This document shows positions 1 through 64,000 of a stretch of DNA of 64,000 nucleotides, piece after piece. Made by a program: the position numbers and the translations under genes. This DNA comes from Rhynchonema sp. JSB1_4 (Eukaryota > Nematoda > Chromadorea > Monhysterida > Xyalidae): the NCBI GenBank assembly GCA_030248065.1, contig JASAMV010002806.1, positions 1 to 64,000 on the forward strand, written 5' to 3'. Below the pieces are notes generated by a model, which saw only the letters and a program-made list of their open reading frames with translations, was not told the DNA's origin and searched no databases. How positions within the stretch are numbered: position 1 is the stretch's first letter; each line of letters begins with the position of its first letter.

Positions 1-2790
1 GGACCTACTGGTTGGTTAACTCCGCCCACCAGCCATGACGTTTCTCTCTGGCCGCCTAACGGCTTCATGTTTTAGTTTGGTGTTCTGCCCAGTTTGGTGT
101 ACTCCCGGCATGTGTTCCATCGTTGTACCATCTGACCAGCGGTCACCTTACTCACCCCACCCTTATTGTATTCCTTATCTCACCTTACCCATTATCCAAT
201 ATACCATAAACCCTTATTCTTGTAACAGCCGAATAGCCCTTTCATACCAAGCCCAACAACAGCCACACACAAGCCACCCAAATAACACAGACCACATCAC
301 ATAATTGGTAACATTTGGCGCTCCTCGGTGTGGGCCTCGCCTTCCTTTTGGTCCCACTTCTGTGTTATTGCCCCCGTCCCATCTTATCCTTTCCCATTCG
401 GCAATCAATCGCCATTCACTCATTGCAATCAATCGATCTCGATCAATTGGCAAGAATCGGTGCTTGCTCCAATTCTGTGGTGTCATATCATTAGGGCAGT
501 GGCAGCCCTCGCACTCCGTCTCATCCATCTCATGTGTCAATGGATCATAGGCAGAGGCAGCCCTACAATCTCCACTTCCTCGTTTCACGTGTGGTCACGC
601 ATCATGTGCTGAGCATCACCAGCAGCGGCAGCCTGACTGCTTTATCATCCGACGTCTGGTCATCTCGAGTGCATCCGACTCGATTTTGCTGAATCTCAAT
701 ATCTGGTCACTCATCGGTGGTCAATGTTGTCATCGAGCAACATCGTGCATTCAATTGGTTCTGACAACAACTTTATGTCATTTACACACGAACACACGAT
801 TCATCGCAGGATATTGTTCTTGGACAGCAAAGGCAGCGGAGCTCAACATGGCAACGAACTCAAAGAACACTGCTTGGTGTGAGCAGGTACGGCCAATATT
901 ATAGGTAGTTAGTTCAGCACGTTTTCAAGTGTTAATCTCCTACGGTTGATTATTTTGCGTGTTCTGTGTATCTTCCGTGTCTTTTCACGCACACACCTTT
1001 TTCACACGCACATTACATATTACACTACCGTACCACACATGATATTGCTTTGACGAGCACGCACATTTCATTTTGGGGGAGACCAACAATTCTGTTCTGT
1101 TTACTAGTCTTTCACTCATCCAGCATAGCCCCATAATTAGATTCCAGTAAGACACACACACGCGCACGCCAAGCGTTCGCTCAATTATAGGTTCTCTGTT
1201 TCGCGCTGCGGCTCATCTCATTTTGCAGTTGTTGTTGCTCCTACCAAACGCGCACATGGTCTCGTGTAGGCATCATTACATTAGCTTTACACGTACGTGC
1301 CTGGTATTGTTATTCGCGCATGTTGTACATTGTTATGCATGTTCCTCACCACTCACTGGAAACCCCAGAATAACCGCGCGCACTCAATCCTGTTGGGTAC
1401 CACACCACTTATGCAAGCATGTACACTTGTATGCCAAAGTCGAATTTATTTGTGCACTCTCTACAACCAGCGACCGTCGTTCGTCATTAAACTTGTGCCA
1501 GGATGTGCCGCCCAAACCAGCTCGAAATGAAAAGTGTGAAACCACAATAACAACGTAATTTTGACCATGCATGAGCGTAATTTTACGTTTGCGAACCCCT
1601 ACTGTAACCCAGCTTACCACAGGGATGTGCTTGTTACAGAGTTGATATATTTAGGAGATGTAATGTGCCACGCCAATTGTGTTGCATGAGATGAGTGCAT
1701 ATTCAGATACCGTAACCCGCACACAAACCAGCGACTTTACACCTATATGCCAAGTGCCGACACGTGAATCATATCTCAATGCCACGTCAATGAACCTCAA
1801 ATGCCAACACGAATGTCACAATTATAGCAGCATGATACTGCATGCCCACAAACTTATTATTACAGCTTTACAGCAAAATGGCTTGATTGGTAATCAGCAA
1901 CTTTACACACCAATACCCACTTCAATTGCAACCCGACGTACGATGCGATATGATGCACGAACGTTGCCCTTGTGGAGTTTACAGGATGCTTATACCGTAC
2001 ACTTTATCTTGTTCATACGTTTGCTAGACGCACCTGTGTGGAACCCGTTTCCTGTGTGGAACCCCCTGCGAATCCCTGAGTATCCCTTTGTGGAATCACT
2101 GTTTCCTGTATGGAATTACTGAGTTTTCCTGTGTGGAATTTTCCACGTCGTTGTATGCAATGTGCTTTGCCTGTGCGGCTGGCTCTTTCATGTCCCCTTA
2201 GTTCCCCTATTACGCTATGCCTGAGTGGCTGGCCTCAAGACATGTGACTGAGTGTCTTTCGCTCTCAAGTGGGGTTACAATTGTTCCGTTACGTACTCTC
2301 ACTACCGCCCCATGGTCCTGTTTGGAAAGCATGTGCATTCCCGTATTGTGTCGTTGTTTGATGAGTTCTGAATAATTGTGTTGTGCGTGTTGTCGAAGTT
2401 GTGTCAAGTTCTGCTTAACATGGGAATGAATGATAATGTACTGCATGTGTCGCCCTTGTGATTTTGTTTCAGCATGAATGTGCATTTCTGTATGATTGTG
2501 TTAGTATCCATTGAGCTTACTTGCGTGACTGCGTGTTTTAAAGTAAAGCGCAATGAAAAGTGCTTTATCGTGCGTGAGTGTTTGTTCGCATGATTCTTGA
2601 ATTCGTTTGTTCTGACAATTGAGAAATGTGTTTTGAGTCTTGTTGAACCGAATGATGTGTGTCCATTCATTTTACGATTGTTTATTGTTTGAGTAAGAGT
2701 GATGGTCTGTTATAGTGTGAGCATGATACCTGGTATATGCTTGTTTGAGAATTCTCTATTTTGTGCACATTTCCCCCGATGTCCTGTATG
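1..2790. other. Stretch without a supportable gene
   Basis: No ORF here resembles a known protein or forms a convincing exon series. Reading frames are short, overlap on both strands and are rich in simple-sequence translation. A minus-strand frame at 214-588 (124 codons) has a hydrophobic stretch near its end but no recognisable domain. Scattered GTAACCC words (for example near 1610 and 1698) recur near 28.2 kb. Confidence 0.5.
2031..2150. repeat. Imperfect direct repeats around TTTCCTGTGTGGAA
   Basis: Four or five degenerate copies of a TTTCCTGTGTGGAA-like word occur within about 120 bases, separated by unequal spacers. No terminal repeats or coding capacity accompany them. Confidence 0.5.
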
Positions 2791-2943
2791 TAACCTTAGT
2801 GGCACCCGAAATGCCCCGTTATGATTTTGTTCCCGCAATTATGCATGAATGTTACTTCCCGGGTTGAGTCAAGTATTAATACCAACCAACCACAGGAAAA
2901 AAAAATAACTATTAGGGTACAGTCTATACTACTAAAACAGGAA

Positions 2944-3144
<201 letters not shown>

Positions 3145-3152
3145 CCAACCAT

Positions 3153-5750
3153 GAGGCGAGATTGCGGTCCTTGCTTCCATTCCGTAAACGCGATCGTCGA
3201 AAGCACTGGCCCAGTGAGCCCATTCCAGTGCTGCCCTTCGTTTGCCGGCAACCTCTTCCATGCGGAAGTTGTTGTTGTGTTCTCGCACTGCATAGAAACC
3301 GAACGATTCGAATTCTTGCAGTCCGAAGACGCCCTACAAGACAGACGTGACATGCTGCTGATTAGATCAAAGCATCATGACACAGCAAGCAACAAAAACA
3401 GACAAACCGGATACAAACTGTTCCCATCAATACTTTTCACGCAAACTGCCGTTTCACGCTCTTGTTCAGGGATCAGGTGAGGCTTGATCGTTGTGTGCCC
3501 ACTAATGATCAGCCGATCGATGGACTGTGCCAGTCCACCAACCGCAGCGCGATTGACAATGTCGAGTGCCTTGCCTTTCATGATTGAAAAGAAACTGTTT
3601 GGATGTGATCTGTTCATCTCACGCAAGAAAATCGAAAAGGAAAGCGAGCTGCTGCTGAGTTTTTCAAACATGTTGACACGGAAAAGTTCATTGTAGGTTT
3701 TCGAGATGGCCAGAGTGCATTCGAGCAAGCATTTGACATCGGCCACACAATAATAGGCCAACAGTTCACGCAAATTGTTAAAGTTGGCGTAGTAGAAATC
3801 ACGCAGTTCATCGTAGGCTTTGCGTGCATCTGGCGGTTGATCTAGACCTAGCTCTGTCAGTGCATCTGGCACACTGAGACCTGCCCTCAGTAATTCTCGG
3901 TACCTATCCTCGTCAGGCGCCAAAGAACAAGAACCATCCAGATTTGTAAACTGACTGATTGGCGGGAAATCAACAGCATTCAAATCACTCAACTTTGTCA
4001 ATGCCAAATAGGGAAAGTCAAACTTTTGTGTTCCAGAAGGATTGAAGGTTTTTGCCAGCTGTCGCAGCGAGACACGTTGCGCTCCGAGGTAGTTCATAAC
4101 ATCGCACAAGTTGAGCTGCAATTTTCATTTAATGCTCAGCTTTTGAAAAGCAAAAAAAGAAAAAAGTTTGAAGTTTTGAAATTTAAAAGAAATTTTGAAA
4201 TTTTAAAAAAGCGCACCGAATCAGTTTGTATTGCGAGGTAGCAATCCGTCCGCCTCTTGAACAACCGAATGTTCTCGTCCGTATGTTTTTTCAACCAATA
4301 GAACAACCCATTTGTTTGCGTCAGAATGACAAAGTCGTATTTTCCGCCCTGGGAATGAAACATCTTCATGATTAGTCATTTAAGGATTTCAAACACAATA
4401 AAGGCAAAAAAATACGTTGTAGGTTGCCACTGGGATCCTGCGAAGAAGGCGCGATGCTTTGCCCATCAGTTTGTTGAGTCGACGTTTGTGCGGAATGGAA
4501 TCGGTCTGATCGATCAAGGTTTGCAACTCAGTGAACACGTGACCATTCTCCTGCATCTGCAAATCACCTGCAATTCGACCGACCCTGACAAGCCAACGGA
4601 CGCAATCTGAAACACACTGATCGGAACTTTGGGCATTGACAAACCATTTTTCATGGTCATATGAGGGCACATTTGAGGCTGCGGCCATCATGACCATATG
4701 ATGTTCGTGAGTATACGCTGCTAATTGGCTGATTACAGCCTCATTTGCGGGCAACATTGACTCTAAGTCTACAGTCAAACAATACTTGGTGTACATTGAA
4801 TCGGACATTTTTATGCCCAATTCAAGCAGTTCATCATACAAGAATTTGTAGTGCGCGAAGATGCTGCGTCCGTGACCATGACTATAGCCACGTGCTTCAA
4901 CCAGCGGATTTGACTTGCACACAGTTTCGTGCTTTACTTTTATCCAACCAAACGCAAAATCACGACCGCAATGTTTGCACACATAACTTTCACAGAATGA
5001 ACTAACGTTGCTAATCAGATTGTAGCTATTTGAAGCTTGTCTACGAAATAGATGCACACGAAAGCCCGATTTGTCAATGCCCAACGGCGTCTCACATTCA
5101 AGTTCAGTTCTACGCCTGGCTACCCTATAAACTGAGATGGCAAGTGTGTACCGTCGCTCAGCCCACTGCAACACGCGCTTGTGCACGCCATTTTGCTTCT
5201 TGTTCAAAAGATTACGATTGCCAAAACGAAATTTACAGTTTTTGAGAATGGTATTCGCCAGCCTTTTACAGTCCCGTCGTGCTCGCACTGCAACTCCCTC
5301 TTGATGACATTGGATTGCGTTCGCAATACATTGTGTGAATGTTGATATGAGATCACCGTTGAACCGAATCAATGTTTTCTTGTCGAGAAATTGAGATTCT
5401 GAAAAATTTAATCCTTCCCCCCAAGCACACTTCCTGTGGTGGGCACATTTTATGTCTGCGGGTTTGGCACTCGGAAGAATATGAATCGCAAATTAGTTAT
5501 TTGCTGAAACACATAACCCGAGTCTTGACCACCGGTTCCCATTGAGAGTCTTTCAATTAGATTGGGGTAGAGGTCACGAAATTTGGCCACCACACGTTCA
5601 ATTGTGTCGTGCTGTGTTATGTTTATGAACTGCCCAATATCAAAAAGTCTGGTGTTTGTGGCAGCATAAAACAGTCTGTATGTGACAGTCTGACTTGTTG
5701 TGTGCCGACTGAGAAGGTAGCCTATTTCGGCTTGAACCCAATAACTTTTC
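3153..5750 (-). repeat. Left arm of 2.6 kb inverted repeat
   Basis: This 2,598 bp segment is the reverse complement of 6156-8753, with only about ten amino-acid-level differences seen across the shared polB exons. The inner end is at the word CTTTTC (5745-5750). The outer end is at GAGGCGAG, next to the GT tract. The arms appear equal in length. Confidence 0.95.
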
Positions 5751-6030
5751 ACGCTTTTCAAATTTGATATTGCTTTCAGTAACAGATTTTTGAAGACCTG
5801 CGGCGTCAATTTATTGATTCTAAAATTTACAGTGACTGTTCCCATTTTCGAAATCGATTTGTAGTTCCCTACGAGGCGCCGCAAGGCATTCAAATAACCG
5901 CGAACCGAAGCACTCAACTGCGGATTGGTACCTCGCCTTGTTTTATGTTTCGCACGCATCTCTGCACGGGCACCACCACCACGGACGGTGTCTGAGTCCC
6001 AGTGCTTGTTGTCGGACGTGCATTCGTTCA
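3153..6030 (-). pseudogene. POLB: Polinton DNA polymerase B, 5' half, inverted partial copy
   Basis: This is a partial copy of the protein-primed family B DNA polymerase of a Polinton. It runs on the minus strand and keeps the N-terminal region that the right-arm copy has lost (about 5450-6030). It carries the same exons as the right arm: the Cys/His knuckle CKHCGRDFAF, the exonuclease I-like motif TVDLES, exon junctions around the exonuclease II motif, the exonuclease III motif YYCVADVKC, and polymerase motif A as IDGNSLYP. Coding stops at the GT tract, so motifs B and C are absent and it cannot make a polymerase. Differences from the right copy are single residues, so the duplication is recent. 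Alternatively it reflects a palindromic assembly error. Confidence 0.85.
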
Positions 6031-6155
6031 CTACAAAAATAAAATTGTTAAACAGGAGCAATAAAAAAGTTAAAAAGTAGCAAACGGGAGCAAACAAGAT
6101 AAACAGCAGCAATATTATTTTATTGCTCCTGTTTGCATCTTTTTATCTTCTTCCT
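5751..6155. other. Spacer at the centre of the inverted duplication
   Basis: About 405 bp lie between the two arms. It holds the N-terminal polB coding sequence of the left copy plus a short foldback: the word AACAGGAGCAATAAAA at 6051-6066 is repeated inverted at 6118-6133. The nested foldback is what a template switch at a hairpin would leave. Confidence 0.75.
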
Positions 6156-6160
6156 GAAAA

Positions 6161-10806
<4,646 letters not shown>

Positions 10807-11809
10807 GCATTAAAAAATTTTTTTAGTACTATTCTCATTCCACAGGCAACTAATGGCTGCGACCGTCTGGCGACGCGCCGGAGTGGCCTACGCTGATCGT
10901 GCGTGCACACGTTAGTAGTAGTTTATTTTCTTCTTGTTTTATTCAGTTTTTTTGATCAGAAGAAAAAAATTTTTTTTCAACAATATGCCCAACTTTTTGC
11001 AGTTATTATCCCACCCCATCAGCTAGAACAACGACAACAACAACTGCAACAACAACAACAACATCACCAACACACGTAACTTTTCTCTTCTTTTTGATTA
11101 GCGTAATGTTCCGGAACAAAAGTTTTTTTTATCGGCAATTCTAAATTCGGTATTTAGCAATGTGATTATTGAAATGTGTGTATTTTTTTCGGTTTCGGGT
11201 TTTTTCAAATACCGGAATTCATGTTACTCCCCACAAAAAACAACCAAAAAAATCGAAAAAATTCTCTCAATGGGCTCTCATGCATTTTTGAACAAATCGT
11301 TTTCGTTGCAAAACTAAATTTAAAAACAAATTAAAAAAACGGACAAAACTGCTTGAGATTGTACATACATTCAAAATAGTTTTTTCTCTTTTTTCATCAA
11401 TCTACCGGCCGGTAGTATACTTTATGCATCGATTTTTTTTATTATCTCCATGAAATGTATTTTTGAATTATGTGACGCTGCACTTGCAGTTGCAGCCGAT
11501 GATCTTTTCTACTATTGTTATTGTGCCTTATCATACTTGTCAGACATTGTAAAAATCACATGATGATAATCCCGTTACTGTTATTTTGACGATTTTGTAC
11601 ACGTGATGGTAGCATACTTTTGATGATCCATCAAAACTGTATTTTACCATGCGAGTTTCTGCAGTTCTCAATGTGATTGCTCGTTTATTTTTTTATTCGG
11701 TCGGCAGAATTTTAAACTTAATGGTAAATAAAAAAGTGCCCACGTAAAAACATACACAAAAACAACAACACAGCAGCAATTCCTTTGTTACGCACATAGA
11801 CACCTTTTT
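10807..11809. other. AT-rich convergent intergenic region
   Basis: About 1 kb between the polB stop and the end of the minus-strand block. It has many A and T homopolymers and a CAA-rich run at 11027-11072, with no coding sequence. As the 3' flank of two convergent transcription units it should hold their polyadenylation signals. ATTAAA-like and AATAAA-like words occur but none is decisive. Confidence 0.6.
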
Positions 11810-12564
11810 CTACGGTTGCATCGGCAGCTTTCCAACATGCTTGAACTCTGCTGCACTTTCTCCATTAACGCCCCTTGCTTTGGCCATTAATGCCATAAAG
11901 CGTCCAAAACCTTTAGGTGTGGCCCCGTGCAGAACGCTCTCTGATCTACGCAGGATTTCACGTACATCCGATCCTTTGATGTGTTGCCCCTCTATTTCCA
12001 CACTGAAATCAGGATGGATTTTCAGCTGCTCAGGTCCAAGTTTCAGAGCCGATTCGAGCATAGCTTGCGATGAAACGCGACGGCGTGACGGTAGCGTGGA
12101 CAGGAACTGTGCGACACGTTCGCGAACGTCAGGCATAGGTTCAGGCATTGATTCAACTGCAGCTGGTTGACTGGACGTGCTGGGTTGGTCCTCTTGCGGG
12201 GGCTGTTCAGCCGATGTATCGAAGAATTCTTCATCCTCACCAATAAATTCCGGTGATTCGTCTTGTTGGTCGGCCGCTTGTGGCACTTGTGTGTCGTCGG
12301 CGGTTTGTGTTGCAGCATCCACATTGGGAAAGGGATGTGCTTTGGGTTTGTTACCGGACGAATCCAGTTGCTGTCGTGTGGTTCGCATTCGATCAAGTTC
12401 TCGTCCAACAATCAGTTTCTTCGTATCAGAATTGACGTGCTTCGCATTTCGAGCTGGATTTGATTTTGAAGCAGGTTCTTTTCCAGTGGATCGCCAAATA
12501 GTTTGCTTTGACGTTTCAAGTTCTGTAACAGTTCAGGCGCGATGAGCGCATACGCTTTAGCCAT
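11810..12564 (-). pseudogene. Small Polinton structural-type protein, frame-broken
   Basis: This is the last gene of the minus-strand Polinton block; its ATG (12564) lies 6 bp after the stop of the next gene upstream. The first 50 codons begin MAKAYALIAPELLQNLK and reach a stop at about 12412-12414. A second frame, open from about 12535 to 11810, continues with 192 codons from its first Met. The start resembles the short Polinton/adenovirus-like proteins that open with a Met-basic, Leu-Ile-Pro-Glu-Leu-Leu pattern (from memory, not searched). The second part has an acidic, Gln/Pro/Ser-rich middle and a more ordered C-terminus. A frame change near 12440 best explains the layout. An unrecognised intron is possible. 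Confidence 0.55.
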
Positions 12565-12570
12565 TGTCCG

Positions 12571-12948
12571 TTACTTGGAATCGATGTTGTCGTGGTCGTC
12601 GTGGTCGTCGTACTTCAGTTGGTCTTCGTCAAGTGCACGCAAGCAAATTTGAACTGCAAGTTTGATCAGTGCAGCCGCGGACGCACGACACAGTATTCGA
12701 CGTTTATGTGCAAGTCGGTGTTTTGTATTGGCAAATTCGTAGATTAGACGTTTGTGAGCGGACAGTACCTTTAGCTCAGCCGCAGTGACGGGGCAATTGC
12801 GCAACAAAACATTGTAAAAACATGAGACGAGTAAACAAATGAAATCGGCACTCGAATGTTGAATAATTGACTGGAGTATCTTAATTTCACAAATCAATAA
12901 GTATCGTAGTTGTAGCTCATGGGCCAGCAATGCAGTAATGCCATTCAT
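12571..12948 (-). CDS. Small Leu/Lys-rich Polinton protein
   Basis: 125 codons from the Met at 12948. The body has the pattern of a small protein I associate with Polintons: a Leu-rich helix, an LLRNCP-like turn, then basic helices (SAHKRLIYEF, AHKRRILC). The C-terminus is an Asp/His tail. It sits between the ATPase and the frame-broken gene with a 6 bp gap to the latter. The same frame is open upstream into the last long ATPase exon without a stop, so a read-through fusion with the ATPase is an alternative to two genes. The function is unknown; a minor virion or core role is an inference from position. Confidence 0.55.
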   Translation of the reverse strand: MNGITALLAHELQLRYLLICEIKILQSIIQHSSADFICLLVSCFYNVLLRNCPVTAAELKVLSAHKRLIYEFANTKHRLAHKRRILCRASAAALIKLAVQICLRALDEDQLKYDDHDDHDNIDSK

Positions 12949-13019
12949 CCTGAGTCCAACAGAACTAATGTCCCATGTCGAATATAATCGGTGTCTGACC
13001 TGCAAGTTAATGGTGTTCT

Positions 13020-13946
13020 TTAATTTCGCAAGCCTGCTAAAAGACCTTTTTTCGACAAAAAATATTGACATACCTTCAAAAATGCCTGTTCGCACCATAA
13101 GCTCCTCAGGCGTCCCAATTTGTAAGTCCAGAATAACGTAGCTGTATTCTAGCACATTTACTGTAGCGTTCAGCTTGTGGCACAAATCCACGGCTTGGAG
13201 AAATCGCTTGCTTTTACCAGGCGGAAAAACTTGACGTGCCAAATACGACAAACTTTGAACTTCACGTTTGTTCTTCATGAAGACAGCCACACTGCATATG
13301 CAAAGTATAAAAATTACGAAATGTTGGGTAATCAAGCGTCAAAAGGAGAAAAAAACAGACTCTGCATTTTTGGTACAGTTCTTCCACGCCGGTCGCTGCG
13401 ACAGAAACCAAGACTGGGTGAGCCAAAGTGTGTTGACGAGACAGTGATGTGACGTACCAAGATAAATTTTTTGTAAAACAGGATGGTCAGCCAGGTCCCA
13501 ACAATCATCTAAACAAAAAAAATCAATTGTTTGTTTTTGCTTTAGGTTGTTTACTCTTTTCTTCTAAACTCATGCAGTCGTACGCTTACCAGCTTACCGA
13601 GTAAAAGTACAGCAGGTGTTGAGTGATCCATACCTATCTGTAGCTCGTCCTCCAAACCTGATATGTCAGTCATCGCAACAAACCGATCCCCAAATTCATT
13701 GGCAAGTTCTTCATAGCACGCTTGTGGATACTTAAAGACGAGAACAATTTTCCGCAGTCCAGTTTCTCGTGCCATTTCGCGGATTAAGCGGATCGAAAAA
13801 ACCGTCTTGCCGGTGCTATAAGGCAAAGAAACTATCTAGTGAGGTTTTTTTAAAAAAATTACAGTAACAAACTTTGAAGGACCACAAACAATGCAGCGAA
13901 ATGGGGGCGTGAAAAGCAATGATTTCACTTTCATTTGACGCTCCAT
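13020..13946 (-). CDS. ATP: Polinton packaging ATPase (FtsK/HerA superfamily)
   Basis: DNA-packaging-type ATPase, rebuilt by eye from five exons: 13946-13873, 13815-13598, 13508-13361, 13291-13074 and 13033-13020. Phases agree and give 223 codons. The first junction completes the P-loop CGPSNTGKT (residues 21-29). The second junction completes Walker B as LLLDD. They are followed by TSHHCLVNTLWLTQSWF, the conserved sensor segment of this family, and LARQVFP near the C-terminus. All expected motifs are present. The last exon is only 14 nt behind a 40 nt intron, the weakest part of the model. If that intron is not spliced, the frame runs on into the next gene. Its start lies 7 bp after the protease stop. 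Confidence 0.88.
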
Positions 13947-13952
13947 TTTTTA

Positions 13953-14474
13953 TTACAACAATGATGCGATGTTTACACGACGCTTTAAGTCTGGAAACTT
14001 GGCCAACATATATTCCATTAGAAGTTGATCATTTTTACGTAAATCTGGCGTGAAACAATCGAATATCCCAGCCACAGTGCGGTGGGTGGTGTAGAATGAC
14101 ACAACATACATACAAAATGCAGCACAAGTGGATGACGACTTGTTCTGAATCTCTCGTTTACTTTCTATCAATGTCTTTCCACCTGTGACAATCTTTGTGA
14201 CAAAATCACGAACATTCGTATTGAAATGAGTAACGGGCCTGCCAAAACTATCCATAAAAAATATAAAGTTCCGTTGGGTGATGATCACAGGAATAAAATG
14301 TCCTATTTCGTGTTTAGATGCTGCTTGAATGTCGAGCGAATTCAAAACCAAGCATGCGTCACGACTGTGTGGTATGCAAACATGCTGTAAATCGCTCGAG
14401 ATGAAGCAGCCCAAGAATAACGACCAGGCACCAGGAATCGAGAGAATTGCATCACACAATGTCTTGCCATCCAT
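13953..14474 (-). CDS. PRO: Polinton adenovirus-type cysteine protease
   Basis: 173 codons in a single exon, close to the length of adenain-like maturation proteases. The catalytic arrangement is visible: His59 in EIGHF, Asp75 in FMDSFG, Gln110 and Cys117 in SSTCAAF. The Gln-Cys spacing of seven is the one used by adenain. The expected job is processing of virion proteins during particle maturation, which matches the major capsid gene just upstream and the ATPase just downstream. The Met at 14474 is chosen because the following residues match the normal N-terminus of the family. The frame is open and undamaged. Confidence 0.85.
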   Translation of the reverse strand: MDGKTLCDAILSIPGAWSLFLGCFISSDLQHVCIPHSRDACLVLNSLDIQAASKHEIGHFIPVIITQRNFIFFMDSFGRPVTHFNTNVRDFVTKIVTGGKTLIESKREIQNKSSSTCAAFCMYVVSFYTTHRTVAGIFDCFTPDLRKNDQLLMEYMLAKFPDLKRRVNIASLL

Positions 14475-14593
14475 TTTGCAGCTAACTGAAGAACGTATAG
14501 TCGGAAGTCGCGAACCTGGAAATCAAGGGCACCATTTTTTAATTGAACACAGATTGACTGAATGACTGACACATGTAAAAATGGCAAAAGTGT

Positions 14594-16743
14594 TCACCTT
14601 TGCGAGTCGAATTGAATTTGATTGTCATATATCTGAAATGTAAACAGTAAATGCCTAAAAACTTCAGTGGTTCATTTTTATTCATTTTGTCTCACCATGT
14701 ACAGAACAAAAGTGAGTGAACGAGTCGTGGGTTTCGAGAATTGAACGTGGATTGAACTTGATCCGTGTCGCGGCACACTCTTGTAGTCGCTATCCGACAT
14801 GCGATCAAGGTTCACAGCGACCACGCCATATCCATTCAAATATGCTAAATTGTCACGCTTTTGAAAGATCATTAATTATGTTGAAATGCACTGCAACATG
14901 CTGCGTACCTTCAGTCGTAATTGAGTTCCCCACGGGGCCATTAGGCAGAAAACCTGCGCATCTCATCATTGTAATGTAACTACGCATGGATCCATTTCCC
15001 GTTGAGTCCGGTGCAAGAGTCTGAGTTGGATATTGAACTCCTGAAAATAGGAACCAACCATTAATGCTGTCAATTTAACGTAAAGTATATTAAATGTGTG
15101 ACTCACCTTCAACGAGCACGTACACACTTGAGACGTCTTTGATTATGCTCTGCGCGTACTCTGACTTGTAGTCACCTGTGCGGATATGTACATATTATGT
15201 ATAATGTAGAAAGAGGTACATAGGTACACACGCAAACAAGCAAGCAGCAATGTATTGTGGACGGAGGTAATGAGTCGATCCCACTTACCAAGGTAGGATT
15301 CACTCGGGACAATGAGCAGGAACACAGCACTTGGTATCTGGGATTGTGTGGTCAGCGTTTCTGTCAATTGATTGATGCCCGTCAGTCGTTGATACGCCTA
15401 AAACAATATATGTATTAAAAGAATGCTGCTGGTGGAGTGGTTGAGCTTTGACCGGGCGCAGACCTGGAGTTGCACTCTGCGAATCGGAAGTCTATATGCA
15501 TTGCCAAGTTGCATTTCCGTTTCCAAGCGCATGAAAAGATCAGAATTCAAGGCGTATCGTGTGAAATGAAGCACACATCCTGCTAGAACAATAGACAAAG
15601 AGCTCTTTCGATTAAGCACTGCATAGAAGATTTTTCATGAAACTGACATATTTCCAATTTTTGTGCGGCTGATTCGGTGGCTGACAAAATGCGCAAACTT
15701 TCAGTTGAGGGGTGAAACGTCAGGTCAATGGACACATTATTCGGAATTAATCTGTACAAAACTTTAAAAGTTTAAGCAACCGAAAAACTATTGCTCTGTG
15801 TGTTTTTTCATCTCACCGATTTTGCATTAGCACTGGACTTTCAACGCGCGCGTACATTGTGTTCCATCGACTTTGTCTGAACAGTTTCTTTCTGCAAAAG
15901 AGTTTGACCTATTAATGTGGTTGCTTGCGCGGTACCCTTGAACGTCCAAAGAACAGCACCTTGTATCGTAACTGTCGTTGTCTTTCGAGGAAAGTTGTGA
16001 AAATTTGCCTGGTACTGGCAAAAATATACACTCTGCCGAGTCCAGCATTCGTATATTCTCCGAACTTGAGAGAACGGCTTTGTTTATGTAGCTGTACCAT
16101 GGGTTCATGTTGCTTCGAACCGTACAGACCAGATTGTTCAGCTGAAAGGAAGGACGAAAGGTTCGACTTTAGGAAATCTATCGTATTCGTGCTTGGCACT
16201 TGCCTTGATATCGATGTCTGACCACATACAACCGGCCAAGTTACTGCACGGAGCAATTTCGGCATATGAAAAAAAAAATAATAATGACTGTTTTTGGGAC
16301 AGTGCAGGTCAGTGCAATTTTTTGACCACTGCGGTCGACCAACCGGCTGCAATCGCGGTGCCATCCGCTTCAACAATCCTGACTTGTAATTCCAAATACA
16401 GCAGCTGAAAAATCAATATATTATTTTGGTGTAATTCAATATCGCGCACCTCTCAATTAACAGGGCTCAAATACATTGTGGAGTTTGCGGGGACATGGAA
16501 GCACAAAATCGATGAGGCATTATATGTGTTCGTTGGGAGGCAACTCGATTCGCTCTGGTTCACAATTGAGAACTGCAGTGGCTCACTAAAAGAAAATCAA
16601 TCACAGTTAAATGTGGTCAATGCCCCTCCTAATTCGGCCAACTATAGTACCAACCGGTCAAAGGCATTGAGTTCCGATAATGGTTGGACAGGCTGAGTGG
16701 TTCTTGCTGCGGCCGTTGACTTTTTTTGCTTCTTTGGAGGCAT
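14594..16743 (-). CDS. MCP: Polinton major capsid protein (double jelly-roll), many exons
   Basis: Starts at the Met at 16743 (MPPKKQKKSTAAART) and ends at the TGA at 14594-14596. It is split into roughly ten exons by short introns. Recognisable pieces in order are YLELQVRIVEADG, IPNNVSIDLTFHPS, LGNAYRLPIRRVQLQV, IPSAVFLLIVPSESYLGK, VSSVYVLVEG, a segment with PDSTGNGSMRSYITMM, and a C-terminal strand ending LTFVLYM then IYDNQIQFDSQR after a last intron. The order and spacing match the Polinton double jelly-roll capsid protein as I know it. I could not fix every junction between 16.0 and 16.6 kb, so damage there cannot be excluded. Some intron-like words leave awkward phases. Confidence 0.75.
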
Positions 16744-16750
16744 GTTTAAT

Positions 16751-17203
16751 TTAAAATAATGGATTCTCAACAGAAAATCCACTCACACGACCACGTTTTT
16801 TTGCTTTGTTTTGCTTTCGACTGGACTTGGACCTCTTCTTACCGCCTTTGGCTTTGCCGGCACCGAAGCTGCGCCGTTTATTTGCCGCTGTGGCTTTCCG
16901 CTTTTTGCCTCGACCTTTAGGCGTAGTTTTGCGTGACTTCCTTCCTTTTCGAACAAATTTGATTGAATTGAAATTGCGTGGCTGCAATGATCCACCGGCG
17001 GCTCCGCTGCTGCTTTTGCGATCTCCAGCAAAATGCGGTGGAATTGTCAAATTATTGCGTGAATTTGCAATATTTGACAATGTTTGTTGCAGTTGGTCGG
17101 TGTATCGAGTTTGAACAGTGCTCTGTGAGACTGGTGCTGTGCTGGCCACAAAAAACTTCGGAACTTCAATAGATTCGTTATTCATGTTTTTCGATGAAAC
17201 CAA
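16751..17203 (-). CDS. Basic core-like protein
   Basis: 150 codons in one exon. The N-terminal half is Ser/Thr/Gln-rich. A central AAGGS stretch resembles, loosely, adenain-type cleavage sites. The C-terminal half is packed with Lys, Arg and Gly (KGRGKKRKATAANKRR, KAKGGKKRSKSSRKQNK), so nuclear entry and DNA binding are likely. Its stop is 8 bp before the major capsid start. By analogy with adenovirus core proteins it may condense the element's DNA in particles. That role is inferred from composition and position only. A Met at 17185 is an alternative start. Confidence 0.65.
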   Translation of the reverse strand: MVSSKNMNNESIEVPKFFVASTAPVSQSTVQTRYTDQLQQTLSNIANSRNNLTIPPHFAGDRKSSSGAAGGSLQPRNFNSIKFVRKGRKSRKTTPKGRGKKRKATAANKRRSFGAGKAKGGKKRSKSSRKQNKAKKRGRVSGFSVENPLF

Positions 17204-17230
17204 ATCAATGACAGCAACACCAACATTGTT

Positions 17231-18025
17231 CTACAGAAATGTAGATTTTATGTGCAGAGAAAGTGTGATTTTGAATGGAAATCTATTTTGAGTATCGAAT
17301 TTCAACACTTTCTGCAATCGATCGAGAATAGTAACAGACACATAATTGAAGCTACGGGCATGCAGCTGAACGTAATGCACGATTTCAAACTGATGACTAA
17401 TGTATGTATCAACACTGAGTTTCGTCGTGTCCAAACTAATGCAACGTAAAATGGGCAAATACTGGCCTGCGGAGCAGAGACTTGGTGAACATAATTGTGG
17501 TAATGTGATATAAATTTCGCGCATCATATAGAACAAGTCGGCCGCACCATTCGCCACTGTCTTGCCGGTGGTGCACGTTTGTGTTTGCCCAAAGCCAAGT
17601 GCTTCTGCACACATTGGGGACAAGATCAACTCTATATCAGGTACGGTGATCTCAAATTCGCACCGATTCTCGTCCCTGACGTATCTCAGAAGCACTGCGC
17701 CCTGCAAATCTTCGGGCAGCAGCGAAGCAAACTTGGTGAGCAGCAAAGGCACTGAATTGCAAAACATGCTCGCAGGCAACACCAGCGGAATGTCTGCTCC
17801 TCCGGCGTCATGTTTAATTGTCATGAAAAACTTGTGATGGTCAATATTCATCACGTGCGCACAATCAAACCCAAATCCGACCAGTCCAATGGTAAATGGT
17901 GCGGCCAGTGGTAGATTTACGGGTTCAACCACTTTGAGCGGTATGTCATGTTCTTTCTTCCTGAAATCACTGTGCACGTCAAGCTCAGTCAAAAACAATG
18001 AAACATTAGATCTATCAGTCGCCAT
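17231..18025 (-). CDS. Small capsid (penton-type single jelly-roll) candidate
   Basis: 264 codons without introns, beginning MATDRSNVSLFL. It alternates short beta-like hydrophobic strands throughout and contains SPMCAEALGFGQT. A Leu-Gly-Phe motif at this position is common in the minor capsid proteins of Polintons. It starts 6 bp after the integrase stop and precedes the core-like and major capsid genes, the usual neighbourhood for a vertex protein. Length suits one jelly-roll domain. Assignment rests on context and pattern, not a search. Confidence 0.65.
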   Translation of the reverse strand: MATDRSNVSLFLTELDVHSDFRKKEHDIPLKVVEPVNLPLAAPFTIGLVGFGFDCAHVMNIDHHKFFMTIKHDAGGADIPLVLPASMFCNSVPLLLTKFASLLPEDLQGAVLLRYVRDENRCEFEITVPDIELILSPMCAEALGFGQTQTCTTGKTVANGAADLFYMMREIYITLPQLCSPSLCSAGQYLPILRCISLDTTKLSVDTYISHQFEIVHYVQLHARSFNYVSVTILDRLQKVLKFDTQNRFPFKITLSLHIKSTFL

Positions 18026-18031
18026 CGTTCT

Positions 18032-19281
18032 TCAATAATACTTTCCCGTTGTTATCTTGCGCAGTGTTGCTTCGTTTATTCGCCTTGTCTCTCCGTTGTC
18101 CAGTCGCACTTCGTAAAGTTTAGTTTTGCGTCGTCCAACGCGGTGAGTGCTGAGTATATCTACGGGTCTGATGTAGTCGGCGCTGCGTTTCTCAGACGGT
18201 ATTAGTTGCTCGGTGTACAATAGTCGGTCAATTGGTCTGCCTTGACTGTCGATTATTTTGAATGTGAGCGGATTTGTCCTTCAATTTAAAGGTGAAATGT
18301 AAACATACAAAAATTAAACAAACACACGCACACACTGGTCACACTAGTTTACGTACCTTCGTATCGCCGCTACTTGGAAAACTTCGGAACTGTTAAGTGG
18401 TGTTTTCTCAAATTTGTCGCTAGAAATCATCCGTACGCGAACTTTCGAGCCGACTTTGTATTTTGGCTTTAATTCGTAGGCCCAAGCAGACTGATCTTTT
18501 ATATATTTTCCAAATTTCCTGTCCACTTGTAGTCCTGCAATTTCCGGTGATTTCGTAACTTGATTCGGTGTCAATCCTGTCCGTGTGTCGGGTCTGTTAT
18601 TCATTTCACTCAACAATGCATACCACACTTTGGCTAAGTTGTTGTCGTTGGAGTAGATTTTGTATTTTTGAAATAATGATTTCAATTTGGCAATTTTTGA
18701 TTCCGCCAACGCAGCTTTTTGATATTGCTTTGTTTTCTTCAAGCGTGAACCATGTTTCGCAAGTAGTGCACCTAGTTGGTTGAATTCCGTTCCTGGTGAG
18801 ATAAATAGAAGGTTACATATGTAGTGCATGATACATATATAATTACTAACAGCCACATACCTGAGTCTGTTATCAGTGTCGATGGCCAAATTTGGGAATT
18901 TTGCGTTCGAATGATGCGTTCGAATGCGGATGCCACAGTACTCGCTTTTTTATTAGGCAGTGGTTCGCCCAGAGCCCGGCCTGACAATAAATCCGCACAT
19001 AAAATGTAGGGTTTCTGAGTACCAGCTTTGTTCTTGTGAAACATCAGGTCACACATCATGAGTTGATTTGTCGAAGTAGCCGTGTATGGCACTGTCGGAT
19101 ACCGCCTATTCGCAATCTTCGCTGTCCTGGATCGCACGTGACTGTTTCGCAAAAATGTTTTAGCCTGATTCAGTGTCACATTTGGATTGTACTTTTCCGC
19201 TGCTTTCTTTAATTTTGATGTATTTGAAGTGAAGGCGCTGCCACCACCGAGATCCGTATAGGCTCGTTTGATTGCATCCAT
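18032..19281 (-). CDS. INT: Polinton retroviral-type integrase
   Basis: Three exons (19281-18861, 18792-18357, 18278-18032) with agreeing phases give 367 residues and no damage. The catalytic triad is visible: Asp78 in MMCDLMF, Asp139 in ITDSGTEF (completed across the first intron) and Glu171 in LAESKIAKLK. The C-terminus carries a chromodomain-like segment, KLYEVRLDNGETRRI, which in relatives guides target choice. Integrase inserts Polinton ends into host DNA and normally produces a 6 bp duplication. The gene heads the minus-strand structural block and is divergent from the plus-strand gene at 19325; the two starts are 43 bp apart, so they probably share a promoter. Confidence 0.92.
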
Positions 19282-19324
19282 GTTCTGAAACTTGAGCGCT
19301 TTTTCAGTCGAAAATTTCACAACA

Positions 19325-19946
19325 ATGGCACCAGTCTGTTCCAAGTGCGCGTCCGACGAACATGACCAAGTTGACAACTTCTTGAAAGTTCTCGGTTCGC
19401 AGCAAGTGAAACTGATTGATGGGCATTTTGTGAAAATTTTTGCCCCAATCGTTCACGAAACCGCGATCCGAGCGAACCGTGATCTGTGCAATATCAATCA
19501 CAAAACGTTCCGAGGATTCGAGCGATCGCAACCCGAAGACCCCATGCTCATTCACCACTGCGAGGGCTTGACCTGTGACCTCGTACGTTCGTCAAAGGAC
19601 CGCATCTACACATACATATTCCATACCGAACGTGAACGCGCCTGGCACGAGTTTTCGCAGGTGCAATTTTTTGGAGGGTTTTACTTTTTTCTATTTTTTT
19701 TGATATAAATATACTGTAGTTACTAATGTCGTGACTTTGGTTGACTTGCATCTTTTCTCTTCTATTCATTTTTAGGCATTGATGGAAGACGTGAATGTGA
19801 CGAAACGAGGTGCAATTCTGTTCTTCAAGGAGCGAACGTTGGATCGAATCTTCTACGATCGAATTGAACCAATTATCAAGTTCATGGAGAAGCACTACCG
19901 CAAGACAATCATGGAAATCGAAAATCACGAACGAAAAAAGGGTTAG
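19325..19946 (+). CDS. Unknown Polinton gene, 168 aa, two exons
   Basis: Exons 19325-19660 and 19776-19946 are joined at phase 0 between GTGCAA and a pyrimidine-rich TTTTTAG. The product starts MAPVCSKCASDEHDQVD, with a CxxC pair, and has further Cys and His residues in the middle (LIHHCEGLTCDL). The C-terminal half is helical and charged (FFKERTLDRIFYDRIE). I recognise no family. It is divergent from integrase, from which only 43 bp separate it. An upstream in-frame Met at 19292 exists but would overlap the likely shared promoter. Confidence 0.6.
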
Positions 19947-20040
19947 CTCAAAAAATTATATAATTCATGTATAAAGGCATAGATCGTATAAATAGGACTA
20001 AAAACAGAAATTATCATCAATATTTCACTATTCTTACGAT

Positions 20041-21503
20041 TTACACCATCATCAAGTCACGTTGGTGCTGCTGCTGCGCGTGCATCATGCGTTGTCTATA
20101 CATCACCAGTTTGACGTAAATCCAATTTATCATCGGTGCAATCACAAAGTATTTCAGCAGACTCAGGATTTGGTCGATAGCCACACTGACCGCCACGTCG
20201 TTGATATCCAGCCGCTGCTGAAATGTGGATAAGAAGAGTGTTTTCTCATATCTGTAAATATTCGCATTTTTGTACATATTTTTTACTGGCAATCAGCTGC
20301 ATCGGACACACATTGTTAGCTCTGCATTGTGCCAGTCATGTCATGCTAAAGTTCTGCTGTGTTGGACACATTTTTTTAGGTTTTAGTTGCGTAGGACATT
20401 TATTAGTTAGTTTTTGTTGCAACACATTAGTACAAGAAAAGCTGTGCAAGCGGACATCAACTAGTGAGTCAGCATGAAGCAGACAGAATTATGGACACAC
20501 ACAGACACACACACACAGCACAAAAGTGTTACCCAAAATGTGCCATTAGTTGGTTCATCATCATCATCATCATCATGATGTCCGTGTGCAGTAGTAGTTG
20601 TTGTTGTTGTCGTTGCTGTTGGTGTGCCGACGTATGCGAGTCCTTTTATCTTGACTGTCATGTTTTCAGCTAAACTGGTGCCCCGATTTTCAAGATCGTC
20701 GACCCGAAGTTGCACCTTTTCGTACAAATTGTACAGTTGGTTTGTCCGATTTTGCATGCGTGATTGTTCATTGTTCATGTTACCCATACCAGTTGACTGA
20801 CGTTGGCCGAGTGCTTGTAGTGCAGTGTCAAATGTGTTCATCTGCTTGGCAACTTTTTGATAGAAATCATCCAACTTTGCACACGTGTCACACTGGTCTG
20901 GTTGGGCTGACTTTAAAAAAAAATTTTTTTCTACACAGTGTAAAAAGAACCCTTTCTTTGTTAATAGAAAAAACCCCGTCTGTTTTTATCACTTACATCG
21001 CCAATGTCGCCCGTAGTTGTAGTGGTGCTCGTTGCTTGCGTTGTGCTCATCGCCTCCAGCGGAACATCTCGGTTTGTTGACACATGCGATTGGCGCACAT
21101 CGTTCGGCACACTAGTTTGCTGCAAGAGTTTCACACTTGTTTATTTTTGTAATTTTAATTTTTTAAACAAAGTGTCAGCTTACAACATGTTTTTCTTTGT
21201 TTACCTTAAATCAAGAATAAAATGAAGGAAAAAAACCTGTTGAGGCACTGCTGGGGCACACTCAATTTGTATGCTGGACGCAGCCGGAAACAATTCGCGG
21301 ACGCGTTGTTCAGGCACGCATCCCTTTACGTGCACGCCGAGAATGTTGTGTTCCTTTCGTGTTGCGCTTTCATCGCCGGGCACACTGTTGCATTCGGCTG
21401 TCGCTAAGTAGTCATTGCAAGTGCAGTGATAGTCACACACCGATTTCAGCACACCAGCTTGGCACACACCGATTATGAGCAGCAGGCAAAAAATTTTCGA
21501 CAT
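20041..21503 (-). CDS. Secreted/membrane coiled-coil protein of the Polinton, 314 aa
   Basis: Four exons at 21503-21237, 21119-20997, 20910-20533 and 20217-20041, all joined at phase 0, give 314 residues. Order: signal peptide MSKIFCLLLIIGVCQA; a Cys-rich domain (CDYHCTCND and more Cys); a short Thr-rich linker; a second Cys pair CDTC; a helical Gln/Asn-rich segment likely to form a coiled coil; a Thr/His/Asp low-complexity stretch; one hydrophobic span (LLKYFVIAPMINWIYVKLVM); and a short basic tail. This is type I membrane topology and would suit a virion-surface or cell-surface protein. I recognise no family and do not claim a fusion function. Exon borders were read by eye. Confidence 0.6.
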
Positions 21504-21911
21504 ATTGCGAATTGCGAATATTTAATGCGCCGAGTTCTAGAAAAATAAATTTTTGTTTTTCGCTTCAATCACAGTTCTTCATAAACTGCAGTGTGGCACT
21601 CAGTGCATGTGTGTTTTTTTCTGAATCGTGCAACATTAATCTTGTTTTCATTATCTAAGCATACATAACACCCTGCGCCCCGCTTGTCTCTGCCAGCCTG
21701 CGCTGTGAAAAAAAACAGTGGCACAACAAAAACAACAACAACGCCAGCCAGCCACTGTGTGTATGCATATTTGTCTGCGCATAGGCATGCATAGCTCCAT
21801 CATGTACCAGCGTATCTGCCCAACCAACATACGTGCATACGTAACGCGTACATTACATACATACCTTGCATGCCGCAGATTTTTTTAAAATTGCAGCATT
21901 CATCAGACATA

Positions 21912-22065
21912 ATGTTGCATCCTGATCATCCACAGTTCACAGTTGTTCGTCAATCGGTGATGAGCAGGATGATTCGTGCCTACAATGTGACCGGCGAAGC
22001 ACCTTTTGTGTCTCGTGAAGCTGGCCGTTTGGGTATGGTTACACTTACCTGTATACTATGCATGC

Positions 22066-22098
<33 letters not shown>

Positions 22099-22848
22099 TG
22101 TATAGCACTTGCAATCGCATTTACAGGAATAAAGGCACTGGTCTACATTCTCACAGCGTACGCTACGAATCTGCAAACTGTGACCAACGAGCCGGTGCAC
22201 GAGCAGATTTCATGTTGGTATTGAAAATGATCAGTGTTAAGGGCTTTTTTAAAAAAAACTTTTTTGTACCAAATACATTACCTGATACAGGGATCATTAC
22301 CATTGAGCAATTTCTCACCCATACTGTGTCGGCTTGGCAACGTACCAATGTGATTCCGCGCGAACGTTTCACCGAAGTGCTGTTGGTCCTGTTGGGGGTC
22401 GTGTTCGGTCACGACCCCATCTACCGCATTCTGACACCGAATCAACTGGCCATCATGCAAACCAAATCGTGGTGGCCCCACTTTCAACGCTCGTCCTATG
22501 GCCGACTGATGATGCACCCGCCGGCAATTTCCACCGGTTACCGGACTTTCTGGGTTTTTTTCTACTTGTGTAAAACGTGAATAATGAAAATAGATCTTTT
22601 GTGTGGCCTTTTTTCATAAGCCCTCCGTTCTGTGTCCATTTCCGAGTCGCCACCACCGCCAACTACATCAAATGCCGAATCGGTTACTGCGCATGTATGC
22701 ACTTTTTTTGCACGTATAAATGTGTTTGTACATACGTAAAAAAATGAACATCTTTGTTTTTATTCAGCGTCAGGGATGGTTTCAACGTGTGTGCGCTCTG
22801 ATTCGACGTCGCCGTGATGTCACCAACTCGCGCGAACGTCTCGTGTGA
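21912..22848 (+). CDS. Unknown Polinton gene, several exons
   Basis: Plus-strand exons at 21912-22032, 22127-22213, 22291-about 22553, a short one near 22620-22690, and a last one from about 22769 to the TGA at 22846-22848. The product begins MLHPDHPQFTVVRQS and ends in a basic run (LIRRRRDVTNSRERLV). The third exon is the best supported, with a long open frame including IYRILTPNQLAIMQTKSWW. I recognise no domain. The 22031-22126 intron contains a TATG tandem tract. Details of the fourth exon are uncertain. Confidence 0.45.
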
Positions 22849-23237
22849 TATGTGACTGCATGTGACTTCTTCTCTGTAGGTTCAGTCGCCGGTCCTTAAA
22901 CAGCCGTGAAAAATCATGCTGCTTTTTTCATACATTAACCCTTCGCAGTCTCCGATTTTATCTTTGTTCGTCGTTCATTGTTGTCTCCAGGATTATGCAC
23001 TTAGCGAACCGGTCGCACAAATGCAATGCACGTAATAATAATAATTCGTAAAGAACACGTAACGCAAACACGAAAAATAATCTCATATTCGTCAACGTAT
23101 ACATAGTGGAAGCACCAAGAGGTTCCAGTTCGGGTTCCAGTGCGCAGCACGAGCCTGAAAAACGAGAGCTATAACCAATGTTACTGTTAAAATGTACAAC
23201 CAATGTACAAGCACAACCAGTGTTACTGCGCACACCG

Positions 23238-23807
23238 CTATGTATATATGCATCTATGTATGTAATGTATGTACATAGTAACCCACTGGGTTACTGTAGG
23301 TTCGTCACGCCCACTCGGGACATCGGCGCTCCTCCCCCGCCTTTTACATAACCAGCCAATGACATCTTCGTCGGGGGTAGACCGATTTGTGATGGGGAGA
23401 TAGCGCGCGATTGCGACTCGGAAAAAATGGTCAATTTGAGCTAGTTTTGACTGTAGTAGCGCCTCCCTATCATGTGCAGCAGTGATGAGCGGTTGTAGTT
23501 GGTTTGAAATTTGCTCGAAAATTTCCGTCTCATACTGGAATGCATTCGTATTTGTGAGTCTACCGAGATGTGCCGGCCACTTAGTCATCAGGGTGTCATT
23601 GATTTTGTAGATGACATTCGAAATCTTGATTCTCTGGACATCAATTTGCGTGCGAATGTTGGTCAGATCTACGCGCTGCTGTGCCAGAGGCAAGTGCGGG
23701 TCAGGAATTGGGACATTCGCAATATTTGATTGATCGACTTCCTCAATGTATGAATTGAGGGAATTTGCGTCGATTTGCAATGCACTCTTTAATACCGAGA
23801 AAAGCAC
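23238..23807 (-). CDS. Unknown gene at the damaged edge of the Polinton
   Basis: 189 open codons starting MLFSVLKSALQIDANS. Helical, with many Gln, Asn and Asp residues, and no recognised family. The last 15 or so codons run into a tandem of TATG/CATA words, so the true C-terminus may be earlier or spliced. Upstream, about 60 bp away, lies the truncated LTR-B retroelement, so the gene may have lost its 5' part to that insertion. Confidence 0.4.
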   Translation of the reverse strand: MLFSVLKSALQIDANSLNSYIEEVDQSNIANVPIPDPHLPLAQQRVDLTNIRTQIDVQRIKISNVIYKINDTLMTKWPAHLGRLTNTNAFQYETEIFEQISNQLQPLITAAHDREALLQSKLAQIDHFFRVAIARYLPITNRSTPDEDVIGWLCKRRGRSADVPSGRDEPTVTQWVTMYIHYIHRCIYT

Positions 23808-23864
23808 AGAATTAAGCGTCAGAAAGGAAAGAGTAAACTCAGATTAGCACGTTCAAGATCGGAA

Positions 23865-24600
23865 TCGATTGCACACCGTGAAGTCGAAGGTCGCGCGGGA
23901 GTCGTCTGTGATCCCAGGGATGCCAAAAATGTAGTAGACTTCTTTGGTGTTCGTGTGTTGGTCGGTATTGTCGCAAAGGTTGTCGTTGCGGTTGTGTGGT
24001 GTCTTGCGTTGCTCTCTTGTTGGTGTTTGACTTGTCTTGTAAGGAAAGCAGAGCCACGGAGCCAAAGTGGTTGGTGTGGCAAGTTTACGTCAACGTCGTA
24101 GGTAAGGACCCGCCAAGAAAAAACACGAGAGTTCAGTAGAGTCGAAATCTTAGAAGTGACAAAGTCAGAGCAGGAAGCAACGGCAAAACAAACAGGAAAG
24201 ACAACAGAAAGCAAACATCTAATTACACGCGGCAAAGTTGCCCCAAAAGGGGGCGCACAAGAACAGACCAAAGGGGGCGCAATTAGTAGTTTACACAAGC
24301 ACCAAGCAAGCACAAGCGGCATCCGCTATAGGTGTACAAAGGTATGGGCACACACTAATGCGAGAATACTAACATAGCATACTGATGCCAGAAAAGTCAG
24401 AAAATAGTCAACATTTTCTACACCCCTTACTTTAGAAGAAAGTAGGCATAATAACAAAAGAAGCAGAATACAAAGAATACAAGACAATAACTCGCATCAA
24501 GATAAAAACATGGTGACGCAAAAAATACAAAGGCAGCACACTCCCACCAACAGCAAAATGCAAGCAATATGGTGTCGCCAAAAAGCGTAAAACATTACGA
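23865..24600 (-). mobile_element. Truncated LTR-B retroelement
   Basis: Reverse-oriented relative of the units at 52.4-53.06 kb and 56.67-57.32 kb. It contains an LTR at 24068-24422 (reads TGTAGAAAATG to CCAACCA on the minus strand), a polypurine-tract-like word next to it, and a short 5' internal piece below 24068. Both ends are cut, and no pol genes are present. Confidence 0.7.
24068..24422 (-). repeat. LTR-B copy 1
   Basis: About 355 bp, starting TG and ending CA. It matches 52552-52910 and 56821-57179. The sequence TTTGGCTCCGTGG directly after its 3' end has the TGG expected of a tRNA primer site. Confidence 0.75.
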
Positions 24601-25535
24601 TAATCAAGAATCAGTTTCTTCTCTAATAACTTATCCAGAGTGTTATCCGAGCCAGCTCATGTTATATTCTACTTTTCGGGTCCGTTTGGTGCAATCCAAC
24701 ATTCAACTTTCGTCAAAAGTTTATCGTCGTTTTCTCCAACATCAACTAAGGGGTGCATGTGAGGCTTGAGGGGATAAATGGGTTCTATTATTTTTCTGTA
24801 TTTTTGTAAGCAATCATCCAAATGCCAATTTAATAGCTGTTCTAAGTTTTGGAGTTTTAAGTTTTTGTTCTAAGCTAATAGTTTCGCTAAGATTAAAAAT
24901 TATGTTCGTGCCTTTATTGTGTGTGCCTTTACTAAATCGCATTTTCTTAAAAATTTCAGTGCATTTTTGTATTCGGCATTATTTTCATTGTATTCGGCAT
25001 TATTGTCACTAATAAGGCGCCTAAATTTTATGTTTTTATTTAGGATTTGTGCCAGTTGCTGACTTTGCTGTGTAATTGTAGTGTCGTAATTTCCTTAATT
25101 TTTCTCTTATCTAGGCTTTTATGTTGACACAAGTGTCAACATTCCCTAAAACCGTGGATAGTGTAACAGCCACCTTTAGTACGCCAGTACTGTAACCCTA
25201 TTATTATTTTTAGTAGGCATATTTGCGTGTGCGAACACGCCACCGTATGTTTTGACGTGATGCTTCTGACGTTATTTCACTCTGGTTTCGTGTAGTTTTA
25301 GCCAGCTACCAGTTCAGTTACCCACCCGGCTCTTTGTGTGATTTTCACAGTTTTTGTATCCTGATTTTGTATTGGTTTTCATCACAATATTTTAGTCTGA
25401 CCTACATAAAACTATAATATGGTTCGTAACTCGCACTTTCTTAAATAATAGAGTTAGGTAACGAAATGCATTAAGTAACAAAACATGGTACCCTAAAGTA
25501 ACTCGTTAACAGTTCTTCAGTCTTGGGGTTCTATT
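24601..25535. other. Stretch without a supportable gene
   Basis: AT-rich sequence with no exon I can defend. A perfect 8 bp stem with a 4-base loop, TGTTGACA CAAG TGTCAACA, lies near 25122-25141. A GTAACCC-type word occurs near 25190. Confidence 0.5.
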
Positions 25536-25562
25536 TTGGGTTACTTCTTTCTATTTTCAGAC

Positions 25563-26000
25563 ATGCAGTTAACGAACTTGATTTTCGCTGACGAGGCTGC
25601 GGCCGTTCACGCGTTTTTGGAAGAGAAGATCAATAAGGAAATCGCAAAGGTGAATCAAGTATACGTCGAACGCATTGCCGAGTCATTGGCTGCCGCCATT
25701 GGTGCGATGAGCCATGAGCTGTGCTCTGGTTGCCAAGTCAAGGCTCCAGCCTACGAGCACGTATGCATCGGCCCACCATCCGAGTACGTCAAGCAATTTG
25801 AGTAGCAGTTGGGCGAGCGCCTGGAGTCTGATCTGGAAGCCTTTCACGACCAACTGTCCGGTATGGACAACATTGGCTATCGAGCTCAGACCACGTGGAT
25901 GAATGAGAATCAGTGGGTCAACGACTTTGTTGCCAACAATGTTGGACTGGTCGGCTCGTACATGGATGAACATTACCCTCATTGTGTGAAATCCTTGTGA
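25563..26000 (+). pseudogene. Unrecognised gene with an in-frame TAG
   Basis: One frame runs from the Met at 25563 (MQLTNLIFADEAAAVHAFLE) to the TGA at 25998, interrupted only by a TAG at 25803-25805. Codon character and helical, charged composition continue unchanged on both sides of the TAG. A CSGCQVKAPAYEHVC segment could bind zinc. I do not recognise the family. It may be the first part of the gene continued at 26221-27966, since both lie on the plus strand and both carry a single TAG, but I see no clear junction between them. Confidence 0.45.
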
Positions 26001-26265
26001 TTCATGTTGTTGCTTGTTCGTTTTAAGGTTTTTGTTTTGTTGAAAACGAGAAAAGAAGAAAAAAAGAGAAAAGAAAATGACCCAATCAGCGCCACGTGCT
26101 GACCAATCAGCGAAGTGACATGCATCGCGAATCTGCAAGCAGCTATATATTGGATAGTTTGCCTTAAATTAATCTGTTGTCCGATTACCAGGTCTTGAAA
26201 TAAGCTGATAAAACTTAAAATGCTCGAAAAGAGCGAAGCCTTGACGAAAAGTTTCATTGATGCGT

Positions 26266-26474
26266 TGTCGTGACGATATTTGTGCATGTTTATGTTGTGT
26301 CTGACAAGAGTGCGCGGGCCTAGAAAACCCACGTATTGATAACGGAGAGTGAATGCTTATAATGTGTGACTTTGCGTTGCTTGTTCAGTTGCAGTGCAGT
26401 TGGATTTACGGAACGGAATGAATAAAGTAGTAGTAGAAAGCCAACGGTGAATAAGAGTCTTTTCGTCACTATAT
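26266..26474 (+). repeat. TRIM left LTR
   Basis: 209 bp, matching the right LTR with a few substitutions. It contains an AATGAATAAAG polyadenylation-like word. Confidence 0.9.
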
Positions 26475-27188
26475 TCTGGCATAACCCTGTCGCGTCGAGT
26501 CGAATCCGAGTGCGAAAGAAGTCCAATGTCATGTCCCCTGGTCGTGCAGCCACTTGTTGTGTGAGCTGGCACAAAATTTTGAGCAAAAGATGATTGTGTG
26601 CACATTTTGTGACGTGCACTGCAAATTTATGGCCACGTGTGCGCACAGCAAGCGAATATTCAAGTGTGAAATTCAGTGATGGAATTCAACGTCGTCGTGT
26701 GACATTCAATTCGTGTTGGCAACGTCGCTCACTTCTCAAGGGGGAGGAGGAGCATAGTCGTCCACTGCATGCAGTCCCGGAGGGTAGTCGCACCTCCAGT
26801 ACAACCCTTCAACACCAACAAGTCGAACATCAACTCCAATAGCCTTTCAATCACTCCAAACGATCAACAATAGTCGAAGTCGATGGCTACGAACTGCAAC
26901 GAACAGCAACAAACGACGAACGAGGGTGAAGCGAACAGACGAGACTCCCCAAACGCGTATGCAGTCACCGACAGGCTGTCTAACGTTGAGGACAAGGCCG
27001 GACCGAGGACAGTTGGGAGGGCCACAGATGGATTCATGCCTGATGGTCACTCAAGGTGACACTGAGCCGATTGGACTGGAATTGTGACACATTCATCATT
27101 TGAGCGAGATTTATTTGAACGTAGTGATGATTCATTTGAGATAGAATTTTGAGGCAGATTCATTTATTGAGCTTCTTGAGGGGGAGAA

Positions 27189-27396
27189 TGTCGTGACGAT
27201 ATTTGTGCATGTTTATGTTGTGTCTGACAAGAGTGCGCGGGCCTAGAAAACCCACGTACTGATAACGGAATGTGAATGCTTATAATGTGTGACTTTGCGT
27301 TGCTTGTTCAGTTGCAGTGCAGTTGGATTTACGGAACGGAATGAATAAAGTAGTAGTAGAAAGCAAACAGTGAATAACAGTCTTTTCGTCACTATA
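27189..27396 (+). repeat. TRIM right LTR
   Basis: 208 bp, directly preceded by the GAGGGGGAGAA polypurine tract and followed by the TGCGT duplication. Confidence 0.9.
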
Positions 27397-28029
27397 TGCG
27401 TGCCAGCGCGGGCTGACCGCCTGGGTTCGTAAGCGGCTGCGCAACAGCATCTCGTCCCGCTACAACTACATTGATGACGAAGATCCCAAGCTGTTCTCCT
27501 AGTCCCCCAAGTTCGACGGCCGCGACAACTTTGACCGGGTCACTGCCTACAATCGCGCCGCCGAGCACGGTCTGCAATGCGGTCCTCACAACAGCTATTG
27601 GTACATTCCATCTGATGTCGTCTTCCGTCGTGGAGGTTCGATCGAAAAGGTATGAAAAGTTACGAATTGTCTTTATAGATGATAACTGTGATGTTGCAGG
27701 TCTACAAAACCTGGGCCGAGTGTCTGCCGTTGAATCGGGACGACATAAGAGCCACCGACGTCATGATGTTCCAGGCCGAGAATCCGTTTGAGAAAATTGA
27801 TGGTGCGTGGCAAGAAGATCTGAAGGCATTCTTGTGTGACAATGAGTTGATGCATGAACTTGAATTGAGAATAAACCCGTTGATGTTGTTTGGTTCAGTG
27901 GTCTGTGTTTGGTGTACAAACAATAAGGGGCTTCGAGTCTCACATGATAATAGATCCACGGTCTGACGGAGATCTGATAAATTTTGTTCTGATGTGTCTT
28001 TTTTGCCGCTCACAGTATTCAGCAAAACG

Positions 28030-28100
28030 CACCCAGGTTAAATAACGCACAATAAACAACGCACAATAAATGACGCACGATAAGTGACGTATGAAAAAAA
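28030..28100. repeat. Short tandem repeat AACGCACAATAA
   Basis: Four or five decaying copies of an approximately 14-base unit with the core ACGCACAATAA. Confidence 0.6.
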
Positions 28101-28589
28101 ATGATGATGCATGAAATAAAAAAGTGAAGCTCAAAAGGGGCAAACTACGCTGTGCTTTGGGGATTACGCATATATCGTTTTTACTGGTGTGATAACGTAA
28201 CCCACCGTACCCAGGATACCGTAACCCGGCTGCCGTAACCCACCAGTACATCTTAACCACAAACACATACAGTGCAACCAAAACCTGCATTTGCCTTGCA
28301 ACCAAAATTACCAAGCCGGGGAGGGCGCTACCAAAATTGTCGCACTTTTTCATGGGACAGTGTGATACGGCCCCAATCCACGAAAACCACACCTTAGGCT
28401 TAGGCTTACGCCTAAACACCACATTAGAGTCCGACCAGTGCAGAACACACCGTTTCAGGACATTATCCCCTTGCAACCAAAATTACCGCGCCGGCGAGGG
28501 TGCAACCAAAACGCCCGTCCCATACTACTCATGGGTACCAGAAATAATACATACATGCTTATCAGTTGGGCACCATGCTGTGCCATGGT

Positions 28590-28740
28590 GAGTGTATATT
28601 GCACTGGTACCGTATATTGGGTACATTGCGTATTTGGTTTCCGTAGGTACATTGGGTATCATGTATGTTGGGTACCGTAGTTGCATTGGGTACCTTGTAT
28701 GTTGGGTACCATGGGTACTTTGTTTTGTAACAGCAGCTTT
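28590..28740. repeat. Degenerate tandem repeat around TTGGGTACC
   Basis: Several TTGGGTACC/TTGGGTATC words at irregular spacing of about 20-40 bases. The region upstream (28190-28245) has repeated CCGTAACCC words. No coding capacity. Confidence 0.55.
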
Positions 28741-28799
28741 GTATGTGTCACCACAGTCTGACGGAGTAAAATAATCTATGTGTCAGCAAGGGGTAAAAT

Positions 28800-29915
28800 A
28801 ATAGTAAGTACCCGGCTATACCCACGCATGTTGGACATAGTTTTTGGCTGTGCTGACCAAACAGCTGCGTGGATATCGTCGTAGGTCGTACTAGAATCAT
28901 AAATAAATCGGACGTATAAAGTCGCGTCGTAGCTCACGTCATCAACAATAAATAATCGGACGTTGAATCACAATTAGCGAGATCGGATTTGGTGAAAATA
29001 ACGAAACAGCACTTTTTTAACGGCCACTTTCGAAACGTTTCGGTCACGCTCAGTTTCATTTCGGTTAACAGCTCTGTCTGTCGTTCATTTGCCCTGAGAA
29101 ACTTCGCACAGCTTCTGAGCATGAAGACAATCTCGAAAAAATCACAAGTTATCGATCGGGCCGACAACTTTGCAGTTTTCGGTCGGGTTCGTCTCGGCCG
29201 CGGTTAGAAATTTTGTTAGAAAAGCCATGTCAGAAATTATTTGAGGAATTTGGCTAGGGTCCCCGGACCAGGCGCTTCCTGAGTAGGTAGGCACAAGTGT
29301 TACTGCTCGTCGAACTCGATCAGCTATGTGCACAGTAGCAGCAGATGGGGATGACTCTCCCTAACGGTTCTTCATTATTGAACGAAAATTTGAGGAAGTT
29401 TGTGCGAGCCGCTCCCTTGTAGCAGCCGCCCTATCTTTCCAGCAGGAACGTACTCTGTCCAAAATCTCTTTAAAGCACTAGAATCCCCGCAGACAAAGAT
29501 CGATATGTAAGATCGATCTAGCGAACCTCTCTTTTGTCCACAAAAAAATTTACTGGGAGGCACCTTCTAAGTCAGTACACACGCAAAACCTCGCCGCCTT
29601 TGAAATCAACACACTTGTTGAACGATTTAGGCGACGCAATTGCCCCACTTTCGGCTCGACTTTTTATTCTTTTTATTTGTTTTTATTTTATTATTTATTT
29701 TTATTTTTATTCGGCCCGAAACGACGCCAACCCGATCACGGGAGTCGTTCGGATGTCGCAGCTGACCAACACGCGGCCAAACGAACGAAATACCTCACTG
29801 AAAAAGATCTTAGCCAAAGAAAGATGAGAAAGAGGAGAAGATCAATAACAAAAAGGAAACCGATAAAAATGAACAAGTTAGACAAATTGACTGCAATTAT
29901 TGGGGTGTTTGTCTG
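28800..29915. other. Stretch without a supportable gene
   Basis: No convincing coding sequence or terminal repeats. A T-rich run TTTTATTTATTTTTA lies near 29670-29710. Confidence 0.4.
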
Positions 29916-29919
29916 ATGT

Positions 29920-30240
29920 TCCAGAGACTGGTTGCATGCGACGTCCAAGTCTGGGGCCGGAACACCGTCCGTTGTGTTTCAAACTGAGTGAAGGAAGTTT
30001 GCTAACAGGTCAGCTTGAGCCTTGCTGTCTGAAGCAAGCTGTCCATCATCAGCCTGGATGGGCGGCATGGCACCAGTCTGGGAGTCACGGTGACCAGTCA
30101 GAGCTTTGATGTTTCGCCAGGACTCAGCAGGCTTAGGCATGCCCGAGCAGTTGTTTGCAGCGAACTCTGCTTTCGATACCCGAATTTCTTTCCTCACGCG
30201 CTTGCGCAATTGAAAGAATTTCGAGTTGTGAGAGCGATCG
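29920..30240 (-). pseudogene. Non-LTR retrotransposon fragment, region before the RT core
   Basis: About 100 codons including a segment (PPIQADDGQLASDSKAQADL, then a LANFLHSV end) that parallels the region just before reverse transcriptase in the LINE copy near 51.4 kb, but is clearly diverged from it. It is a different lineage of the same type. No catalytic motif is included and it is not a working gene. Confidence 0.6.
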
Positions 30241-30479
30241 CCAGTGGCTTTGTAATTTGTTAAGTAATGTTTAATAAATAAGAATAGCTAAAACAACAGG
30301 GAAGCGCTATCGGCGCTCACGGTGAGACGATAACAAATCTGAAGACACTCAAACTGACTCTAACTGAACAGAACTGAACTGAATTGAACTGATCTGAATT
30401 ACCGTAGCCCGTTCTCTTTGATTAGAAAGGACACGACAAGCTTGGAATGGTTGCGGAGGAGTGGAATGGGGTATAACAA

Positions 30480-30943
30480 TAAGGGCCTTGGGTCACCAGA
30501 ATGAGCACCAGCAAAGCAAGACTAAACAAAGCACAACAGTAACAAGCAACAACCGTTTTTTGGAGAAATACACTCTAAACTAGCTTAAGAACTACACTAA
30601 AATAGGAAATAATCACTATCACGAGACCACAACTGAATAAAACTGAAACGAACGAGGAAACCCAAAACAAGCCACGCCACGAGAAAGCTTACACTAGTTT
30701 TCCGACGCAATAAAAACTAATTCAAGAGATATCGCATAATCACATTTTTGCATTTTTACATTCACAGTCAGCTGCGGAGGGACCGGCTGTTCAGTTCATC
30801 CAGTGATAAAGCGTAGACCAGGAGCGCGTGGATCACAACCCCATCCAGCCTGAGACCGGCAAGTCAAACCATTTTGCAAACTTCTTTGCAATCTTCTTTA
30901 TTTAGCTTTCAGAGGTGGCGATTCGATGAAGAGGAGATTGAGT
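30480..30943. repeat. Unclassified repeat preceding LINE copy 1
   Basis: Matches 33880-34349 and 49150-49631 closely. It has no coding capacity. All three copies lead directly into the TAG-repeat start of a LINE 3' end, so it is either a preferred target or part of an older duplicated block. Confidence 0.75.
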
Positions 30944-32095
30944 AGTAGTAGTAGTAGTAGTACTTTTATTTCGTTTCAGACACGAAAAGGGTAAACATCA
31001 ACAACCGCTCGAGGCATGGCAGTAACGATGAATACCTGGTTTTTACAATTTAGCGGCACCAATTACATAAAGAGTTGGAGTACATTTGCATGAATATAAT
31101 AATTCAATAATAATGTAATAATGTAATATTGACAACGTTACACAACTGACACACACAATAATATTTACGCGCCACACCACAACACGATATGAACATTATG
31201 CAATTTCGACTTTTCTTTCACATACAGTACATCTTCATCGCTGGACACCCATTTACAAAATTTTGAAAATTTTGACACTACAATATCAGCAGGCAAACAG
31301 TTGTACACATTGAACATCAATACAAGAGGTGAAGAGCACAAGACAGAATATTTGCATCTGGGTACCGTAACAGCACGGGAATGATTGGAACGAGAACTTT
31401 TGCGATTTGACACAGTAGTTTTCAGTACAATAAAACCAACAGGAAAATGACGGAAACCACAGACATACATGTGCATCAACTTCATACGCCTAGAGAAAAC
31501 AATTGAGCTGTTAGCACGAACACCAAACAAATCAAGTAGGGTAGTAATCAACAGCACGATTCCAATTTCAGAGAAACAGACGAATAGAATACTTTTGAGT
31601 TCGCTCAAACAAGTCACGATCACGATTATGGGTGGGATATACGGCTTCAAAGGCATACAAGAGAACAGATTGCCACAATGTAACATAGAAGTATCGACGA
31701 ACATTCCATGAAACATCACGAAGCAACACACGATTTAAATATCCAGCATTACGTTTCACTCAAGCGCAACTAATAGTTGCGTGATCAGACATATCAAATT
31801 TGGAATCAATATCAGCAAAAGATATTTATGAGATTGCACAACAGTGACAGGCTCGGCATTGACAGTAATAGTGGGAGCAATCAGAAGTGGACTGAACTGA
31901 GTGAAATGATGGATAACCAGTGCCAACTTGAAACCACTCGGCCAAACGCCTGTTCTTACGATACGGTTCATCCAGAGCTGACAAACCGGGAGCGATCGCC
32001 TGCGTACCTTCTTTCAGCATTTGCTAGGCGGTCGGTGCACGGGTCAAACATAACGTCCGTGCTGGGCACCACCGGGTCACCATTGGTGTTCCAGA
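30944..32095 (-). mobile_element. LINE copy 1 (3' half), decayed
   Basis: Minus-strand non-LTR retrotransposon. The 3' end is a TAC-type trinucleotide tail, seen on the plus strand as TAG repeats at about 30944-30961. The C-terminal RT-side coding region (31165-31760) matches copies at 34.6 kb and 49.9 kb. It is broken into several frames. Relative to copy 2, a stretch upstream of about 31912 is missing. The hAT-like element is inserted at its upstream edge, at 32096. Confidence 0.75.
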
Positions 32096-32099
32096 TAGG

Positions 32100-32360
32100 G
32101 CTCGCGCGGGAAATTTTTTCCGGCGGAATTTCGCGGGAGGGAGGGAAATTTGCGGGAAATTTCCCGTTCCCGTTTCCCGGGAAATATTTTCGATAGTGCC
32201 ATTTCCCCCGGGAAACACTGCCTGAAAATTCCCGCGGGAAATTTCCCGCGGGAAATCGGCCATTTCCCGCTTTTTCCCGTCCTTCGACCATTTCCCGCGC
32301 AGGAATTCCAGTCAGTAATTCCCGTGAAGTTTCCCGCGGGAAACGGGAAATCGAAACGAC
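32100..32360. repeat. Left subterminal TTTCCCGCGGGAAA array
   Basis: Over a dozen half-sites (TTTCCCG or CGGGAAA), many fused as palindromes. Subterminal motif arrays bind transposase in known hAT elements such as Ac/Ds; the same role here is inferred. Confidence 0.8.
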
Positions 32361-32774
32361 CATATCATCTTTTGTTGGCTTTTCATCATTAATATTTTTT
32401 GGAAATAGACTTTTTGTCTCTTTCAGCCCTGTTCAGGAGGATCAGGACCCTGAGCAATTTACTTAGACTGCTATTTTCAACTTACAATTAGCGGCTCAGG
32501 CACTGAACTGATCAATCAGCAATTCACAGATTTAATGGCAGTGTGTGTATCCAGAATGCTCGCTTGAACGTGTCTCAGCATGAGCAGGCCTGAACTCTTG
32601 GCAAATACTCTTACAGTTGTTGTTCGTCCTCCAAAGGGCAACTTGACCTTTACTTTTACATTGCCAGTTTACATCAACAAACAACAGGAATTGTCGTCCA
32701 CTTTTTAAAACATCTAAAGGAACGCTTATAGCGGCCAGCCATTTCATTAGTAACTTCTCAAACCAAAAAATTGG

Positions 32775-33118
32775 GGCGGGAACTTTACGGGAAATATCTG
32801 TTTTCCGCGGGAAATTCCTATTTTCAGCGAGAAATTTAAGGGAAATTCCTGTTTTGCGAGGGAAATCTGCGGGAAATATCGCCATTTCCCGCGGGAAATT
32901 TCCCGTTTTCCCGCATTTCCCGCGGGAAATTTCCCGTCCTTCAAATAGGCATTTTCCCGCAATTTCCCGTCCTTCAAAATTCTGAAAACCATTTCCCGCG
33001 ATATTTCCCGTCCTTCAAAATTCCAAACTTCCATTTCCCGCAAGAAGTCCCGGACCCTTGGGGAAAACGGGAAATTTCCCCAACTTTTCCCGTCCTTCAA
33101 AAAAAATTTCCCGCGCGA
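32775..33118. repeat. Right subterminal TTTCCCGCGGGAAA array
   Basis: Same motif, interleaved with a TTTCCCGTCCTTCAAA unit repeated about six times. Confidence 0.8.
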
Positions 33119-33124
33119 GCCCTA

Positions 33125-33350
33125 GTTCCAGACACTGTGGAAGTAGGTTGCAAGCAGCTCAACTTTACCCTGACTGTCAGCAACCAACTCACCATCAGCA
33201 GTCTGGAGTGGCGGCAACTCAGACGCCAGTTTGCCCGTGTAGTCATAAAAACTATGGCAGAGCTGTTTGGGATTACTGAGATTTGTGATGTTTGAACGCA
33301 AATACCCAGCCTGTGCCTTTCTGACTTCATTTCGGACAGTCCGGCGCAGG
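33125..33350 (-). pseudogene. LINE fragment, region before the RT core
   Basis: Matches 48030-48270 and 51355-51546. It carries the conserved LQTADGELVADSQGK-type segment in a frame broken elsewhere. It is continuous with LINE copy 1 once the hAT insertion is removed. Confidence 0.7.
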
Positions 33351-33375
33351 TTGTAGTAGTGTGTTCAAAAGGTGG

Positions 33376-33885
33376 TCAGCCAAAAACTGCCCGAAACGAA
33401 AAAAAATGAGCGCTAAAGCAAAAAATAGTGGCATTTTTCTTCCATAACGTGTGGTAAGTGCATATAAAGCACTGACGACACGAAAACAATACCAAACAAT
33501 GGTCAATGAGTACCAACAGTAGTCAGGTACACACACGTACACTTCCCCCACGTGGTGAGTGTGCAATCGTGTGGCTTTGTGACACTCAAGACGGCAAATT
33601 TGGGTGAAACTATTGCCTCTTGGTACACGACCAATGCAAATATGTGACAAACAGTGTAAATGTAGAGTGAATATCAAACCGAATCACTGCTTTCGGGTCT
33701 GTTGCATGCAATATGCAACTTTTGAAACGAATTTTTTTTAATTTTTCTTAATGAAAAATTTTTTTTAAAAACCACCAGCCAGCAGGCGGCAGTGGATCAT
33801 TGCAGTGTTGTTTGGCTGAGTCAGTTGCTAAATTGGGGGTGTTTCCGGTCTGCGCTCGACGGGACTGAGTGCGGCAGCGATTCTG
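33376..33885. repeat. Unclassified repeat R, copy 1
   Basis: About 510 bp shared with 48651-49160 and 58434-58940. It begins near GCCAAAAACTGCCCGAAACG. There is no coding frame common to all copies. It has A/T-rich runs near its end. Confidence 0.75.
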
Positions 33886-34349
33886 TGGGATGTTCTTGGG
33901 TCACCAAAATGAGCATTAGCAAAGCAAGACTAAACAAAGCTAAACAAAGCACAACAGTAACAAACAACAACCGTTTTTTGGAGAAATACACTCTAAACTA
34001 GCTTAAGAACTACACTAAAATAGGAAATAATCACTATCACGAGACCACAACTGAATAAAACTGAAACAAACGAGGAAACCCAAAACAAGCCACTCCACGA
34101 GAAACCTTCGCTGGTTTAATAAAAACTAATTCAAGAGATATCGCACAACCACATTTTTGCATTTTTACATTCACAGTCAGCTGCGGAGGTACCGGCAGTT
34201 CAGTTCATCCAGTGATAAAGCGTAGACCAGGAGCGCGTGGATCACAACCCCATCCAGCCCGAGACCGACAAGTCAAACCCTTTTGCAAACTTCTTTGCAA
34301 TCTTATCTAGCTTTTAGAGGAGGCGAATCGATGAAGAGAAGATTGAGTA
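33886..34349. repeat. Unclassified repeat preceding LINE copy 2
   Basis: Second copy of the sequence at 30480-30943, with small insertions and deletions. Confidence 0.75.
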
Positions 34350-35773
34350 CTAGTAGTAGTAGTAGTAGTAGTAGTACTTTTATTTCGTTTCAGACATGAA
34401 AAGGGTAAACATCAACAACCGCTCGAGGCGTGGCAGTAACGATGAATACCTAGGTTTTTACAATTTAGCCGGCACCAATTACATAAAGAGTTGGAGTACA
34501 TTTGCATGAATACAATAATTCAATCTTATAATAATGACAACGTTACACAACTGACACACACAATAATATTTACGCGCCACACCACAACACGATCTGAACA
34601 GTCTGCAATTTCGACTTTTCTTTCACATACAGTACACCTTCATCGCTGGACACCCATTTACAAAATTTGGAAAATTTTGACACAACAATATCAGCAGGCA
34701 AACAGCTGTACACATTGGACATCAATACAAGAGGTAAAGAGGACAAGACAGAATATTTGCATCTGGGTACCGTAACAGCACGGTAATGATTGGAACGAGA
34801 ACTTTTGCGATTTGACACAGTAGTTTTCAGTACAATAAAGCCAACAGGAAAATGACGGAAACCACAGACATACATGTGCATCAACTTCATACGCCTAGAG
34901 AAAACAATTGAGCTGTTAGCACGAACACCAAACAAATCAAGTAGGGTAGTAATCAACAGCACGATTCCAATTTCAGAGAAACAGACGAATAGAATACTTT
35001 TGAGTTCGCTCAAACAAGTCACGATCACGATTATGGGTGGGATATACGGCTTCAAAGGCATACAAGAGAACAGATTGCAACAATGTAACATAGAAGTATC
35101 GACGAACATTCAATGATACATCACGAAGCAACACACGATTTAAATATCCAGCATTACGTTTCACTCAAGCGCAAGTAATAGTAGCGTGATCAGACATATC
35201 AAATTTGGAATCAATATCAGCAAAAGATATTTATGAGATTGCACAACAGTGACAGGCTCGGCATTGACAGTAATAGTGGGAGCAATCAGAAGTGGACTGG
35301 ACTGAGTGAAATGATGGATTTTGGTTTTGTTGGGATTGATTGTGAGTAGCTTTGATGAGAAATGCTCGGTGATTGAGTTCACGTCTGCCTGCCCTCAATT
35401 TCAGTTTTGGAGAGGAATTAGCGTACGCACCATATAATTGAGGACCAAGCACAGAACCCTGAGCAACACCAGAAAGAACAGGCAAAGCCCGAGAATGACG
35501 CGAACCTACACTGACAATTTGAGAGCGATCTGTTTTAGAACTTATGTTTCTATTCCATAATCATGAGCAAAACAAAGATGGAAGCAGAAATGGAATGAAT
35601 ATTACTACAGATTGGGAGTTTAGCGATAGGACGGTAGTCGGATGGTTTGCACATGGTTACTTTGGCATTGGAGTAACCAGTGCCAACTTGAAACCACTCG
35701 GCCAAACGCCTGTTCTTACGATGCGGTTCATCCAGAGCTGACAAACCGGGAGCGATCGCCTGGGTACCTTCTT
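34350..35773 (-). mobile_element. LINE copy 2, decayed
   Basis: Minus-strand non-LTR retrotransposon with a TAG-repeat 3' end at about 34350-34376. The reverse-transcriptase region includes GVAQGSVLGPQL (35440-35485), the conserved motif before the catalytic YxDD, and a C-terminal segment with NRDRDLFERTQKYSIRLFL. Several frameshifts separate these pieces. Its upstream part joins directly to the truncated second hAT copy at about 35774. Confidence 0.8.
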
Positions 35774-36078
35774 CAGCAATTCACAGATTTAATGGCAGTG
35801 TGTGTAACCAGAATGCTCGCTTGAACGTGTCTCAGCATGAGCAGACCTCAACTCTTGGCAAATACTCTTACAGTTGTTGTTCGTCCTCCAAAGGGCAACT
35901 TGACCTTTACTTTTACATTGCCAGTTTACATCAACAAACAACAGGAATTGTCGTCCACTTTTTAAAACATCTAAAGGAACGCTTATAGCGGCCAGCCATT
36001 TCATTAGTAACTTCTCAAACCAAAAAATTGGGGCGGGAACTTTACGGGAAATATCTGTTTTCCGCGGGAAATTCCTAT
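35774..36078 (+). mobile_element. hAT-like element copy 2, left remnant
   Basis: Matches 32514-32820 of copy 1. The left end of the element has been lost. It is interrupted at 36078 by the large LTR element and resumes at 47723. Confidence 0.85.
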
Positions 36079-36722
36079 TGTGATCTGCTGCCGTCCTAGG
36101 GAGCTCGTCGACGGGGCAGATGCACTTGAGCACGCCACCTTCTGTCACTCGCCAGACAGTCAGAAACGCGCCCGGACCAACAAGAGTCACGCCAAAGTAA
36201 CCGTCTCAGCGCGCGAGTCAGCCCTGGACCAAAATCCACACGCCTCGCGATGGCAACTCGGACGGCGCGGCTTGATCCTGGTGACAATCCAGTCACCCGC
36301 TTTCCTGCAATGAAATGAAGCAAGCAAACGGTCTCAGGCAGGCAAGCACAAAAACCGACAAGACAAGCCCAGCAATCTAGCTGGCTGTTTCGCTTCCACG
36401 TATTGCACGAAAAGCACCCCGAAGTCGACTTCGACAGCACGTTTTACGCTATATAACGAATAACGGAAATAAATGAATAAAGGATAGAATTAACGGCAAT
36501 AATAATATCAATATCCAATAAAATATCGCGACTCCAAAACGTCTCCGACGAAACACGAAATTACACTGAATTACGAGAAGAGAGAAGAGAGAAACGGCGA
36601 TAAAGTCCATCGCTGAGCCATCCATTTGAATTTCCATGCTCAGTCACAGTCAACACACTCGCAGACGACTCTCACAGTCTGTTTTGACGACGATGTGAAG
36701 ACGGCATATGTCCAATGTCACA
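36079..36722 (-). repeat. 3' LTR of the giant-ORF element
   Basis: 644 bp. On the minus strand it carries a TATATAGC TATA-like box inside the LTR. Confidence 0.92.
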
Positions 36723-36735
36723 TCTCCCCGCACCA
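36723..36735 (-). other. Polypurine tract
   Basis: The minus strand reads GCGGGGAGA immediately before the TGTGAC start of the 3' LTR, the expected site for plus-strand priming. Confidence 0.7.
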
Positions 36736-37009
36736 GTTGCTTCAAATGCCCTCATTTGATCGATGTTGAATGAAGAAGAATAGAAGCTGTTCGTGTCCAC
36801 CCGGCCATAGTTGGAGTAGGCCTTGAAGAAACCGTCGAACGAATAGGGATCGCAGATGGCAACGACGACGAATTGAATAGCACACCAGCGATGAAGACAG
36901 ATTGAATTGAATAGAGTTGTCGTGTGGATATAGCAGTCAGGATACGGGTTTTCACCAGTCACCGAAGTGGGTTTCACCGTACCCTGCCGAAGCAAGAGGT
37001 GTGGGTTAC

Positions 37010-40000
37010 TCACCCCAAATCCCAGACGAACACCCGCAGGTGATACACCGCTCGTACCGGTTTAAGTCCTGACAGATAATAGAGCAGCTGCAAGCCCATA
37101 GGCGCAGGCTGATCCACGATGGAGACGGTTTCGGCAGCGAAGGTGGACGGCAAGCTGGGTAGACGACCAGCCAACCCCTCGAAGGTTGTCACCTCAGGTG
37201 AAGAAGCCCTGTCCGGTGACCACCAGAACATCACGACACCAGCGTCGTCGACACCATGTCCATTGGTCTCATAGAACTCGTCAATCCATGCCTCCAGCTC
37301 CTCCAGGTCACCGATCGGTTTCGGGCTGAGCATGAACGTCAGATGATGATTGCGCTGTCGCAGCTCAATCATCATGTCCACAATGCGGGTCAACGCAATG
37401 CGGCATTCGACCATTTTCGACGTCCAGACTCCCTGGAAACGGCCCGTATACACCTGATACCACATGTTGCCCATGTGTGCATGTCTGGCAGGTGCACCAA
37501 TCGCATTTTGGTACTGTTGGATCGTGCCCTGGAACTGGCTGGGCTCAATGACCTCACGCGTGGCATCATCCAGCATGGGTTCATAGCATTGCGGATTGCA
37601 ACATTCGTCCTCCTGAGTCTCATCATTCCAGTACACGTCAGCCGTGCAACGTTCACAGCACTTGATGACATGGAACACGACCCAGGGTACGACGGGCATG
37701 TCGTACAGATTCATTTTCACGCCGGTGTTTGGCGCCATCGTCGGGTATTTGGCCATGTTGAGCTGCTCTTGCAAAGTCAGCTTGTTCCAACCCGACACGC
37801 GTTCTTTGGCACTCAAGCCATCTTTGTCCGGGTTCAACTGAACAGCGAATTGTGAGTACGGACGGCCCTCATAGTGGCCATGTGTCAAGCCCCGTGACAA
37901 TGGGTCAATCAGGTTGTACTCATCCATCACTCGAATGTAGATTTGTGATCGCGGTTTCAGAAATTTGAGGGACACGCGATATTCGGGTTTGAGTGCAGGA
38001 TCGTACCAGACCACATCATCAGGCGTCTGTGCATAGGTCTCCTCATGCAAGGCCTCAAATCCGTCTGAGTCTGAGCGGATTTCACCAGAGCCCTGCGATG
38101 GTGGTTCGTTCACAGAATCCACGTCTTCGGCCTCAGTCTGTTGCAACGGTGAGGCCTCCGGCTCTTCCATAGCCAGCTCACCACCGTGCACCGGTTCGTC
38201 ACCGATCATTCTGCGCTGAGCCTCAAACGTGCGCAGCTGTTGGTAACTGCGTTGCAACATGTTCACAGTTTCTTGTGGCTCGCAATTCATCAAGTCACCA
38301 GCTGACTGCAGCAGCTTGTAAGCCACGGTCGTGTCATCTTCGGCCTGTGCGCGCACTATCGTTTGGTATCGCTTGCCACACAGCGAAATCACTTGCTTAG
38401 CCCAATCACGGACTGGCGGACTAGCATGATTCAGCAAGTCGACAATGGTCTGATATGAGGTCGGCACGCCCGGCGGCAAAGCAAATGCCTGGGCCATGTG
38501 CATGCCGATCAAGCAGTCAGCATGTGCCTCAATGTTCGATTGAGTTGGTCGGCCAAATATGGTCGGCGTGTTTGGTGCCGACAACGGATCAGTCAACGGC
38601 ATGGGCTTCAGCCGATGTTTCATGGCAGTGATTTGCGCGTTCAGAATATCACACAGGCGCAACATCTCTTCGCCTTCAGCCTGCCAAATTTCCTTGTCCA
38701 CAGCCTGGGCCATCATGAACACCAAGTACAGATGGTACAGGGTCACTTCTGAACCCGCTGGCTCTGCGGACTGACTGACACGTTCAATCAACGTGCGGGC
38801 TTTGTCGACCCAAGCCTTGACGTCCTGTTTTGACTGCGGGATATCGTCCCATTTCAACTTGAACTGTTCGAACGTGACGAGTCCGAACTCGCTTTCGCGC
38901 TGTGGCATTGTCTGACGTGCCTTGCGCAACCGTTCAGCACACGAATCAGCAGCCTGATCATCAGGTTCAGCTGTCGTGAACACGACCTCACCAGCGTCGG
39001 TTTTGTTCACCAGAGCCTGCGCCATCTTGCGCACCGAATAAGCGCTCAAGCCACAGGTCGGCTCGTTCTGTTCATGCCGAATGGAATTGTCGGCCAACGC
39101 CAGTGCGGCTTGCAGCGAACTGCCAAGCTCCTCCAGTGAACCCAGTGGCAACCTGGGCGAGTCACCAGTGTATCGTGGTGGCCAATCTGTCTGACGATTG
39201 AACTGATATGCCGGCAGATTTTTCAAGTGACCGGCCAAATGCATGTAGATAGTGCACACGGCCACGCGTTTCGACTCCTCAGTCTTAGCCGGCATACTCA
39301 TGTAGCCGCGCGACAGTGGATTGTGGAGCCGTTTGTGATGACCATAACGCAGGTCATGCAGCACAAAGAAGGCAAAATTCAGTTCCTTCAAGTCAGCGTC
39401 AGTGACCACTTTCTGATGCACTGCACCACCGGTCTTTTTGTACCATTTCGCGGGCACTTTGGTACGTGTCTGATTGTACCTCAAACGGAACAACTTGCGT
39501 TCCTCATCCTGATCAGACACCGAATCCTGCTTGCTCGTCGGCACACAGTCCTTCAGCAGACGTGGCTTTTTCATGTGCAACAGATGCACATTGCCGACAC
39601 TTTGGGGAACCACAGTCTGGTTGTCATATTTCAGTGCCAATGTTGCATAGGCCAACTGCACAGTTGTGGTGTATCGCTCACCACTCAGAAACGGCAGTTT
39701 GGACGTCTCCATGTAGTCACTCATGGCATCTGACGCCAGTATCACGGACATGTGCTGTGTGTGTTCGATCGGTTTCATGAAATCGATCTCGGGAACACCA
39801 AACTCAACCCGATCGTTCGTGATGGCAGCCGTACGTTTGCTTTCAAGCATGGCTGGTTGTTCATTCAATCGGTCTGCAGCCGACGCCAGCACATATGCAT
39901 TGCCACTCACAAGCGGCACATTGATTTCGGGATCAATCTCGAACCCGGTCCACATGTGCATTTTGTACTCCTGCGCCTGATCCGAAGAACAGAGCGCCAC

Positions 40001-42934
40001 AGCCACGTGATTGCACACCAGTTGTGTGTAATTCGAATTGTCAGACGTGGCGAAGTACATGACCGGTGTACTGTCAAACGGTTCGGTCAGACCTTGCGAG
40101 TCAATCGCAATGTATGGGGACCGAAATTCCTCCACCGGTGCACCACTTCGGTACAATGAGCGCTTGTACACGTTCGGCTTCATCACATTCATGTACAGCG
40201 GGCCAGCCAATCTCGACTCGGCCGCATGGTTGAGCAAGGCGAAACAGGCCATCGGGTCCCGTTCGCCTGCGGTGTTCAGGCTGTTCTCCACGCCCACCGT
40301 GCTGATGGGCTGCATCAGTTCACAACACACATGCACGCTGCGCAGATAATATTGCAGCATCAGATCACCAGCCTCCAGCAACAACGCTGTGGTAGGCACT
40401 TTTGATGGGTCCCTGGTGCCCATGACTGCGGTGCTGATCTTAGCACCAGCCAAATTGCAGAATTCACGGCCCACTTCGACAATACGCAGCTCAACCTGCT
40501 GTCGATCCAGTGGCTTGTTTGTGGCCGTCATTTCGTCTGTCAGGATTTTGGAGAACGATTTTGCACAGTGCAACACTGTGGCCAGCACCAAGTCGACAGG
40601 TGCCTCGTTCTCGCGCCACGCGATTGGTTGTTGTTTCAGATCTTGTTTGAAATCATCACGTGCGTTCAGCAGCACATCAGGCGCTTCAACGCCATTCATG
40701 CACGTGAGTGGATTGGTCAAGCGTCCACTTTCAACGAACTGCAGCATGGTTTGCAGCGAACCACGCAAAGGACGCATAATTTCGTCATCGTACCGTTTCG
40801 GGTCACACACAGCAAGCACGTACATGCAATCAATGCCCTCTTGCACGTCTTGTGCGGCATACCAGTACTTGCACTGTGTGGATTCGTCGTTCAAATTGCC
40901 CATGTGCATACGGTCCAGCCAGCCAGCATGGTACATGTCTGCACCTGGCACCTCACCGGCCGTATAGGCAAAATCACACGGTTTGTTCTCAAGATACGTG
41001 CTGCTCGTATAGCGACGCATCTTGTCTTTCTGGGCCTTCATCGTGTGGCTGTCACGCAAAATATGCAATGTGCCCAATGTCATCATCTGGTGCGATGGGC
41101 CACCATGTTCCTCATTCATGCTCATGGACATTGGCAATTTGCGCGAATCAAACACGATCGCGGACATGTCACAGCCAAATGCGCGAGCAAACGCAACCTG
41201 ATCACCGTGTTTGCGATTGCGACGGTCCTGATCATGGGTACCGTGCATGTAGAACACGCCCGCGTTCTGCAGGTCATTCACCGACGGATCGTCACAAAAC
41301 AGCTGCTTGAACTCATCACACGGTTCGTCTGAGCCGGGTTTGTTCACACAACCCGCTTCAATGATCCACACGACACCTGTGAAGAATGCCACCTGCAGCA
41401 GCACCAGAATGTCGTAGTCACACCATTCCTCTGTCGTGGTGTGAATCACCTCGTGTGTGGTCCAGTAGGGCAGCACGCCCCACTTCTCCATGCACATGTG
41501 CATGAGCAGCTCGTTCGCACTTTTGGTCTTCTTTTTCAGTGCCGTGAAGAAGCTCGTATCGAAATCTGTGGACTGGAAGTGATCGAATTCAGCATCGATC
41601 ATGGCACCTCCCAGCATGCGACGAGCACGCATGGCGATCTTTGTGAACTCCACAAAATGGTCATATGAGTCCACCACAATGACCTGTTTGATCACGCCCA
41701 GTGGCCTACGTGCGGCCAACATGCACTGATACCAGCTCATGATCAGATTATACATCATCGTGATCTTGGCTGATGTATTCTGGGCACGCGCACCATATTC
41801 CAGCGTGACAATGCCCTTCAAGGCAGTCACCATGTATTTGTGCGTGTTTTGAATGCCGATGTAACTGGCGGCCTGTTCCATCTTGTGCAGCACTGCCTGC
41901 AGCACTTCAGTCGACAATTCACGAGCCGTACACGCCAAGTACAGCACTCGTGTGTTTTCGAACATTTTGGCCATGCCCCGATATGAATTTGGCACAGCGC
42001 ACGGCTCATTGGTGTTTGCTGCATTGCACGCACCATCCCAGCCTGTGCGCATCGGGTCCAACATAGCCATATGGTGGTTCGGCATTCGTTTGTTGACCGA
42101 GATCACACCCGGTTTCATGGCATCGAACCAACCGATTTTATTGTTCTTGGCATCACGGCCGAAGAAACCCTTCGTGGCCACGGTCATGTGGTCCACCTGT
42201 CGCAAATCGGTGTTCTTTTCACGTTCAATTTCACTGAACGGCACTGGCAGCATGTGCCCGGTCGACAGGGCCTCCTGACGCTCCTCATAGCGCCGGCTGA
42301 TGTTCAAACCGTCAACCGGTTTGTGGCGTTGTGCGCGTCCAAACAGGTCCACCTGACCAATGTGCAACACCTTGCACAAACGACGCAAGCGCAGCAACGG
42401 GCTGCCAGCAAACACGCCCCGCAACCAGTCACTGTGGATGCGGTCGGGCTGTTTGTCGTTCACCATCACCATCGGTCGATTCAGTGGATCCGGGTCCCAA
42501 AAATTCACCTCTGAGGACCCAGGGGCCCGGTCCATCCTGCGGTACTGTTCCAGTTTCAGGCCCAGTCGGTGCAACGGCTCACCTCTGAGCGTCACAGTGC
42601 CTTGTGGTGTCTGGAATTTCATCACACCAGCACCTTGCGAGTTAGCAACACTCGCGTCTGGGGCAGGTTCATGTGCCCCGGCACTGGGATCCGGCACCGT
42701 TTCCATCTGGGTATCGGTGCCCTCACTGGCACCTGCAGTCGTACTGGAACCTGTCGTCACCGGGTCGGTGTGGGTGACGGACTCTCCGGCAGCAGCCTGC
42801 ATCTGCTCCTGAGTCTCATAGATGTCAACCTCGTCACCACCGCCCAACAAAGCCTCTTCTTGCTCTGCAGTCAACCCCGTCTCACCTGGATCTGCTCGTT
42901 TTCGGGACTGCGATCTTCGGCCCCGTTTGCTCAT
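37010..42934 (-). CDS. Giant 1,974-residue ORF of unknown family in an LTR element
   Basis: Uninterrupted 1,974 codons, same strand as pol, in the position retroviruses use for env. I see no signal peptide or membrane span, so it is not a usual envelope. The first residues are basic (MSKRGRRSQSRKR), followed by about 100 disordered Thr/Ala/Gly/Pro-rich residues. The long middle is mixed alpha/beta, with many Met and His. A Cys cluster near residues 1756-1785 (CCERC ... CCNPQC) could bind zinc. An acidic linker lies near 1600-1690. I see no polymerase, helicase or protease motif. Size and composition recall capsid proteins of toti-like double-stranded RNA viruses, but this is only an impression. 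The TGA stop overlaps GGTGAGT, a strong splice-donor word. An intact frame this long beside a wrecked pol suggests recent activity or selection. Confidence 0.85.
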   Translation of the reverse strand: MSKRGRRSQSRKRADPGETGLTAEQEEALLGGGDEVDIYETQEQMQAAAGESVTHTDPVTTGSSTTAGASEGTDTQMETVPDPSAGAHEPAPDASVANSQGAGVMKFQTPQGTVTLRGEPLHRLGLKLEQYRRMDRAPGSSEVNFWDPDPLNRPMVMVNDKQPDRIHSDWLRGVFAGSPLLRLRRLCKVLHIGQVDLFGRAQRHKPVDGLNISRRYEERQEALSTGHMLPVPFSEIEREKNTDLRQVDHMTVATKGFFGRDAKNNKIGWFDAMKPGVISVNKRMPNHHMAMLDPMRTGWDGACNAANTNEPCAVPNSYRGMAKMFENTRVLYLACTARELSTEVLQAVLHKMEQAASYIGIQNTHKYMVTALKGIVTLEYGARAQNTSAKITMMYNLIMSWYQCMLAARRPLGVIKQVIVVDSYDHFVEFTKIAMRARRMLGGAMIDAEFDHFQSTDFDTSFFTALKKKTKSANELLMHMCMEKWGVLPYWTTHEVIHTTTEEWCDYDILVLLQVAFFTGVVWIIEAGCVNKPGSDEPCDEFKQLFCDDPSVNDLQNAGVFYMHGTHDQDRRNRKHGDQVAFARAFGCDMSAIVFDSRKLPMSMSMNEEHGGPSHQMMTLGTLHILRDSHTMKAQKDKMRRYTSSTYLENKPCDFAYTAGEVPGADMYHAGWLDRMHMGNLNDESTQCKYWYAAQDVQEGIDCMYVLAVCDPKRYDDEIMRPLRGSLQTMLQFVESGRLTNPLTCMNGVEAPDVLLNARDDFKQDLKQQPIAWRENEAPVDLVLATVLHCAKSFSKILTDEMTATNKPLDRQQVELRIVEVGREFCNLAGAKISTAVMGTRDPSKVPTTALLLEAGDLMLQYYLRSVHVCCELMQPISTVGVENSLNTAGERDPMACFALLNHAAESRLAGPLYMNVMKPNVYKRSLYRSGAPVEEFRSPYIAIDSQGLTEPFDSTPVMYFATSDNSNYTQLVCNHVAVALCSSDQAQEYKMHMWTGFEIDPEINVPLVSGNAYVLASAADRLNEQPAMLESKRTAAITNDRVEFGVPEIDFMKPIEHTQHMSVILASDAMSDYMETSKLPFLSGERYTTTVQLAYATLALKYDNQTVVPQSVGNVHLLHMKKPRLLKDCVPTSKQDSVSDQDEERKLFRLRYNQTRTKVPAKWYKKTGGAVHQKVVTDADLKELNFAFFVLHDLRYGHHKRLHNPLSRGYMSMPAKTEESKRVAVCTIYMHLAGHLKNLPAYQFNRQTDWPPRYTGDSPRLPLGSLEELGSSLQAALALADNSIRHEQNEPTCGLSAYSVRKMAQALVNKTDAGEVVFTTAEPDDQAADSCAERLRKARQTMPQRESEFGLVTFEQFKLKWDDIPQSKQDVKAWVDKARTLIERVSQSAEPAGSEVTLYHLYLVFMMAQAVDKEIWQAEGEEMLRLCDILNAQITAMKHRLKPMPLTDPLSAPNTPTIFGRPTQSNIEAHADCLIGMHMAQAFALPPGVPTSYQTIVDLLNHASPPVRDWAKQVISLCGKRYQTIVRAQAEDDTTVAYKLLQSAGDLMNCEPQETVNMLQRSYQQLRTFEAQRRMIGDEPVHGGELAMEEPEASPLQQTEAEDVDSVNEPPSQGSGEIRSDSDGFEALHEETYAQTPDDVVWYDPALKPEYRVSLKFLKPRSQIYIRVMDEYNLIDPLSRGLTHGHYEGRPYSQFAVQLNPDKDGLSAKERVSGWNKLTLQEQLNMAKYPTMAPNTGVKMNLYDMPVVPWVVFHVIKCCERCTADVYWNDETQEDECCNPQCYEPMLDDATREVIEPSQFQGTIQQYQNAIGAPARHAHMGNMWYQVYTGRFQGVWTSKMVECRIALTRIVDMMIELRQRNHHLTFMLSPKPIGDLEELEAWIDEFYETNGHGVDDAGVVMFWWSPDRASSPEVTTFEGLAGRLPSLPSTFAAETVSIVDQPAPMGLQLLYYLSGLKPVRAVYHLRVFVWDLG

Positions 42935-44151
42935 CTCGGCCTTGTCACTTGCTGTCCAACGATGTTGTTGTTCCTCACAGCACTTGACGTCACAAAATCG
43001 AATGCAATTAATGATAGCAGCAATCGAAAATTTGACTCTGAAAAGTGGAGTGAACCATCACTTTGCGCTCTCACGCACAAACATCACAACAAAGCAAAAC
43101 GCGCGAGCGAACAGTGTGGGCTGCCGCATCCATTTTCACAAGCCGCCTCGACCGGCATAATGGCTTTAAAGTGCTCCCCGCACAACAGCGTCAGCCTCAC
43201 ACCGCATGAGCGAGCTGCAAGCCAAATTCACGGTCGTTCTCAACAGGAACGCCCCTTTTTGGCCTCAAAATGTGGAACTGCAACAGTGCAGCCGTCAGTG
43301 GCCACAGACAGAACAAATGACTGGGTGCCTCAGTGACACAGACTGCCAGGCCCCGGGGGTCGATCGCCCCCCAGGGTCTTTTCGACCTGGCCCTAGGCAA
43401 AACACGCCCAGAAATGGTATTCCGCCCATTTTCACAGACTGCCACAGCTGAATTAGCTGTTTTCCTCACAGTTTTGAGCCAAAACATAGGCAAAACGTTC
43501 GGGCCGGAGTGGCCAACTCCCGGCTTTTTGGGGTTTTCGACCTCGCACGTCTGCGGAAACGAAAAATCAGAGCAAAACTCAGCTCCCCCCCAGTTGCGCA
43601 ACACCAACGCAACATTTTCACAGACGTTTGCGGCATTTCAGTGGCATCGGCCCACCTCTCCCTGCGATCCAGCGGGATTCCTGCGATCTAAAACGTTATT
43701 GCAAATGAAATGAGAAAAACAAAATGCGAAACGAAAAGGAATTTCGTCTCCCTTTTTCGCAGAATTTCTCTTTCTTTGTTTTGCAATTTACGGTCCACGG
43801 ACCGTAAAGTCTCGTTTCGGTGCGTCACTTTCCATGCGTCTGGGGTCACCACACCTGCAGTGGGGATAACGCATTCGCACATGCAAACAAAACATGGCGC
43901 ACGTAAGCGCCAACAAAACGGAACTAAAACAGCGGTTAGTTCAACGTAAAAGGCTCGTTTCGACAGAGCCAACACAAAATTTAACGAAAATAAAAGACAC
44001 AGCCCGAGCAAAGGGCTGGTCAACATAAAATCACGTGATAAACTCAACGAAATAAAGTCAAACTCAAACATAACGTATAAAATAATAAAATTATAAGCAA
44101 AATAAAGTGTGTACTATATACAATATGTACAATTTTGCTCCTCCGTCAGAG
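42935..44151. promoter_or_regulatory. 1.2 kb gap between pol and the giant ORF
   Basis: No coding sequence. It contains a perfect inverted repeat with 10 bp arms TTTACGGTCC (43787-43808), a GC-rich palindromic stretch near 43354-43380 (GGGGGTCGATCGCCCCC), and A/T-rich sequence next to pol. Since LTR elements normally have no such gap, it may hold a separate promoter or splice acceptor for the giant ORF. That is an inference. Confidence 0.45.
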
Positions 44152-44889
44152 TTACTGCTCCGACGCGTCCGTGCCCCGCAAGTTGTAGCGCGCATTCGAC
44201 TTTCTGCCGCTTTTCACAACTTGCTTCAGCTGAAACTTCTGCGTTTCGGGCACATACACAACCGAGTGACCAGTCCACACCTGTTCATGCGAAATCTCGT
44301 CGGCACAACGCGAGATTTTATCGAGATTCACTGTGAATCGCTGGGTATCACCCTCATCCAGCCGATACACCTCGATCGTGTTGTTTCTGAACACGCGCGT
44401 CACCATGAACGGACCGGTGTGACTGCGAGCGAACTTGTAGTCCTCGCCTTTGGCCACTTTCGGGTCATACACCCAGACCCGTTCACCAACCACAATCGGT
44501 TTCAATTTCGCCTCGGCTTTGGCGCTCATTCGTTTGTGCCTGAGCTCGACTTTGTCCAGTCCGAGCTGCACTTCGCGGTAGATTTCGGGAATCGAGCGCA
44601 CCATTCGGGTCACATAGTCCGGATTGTCATTGTACTTCTGCAGTACACATTCGTCAAACACCGTGTTGGCCGGCAGACGCATCGGTCGACCATGCTCGAC
44701 GAAGAACGGACTCAGACCGGTGCTCACTTGTGGCACGGCATTGTAGTACAGAAGCACCATCGGCAGCACTTCGTCCCAGTCGCTGTTGCCAGGCGGCAGC
44801 GCGCGCGCCAGCATGTTGATAATCGTCTGATTGGCTCGTTCGACAAACCATTGACTGGGGTGGTATGTAGTCGTCACGTTGTGTTTCAC
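44152..44889 (-). pseudogene. pol: Integrase C-terminal part, out of frame with pol
   Basis: 245 codons continuing the integrase core: TTYHPSQWFVERANQTI carries the third catalytic residue (Glu), followed by the ordinary C-terminal domain (VGERVWVYDPKV, FMVTRVFRNNTIEVYRL). It overlaps the end of the upstream frame by four bases. A one-base change near 44888 separates the second Asp from the Glu. Without ribosomal frameshifting the integrase is dead. No chromodomain is apparent. Confidence 0.85.
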
Positions 44890-46964
44890 TTAACATTGAT
44901 ACCCTCGTGCAGTTTGCCAGTGAACTGTGCGCCCTGATCTGTGACGCACACGCGCGGCACGCCGTGTTCACGAATGTACTGGATGTACATGTCAATCACG
45001 GTCTCAGCGGCCATGTCCGGCATCGGATAGGCGTTCACGTACTTCGAAAACGCATCAACCAGGACCAGCAGATAGACATTGCCCCTTGACGTCATCGGCT
45101 TCAACGTCAGAATGTCCATGTGCACTCGTTCGCTCGGCGCGAACGTTCGTTCCAACGAACCAATCGGCGGTTTCAGCCGTCGATGCTGACCCGACACAGT
45201 GGCACAGTCAAAACACGATGCGTAGTGTTTGGACGCGTCCTTTAGCATTCCCAGCCAATGGAACTCGCGCCTCAGCCACATGGTCATTTTGTCGACGCCG
45301 AAATGACCACCCAGTTCATGCACCTCCTTCAGCAGGTCCTTTTGCTTGCTTTTCGGCACACACAACTGCACTCGACCACCTTTGTCATACACGTGCCGAA
45401 TGATACTCGTGTCGTCCACGAAATATTCACCGAAATGTTTTTCGATGTATTTGTCAAATTCGGTTTCCGGCTCGGGCAGCGGTTTCAACGGATGCTCCAG
45501 CTTGAGCTTCAACCGCGCCAAGAATTCATCGCCGGCTTGTTGTTCGATGATCTTGTCACGAACATCGGTACTGACCTCTTCGGTCGTTTTGCCGGTCAGC
45601 TCGACGTGCATCTCATTCGCGTCAGGCACGTCATCGTTCTCCGGGATCGTCGTCAGCGACGGTGCCTGTTTTATGCGACGTCGACGCATGCCGACTTTCA
45701 TCACCGTGACGTTCTCGCATTCGTCACGCAATTGTCTGAGGTCCGCCTCTTTCGTGATCGGCAGACAGTCACCATCAGACGCGCAGTCACAGCGCACTTT
45801 GTTCACGTGCGCCACGAGTTCACCCTCGTTTTCGGCCTCGTCAAACAGCTCATCGACGTCAAACTCGATGTCGTCATCGTCAAACTCGTCGTTCGACCAA
45901 TAATCCGAGTCACAGTCAGACTCGTCAGCAGCACACGAGTTCACAGCCACGTCAGCCGGCTCGGCAGTGTTCTTTTCCTGCCATTCGATCGCTTGCTGTT
46001 CGGACTCTTTGATCATGCGATCGATCTCGTTCCGGAACCAGTTGGCACGATCGATCTTGTCTTTCGGATCGTGCAGGTCTTTCGGAATGCGGCTGAGGCA
46101 GTCGGGCACATGATTGCCACGACCGGGCGTGTACACCACTTTTGGGTTCATCATCGCGATGCTGGTGACCCACTTTTCGACACGCTTGTTGCCTCGCATG
46201 CGCTGATTCATGCAATCTTGCATGGCAACATGGTCAGTCACGACCAAAATGTCGTGTCCACGCAGATAATTGTCGAACTTGTCCAGAGCCCACTTGATGG
46301 CCAGACATTCGAGTTCGGTCGCGCTGTAATTCGACTCAGCGGCGTTGGTGGCGCGTGATGCATAGGCCACCGGATGCAGCTTGTCATCCGAGCCGATCTG
46401 TTCGAGCACGGCACCCAAACCAGCCGAACTGGCATCCGTGCGCACCACCCATGGTTTATCCATGTCGGGATAGACCAGCATGACGTGTTCACTCGTCAAT
46501 CTGCGCTTCAACTCATTGAACGCTTCATCCTGCTGCTTGGACCAGCGGAATTGTTCATCGACCTTCATCAGTCGGTTCAGCGGCGATGCGATCTTCGAGC
46601 AGCCGGGAATGAACTGTCGATAAAAGCCGACCATTCCCATGAAGCGACGCACGCCCTGCTTGTTCACCGGCGGCTTCATGTCACAAATTGCCGCCACTTT
46701 GTCCGGATTCGGGCGAATGCCCTCGGCGTCCAACACGAAGCCCAAATATTTGACTTCGGACTGCAGGAAGTTGCACTTCTTCGGCTGCATCAGCAAGCCG
46801 GCCTCTTCCAACCGTTCAAACACGCGTTTCAGCACTTCCATGTGCTCCTCGACAGTCTGGGTCGCGGTTTGTGTGACTTTTACCGAAGGTTTGGCCTCAA
46901 ACCGACACTCTCTGTGAACCAGCGCAACGTGGCCCACAAGGAATATACGCACAAATGTACGCAA
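44886..46964 (-). pseudogene. pol: Truncated Ty3/gypsy pol: RT thumb, RNase H, integrase
   Basis: 692 open codons. The first recognisable sequence (residues 35-85, with VFERLEEAGL and KKCNFLQSEVKYLGF) is the part of reverse transcriptase that follows YxDD, so fingers and catalytic palm are missing. RNase H follows (VRTDASSAGLGAVLEQ, ATELECLAIKWALDKF, VVTDH). Next are a long acidic spacer, the integrase HHCC zinc finger (HELGGHFGVDK ... CFDC) and catalytic Asp residues in HMDILTL and TDQGAQF. Then the frame ends. Only about 100 bp separate the primer site from the first codon, which shows where gag, protease and RT were deleted. Confidence 0.9.
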
Positions 46965-47034
46965 ATCAACTTGCCCTCACCTCCCCCTCTCAGAAGGTCT
47001 GACCCCAGACCGGCTCCTTGGCCGTAACTGCGGG

Positions 47035-47060
47035 TTGGTTCACTTGTCGGGCTCACCACT
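47035..47060 (-). other. Primer-binding site
   Basis: The minus strand directly after the 5' LTR reads AG then TGGTGAGCCCGACAAGTG. TGG at this place is the complement of a tRNA CCA end. I cannot name the tRNA. Confidence 0.6.
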
Positions 47061-47722
47061 TGTGATCTGCTGCCGTCCTAGGGAGCTCGTCGACGGGGCA
47101 GATGCACTTGAGCACGCCACCTTCTGTCACTCGCCAGACAGTCAGAAACGCGCCCGGACCAACAAGAGTCACGCCAAAGTAACCGTCTCAGCGCGATAGT
47201 CAGCCCTGGACCAAAATCCACACGCCTCGCGATGGCAACTCGGACGGCGCGGCTTGATCCTGGTGACAATCCAGTCACCCGCTTTCCTGCAATGAAATGA
47301 AGCAAGCAAACGGTCTCAGGCAGGCAAGCACAAAAACCGACAAGACAAGCCCAGCAATCTAGCTGGCTGTTTCGCTTCCACGTATTGCACGAAAAGCACC
47401 CCGAAGTCGACATCGACAGCACGTTTTACGCTATATAACGAATAACGGAAATAAAGGAATAAAGGATAGAATTAACGGCAATAATAATATCAATATCCAA
47501 TAAAATATCGCGACTCCAAAACGTCTCCGACGAAACACGAAATTACACTGAATTACGAGAAGAGAGAATTTACGATTTAGAAGAGAAAAGGAAACGGCGA
47601 TAAAGTCCATCGCTGAGCCATCCATTTGCATTTCCATGCTCAGTCACAGTCAACACACTCGCAGACGACTCTCACAGTCTGTTTTGACGACGATGTGAAG
47701 ACGGCATATGTCCAATGTCACA
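47061..47722 (-). repeat. 5' LTR of the giant-ORF element
   Basis: 662 bp, matching 36079-36722 apart from an insertion near 47568-47592 and scattered substitutions. Confidence 0.92.
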
Positions 47723-48029
47723 CTATTTTCAGCGAGAAATTTAAGGGAAATTCCTGTTTTGCGAGGGAAATCTGCGGGAAATATCGCCATTTCCCGCGGG
47801 AAATTTCCCGTTTTCCCGCATTTCCCGCGGGAAATTTCCCGTCCTTCAAATAGGCCTTTTCCCGCAATTTCCCGTCCTTCAAAATTCTGGAAACCATTTC
47901 CCGCGATATTTCCCGTCCTTCAAAATTCCAAACTTCCATTTCCCGCAAGAAGTCCCGGACCCATGGGGAAAACGGGAAATTTCCCCAACTTTTCCCGTCC
48001 TTCAAAAAACATTTCCCGCGCGAGCCCTA
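47723..48029 (+). mobile_element. hAT-like element copy 2, right remnant
   Basis: Matches 32822-33124 of copy 1, including the TTTCCCGTCCTTCAAA units and the right terminus GCGCGAGCCCTA. It is followed by GTTCCAGA, the same target word as copy 1. Confidence 0.88.
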
Positions 48030-48270
48030 GTTCCAGACACTGTGGAAGTAGGTTGCAAGCAGCTCAGCTTTACCCTGACTGTCAGCAACCAACTCACCAT
48101 CAGCAGTCTGGAGTGGCGGCAACTCAGACGCCAGTTTGCCCGTGTAGTCATAAAAACTATGACAGAGCTGTTTGGGATTACTGAGATTTGTGATGTTTGA
48201 ACGCAAATACCCAGCCTGTGCCTTTCTGACTTCATTTCGGACAGTCCGGCGCAGGTTGTAGTAGTGTGTT
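48030..48270 (-). pseudogene. LINE fragment, region before the RT core
   Basis: Near-identical to 33125-33350, including broken frames. Confidence 0.7.
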
Positions 48271-48280
48271 CAAAAGGTGG

Positions 48281-48645
48281 TCTCAAAAGCAGGAAACAAA
48301 AAAAGAAGCGACCAACAAAAGTGAAAGTTTCCCCAAAAAACTACCTGGTTAACGTGAAAAAGTAACTACAGCTGATAGAGGAATATTTTTTTACATTGGT
48401 ATACCACAAAATTTTACGAAAACAGACACAGAACAGGACCAAAGGATCAAAACAGAAAAAAACAAAAAATCAAACACGCGCGCCCCGTTGAAACGTTACG
48501 AATAAGTGGAGAAGAAACAAAGGAGAGCAAAGGAACCGCACAAGGTCGCGTGTAGCTGTCAGATTTAGGCAGCAGCAGTGGTTAATAAAAAAAGTTTTTT
48601 ATTCACATCCCATTTTTTTAAAAAAATTCTTTTTAAATTTTTTTT
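48281..48645. repeat. Unclassified repeat S, copy 1
   Basis: Matches 58046-58430. Lysine-rich in translation, with no domain recognised and no common start codon. Confidence 0.7.
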
Positions 48646-48650
48646 ATTCC

Positions 48651-49160
48651 AGCCAAAAACTGCCCGAAACGAAAAAAATGAGCGCTAAAGCAAAAAATAG
48701 TGGCATTTTTCTTCCATAACGTGTGGTAAGTGCATATAAAGCACTGACGACACGAAAACAATACCAAACAATGGTCAATGAGTACCAACAGTAGTCAGGT
48801 ACACGCACGTACACTTCCCCACGTGGTGTGTGTGCAATCGTGTGGCTTTGTGACACTCAATACGGCAAATTTGGGTGAAACTATTGCCTCTTGGTACACG
48901 ACCAATGCAAATATGTGACAAACAGTGTAAATGTAGAGTGAATATCAAACCGAATCACTGCTTTCGGTTCTGTTGCATCCAATATGCAACTTTTGAAACG
49001 AATTTTTTTTAATTTTTCTTAATGAAAATTTTTTTTTAAAAACCACTAGCCAGCAGGCGGCAGTGGATCATTGCAGTGTTGTTTGGCTGAGTCAGTTGCT
49101 AAATTGGGGGTGTTTCCGGTCTGCGTTCGACGGGACTGAGTGCGGCAGCGATTCTGTGGG
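48651..49160. repeat. Unclassified repeat R, copy 2
   Basis: Second copy of 33376-33885. Confidence 0.75.
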
Positions 49161-49631
49161 ATGTTCTTGGGTTACCAGAATGAGCACTAGCAAAGCAAGA
49201 CTAAACAAAGCTAAACAAAGCATAGCAGTAACAAACAACAACCGTGTTTTTGGAGAAATACACTCTAAACTAGCTTAAGAACTACACTAAAATAGGAAAT
49301 AATCACTATCACGAGACCACAACTGAATAAAACTGAAACAAACGAGGAAACCCAAAACAAGCCACTCCACGAGAAAGCTTACGCTGGTTTTCCGACGCAA
49401 TAAAAACTAATTCAAGAGATATCGCACAACCACATTTTTGCATTTTTACATTCACAGTCAGCTGCGGAGGGACCGGCAGTTCAGTTCATTCAGTGATAAA
49501 GCGTAGACCAGGAGCGCGTGGATCACAACCCCATCCAGCCTGAGACCGACAAGTCAAACCCTTTTGCAAACTTCTTTGCAATCTTATCTAGCTTTTAGAG
49601 GAGGCGAATCGATGAAGAGAAGATTGAGTAC
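49161..49631. repeat. Unclassified repeat preceding LINE copy 3
   Basis: Third copy of the sequence at 30480-30943. Confidence 0.75.
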
Positions 49632-49666
<35 letters not shown>

Positions 49667-51546
49667 CTTTTATTTCGTTTCAGACATGAAAAGGGTAAAC
49701 ATCAACAACCGCTCGAGGCGTGGCAGTAACGATGAATACCTAGGTTTTTACAATTTAGCCGGCACCAATTACATAAAGAGTTGGAGTACATTTGCATGAA
49801 TACAATAATTCAATCTTATAATAATGACAACGTTACACAACTGACACACACAATAATATTTACGCGCCACACCACAACACGATCTGAACAGTATGCAATT
49901 TCGACTTTTCTTTCACATACAGTACACCTTCATCGCTGGACACCCATTTACAAAATTTGGAAAATTTTGACACAACAATATCAGCAGGCAAACAGCTGTA
50001 CACATTGGACATCAATACAAGAGGTAAAGAGGACAAGACAGAATATTTGCATCTGGGTACCGTAACAGCACGGTAATGATTGGAACGAGAACTTTTGCGA
50101 TTTGACACAATAGTTTTCAGTACAATAAAGCCAACAGGAAAATGACGGAAACCACAGACATACATGTGCATCAACTTCATACGCCTTGAGAAAACAATTG
50201 AGCTGTTAGCACGAACACCAAACAAATAAAGTAGGGTAGTAATCAACAGCACGATTCCAATTTCCGAGAAACAGACGAATAGAATACTTTTGAGTTCGCT
50301 CAAACAGGTCACGATCACGATTATGGGTGGGATATACGGCTTCAATGGCATACAAGAGAACATATTGCAACAATGTAACATAGAAGTATCGACGAACATT
50401 CAATGAAACATCACGAAGCAACACACGATTTAAATATCCAGCATTACGTTTCACTCAAAGGCAAGTAATAGTAGCGTGATCAGACATATCAAATTTGGAA
50501 TCAATATCAGCACCAAGATATTTATGAGATTGCACAACAGTGACAGGCTCGGCATTGACAGTAATAGTGGGAGCAGTCAGAAGTGGACTGGACCGAGTGA
50601 AATGATGGATTTTGGTTTTGTTGGGATTGATTGTAAGTAGTTTTGATGAGAAATGCTCGGCGATTGAGTTCACGTCTGCCTGCCCTCAATTTCAGTTTTG
50701 GAGCGGAATTAGCATCCGCACCAGATAATTGAGGACCAAGCACAGAACCCTGAGCAACACCAGAAAGAACAGGCAAAGCCCGATAATGACACGAACCTAC
50801 ACAGACAATTTGAGAGCGATCTGTCAAATAGGATTTCAGTAGTTTTACGAGAGAGTCAGGTACACCATATTCATCAGGCAAACATTGCAACAACAACTAA
50901 TGGGGTGTTTTGTCAAAAGCATTCGCAATGTCGAAATACACAGCAGTGACATGTCCTGATTCATTGAGGCCTTTCGTGACAATCGTGTTGAAACACATCA
51001 GCGCGTCCGTGGTGGAGCAACTGCACACGGAAACCGAATTGGAAGTCTGAGATGTTGGCTGTGATGCAGGGCTAGAGCAGAGATTTGACATGTTTTTTCG
51101 GCTATTTTACAACAGATTGAGAGTTTAGCGGTAGGACGGCAGTCGGGTGGTTTGCACATGGTTACTTTGGCATTGGAGTAACCAGTGCCAACTTGAAACC
51201 ACTCGGCCAAACGCCTGTTCTTACGATACGGTTCACCAGAGCTGCCAAACCGGGAGCGATCGCCTGGGCTCCTTCTTGCAGCATTCGCTAGGCGGTCGGT
51301 GCACGGGTTAAACATAACGTCCGTGCTGGGCACCACCGGGTCACCATTGGTGTTCCAGACACTGTGGAAGTAGGTTGCAAGCAGCTCAGCTTTACCCTGA
51401 CTGTCAGCAACCAACTCACCATCAGCAGTCTGGAGTGGCGGCAACTCAGACGCCAGTTTGCCCGTGTAGTCATGAAAACTATGCCAGAGCTGTTTGGGAT
51501 TACTGAGATTTGTGATGTTTGAAAGCAAATACCCAGCCTGTGCCTT
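49632..51546 (-). mobile_element. LINE copy 3, decayed; longest RT remnant
   Basis: Minus-strand non-LTR retrotransposon with a TAG-repeat 3' end at about 49632-49667. In coding order: a segment before RT (51546-51350), an RT palm motif AVYFDIANAFDK (50900-50950), GVAQGSVLGPQL (50745-50790), and the C-terminal RT side (50455-49860). Frames change several times and the YxDD region is not readable, so it is not functional. Its upstream continuation is cut at 51546 by the LTR-A/LTR-B array. Endonuclease sequence reappears on the far side at 57.3 kb. Confidence 0.82.
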
Positions 51547-51556
51547 AAGTAGGGAG

Positions 51557-51854
51557 TGTAGGAAATTTCTGCCATTAGTAATTTCCTAGTGAATTGTTTG
51601 CCCCATGTGCCAATACTTTGGGGGTGACTTTGTGTGCGGCACGCCACTTTGTGTCGCTAATTATCTAATTGTTCTGATTTCCTTTCCCCCGATTGGGGCT
51701 TTCGCAAACATCCTGTTCTGTACCTATATAATCTGTGCTCTTTCTTTAATTCTTTAGTTGTACCGTTTGTGACTTTGCTTTACCACTAACCATGACAATA
51801 AACTTACAAAACCTACAACGAGACGACTGTATGAATCCTAAGCAACAAACAACA
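51557..51854 (+). repeat. LTR-A copy 1
   Basis: 298 bp, TGTAGGAAATT to AACAACA, with a TATATAA box and an AATAAA signal inside. It is preceded by AAGTAGGGAG, a polypurine tract. Matches 53795-54091 and 55833-56130. Confidence 0.88.
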
Positions 51855-51861
51855 GGACATT

Positions 51862-52305
51862 TTTTTTGGTGGCGATTCGCGTGTCACTGCCGAGCGAGTG
51901 CCGTCGTCTGTTTACGATGACTCTGTTGCGGTTCTGGCGCAGTCCGGTGCGACAACGCGTGAACTCATCGCCAGGGTGGACACGATGCACTCTAGGTTTA
52001 GGCCTAGGCAAGGCTACGTGTTGTGTGTTGGTGTGAACGATGTGACAAATGGCAACACCATCCAATCACTCATTCATTCTCTCCAAAAATTGGTTGCTGT
52101 TTGTCGCATGCGTAGCCCAAATCTCAAAATCGGTCTCGTGCCATTACCAGTGATCAATTCTGACACCCAACTGTACAATAGGTACAATGACATGATCATT
52201 GACTCATTCCGTAGGGATCGCGACGTCTTCATACCTCGGGGTCCTTATAGGAGTGACAATGTTGACAATAGGTACAATGACAACAATGACCAAAATTCTC
52301 TCTGA
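51862..52305 (+). pseudogene. SGNH/GDSL hydrolase-like ORF, copy 1
   Basis: Open frame from just after LTR-A. SGNH superfamily blocks are visible: block I GGDSR, a SGATTREL stretch at the block II position, block III GVNDV, and a LPVIN turn. Block V should carry the catalytic Asp-x-x-His. Here the sequence after SDNV is replaced by a copy of a nearby ACAATAGGTACAATGACA word, so the His is lost. Enzymes of this fold hydrolyse esters of lipids or sugars; esterase domains of this type are known in ORF1 of CR1/L2-type LINEs. The substrate here is unknown. Confidence 0.75.
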
Positions 52306-52551
52306 CATTGGTGTGCTCATGGGTATGTCCATTGTGAAGACATAAATTTTGTCATGTATTTTTTCACTCACTTGTGTTTGTTGTGTACCCCTTTCTGGCG
52401 ACACCTTAAAGCTCACATTTTGCTGTTGGTGGGAGTGTGCTGACTTTTTTATGTTTGGGTCACCATGTTTTTATCTTGGTGCGAGTTATTGTCTTGTATT
52501 TTTTCATTCTGCTTCTTTGGTATTATGCCTACTTTCTTCTAAAGTAGGGAG

Positions 52552-52910
52552 TGTAGAAAATGTTGACTATTTTCTGACTTTTCTGGCATCAGTATGCCAT
52601 GTTAGTATTCTAGCATTAGTGTGTGCCCATGCCTTTGTACACCTATAGCGGATGCCGCTTGTGCTTGCTTGGGGCTTGTGTAAACTACTAATTGCGCCCC
52701 CTTTGGTCTCTTCTTGTGCGCCCCCTTTTGGGGCAACTTTGCCGCGTGTAATTAGATGTTTGCTTTCTGTTGTCTTTCCTGTTTGGGCGTCTTGCCGTTG
52801 CTTCCTGCTCTGACTTTGTCACTTCTAAGATTTCGACTCTACTGAACTCTCGTGTATTTTCTTGGCGTGTCCTTACCTACGACGTTGACGTAAACTTGCT
52901 ACACCAACCA
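52552..52910 (+). repeat. LTR-B copy 2
   Basis: About 359 bp, TGTAGAAAATG to CCAACCA, preceded by the polypurine tract AAAGTAGGGAG and followed by TTTGGCTCCGTGG. It shares its first bases and polypurine tract with LTR-A, so the two families are related. Confidence 0.82.
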
Positions 52911-53780
52911 CTTTGGCTCCGTGGCTCTACTTTCCTTACAAGACAAGTCATACACCAACAAGAGAGCAACGCAAGACACCACATAACCGCAACGACAACC
53001 TTTGCGACAATACCGACCAACACACGAACACCAAAGAAGTCTACTACATTTTTGGCATCCCCTGCGGGAGAGCCGTTCTCGTCATCAGGCCTTGGATTCA
53101 TCGTTGACTCTCATCTTCAACTGTCCGCCCGCAACCAAAGGCTGTTGCTGCCGAAAGGCCCCACAAGAGGGCGCCCGGTGCAGTAAGTCCTCACGACAGG
53201 CAACCACGGTCGAAAGTCGCGGCAAACGTGATCCCGTACACCAGGATAGGAGCAATTGGCCGGGGACAGGTCCCCACCGCGGCAACGGACTACTCGGTCG
53301 ATGTGCGTCACGTCGTCTCGCCATCCGCATCTTCACATCGGTCAACTCCTGGGGGTCGGACATTTCCCCAGTCAAACTCTGCCGTTCAAGGCATCACAAT
53401 TCGCAACTCCGTTCACCGATTCAAGGCGTCTCATCACTCATATCGATTCAATCGCTCAATCCAATCCATCGCGCTCGGTTGGCCACATGAACAAATTCGG
53501 GTCTGCCGAAGAAGCAGCCGAATCAACAAGTCGCCGTGCAAGGCGCATCAAGTCCCCAGCAGAGGGCAAAAGTCGCCGTGGAGGCGCAATTGGGTCGAAG
53601 CCCACAAAATTGGCCGAGAAAAAGCGAACTAGAATGTTGTGAATCATGATTACATATGGTGGCCGATATGTTTTCTAGCAAATTCTAGGGAATTGTATTT
53701 GAGCCTTTGCGATTACATTTTTATTGAGCTTAGAAACCTCAAATGAGTATCTTTGAGTCGCGGTGGGAGTGTTTACTTTC
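52911..53780 (+). other. Retroelement internal fragment and unassigned sequence
   Basis: To about 53060 this is the 5' internal region of the LTR-B element. From there to the LTR-A tract it is a GC-richer, Arg/Ser-rich stretch with open frames on several phases but no recognisable gag, pol or env domain. Confidence 0.45.
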
Positions 53781-53794
53781 TGTTAAGTAGGGAG

Positions 53795-54091
53795 TGTAGG
53801 AAATTTCTGCCATTAGTAATTTCCTAGTGAATTGTTTGCCCCATGTACCAATACTTTGGGGGTGACTTTGTGTGCGGCACGCCACTTTGTGTCGCTAATT
53901 ATCTAATTGTTCTGATTTCCTTTCCCCCGATTGGGGCTTTCGCAAACATCCTGTTCTGTACCTATATAATCTGTGCTCTTTCTTTAATTCTTTAGTTGTA
54001 CCGTTTGTGACTTTGCTTTACCACTAACCATGACAATAAACTTACAAAACCTACAACGAGCGACTGTATGAATCCTAAGCAACAAACAACA
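53795..54091 (+). repeat. LTR-A copy 2
   Basis: 297 bp; preceded by GTTAAGTAGGGAG and followed by GGACATTTTT, like the other LTR-A copies. Confidence 0.88.
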
Positions 54092-54113
54092 GGACATTTT
54101 TCCCTTCTTCATC

Positions 54114-55865
54114 GTGAGTTGTACCACCACTGGTGCTCAGGTGTTTTATGACGCACACATCGCAAAGATACAAGTGTGTGCCGATGAGATCTGTCAAACG
54201 TTTGACGAAATCACGTCTCACAAGCCGCTCGAAGTGGAATTTCCACTGGACGTGCAATTATTCCGTCACAACGTCAGCGTCAGTATGTGGCATCACGGCC
54301 ACAAAGTCTACGAATCGACACAAGTGTGCCAGCCGCAACCAATCTGTGCTCAAATTAAATGCACGTTCTGTCTGCTGATGCTCACCAATCCGCAATGTTA
54401 TCCGCATCAAGTGGTGATTCTACTGATCGCAACCGCATCAATTATGGTGCTCATTCTCACATTGATTATAATTACATCCATCAAGCTGACAAAGCTGTGT
54501 TGGATTCGCTACAAGAGCAAACAGTCCGATGGCCAGAACTATGCTGAAACCATGGAAATGTATTCGCTGAACTGCAGGACAGTGCACTACAAACGCACTA
54601 CATATGCTCAGCCCAGTCGGCGAGTCACCTTTCTGGTGATCGTGTGTTCTCTGCTGCTGGCATTGCCCAATGCCGAGAGCTGTTTCGACTAAACAACACT
54701 GACTGCCAACCAGGATGTGTGCAAGTTAGCAGCAGACGGCATAAAAACGTGTGAAATCAACGAGGCGACACGAATTTTGCTGCCACCAAATTCGCAGTCC
54801 TCATGTTTGCTCATGCAGTCCGACAGCGGTGAGCCATTGGGTTCACTGAACATCGCAACCATGGCCATCAAACTGCGATGCAAAAAGAGCAGCAGTTATT
54901 TCATTCGCAGCTACGAAATGCATGTCAAGTCAGTGAGACGCTGTCCAGGAGCTGGTTCATGCACCAAGACAATCTGCGAGGAAACGACTATCAAATCTAA
55001 AATTGACGAGCTCAGTGATGTCCAAAACACCTCTGGACTCACATTTTGCGAGAACGGACCCTCCTGTTGGGAAAATTCCTGCTTTCTTTGCACCCCAGCA
55101 TGTGTGTTCTACAAAACGTATGTTCAACCAACCAGTACTACGGTATTCGAAGTGTTCCGCTGTGTCGAATACGAGTACGTCGTGCTCATCAGAGCAACAC
55201 TTCACGAACATGATTACCAAGAAACGATCGAACTGGCGTTGTCACCCGCTGTGCCATATACATGGAACAACATCACGTTCACGGTTGCTTCAATCACTCA
55301 GCCCACCATGCCCATACCAGCCTCTACTTTCGTCACCGACGGCAAAAGAGTCGCTAATGTGGAGCAAAGTAGTGGACGTGGTCAGCCAGTCGCTGGTGAA
55401 CTCGGTGACGTGCAGTGTGGCACATACGAGCAAGCCAGGGAACTGGACTGCTACTTGGCATCAGACTTGTGTCAATGTCAACAAGGGATGTCCAAAGTGG
55501 ACTGTATTCACGATTCGAAAGAGCATTTCGACATCAATGGCACTTTGGCCTACATACCAGCTGAACGAATGAATGTTGTCAACAACCACTTGAGCATACA
55601 GTCCAATGATTATGGTGGTTTTGACTTCTCACATCTTGTGGGCACGTTTGCCGAAAAATGGTACACCACTATCATTGCTGTCTTTGTGGGTATCATTGGT
55701 GTGATTATCATTCTGAAGTTGATTCTGCTCATCATTGAATGCATGGTCAACATACTCACACTGATATTCACACGAACACATGTTGAAATTGTGATTGAAC
55801 TGTATTCTCGCTACTTTCTGTTAAGTAGGGAGTGTAGGAAATTTCTGCCATTAGTAATTTCCTAG
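54114..55865 (+). pseudogene. env: Phlebovirus-type glycoprotein (env) gene, interrupted by one stop
   Basis: Two open stretches in the same frame (54114-54692 and 54717-55865) are separated by a TAA at 54690-54692. The first ends like an N-terminal glycoprotein: a long hydrophobic span (VVILLIATASIMVLILTLII), a cytoplasmic stretch, then an internal signal peptide ending NAES. The second resembles the fusion-type second glycoprotein: Cys-rich, with a CFLCTPACVFYK segment like the fusion-loop region of phlebovirus Gc and nematode BEL/Pao Env proteins, an Asn glycosylation site NNIT, and a C-terminal membrane span. The last codons run into LTR-A, so the normal tail is lost. It sits between two LTR-A copies without gag or pol. 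Besides the stop, the 5' end also looks truncated. Confidence 0.78.
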
Positions 55866-56130
55866 TGAATTGTTTGCCCCATGTGCCAATACTTTGGGGG
55901 TGACTTTGTGTGCGGCACGCCACTTTGTGTCGCTAATTATCTAATTGTTCTGATTTCCTTTCCCCCGATTGGGGCTTTCGCAAACATCCTGTTCTGTACC
56001 TATATAATCTGTGCTCTTTCTTTAATTCTTTAGTTGTACCGTTTGTGACTTTGCTTTACCACTAACCATGACAATAAACTTACAAAACCTACAACGAGAC
56101 GACTGTATGAATCCTAAGCAACAAACAACA
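55833..56130 (+). repeat. LTR-A copy 3
   Basis: 298 bp; preceded by GTTAAGTAGGGAG. Its right side leads into the second SGNH unit. Confidence 0.88.
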
Positions 56131-56143
56131 GGACATTTTTTTT

Positions 56144-56614
56144 TTGGTGGCGATTGTCACTGCCGAGCGAGTGCCGTCGTCTGTTTACGATGACTCTGTT
56201 GCGGTTCTGGCGCAGTCCGGTGCGACAACGCGTGAACTCATCGCCAGGGTGGACACGATGCACTCTAGGTTTAGGCCTAGACAAGGCTACATGTTGTGTG
56301 TTGGTGTGAACGATGTGACAAATGGCAACACCATCCAATCACTCATTCATTCTCTCCAAAAATTGGTTGCTGTTTGTCGCATGCGTAGCCCAAATCTCAA
56401 AATCGGTCTCGTGCCATTACCAGTGATCAATTCTGACACCCAACTGTACAATAGGTACAATGACATGATCATTGACTCATTCCGTAGGGATCGCGACGTC
56501 TTCATACCTCGGGGTCCTTATAGGAGTGACAATGTTCACTTTACAACCAAAACAATGACCAAAATTCTCTCTGACATTGGTGTGCTCATGGGTATGTCCA
56601 TTGTGAAGACATAA
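56144..56614 (+). pseudogene. SGNH/GDSL hydrolase-like ORF, copy 2
   Basis: Near-identical to copy 1 but damaged at the other end. A 5-base deletion directly after GGCGATT shifts the frame in block I, so the nucleophile Ser motif is lost, while block III GVNDV and block V SDNVHFT are intact. The reading frame from 56144 is therefore an N-terminally wrong version of the domain. Copy 1 and copy 2 together show that the ancestral ORF had the full SGNH set. Confidence 0.78.
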
Positions 56615-56820
56615 ATTTTGTCATGTATTTTTTCACTCACTTGTGTTTGTTGTGTACCCCTTTCTGGCGACACCTTAAAGCTCACATTTTGCTGTTGGTG
56701 GGAGTGTGCTGACTTTTTTATGTTTGGGTCACCATGTTTTTATCTTGGTGCGAGTTATTGTCTTGTATTTTTTCATTCTGCTTCTTTGGTATTATGCCTA
56801 CTTTCTTCTAAAGTAGGGAG

Positions 56821-57179
56821 TGTAGAAAATGTTGACTATTTTCTGACTTTTCTGGCATCAGTATGCCATGTTAGTATTCTAGCATTAGTGTGTGCCCATG
56901 CCTTTGTACACCTATAGCGGATGCCGCTTGTGCTTGCTTGGGGCTTGTGTAAACCACTAATTGCGCCCCCTTTGGTCTCTTCTTGTGCGCCCCCTTTTGG
57001 GGCAACTTTGCCGCGTGTAATTAGATGTTTGCTTTCTGTTGTCTTTCCTGTTTGGGCGTCTTGCCGTTGCTTCCTGCTCTGACTTTGTCACTTCTAAGAT
57101 TTCGACTCTACTGAACTCTCGTGTATTTTCTTGGCGTGTCCTTACCTACGACGTTGACGTAAACTTGCTACACCAACCA
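56821..57179 (+). repeat. LTR-B copy 3
   Basis: Matches 52552-52910; same polypurine tract upstream and same downstream sequence to about 57320. Confidence 0.82.
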
Positions 57180-57324
57180 CTTTGGCTCCGTGGCTCTGCT
57201 TTCCTTACAAGACAAGTCATACACCAACAAGAGAGCAACGCAAGACACCACATAACCGCAACGACAACCTTTGCAACAATACCGACCAACACACGAACAC
57301 CAAAGAAGTCTACTACAACATCTA

Positions 57325-57850
57325 TCAGTCTACCGTTGTGGGTGGGTTGGGATACTGCTTGTGTTAGACCATAGACAGAGAGTGGAATAGATAGTTTGGT
57401 GAATTCCGGCTTGAGGGCACAGAGATTCACATAACCACAAACGGACAAAATGACAAACTTTCGTGATAGATTGCCCAGAACGTTGGTCAGCTCGTCCACA
57501 AAAATCGTCCGGTTTGCATCTTGCCTCCGACCTGTACACCACCACCGCAGCGCACGAATGATTGCCAACTTGGTACGAGATCGCGATGAGTTCGGTGCCA
57601 TTTGGGAGCGGTGGAGTGACTATTCGATACGGATTGAGCTCGCGCTTGACGTACGCACCGACCCCACCGCCGTTCTCGTTTCAATTTGCAGTGAATAGAT
57701 GGTAGCCGTTGACATTGAAATTACCAGGCGTTTTGTCCGAAATTTTGAGTTCTTGGATTGCGAATATGTCCGGTTGTTCGGCATTTAGACGGGCAGCAAC
57801 AAGGGAATACTTGCCGCAAATTGAATTGATGATGCATGATTAAATTGCCA
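57325..57850 (-). pseudogene. Non-LTR retrotransposon endonuclease remnant
   Basis: Minus-strand translation includes FVDELTNVLGNLSRKFVIL and YGLTQAVSQPTHNGRLID, the conserved C-terminal part of the apurinic-type endonuclease of LINEs. Frames shift upstream (about 57545-57690). It is probably the 5' part of LINE copy 3, separated from it by the 5.8 kb LTR array. Confidence 0.7.
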
Positions 57851-58020
57851 GAAGAACCATTTGGCACACGGCACACACACAAATACGCCATAACAGTAAT
57901 AGGAACACAATGGGAACACATGAATTACGCATCATTATATCAGACAGTCACATCACGAAAGCATGAAGAATGGTTTTGTAGCAGGTATACTGTAAGTAAC
58001 CAAGAGCAAGAGGGAAACAA

Positions 58021-58134
58021 GATGGCTGACAATACAAAGACAAAAGGCGGTCTCAAAAGCAGGAAGCAAAAAAAGAAGCGACCAACAAAAGTGAAAGTTC
58101 CCCAAAAAAACTACCTGGTTAACGTGAAAAAGTA
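58021..58134 (+). CDS. Possible 37-residue Lys-rich peptide
   Basis: ATG at 58021 opens 37 codons beginning MADNTKTKGGLKSRKQKKKR, ending at a TAA. The sibling repeat at 48281 lacks the start and is frame-altered. It could be the N-terminus of a retroelement ORF1 or chance. Low confidence. Confidence 0.2.
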
Positions 58135-58430
58135 ACTACAGCTGATAGAGGAATATTTTTTTACATTGGTACACCACAAAATTTTACGAAAACAGACACA
58201 GAACAGGGCCAAACGGATCAAAACAGAAAAAAACAAAAAAATTCAAACCCGAGCGCCCCGTTGAAACGTTACGAATTGAGGTGGAGAAGAAGCAAAAGGA
58301 GAGCAAAGGAACCGCACAAGGTCGCGTGTAGCTGTCAGATTTAGGCAGCAGCAGTGGTTAATAAAAAAATTTTTTTTCAAACCCCTTTTTTTTAAAAATT
58401 TCTTTTTAACTCAAAATCTTTTTTATTCCA
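58046..58430. repeat. Unclassified repeat S, copy 2
   Basis: Second copy of 48281-48645. Confidence 0.7.
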
Positions 58431-58433
58431 GCC

Positions 58434-58940
58434 AAAAACTGCCCGAAACGAAAAAAAATGAGCGCTAAAGCAAAAAATAGTGGCATTTTTCTTCCATAAC
58501 GTGTGGTAAGTGCACATAAAGCACTGACGACACGAAAACAATACTAAACAATGGTCAATGAGTACCAACAGCAGTCAGGTACACACACGTATGCTTCCCC
58601 CACGTGGTGTGGGTGCAATCGCGTGGCTTTGTGACACTCAAGACGGCAAATTTGGGTGAAACTATTGCCTCTTGGTACACGACCAATGCAAATATGTGAC
58701 AAACAGTGTAAATATAGAGTGAATATGAAGCCGAATCACTGCTTTCGGGTCTGTTGCATGCAATATACAAGTTTTGAAACGATTTTTTTTTATTTTTCTT
58801 AATGAAATTTTTTTTAAAAAAACCACTGGCCAGCAGGCGGCAGTGGATCATTGCAGTGTTGTTTGGCTGAGTCAGTTGCTAAATTGGGGGTGTTGCCGGT
58901 CTGCGCTCGACGGGACTGAGTGCGGCAGCAATTCTGTGGG
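58434..58940. repeat. Unclassified repeat R, copy 3
   Basis: Third copy of 33376-33885. It ends near GCAATTCTGTGGGA, where its sequence leaves the other copies. Confidence 0.75.
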
Positions 58941-59390
58941 AGTGGATTGGTCAGTTTTGCTCCCACACGATCACAGTCTTAATAATCATTGAAATCACTA
59001 CACATCCTCGTGTGGGTTCCACTAAAGTTAATGCGTTCTTCGACTACGAAACAGTCAATATTCCTTAAACTTTGGTAGACGCCTTGTTCCCCGTTTTTCA
59101 TTCGCCGTAGCAACAGTCAATAATTCCTATAGAAACCTTTCTACATCGAGAATAATTCCACTAACCCTGTAACGACAGCAATAGTCGCCAGCGATTGGCG
59201 GCTCGATGCGCAATTTCGTACATAGTGACCCTTCTGTTAGCGCTACGTAGATCCCATCTCAACGGGTTTGCTGGTCTTCTCGGATGAACCAAGAATGCAA
59301 CACGTTGATCGATTCGGTATTCGCTGAATACAAAATTCCACAGGGAAATTCTTTAAATTTGCGCAAAGTTACTCAGGTTTACGCTTCTAC

Positions 59391-59816
59391 GGGCGGCCTC
59401 TCATAAAACTTGGAAATAGGAAATCTTTTACGTGTTAAAACCATTTTTAAGGAAATTTGAGACGAAACTGGGAAATATAAGACAGGAAATGTTTCCTATT
59501 TTCTTATTGTTTTCGAAACTAGGAAATAGAAAACAGGAAATGTTTGACACAATCAGCGGAACTAACGGCAACGCAGCTCAACAAAATGTTTTGATGGAGT
59601 TGCGTGAATGTGCACAATGCATGCTTTAAGAGTAGGCTTGTCTATGGTGTCGGGACACGGTGACAAAATTTCCTATTTCCTATTTCCTAGTTTCGAAAAT
59701 ACTACCAGGAAATAGGATATTATATTTCCCATTTCCTGATTCCTATTTTGAAACTTGGAAACAGGAAACAGGAAATATTTCCTACTTCCTATTTCCTAGT
59801 TTTACTAAGGCCGCCC
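59391..59816. mobile_element. MITE-like element with TTTCCTATTTCC subterminal repeats
   Basis: Ends read inward as GGGCGGCCTCTCATAAAACT and GGGCGGCCTTAGTAAAACT, i.e. imperfect terminal inverted repeats. Inside are many GGAAATAGGAAA and TTTCCTATTTCC words on both sides of a 120 bp centre. No coding capacity and no clean target duplication found. Confidence 0.7.
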
Positions 59817-60764
59817 TAACGTAAAAGATAGGAGCGCATGAACCGACATAAACCATTCATCCGCGTGAAACTGAGTAAAACGACAAAAAAAAGCTTTTTC
59901 GCAAATCTGATCGAATCAAATTGCGGCCGTGTGTTGACATTTTGCGAAAAATTTGTTGTGGTCTTATGGTTAGCCACTGGGGTTAGCCCTGACAAGGGCA
60001 GTTAGGTAGGGTTAATCGCCTGGTGGGGCGCTGTGCGACGTTTCGACAGCGGATCCTGTGAGTCTAACGCTTTATCCGTTCGACTATCGAGGTGACAATT
60101 ATAATGATCTTAAAGTGCTATATATACCTAAGACTACCAGGTTCATGTGTTATAACTTTATCAGTTGTAACACGTGTTGCTGCCTGATCTTTGCAAATTT
60201 CACGGGGACGTGTGCTTAACCGTGAGCTATTAAGGCGAGTCCTTGATTCAGCTAGGTGGCCTGGTGTTTAGCCATCTGCTGTTTCCCATTGAGCGCATAG
60301 GTGGTAGCTGGGCCTGGCGATGTTTGTGATGCCCTCCTTCTTCATCTCCAAGACTTCCCTGGTCTTTCTCTTGAATTTGAGGTTATCACGTAAACATGCA
60401 AGTCAGTGGAAAAGTTCGTTTTAGTGTAGGACGATTGTCTCGGGTACTTTTGGTAAACATTTTTAGATGGCAATCTCCAAAATCTCGGACTTTTTCATCA
60501 AACCCTCACATGGTATCAAGGTGTATCAGGGTGATACCATACATACGTAGGAAGGTAAACGGTTCCCACACTTACGTAGGTGCTTTCATGTCACCCAACA
60601 CACGTAGGTAAGTATAAGTACGTTACCTGAACGGATTGTAGCGTTAAAAGTCCTATCAAAGAAGTATTTTTATCTGTACATCATTTCGACAACCCCGGAC
60701 CCAGACAGGGTGACTCAGACAGATTAGCGACCGGCGCGCGCGCGTCGCGGCGATGTCCCTTTGT

Positions 60765-60892
60765 GCAGATAGGCGGCACTGCATATGCTTTAACTGTGTG
60801 CAGACAGCCGGCACTGCATGCGCATATGATTTACCTGTGGGCAGACAGCCGGCACTGCATATGCTTTTCCCGTGTGCACACAGCCGGCACGC
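60765..60892. repeat. Minisatellite, four units of about 40 bp
   Basis: Units built on GCAGACAGCCGGCACTGCAT, followed by a CATATG-containing stretch. The last unit is partial. The third reading frame is open on both strands but has no domain. Confidence 0.75.
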
Positions 60893-60967
60893 GCGTTTGG
60901 CTACGGCATACCGCGAAAAACAAACGATGCACACACACAACGGAGCAGAGCTTGCGCACACATATGT

Positions 60968-61321
60968 TTAAAGCAGGCGAACTTGCCAAAACAAGTCACT
61001 AGCTGCATGAGTTTGTAAACGGCCGCCATAACATCGAACCGGACGCACATTTATGTCCACACCAGGCCGTGACTGAGTAACCAAGTGATTCAGTGCGTCC
61101 GTCAGATCAGATTCCAAATCTTCCACAGACCCACATGTGCAATCGTACAATTGAACTTCATCGGCACCCCACACCGAGACCACCAAGTAAGCCGCCCGAC
61201 TGCTGTACTCCATCACTTCACCCAACATCCACCGCACACAAGATGTATTGCCTGCGCAGATGCGTTTTTCGCCTGAACGTTCCAGAGTGCACACGAGGAC
61301 AAGAGGGCGTGCATCAGCCAT
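60968..61321 (-). CDS. Hypothetical 117-codon ORF
   Basis: From the Met at 61321 (MADARPLVLVCTLERSG) the frame is open to 60968. Composition is that of a globular protein, with alternating strands and helices (AAYLVVSVWGADEVQLYDC, DLESDLTDALNHLV). I do not recognise it and see no intron, promoter or partner. It could be a host gene, an exon, or chance. Confidence 0.35.
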   Translation of the reverse strand: MADARPLVLVCTLERSGEKRICAGNTSCVRWMLGEVMEYSSRAAYLVVSVWGADEVQLYDCTCGSVEDLESDLTDALNHLVTQSRPGVDINVRPVRCYGGRLQTHAASDLFWQVRLL

Positions 61322-61454
61322 GATAAGTATATACTGAATGGGCCGCGAAAAAAAAAACAGACAAACCGGGCGGAGCTTAACGCGTCTATGGTTCATACCG
61401 CAGGTGCACACGCAGATCATTTGATCGCCACACAAGCATGGCACAGCGATTCAA

Positions 61455-61680
61455 GCAATGTTTGACAAGTTTGATGTTTGAAAAATCTGCAAATCAATTC
61501 AAACATCAAACTTGTCTTCAAACATAAGAGATCAAATGTGTCAAACATCAAACTTGTCAAATCAGACATCAAACTTGTCAAATCAAACATCAAACTTGTC
61601 AAATCAAACATCAAACATGGTGAATCAAACATCAAATGTGTATTCAAATATGCAAATCAAACATCAAACTTTCCTCTAAT
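61455..61680. repeat. Tandem TCAAACATCAAACTTG repeat with inverted leader
   Basis: About eight copies of an approximately 21-base unit containing ATCAAACATCAAACTTGTC. At 61457-61480 the same unit occurs once inverted, so transcripts could fold into an 18 bp hairpin with the first direct copy (61498-61515). Confidence 0.75.
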
Positions 61681-62561
61681 AGAATCAAACCTGTCAAATA
61701 TTGCATACTTTTCCAAATATAGCTCGCATATGGAGTATTTTTCTGCGTCAATCCCGTGTTTGTGGGCCGCTACCGGTGGGACAACAAGTATCGACACCCT
61801 TATGTGAGGCTTTGGTCTAGGCCGGTAGAGCAACCTTTGGCGTTGCATTTGACAGGTAAACGACCTGAGGTTTTTGTTTTAAAATTTGTTTCTTTGGATT
61901 ATTTGAGTTACTTGATTAGCAGAACCAATTTAGCTAAATGACCTTTGTTCGCGGTCCCACCAGCTTTTCTACATGCGTCATGCAAGCAAACTAAGTTGGT
62001 GACAGTAACCTGCTTCAAGACTGCTTTGCGCATTTCCGAGAAAACACGTGAGGAAACAAAATTTTAACGCGATAACAAGATCGCTTATGCTTTCGAATGT
62101 AATGCAAAAGGTTTCCTAGTGCCTAGTGCTTGGATGGCACCCTGTATGTACAGCGCCAGAAAGCTCCGCACCTACTGTATGTATCACCGCATTCAGCGTC
62201 AGAAATGGTCTGTTCTGGAATGCAGTTTACTTATCCCTCTGGTGAGGCTTTTTGGTCGTGCGCACTTTTTGTTCACAGTTGATCCACAGCGACAGGCCCC
62301 TATATCCAGTCGCTGCAACCCGTGGCATACTGCTCACACTCAGATGCAGGTGCGCAGGCAAGGCATCTGTGTAGACCTGTTATCGCGCAACGCGACCACA
62401 CTCGGTAAAGTTATGTGAGCCGTAGCACGGTCATGTCGAGGACAGCTTGGGTTTCTAAAAACAGAGGTAACCTATTCTCACTTCTTTTAATTCGAGTATG
62501 CGATCCTTGAATATACAAATCCTGCTTTAAATCCTGAAAATAAGACGGAAATATACCCTAA

Positions 62562-62730
62562 GGCCGCCCTCAGACAAACGCGAAAAGTTTTTCAGCGTAG
62601 TCATCATCCACAGCGCGCGCCAAACAGCGTCTGAAACATTTTGTTTGAGCATCACTGTTGTTTAGGCCCTTGGTTAAGGAGTTGCTGTTGTGCTGAACAT
62701 TTCGCTTTTCGCGTTTGCCTGAGGGCGGCC
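62562..62730. mobile_element. 169 bp MITE with TAA duplication
   Basis: Terminal inverted repeats of about 26 bp begin GGCCGCCCTCAG, then CAAACGCGAAAAG, with one mismatch. TAA flanks both sides (62559-62561 and 62731-62733). A 3 bp TWA-type duplication fits PIF/Harbinger-type MITEs. Confidence 0.82.
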
Positions 62731-62948
62731 TAAGGGCATAAAATAATGAAATGCAACAACTGCATAAAAGTTCGATATCAGAAAAGTTTTGGTCTTGAAT
62801 TCCGCACTCCAGCAGAAGAGCAGTCGTTAGCGCTCGTTCAGCTGTAGCACATCAAAATGAGCCAATCAGCGTCGAGCCAACGTCGCAAACGAACCCAGCG
62901 CTGAATTGTTTACATTAATGTGTTGTCGACTTGCGACCACCAAACAAT

Positions 62949-63015
62949 GTTCCTGAGAGGACTCGAACCTCCGACCTCACAACCGGTCAGGCGCAATATC
63001 CTGAGCTACAGGAAC
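62949..63015 (-). tRNA. tRNA-like sequence, anticodon uncertain
   Basis: Minus strand: acceptor halves GTTCCTG and CAGGAAC pair fully, A box TAGCTCAGGATATTG, B box GGTTCGAGTCC in a good T arm. The D stem is imperfect and the anticodon loop is one base too long (stem TGACC/GGTCG), so I cannot assign the amino acid. It may be a true tRNA of unusual fold or a tRNA-derived repeat. Confidence 0.5.
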
Positions 63016-63649
63016 GAGCTCAGTGGCCGCACTAGCCACATCATAAACCGAACGATACGCAGCGCGCACACACAATTCTCTCCTCGTGTAACGTTACGCT
63101 GCAGGGACAATGCCACATAAGCACAGCGTATAATATTCTCGGGGGCCTTAAAACGCGGTGTGTGTCTATTCGCCAGACCACAGTTTTACAGCCAAAGAAA
63201 TGCTTTGATAGTGACCCGCGAGCCGCACCCGCAAGTGCGGCCATGTTGATGCGGTAGCGGGTCTCGGACATATGTAGAATTTTTTCCAGACTCGCAGCCC
63301 GCACCCGTGCAAATTGATCGCGCCCTTATTCAGCATATTGAAAACACGCAAATAAAAGTGGTCCGCACCTGGGTTTTCAATATGATGAATAACGACTGCT
63401 CTTCTATTACAGTGACTGCTCTTCGAATTAAAGTCCCAAACTTTTGTAGTATCGAACTTTTATTTAGTTTCATCAGGTTGCATATTCTTGTTGTATCGCC
63501 TTAAGGCCTTTCCGTCTTGTATCAATAGTTTTTATATCGTGAAAGGCTGTGCTTCACGACAACCCAACAAGATGCAAGATATCGTTCAAAGCAAAACAGA
63601 TAATGGCCTTCGCCGCCTAAAATTCATTAATTATGGAAAAGCAAAAAAA

Positions 63650-63723
63650 TCAGTGCGCCCCTCAGAGTTTGAGCCCTCGACCTTTTTGTTTTGACCAATG
63701 CGCATTAGACCATTTGGACACAG
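63650..63723 (-). pseudogene. Degenerate tRNA-like sequence
   Basis: Minus strand shows an A-box-like ATGGTCTAATGCG and a weak B-box-like GGGCTCAAACTCTG, followed by a T run (pol III terminator-like). The acceptor ends pair only partly. Confidence 0.3.
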
Positions 63724-64000
63724 CAACGTCGCACTTTTGTATTAAAGCAGTCTTATCATTATGCAATGAACTGTTTTACATCACGACGCGTATTACAGCA
63801 TTGCCTGTTGTGCTGGCTGGCAGCCCTGCAACTTTGTGTATATGTATATACTTTGAATGCAATGGGGAAATAGAGCATCGTCGAAAGTACCAGAAAAAAA
63901 GGTTTTTAAATTTTTTAACCCATGGCTAGCTGCGTGACAGGCCTAAAAATCCATTAAATTGCCGCTAAATTAGGTGGTTACATTCATCGCCAGAATTGTG

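Follow-up and report, generated by a model that had tools for sequence, protein, structure and literature searches.

Extra open reading frames in the env position of LTR retrotransposons are common, and many of them have neither homology nor evidence of use. Among those that have been described, the third ORFs of the bdelloid rotifer LTR elements Juno and Vesta are reported as DEDDy exonucleases with a homology termed strong, and the bdelloid extra ORFs are reported to evolve within the genome without significant departure from neutrality (PMC5408684). A further account counts a DnaQ-like exonuclease among the well-known accessory domains of LTR elements (PMC6338049). The locus described here, which lies in a 64,000-nucleotide stretch of nematode DNA (hereafter the window), resembles Juno and Vesta, as these are described, in that a probable RNase D-like DEDDy exonuclease occupies the env position of an invertebrate element and is devoid of env features, whereas it differs from them in that the motifs reside inside a protein of ∼2,400 aa that otherwise matches no known family, the homology is marginal, and dN/dS is 0.04–0.14; the two are likened by description. 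A similar arrangement is reported for CERV of the Caenorhabditis elegans element Cer1, likewise a large ORF in the interval between pol and the 3′ LTR of a Ty3/gypsy element with no clear similarity to env (PMC10309623). In the description given there, and by description is how the two are compared, CERV is a protein of 517 aa that has its first exons in the gag frame and is made from a spliced mRNA, whereas the nematode ORF3 displays an acceptor-like site only; that description mentions no exonuclease motifs for CERV. Burro of planarians and Ogre of plants are likewise described as Ty3/gypsy elements of unusual size that have room for extra coding sequence, although the extra domains of Burro are contained in one polyprotein of 4,873 aa and Ogre is reported to carry extra ORFs of unknown function between LTRs of 1.9–6.5 kb (PMC6431247), whereas the present element has LTRs of ∼0.66 kb and one separate 7.1 kb ORF 3′ of pol. 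The class is ordinary, the extra ORF of a Ty3/gypsy-type element, and what is unusual is its size, its constraint and its presence in two lineages. No description of this element was found among the papers listed from the open-licence literature, as judged by titles and abstract openings. The best explanation, to which we assign a probability of about 0.62, is that ORF3 is a maintained third gene encoding a protein of ∼2,360–2,404 aa with a probable DEDDy-type exonuclease-like domain.

The element copy in the window (Table 1) is delimited by an LTR pair in which 636 of the 644 aligned positions are identical, plus 21 gap columns. The original prediction had named LTRs, a primer site, a polypurine tract and a 4 bp target duplication, and all of these are confirmed; in addition, a paralogous empty site (32522–33117) gives a gap-free match to the joined element flanks with 98.8% identity over 596 bp. 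It had also stated that pol in this copy has lost gag, protease, the RT active site and the integrase frame, and Pfam and tblastn bear this out: gag, protease and the start of RT, YLDD included, are absent, the first pol remnant comprises the RT end, RNase H and most of the integrase, and the integrase frame is broken and split over two frames. What breaks pol is a large deletion together with a single break of the frame. Phlebovirus-type glycoprotein genes are also present within the 64-kb window.

Table 1. Features of the LTR element copy and of ORF3 in the window (residue numbers are those of ORF3 unless gag-pol is given)
Feature	Position	Strand	Basis
Whole LTR element copy, internally deleted, 11,644 bp	36079..47722	-	LTR pair, two-sided TSD CTAT, paralogous empty site
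5′ LTR, TG...CA ends	47061..47722	-	Alignment to 3′ LTR
3′ LTR	36079..36722	-	Alignment to 5′ LTR
TSD CTAT, one flank	47723..47726	.	Flank reading
TSD CTAT, opposite flank	36075..36078	.	Flank reading
PBS TGGTGAGCCCGA	47047..47058	-	Identical in C3381 and in second lineage (C1710)
PPT ending GGGGAGA	36723..36731	-	Core also found in C2778 (second lineage)
pol remnant part 1 (gag-pol residues 1733–2390)	44892..46865	-	tblastn with C3381 gag-pol; Pfam
pol remnant part 2 (gag-pol residues 2394–2639), different frame	44155..44889	-	tblastn with C3381 gag-pol
Splice-acceptor-like TTTTCAG, 104 nt before ORF3	43038..43044	-	Sequence reading; splice use inferred
ORF3 (ORFX), 1,974 codons here	37010..42934	-	Residues 1–1903 homologous to 2,361-aa protein of C3362
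Residues 1904–1974 of window copy, absent from protein elsewhere	37010..37225	-	Genome copies, 3′ untranslated match
DEDDy exonuclease-like region, residues 425–720 (probable)	40775..41662	-	Motif alignment, block scores, hhalign
ExoI motif D447-A-E449 (residues 444–452 AMIDAEFDH; family 2 FALDLEFDH)	41588..41596	-	Two-family alignment
ExoII candidate D568 (residues 563–568 MHGTHD; family 2 CHGMHD)	41231..41233	-	Two-family alignment, H-x3-D spacing
ExoIII motif Y692-x3-D696 (YAAQD; family 2 YAGHD)	40847..40861	-	Two-family alignment

ORF3 was originally regarded as an intact ORF of 1,974 codons; the codon count is confirmed, but the window copy is not the intact gene. The copies C3362, C217 and C3381 are 96–97% identical to the window copy over residues 1–1903 and then diverge from it; counted from the ATG, the ORF is open over 2,361 codons in C3362 and 2,360 in C217, and in C3381 it is open as far as the contig end. 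In C3362, the 502 bp found after residue 1903 of the window copy adjoin the 3′ LTR, ∼2.0 kb further along and past the stop codon. The window ORF3 is a damaged copy from which ∼2.0 kb is deleted; 3′ untranslated sequence supplies its last ∼70 residues, and it has lost the knuckle-like motif of the C-terminus and the Arg/Gly/Ser-rich tail. In 200 mono-shuffles of the window ORF, each read in three frames, the longest open run does not exceed 275 aa. That the ORF stays open beside a decaying pol, as had been pointed out, is true on both counts but unremarkable for this copy: the LTR divergence implies 1.4–1.5 expected stops since insertion, with a probability of 0.22–0.26 of finding none, and its openness therefore says little alone.

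The evidence for a maintained gene comes from the remainder of the genome (203.9 Mb in 5,747 contigs), where, as had been proposed as a check, other elements carrying the ORF were sought. A search with the window ORF3 gives at least 29 matches, the window included, and among those listed 26 are family-1 copies or fragments of 72–100% identity, whereas three are 32–37% identical. A second lineage is represented in C2778 by a homologue that is 34% identical to family 1 and, counted from its ATG, stays open over 2,404 codons. With the C2778 ORF3 as query, at least 23 matches are obtained, of which 19 of those listed belong to family 2 (77–100%) and four to family 1 (33–34%). Both counts are lower bounds in which the best candidates were scored, and by identity all listed matches (29 and 23) belong to the two families. 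The second lineage is itself an element: C1710 possesses an LTR, PBS, gag, integrase end and the start of ORF3, its gag is 51% identical to that of family 1 over 266 aligned positions, and LTRs that match its own at ∼97% lie downstream of ORF3 in C2778 and C3723. Gene order and PBS are identical between the two lineages. The original placement of the ORF as a passenger in the env position is hence upheld by further copies and by a second lineage, and its presence in two diverged lineages implies either that ORF3 predates their split or that an old exchange between them took place. All of the loci examined were found through ORF3, so that this sampling is blind to element copies without it.

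The organization of the undamaged element is evident from C3381, in which gag and pol form one open frame of 2,639 codons, separate from ORF3. This frame contains three CCHC motifs, a protease DSG at 1121 and an RT with YLDD, and Pfam places RVT_1 at 1617–1776, RNase H at 1840–1968 and the integrase at 2235–2404, i.e. the order PR-RT-RNase H-integrase. Together with the LTR, TSD, PBS and PPT hallmarks, this domain order identifies the element as Ty3/gypsy-type. A spacer of 1.2 kb divides gag-pol from ORF3 in C3381, and the element reads LTR, PBS, gag-pol ORF, the 1.2 kb spacer with the acceptor-like site, ORF3, PPT and LTR. The length of a complete element, ∼19 kb, is a sum over separate copies and not one assembled sequence (∼15.2 kb from the LTR edge to residue 1903 in C3381, ∼2.5 kb from residue 1903 to the LTR in C3362, and two LTRs). 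As C3381 has its own gag within gag-pol, ORF3 is not the Gag of the element, and that assignment was rejected; ORF3 is the third gene of a ∼19 kb Ty3/gypsy-type element.

Selection was assessed from dN/dS by Nei–Gojobori counts, over residues 1–1903 for family-1 pairs except for four pairs with C1532, for which residues 1–966 were used. For ORF3, values of 0.043–0.136 are obtained in all 10 family-1 pairs, and 0.037 and 0.102 in two family-2 pairs, whereas pol (residues 1733–2390) gives 0.036–0.073 in six of six pairs. In five of the six pairs with both measured, the ORF3 value exceeds that of pol. The highest family-1 values (0.109–0.136) are those of the four pairs that include the window copy. 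Between the families, dS is saturated (2.7). Purifying selection on ORF3 comes close in strictness to that on pol, and the comparison of copies originally proposed as a check thus speaks against a one-off capture with neutral decay; a one-off insertion of the ORF was rejected on the multiple copies, the two lineages and a dN/dS far below 1. Purifying selection in two diverged lineages implies that ORF3 does something that the element needs.

An indication of what this may be is provided by residues 425–720. In both families an ExoI D-x-E is followed by an ExoIII Y-x3-D in DEDDy order, and D447, E449, D568, Y692 and D696 are identical in two families that share ∼34% identity overall. The alignment over residues 581–600 reads AFARAFGCDMSAIVFDSRKL in family 1 and AFVRAFGCELTSVVFDTRKL in family 2, and the E. 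coli RNase D counterparts of the ORF3 motif stretches are AIALDTEF, FLHAGSEDL, VFLNVFGELPQPLIDTQILA and YAAAD. Identity between the families peaks at residues 552–752, with 50 and 45%, and at the knuckle of the C-terminus, with 51%, and is otherwise 19–40% except for a 62-position low-complexity stretch of the tail (45%). The region is like RNase D, NrnC and Rrp6 (PF01612) in having D-x-E and Y-x3-D in order with H...D between them, whereas it is unlike the members of that family in lacking a Pfam-level score, in the ExoII spacing, which is H-x3-D here and H-x4-D in 35 of 36 DEDDy family members, and in the insertions between its motifs. The distance from the ExoI E to Q is 65 residues as opposed to 15 in E. 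coli RNase D (a 50-residue insertion), and that from ExoII to ExoIII is 124 as opposed to 66 (a 58-residue insertion).

The similarity was quantified against a DEDDy profile of 36 domains (31 came from bacterial loci and four from PDB chains, and the last is the E. coli sequence, which therefore occurs twice); the 120 matches listed by a protein search with E. coli RNase D, all of them close relatives, were left out. An earlier, shallow profile (80 loci from Enterobacteriaceae and close kin) aligned ExoI alone, and beyond this those loci served only to locate domains for the 36-domain profile. With four ordered blocks, 1 of 1,000 column shuffles attains the score of the family pair, and with five blocks (ExoII split) 1 of 5,000 does (observed −0.89, z 5.1, reversed −19.5); the blocks had been defined once the motifs were known, and ExoII was split only after the first block test. 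Each of the ExoI, beta2-3 and ExoIII blocks takes first place among ∼2,240 positions, and the three are in order, whereas ExoIIb ranks third and ExoIIa 57th, the best placement of the latter pairing H567, and not H564, with the His of the family. For family 1 alone, 137 of 1,000 shuffles attain the block score and the blocks land elsewhere; for family 2 alone, 5 of 1,000 do, and beta2-3 and ExoIIa are placed elsewhere. The raw score of the ORF3 pair resembles those of the single-sequence controls (gag-pol −1.08, a second control −1.1), and the pair score is therefore notable solely against pair shuffles. Among 47 control ORFs, the highest score (6.2) belongs to a 933-aa protein that is a member of PF01612, and the next reaches −1.1. 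Using hhalign, uncut pieces of ORF3 give probabilities of 1.35–3.52% and scores of 19.3–20.1, the best of 38 control windows scoring 19.4. With residues 456–505 left out, the values become 12%, score 27.0 and E 0.0024, to be read against control windows that were all uncut. The alignment, although unguided, leads residues 506–611 to template positions 38–118 and residues 685–702 to 145–162, which are the expected places. Pfam returned no family for the exonuclease-like region alone, from either family, at E up to 10, and sequence and profile searches of the PDB, including those with this region alone, yielded chance-level matches only. These results are suggestive, and residues 425–720 probably form a DEDDy-type (RNase D-like) 3′–5′ exonuclease-like domain. 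The earlier statement that the ORF has no known catalytic motif is accordingly doubtful, as the ExoI and ExoIII motifs are present, although ExoII fits only roughly.

The open copies also share features outside this region. Near the C-terminus, the open family-1 copies contain a knuckle-like motif CAVCAHSHTKC (CX2CX3HX2C), which in family 2 is CAVCMHNHTAEKC (CX2CX3HX4C), and the protein then ends in an Arg/Gly/Ser-rich tail. Upstream of ORF3 by ∼100 nt, TTTTCAG or TTTTNCAG, followed by A, is found in five of five family-1 and two of two family-2 copies read; such a conserved acceptor-like site is consistent with a spliced subgenomic message of the kind that env or CERV has. In the mechanism that we propose, ORF3 would be translated from a spliced subgenomic RNA, the knuckle-like motif and the Arg/Gly/Ser-rich tail would hold the RNA or cDNA of the element, and the exonuclease-like domain may trim or guard 3′ ends in RNA maturation, export or reverse transcription. 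A more specific version, in which ORF3 would work with RT on the ∼19 kb genome as a proofreading or 3′-end-repair exonuclease that removes mismatched or damaged 3′ ends, seems unlikely; its analogue is the nidovirus exonuclease, described as enabling very large RNA genomes (PMC7968707). If the exonuclease assignment is true, the element would be a further retroelement with its own 3′–5′ exonuclease, beside those of bdelloid rotifers, and it would become testable whether a very long reverse-transcribed genome needs an end-trimming or proofreading partner.

The same C-terminal features may be read differently. ORF3 could be a structural or RNA-escort protein, a second Gag-like protein or an analogue of CERV, that coats or exports the unspliced gRNA, with an exonuclease-like fold that is inactive and serves RNA binding only. 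This is a tentative alternative, possible rather than probable, to which the knuckle-like motif in either of its two spacings, the tail, the acceptor-like site and the imperfect ExoII all lend weight, as do reports that CERV, which occupies the corresponding position in a Ty3/gypsy element, is required for gRNA export (PMC10309623) and that the inactive DEDD derivatives EXD1 and Maelstrom bind RNA (PMC5408684). The identity of the ExoI and ExoIII residues and of D568 across lineages that have otherwise diverged counts against this reading, and CERV, which is much shorter than ORF3, is likened to it by description and not by sequence. The second Gag-like protein that had originally been put forward thus retains the motif and the tail in its favor.

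Another origin, given in the original prediction as one hypothesis, is the capture of a viral structural gene, such as that of an RNA-virus capsid. The size of the ORF and its element-borne position speak for it, and the phlebovirus-type genes in the same window indicate that virus-like genes do occur in this genome. Viral capture is nevertheless very improbable. Pfam gives no family match for the window ORF or the open copies of ORF3, protein-database searches with ORF3 give nothing above chance within the limited distances that such searches reach, and the same is true of an IMG/VR scan resting on two peptide patterns of ORF3; with the chance-level PDB matches, the likeness to viral capsids finds no support in these four resources. 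The exonuclease-like and knuckle-like motifs, moreover, suggest nucleic-acid handling.

An Env-like membrane protein of unknown type, which the env position would favor, is hardly credible. By hydropathy there is no N-terminal signal and no C-terminal anchor (Kyte–Doolittle maxima over the last 400 residues of 0.84 and 0.54), and a usual Env was rejected on these grounds, in agreement with the original view that the ORF lacks a signal peptide and is not a usual env. The accompanying claim that it has no membrane span holds for a C-terminal anchor but is less certain elsewhere, as a hydrophobic stretch (windows 506–512) reaches 2.21 in family 1 and 1.91 in family 2. This shared stretch (∼residues 506–530) is located where the beta2-3 hairpin of the exonuclease would be, a coincidence that counts against an Env-like reading. 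A second hydrophobic stretch, at position 1724 with a value of 1.61, is found in family 2 only. Recent capture of a host gene with no function for the element, for which one may cite that protein-database searches found no homologue outside, is the least credible reading and was rejected, as it is contradicted by the two element lineages, to which by identity all of the listed genome matches belong, and by a dN/dS far below 1. As a minor observation on the same genome, its mitochondrial cox1 frame, which contains nine TGA codons that must be read as Trp, is open under the invertebrate mitochondrial code.

Gag of both element lineages carries an additional CCHC motif at its extreme N-terminus, with two more CCHC motifs further downstream in the protein. 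In the C1710 element, which belongs to the second lineage, an internal deletion makes gag and protease run in frame into the end of integrase, and the fused frame of 1,453 aa is still open. The element in the window is flanked on both sides by pieces of another repeat family that are 60–99% identical, and the empty site for this insertion lies in one copy of that family.

Two adjacent ORFs in the window resemble phlebovirus glycoproteins in Pfam: similarity to the G2 fusion domain is strong (E 1.9e-72), and that to G1 is weak and below the Pfam cut-off (E 2.7e-4). Together they may represent an env gene that belongs to a different integrated retroelement or large mobile element. The window also holds a near-perfect palindrome, in which the ORFs of one arm are mirrored in the other and one arm ORF, at 3375-4121, shows similarity (E 2.7e-10) to type-B DNA polymerase of the organellar/viral kind. 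Further palindromic or head-to-head duplicated sequence is observed near element copies at loci L020, L029, L010 and L011, and may represent either genuine fold-back duplications or assembly artefacts.

Coordinates of features in the window and at genome loci holding element copies (L numbers)
Feature	Location	Strand	Details
N-terminal CCHC motif, family 1 (lineage of the window copy)	L016 gag-pol residues 36-49		
N-terminal CCHC motif, second lineage	L034 gag residues 44-57		
gag + protease fused to integrase end	L034 2566-6927	-	C1710 copy, second lineage
Flanking repeat family	window 30557-36072 and 47723-49935		both sides of element
Phlebovirus glycoprotein-like ORF pair	window 54114-55865	+	adjacent; Pfam matches
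Near-perfect palindrome	window 3153-8753		arms 2,599 nt, 99% complementary, spacing 403 nt
Palindromic/head-to-head duplicated stretch	L020 1-2041		2,041 bp at 95%
Palindromic/head-to-head duplicated stretch	L029 5859-7518		1,660 bp at 91%
Inverted copies of ORF3 (third gene of the element)	L010 and L011		in C217
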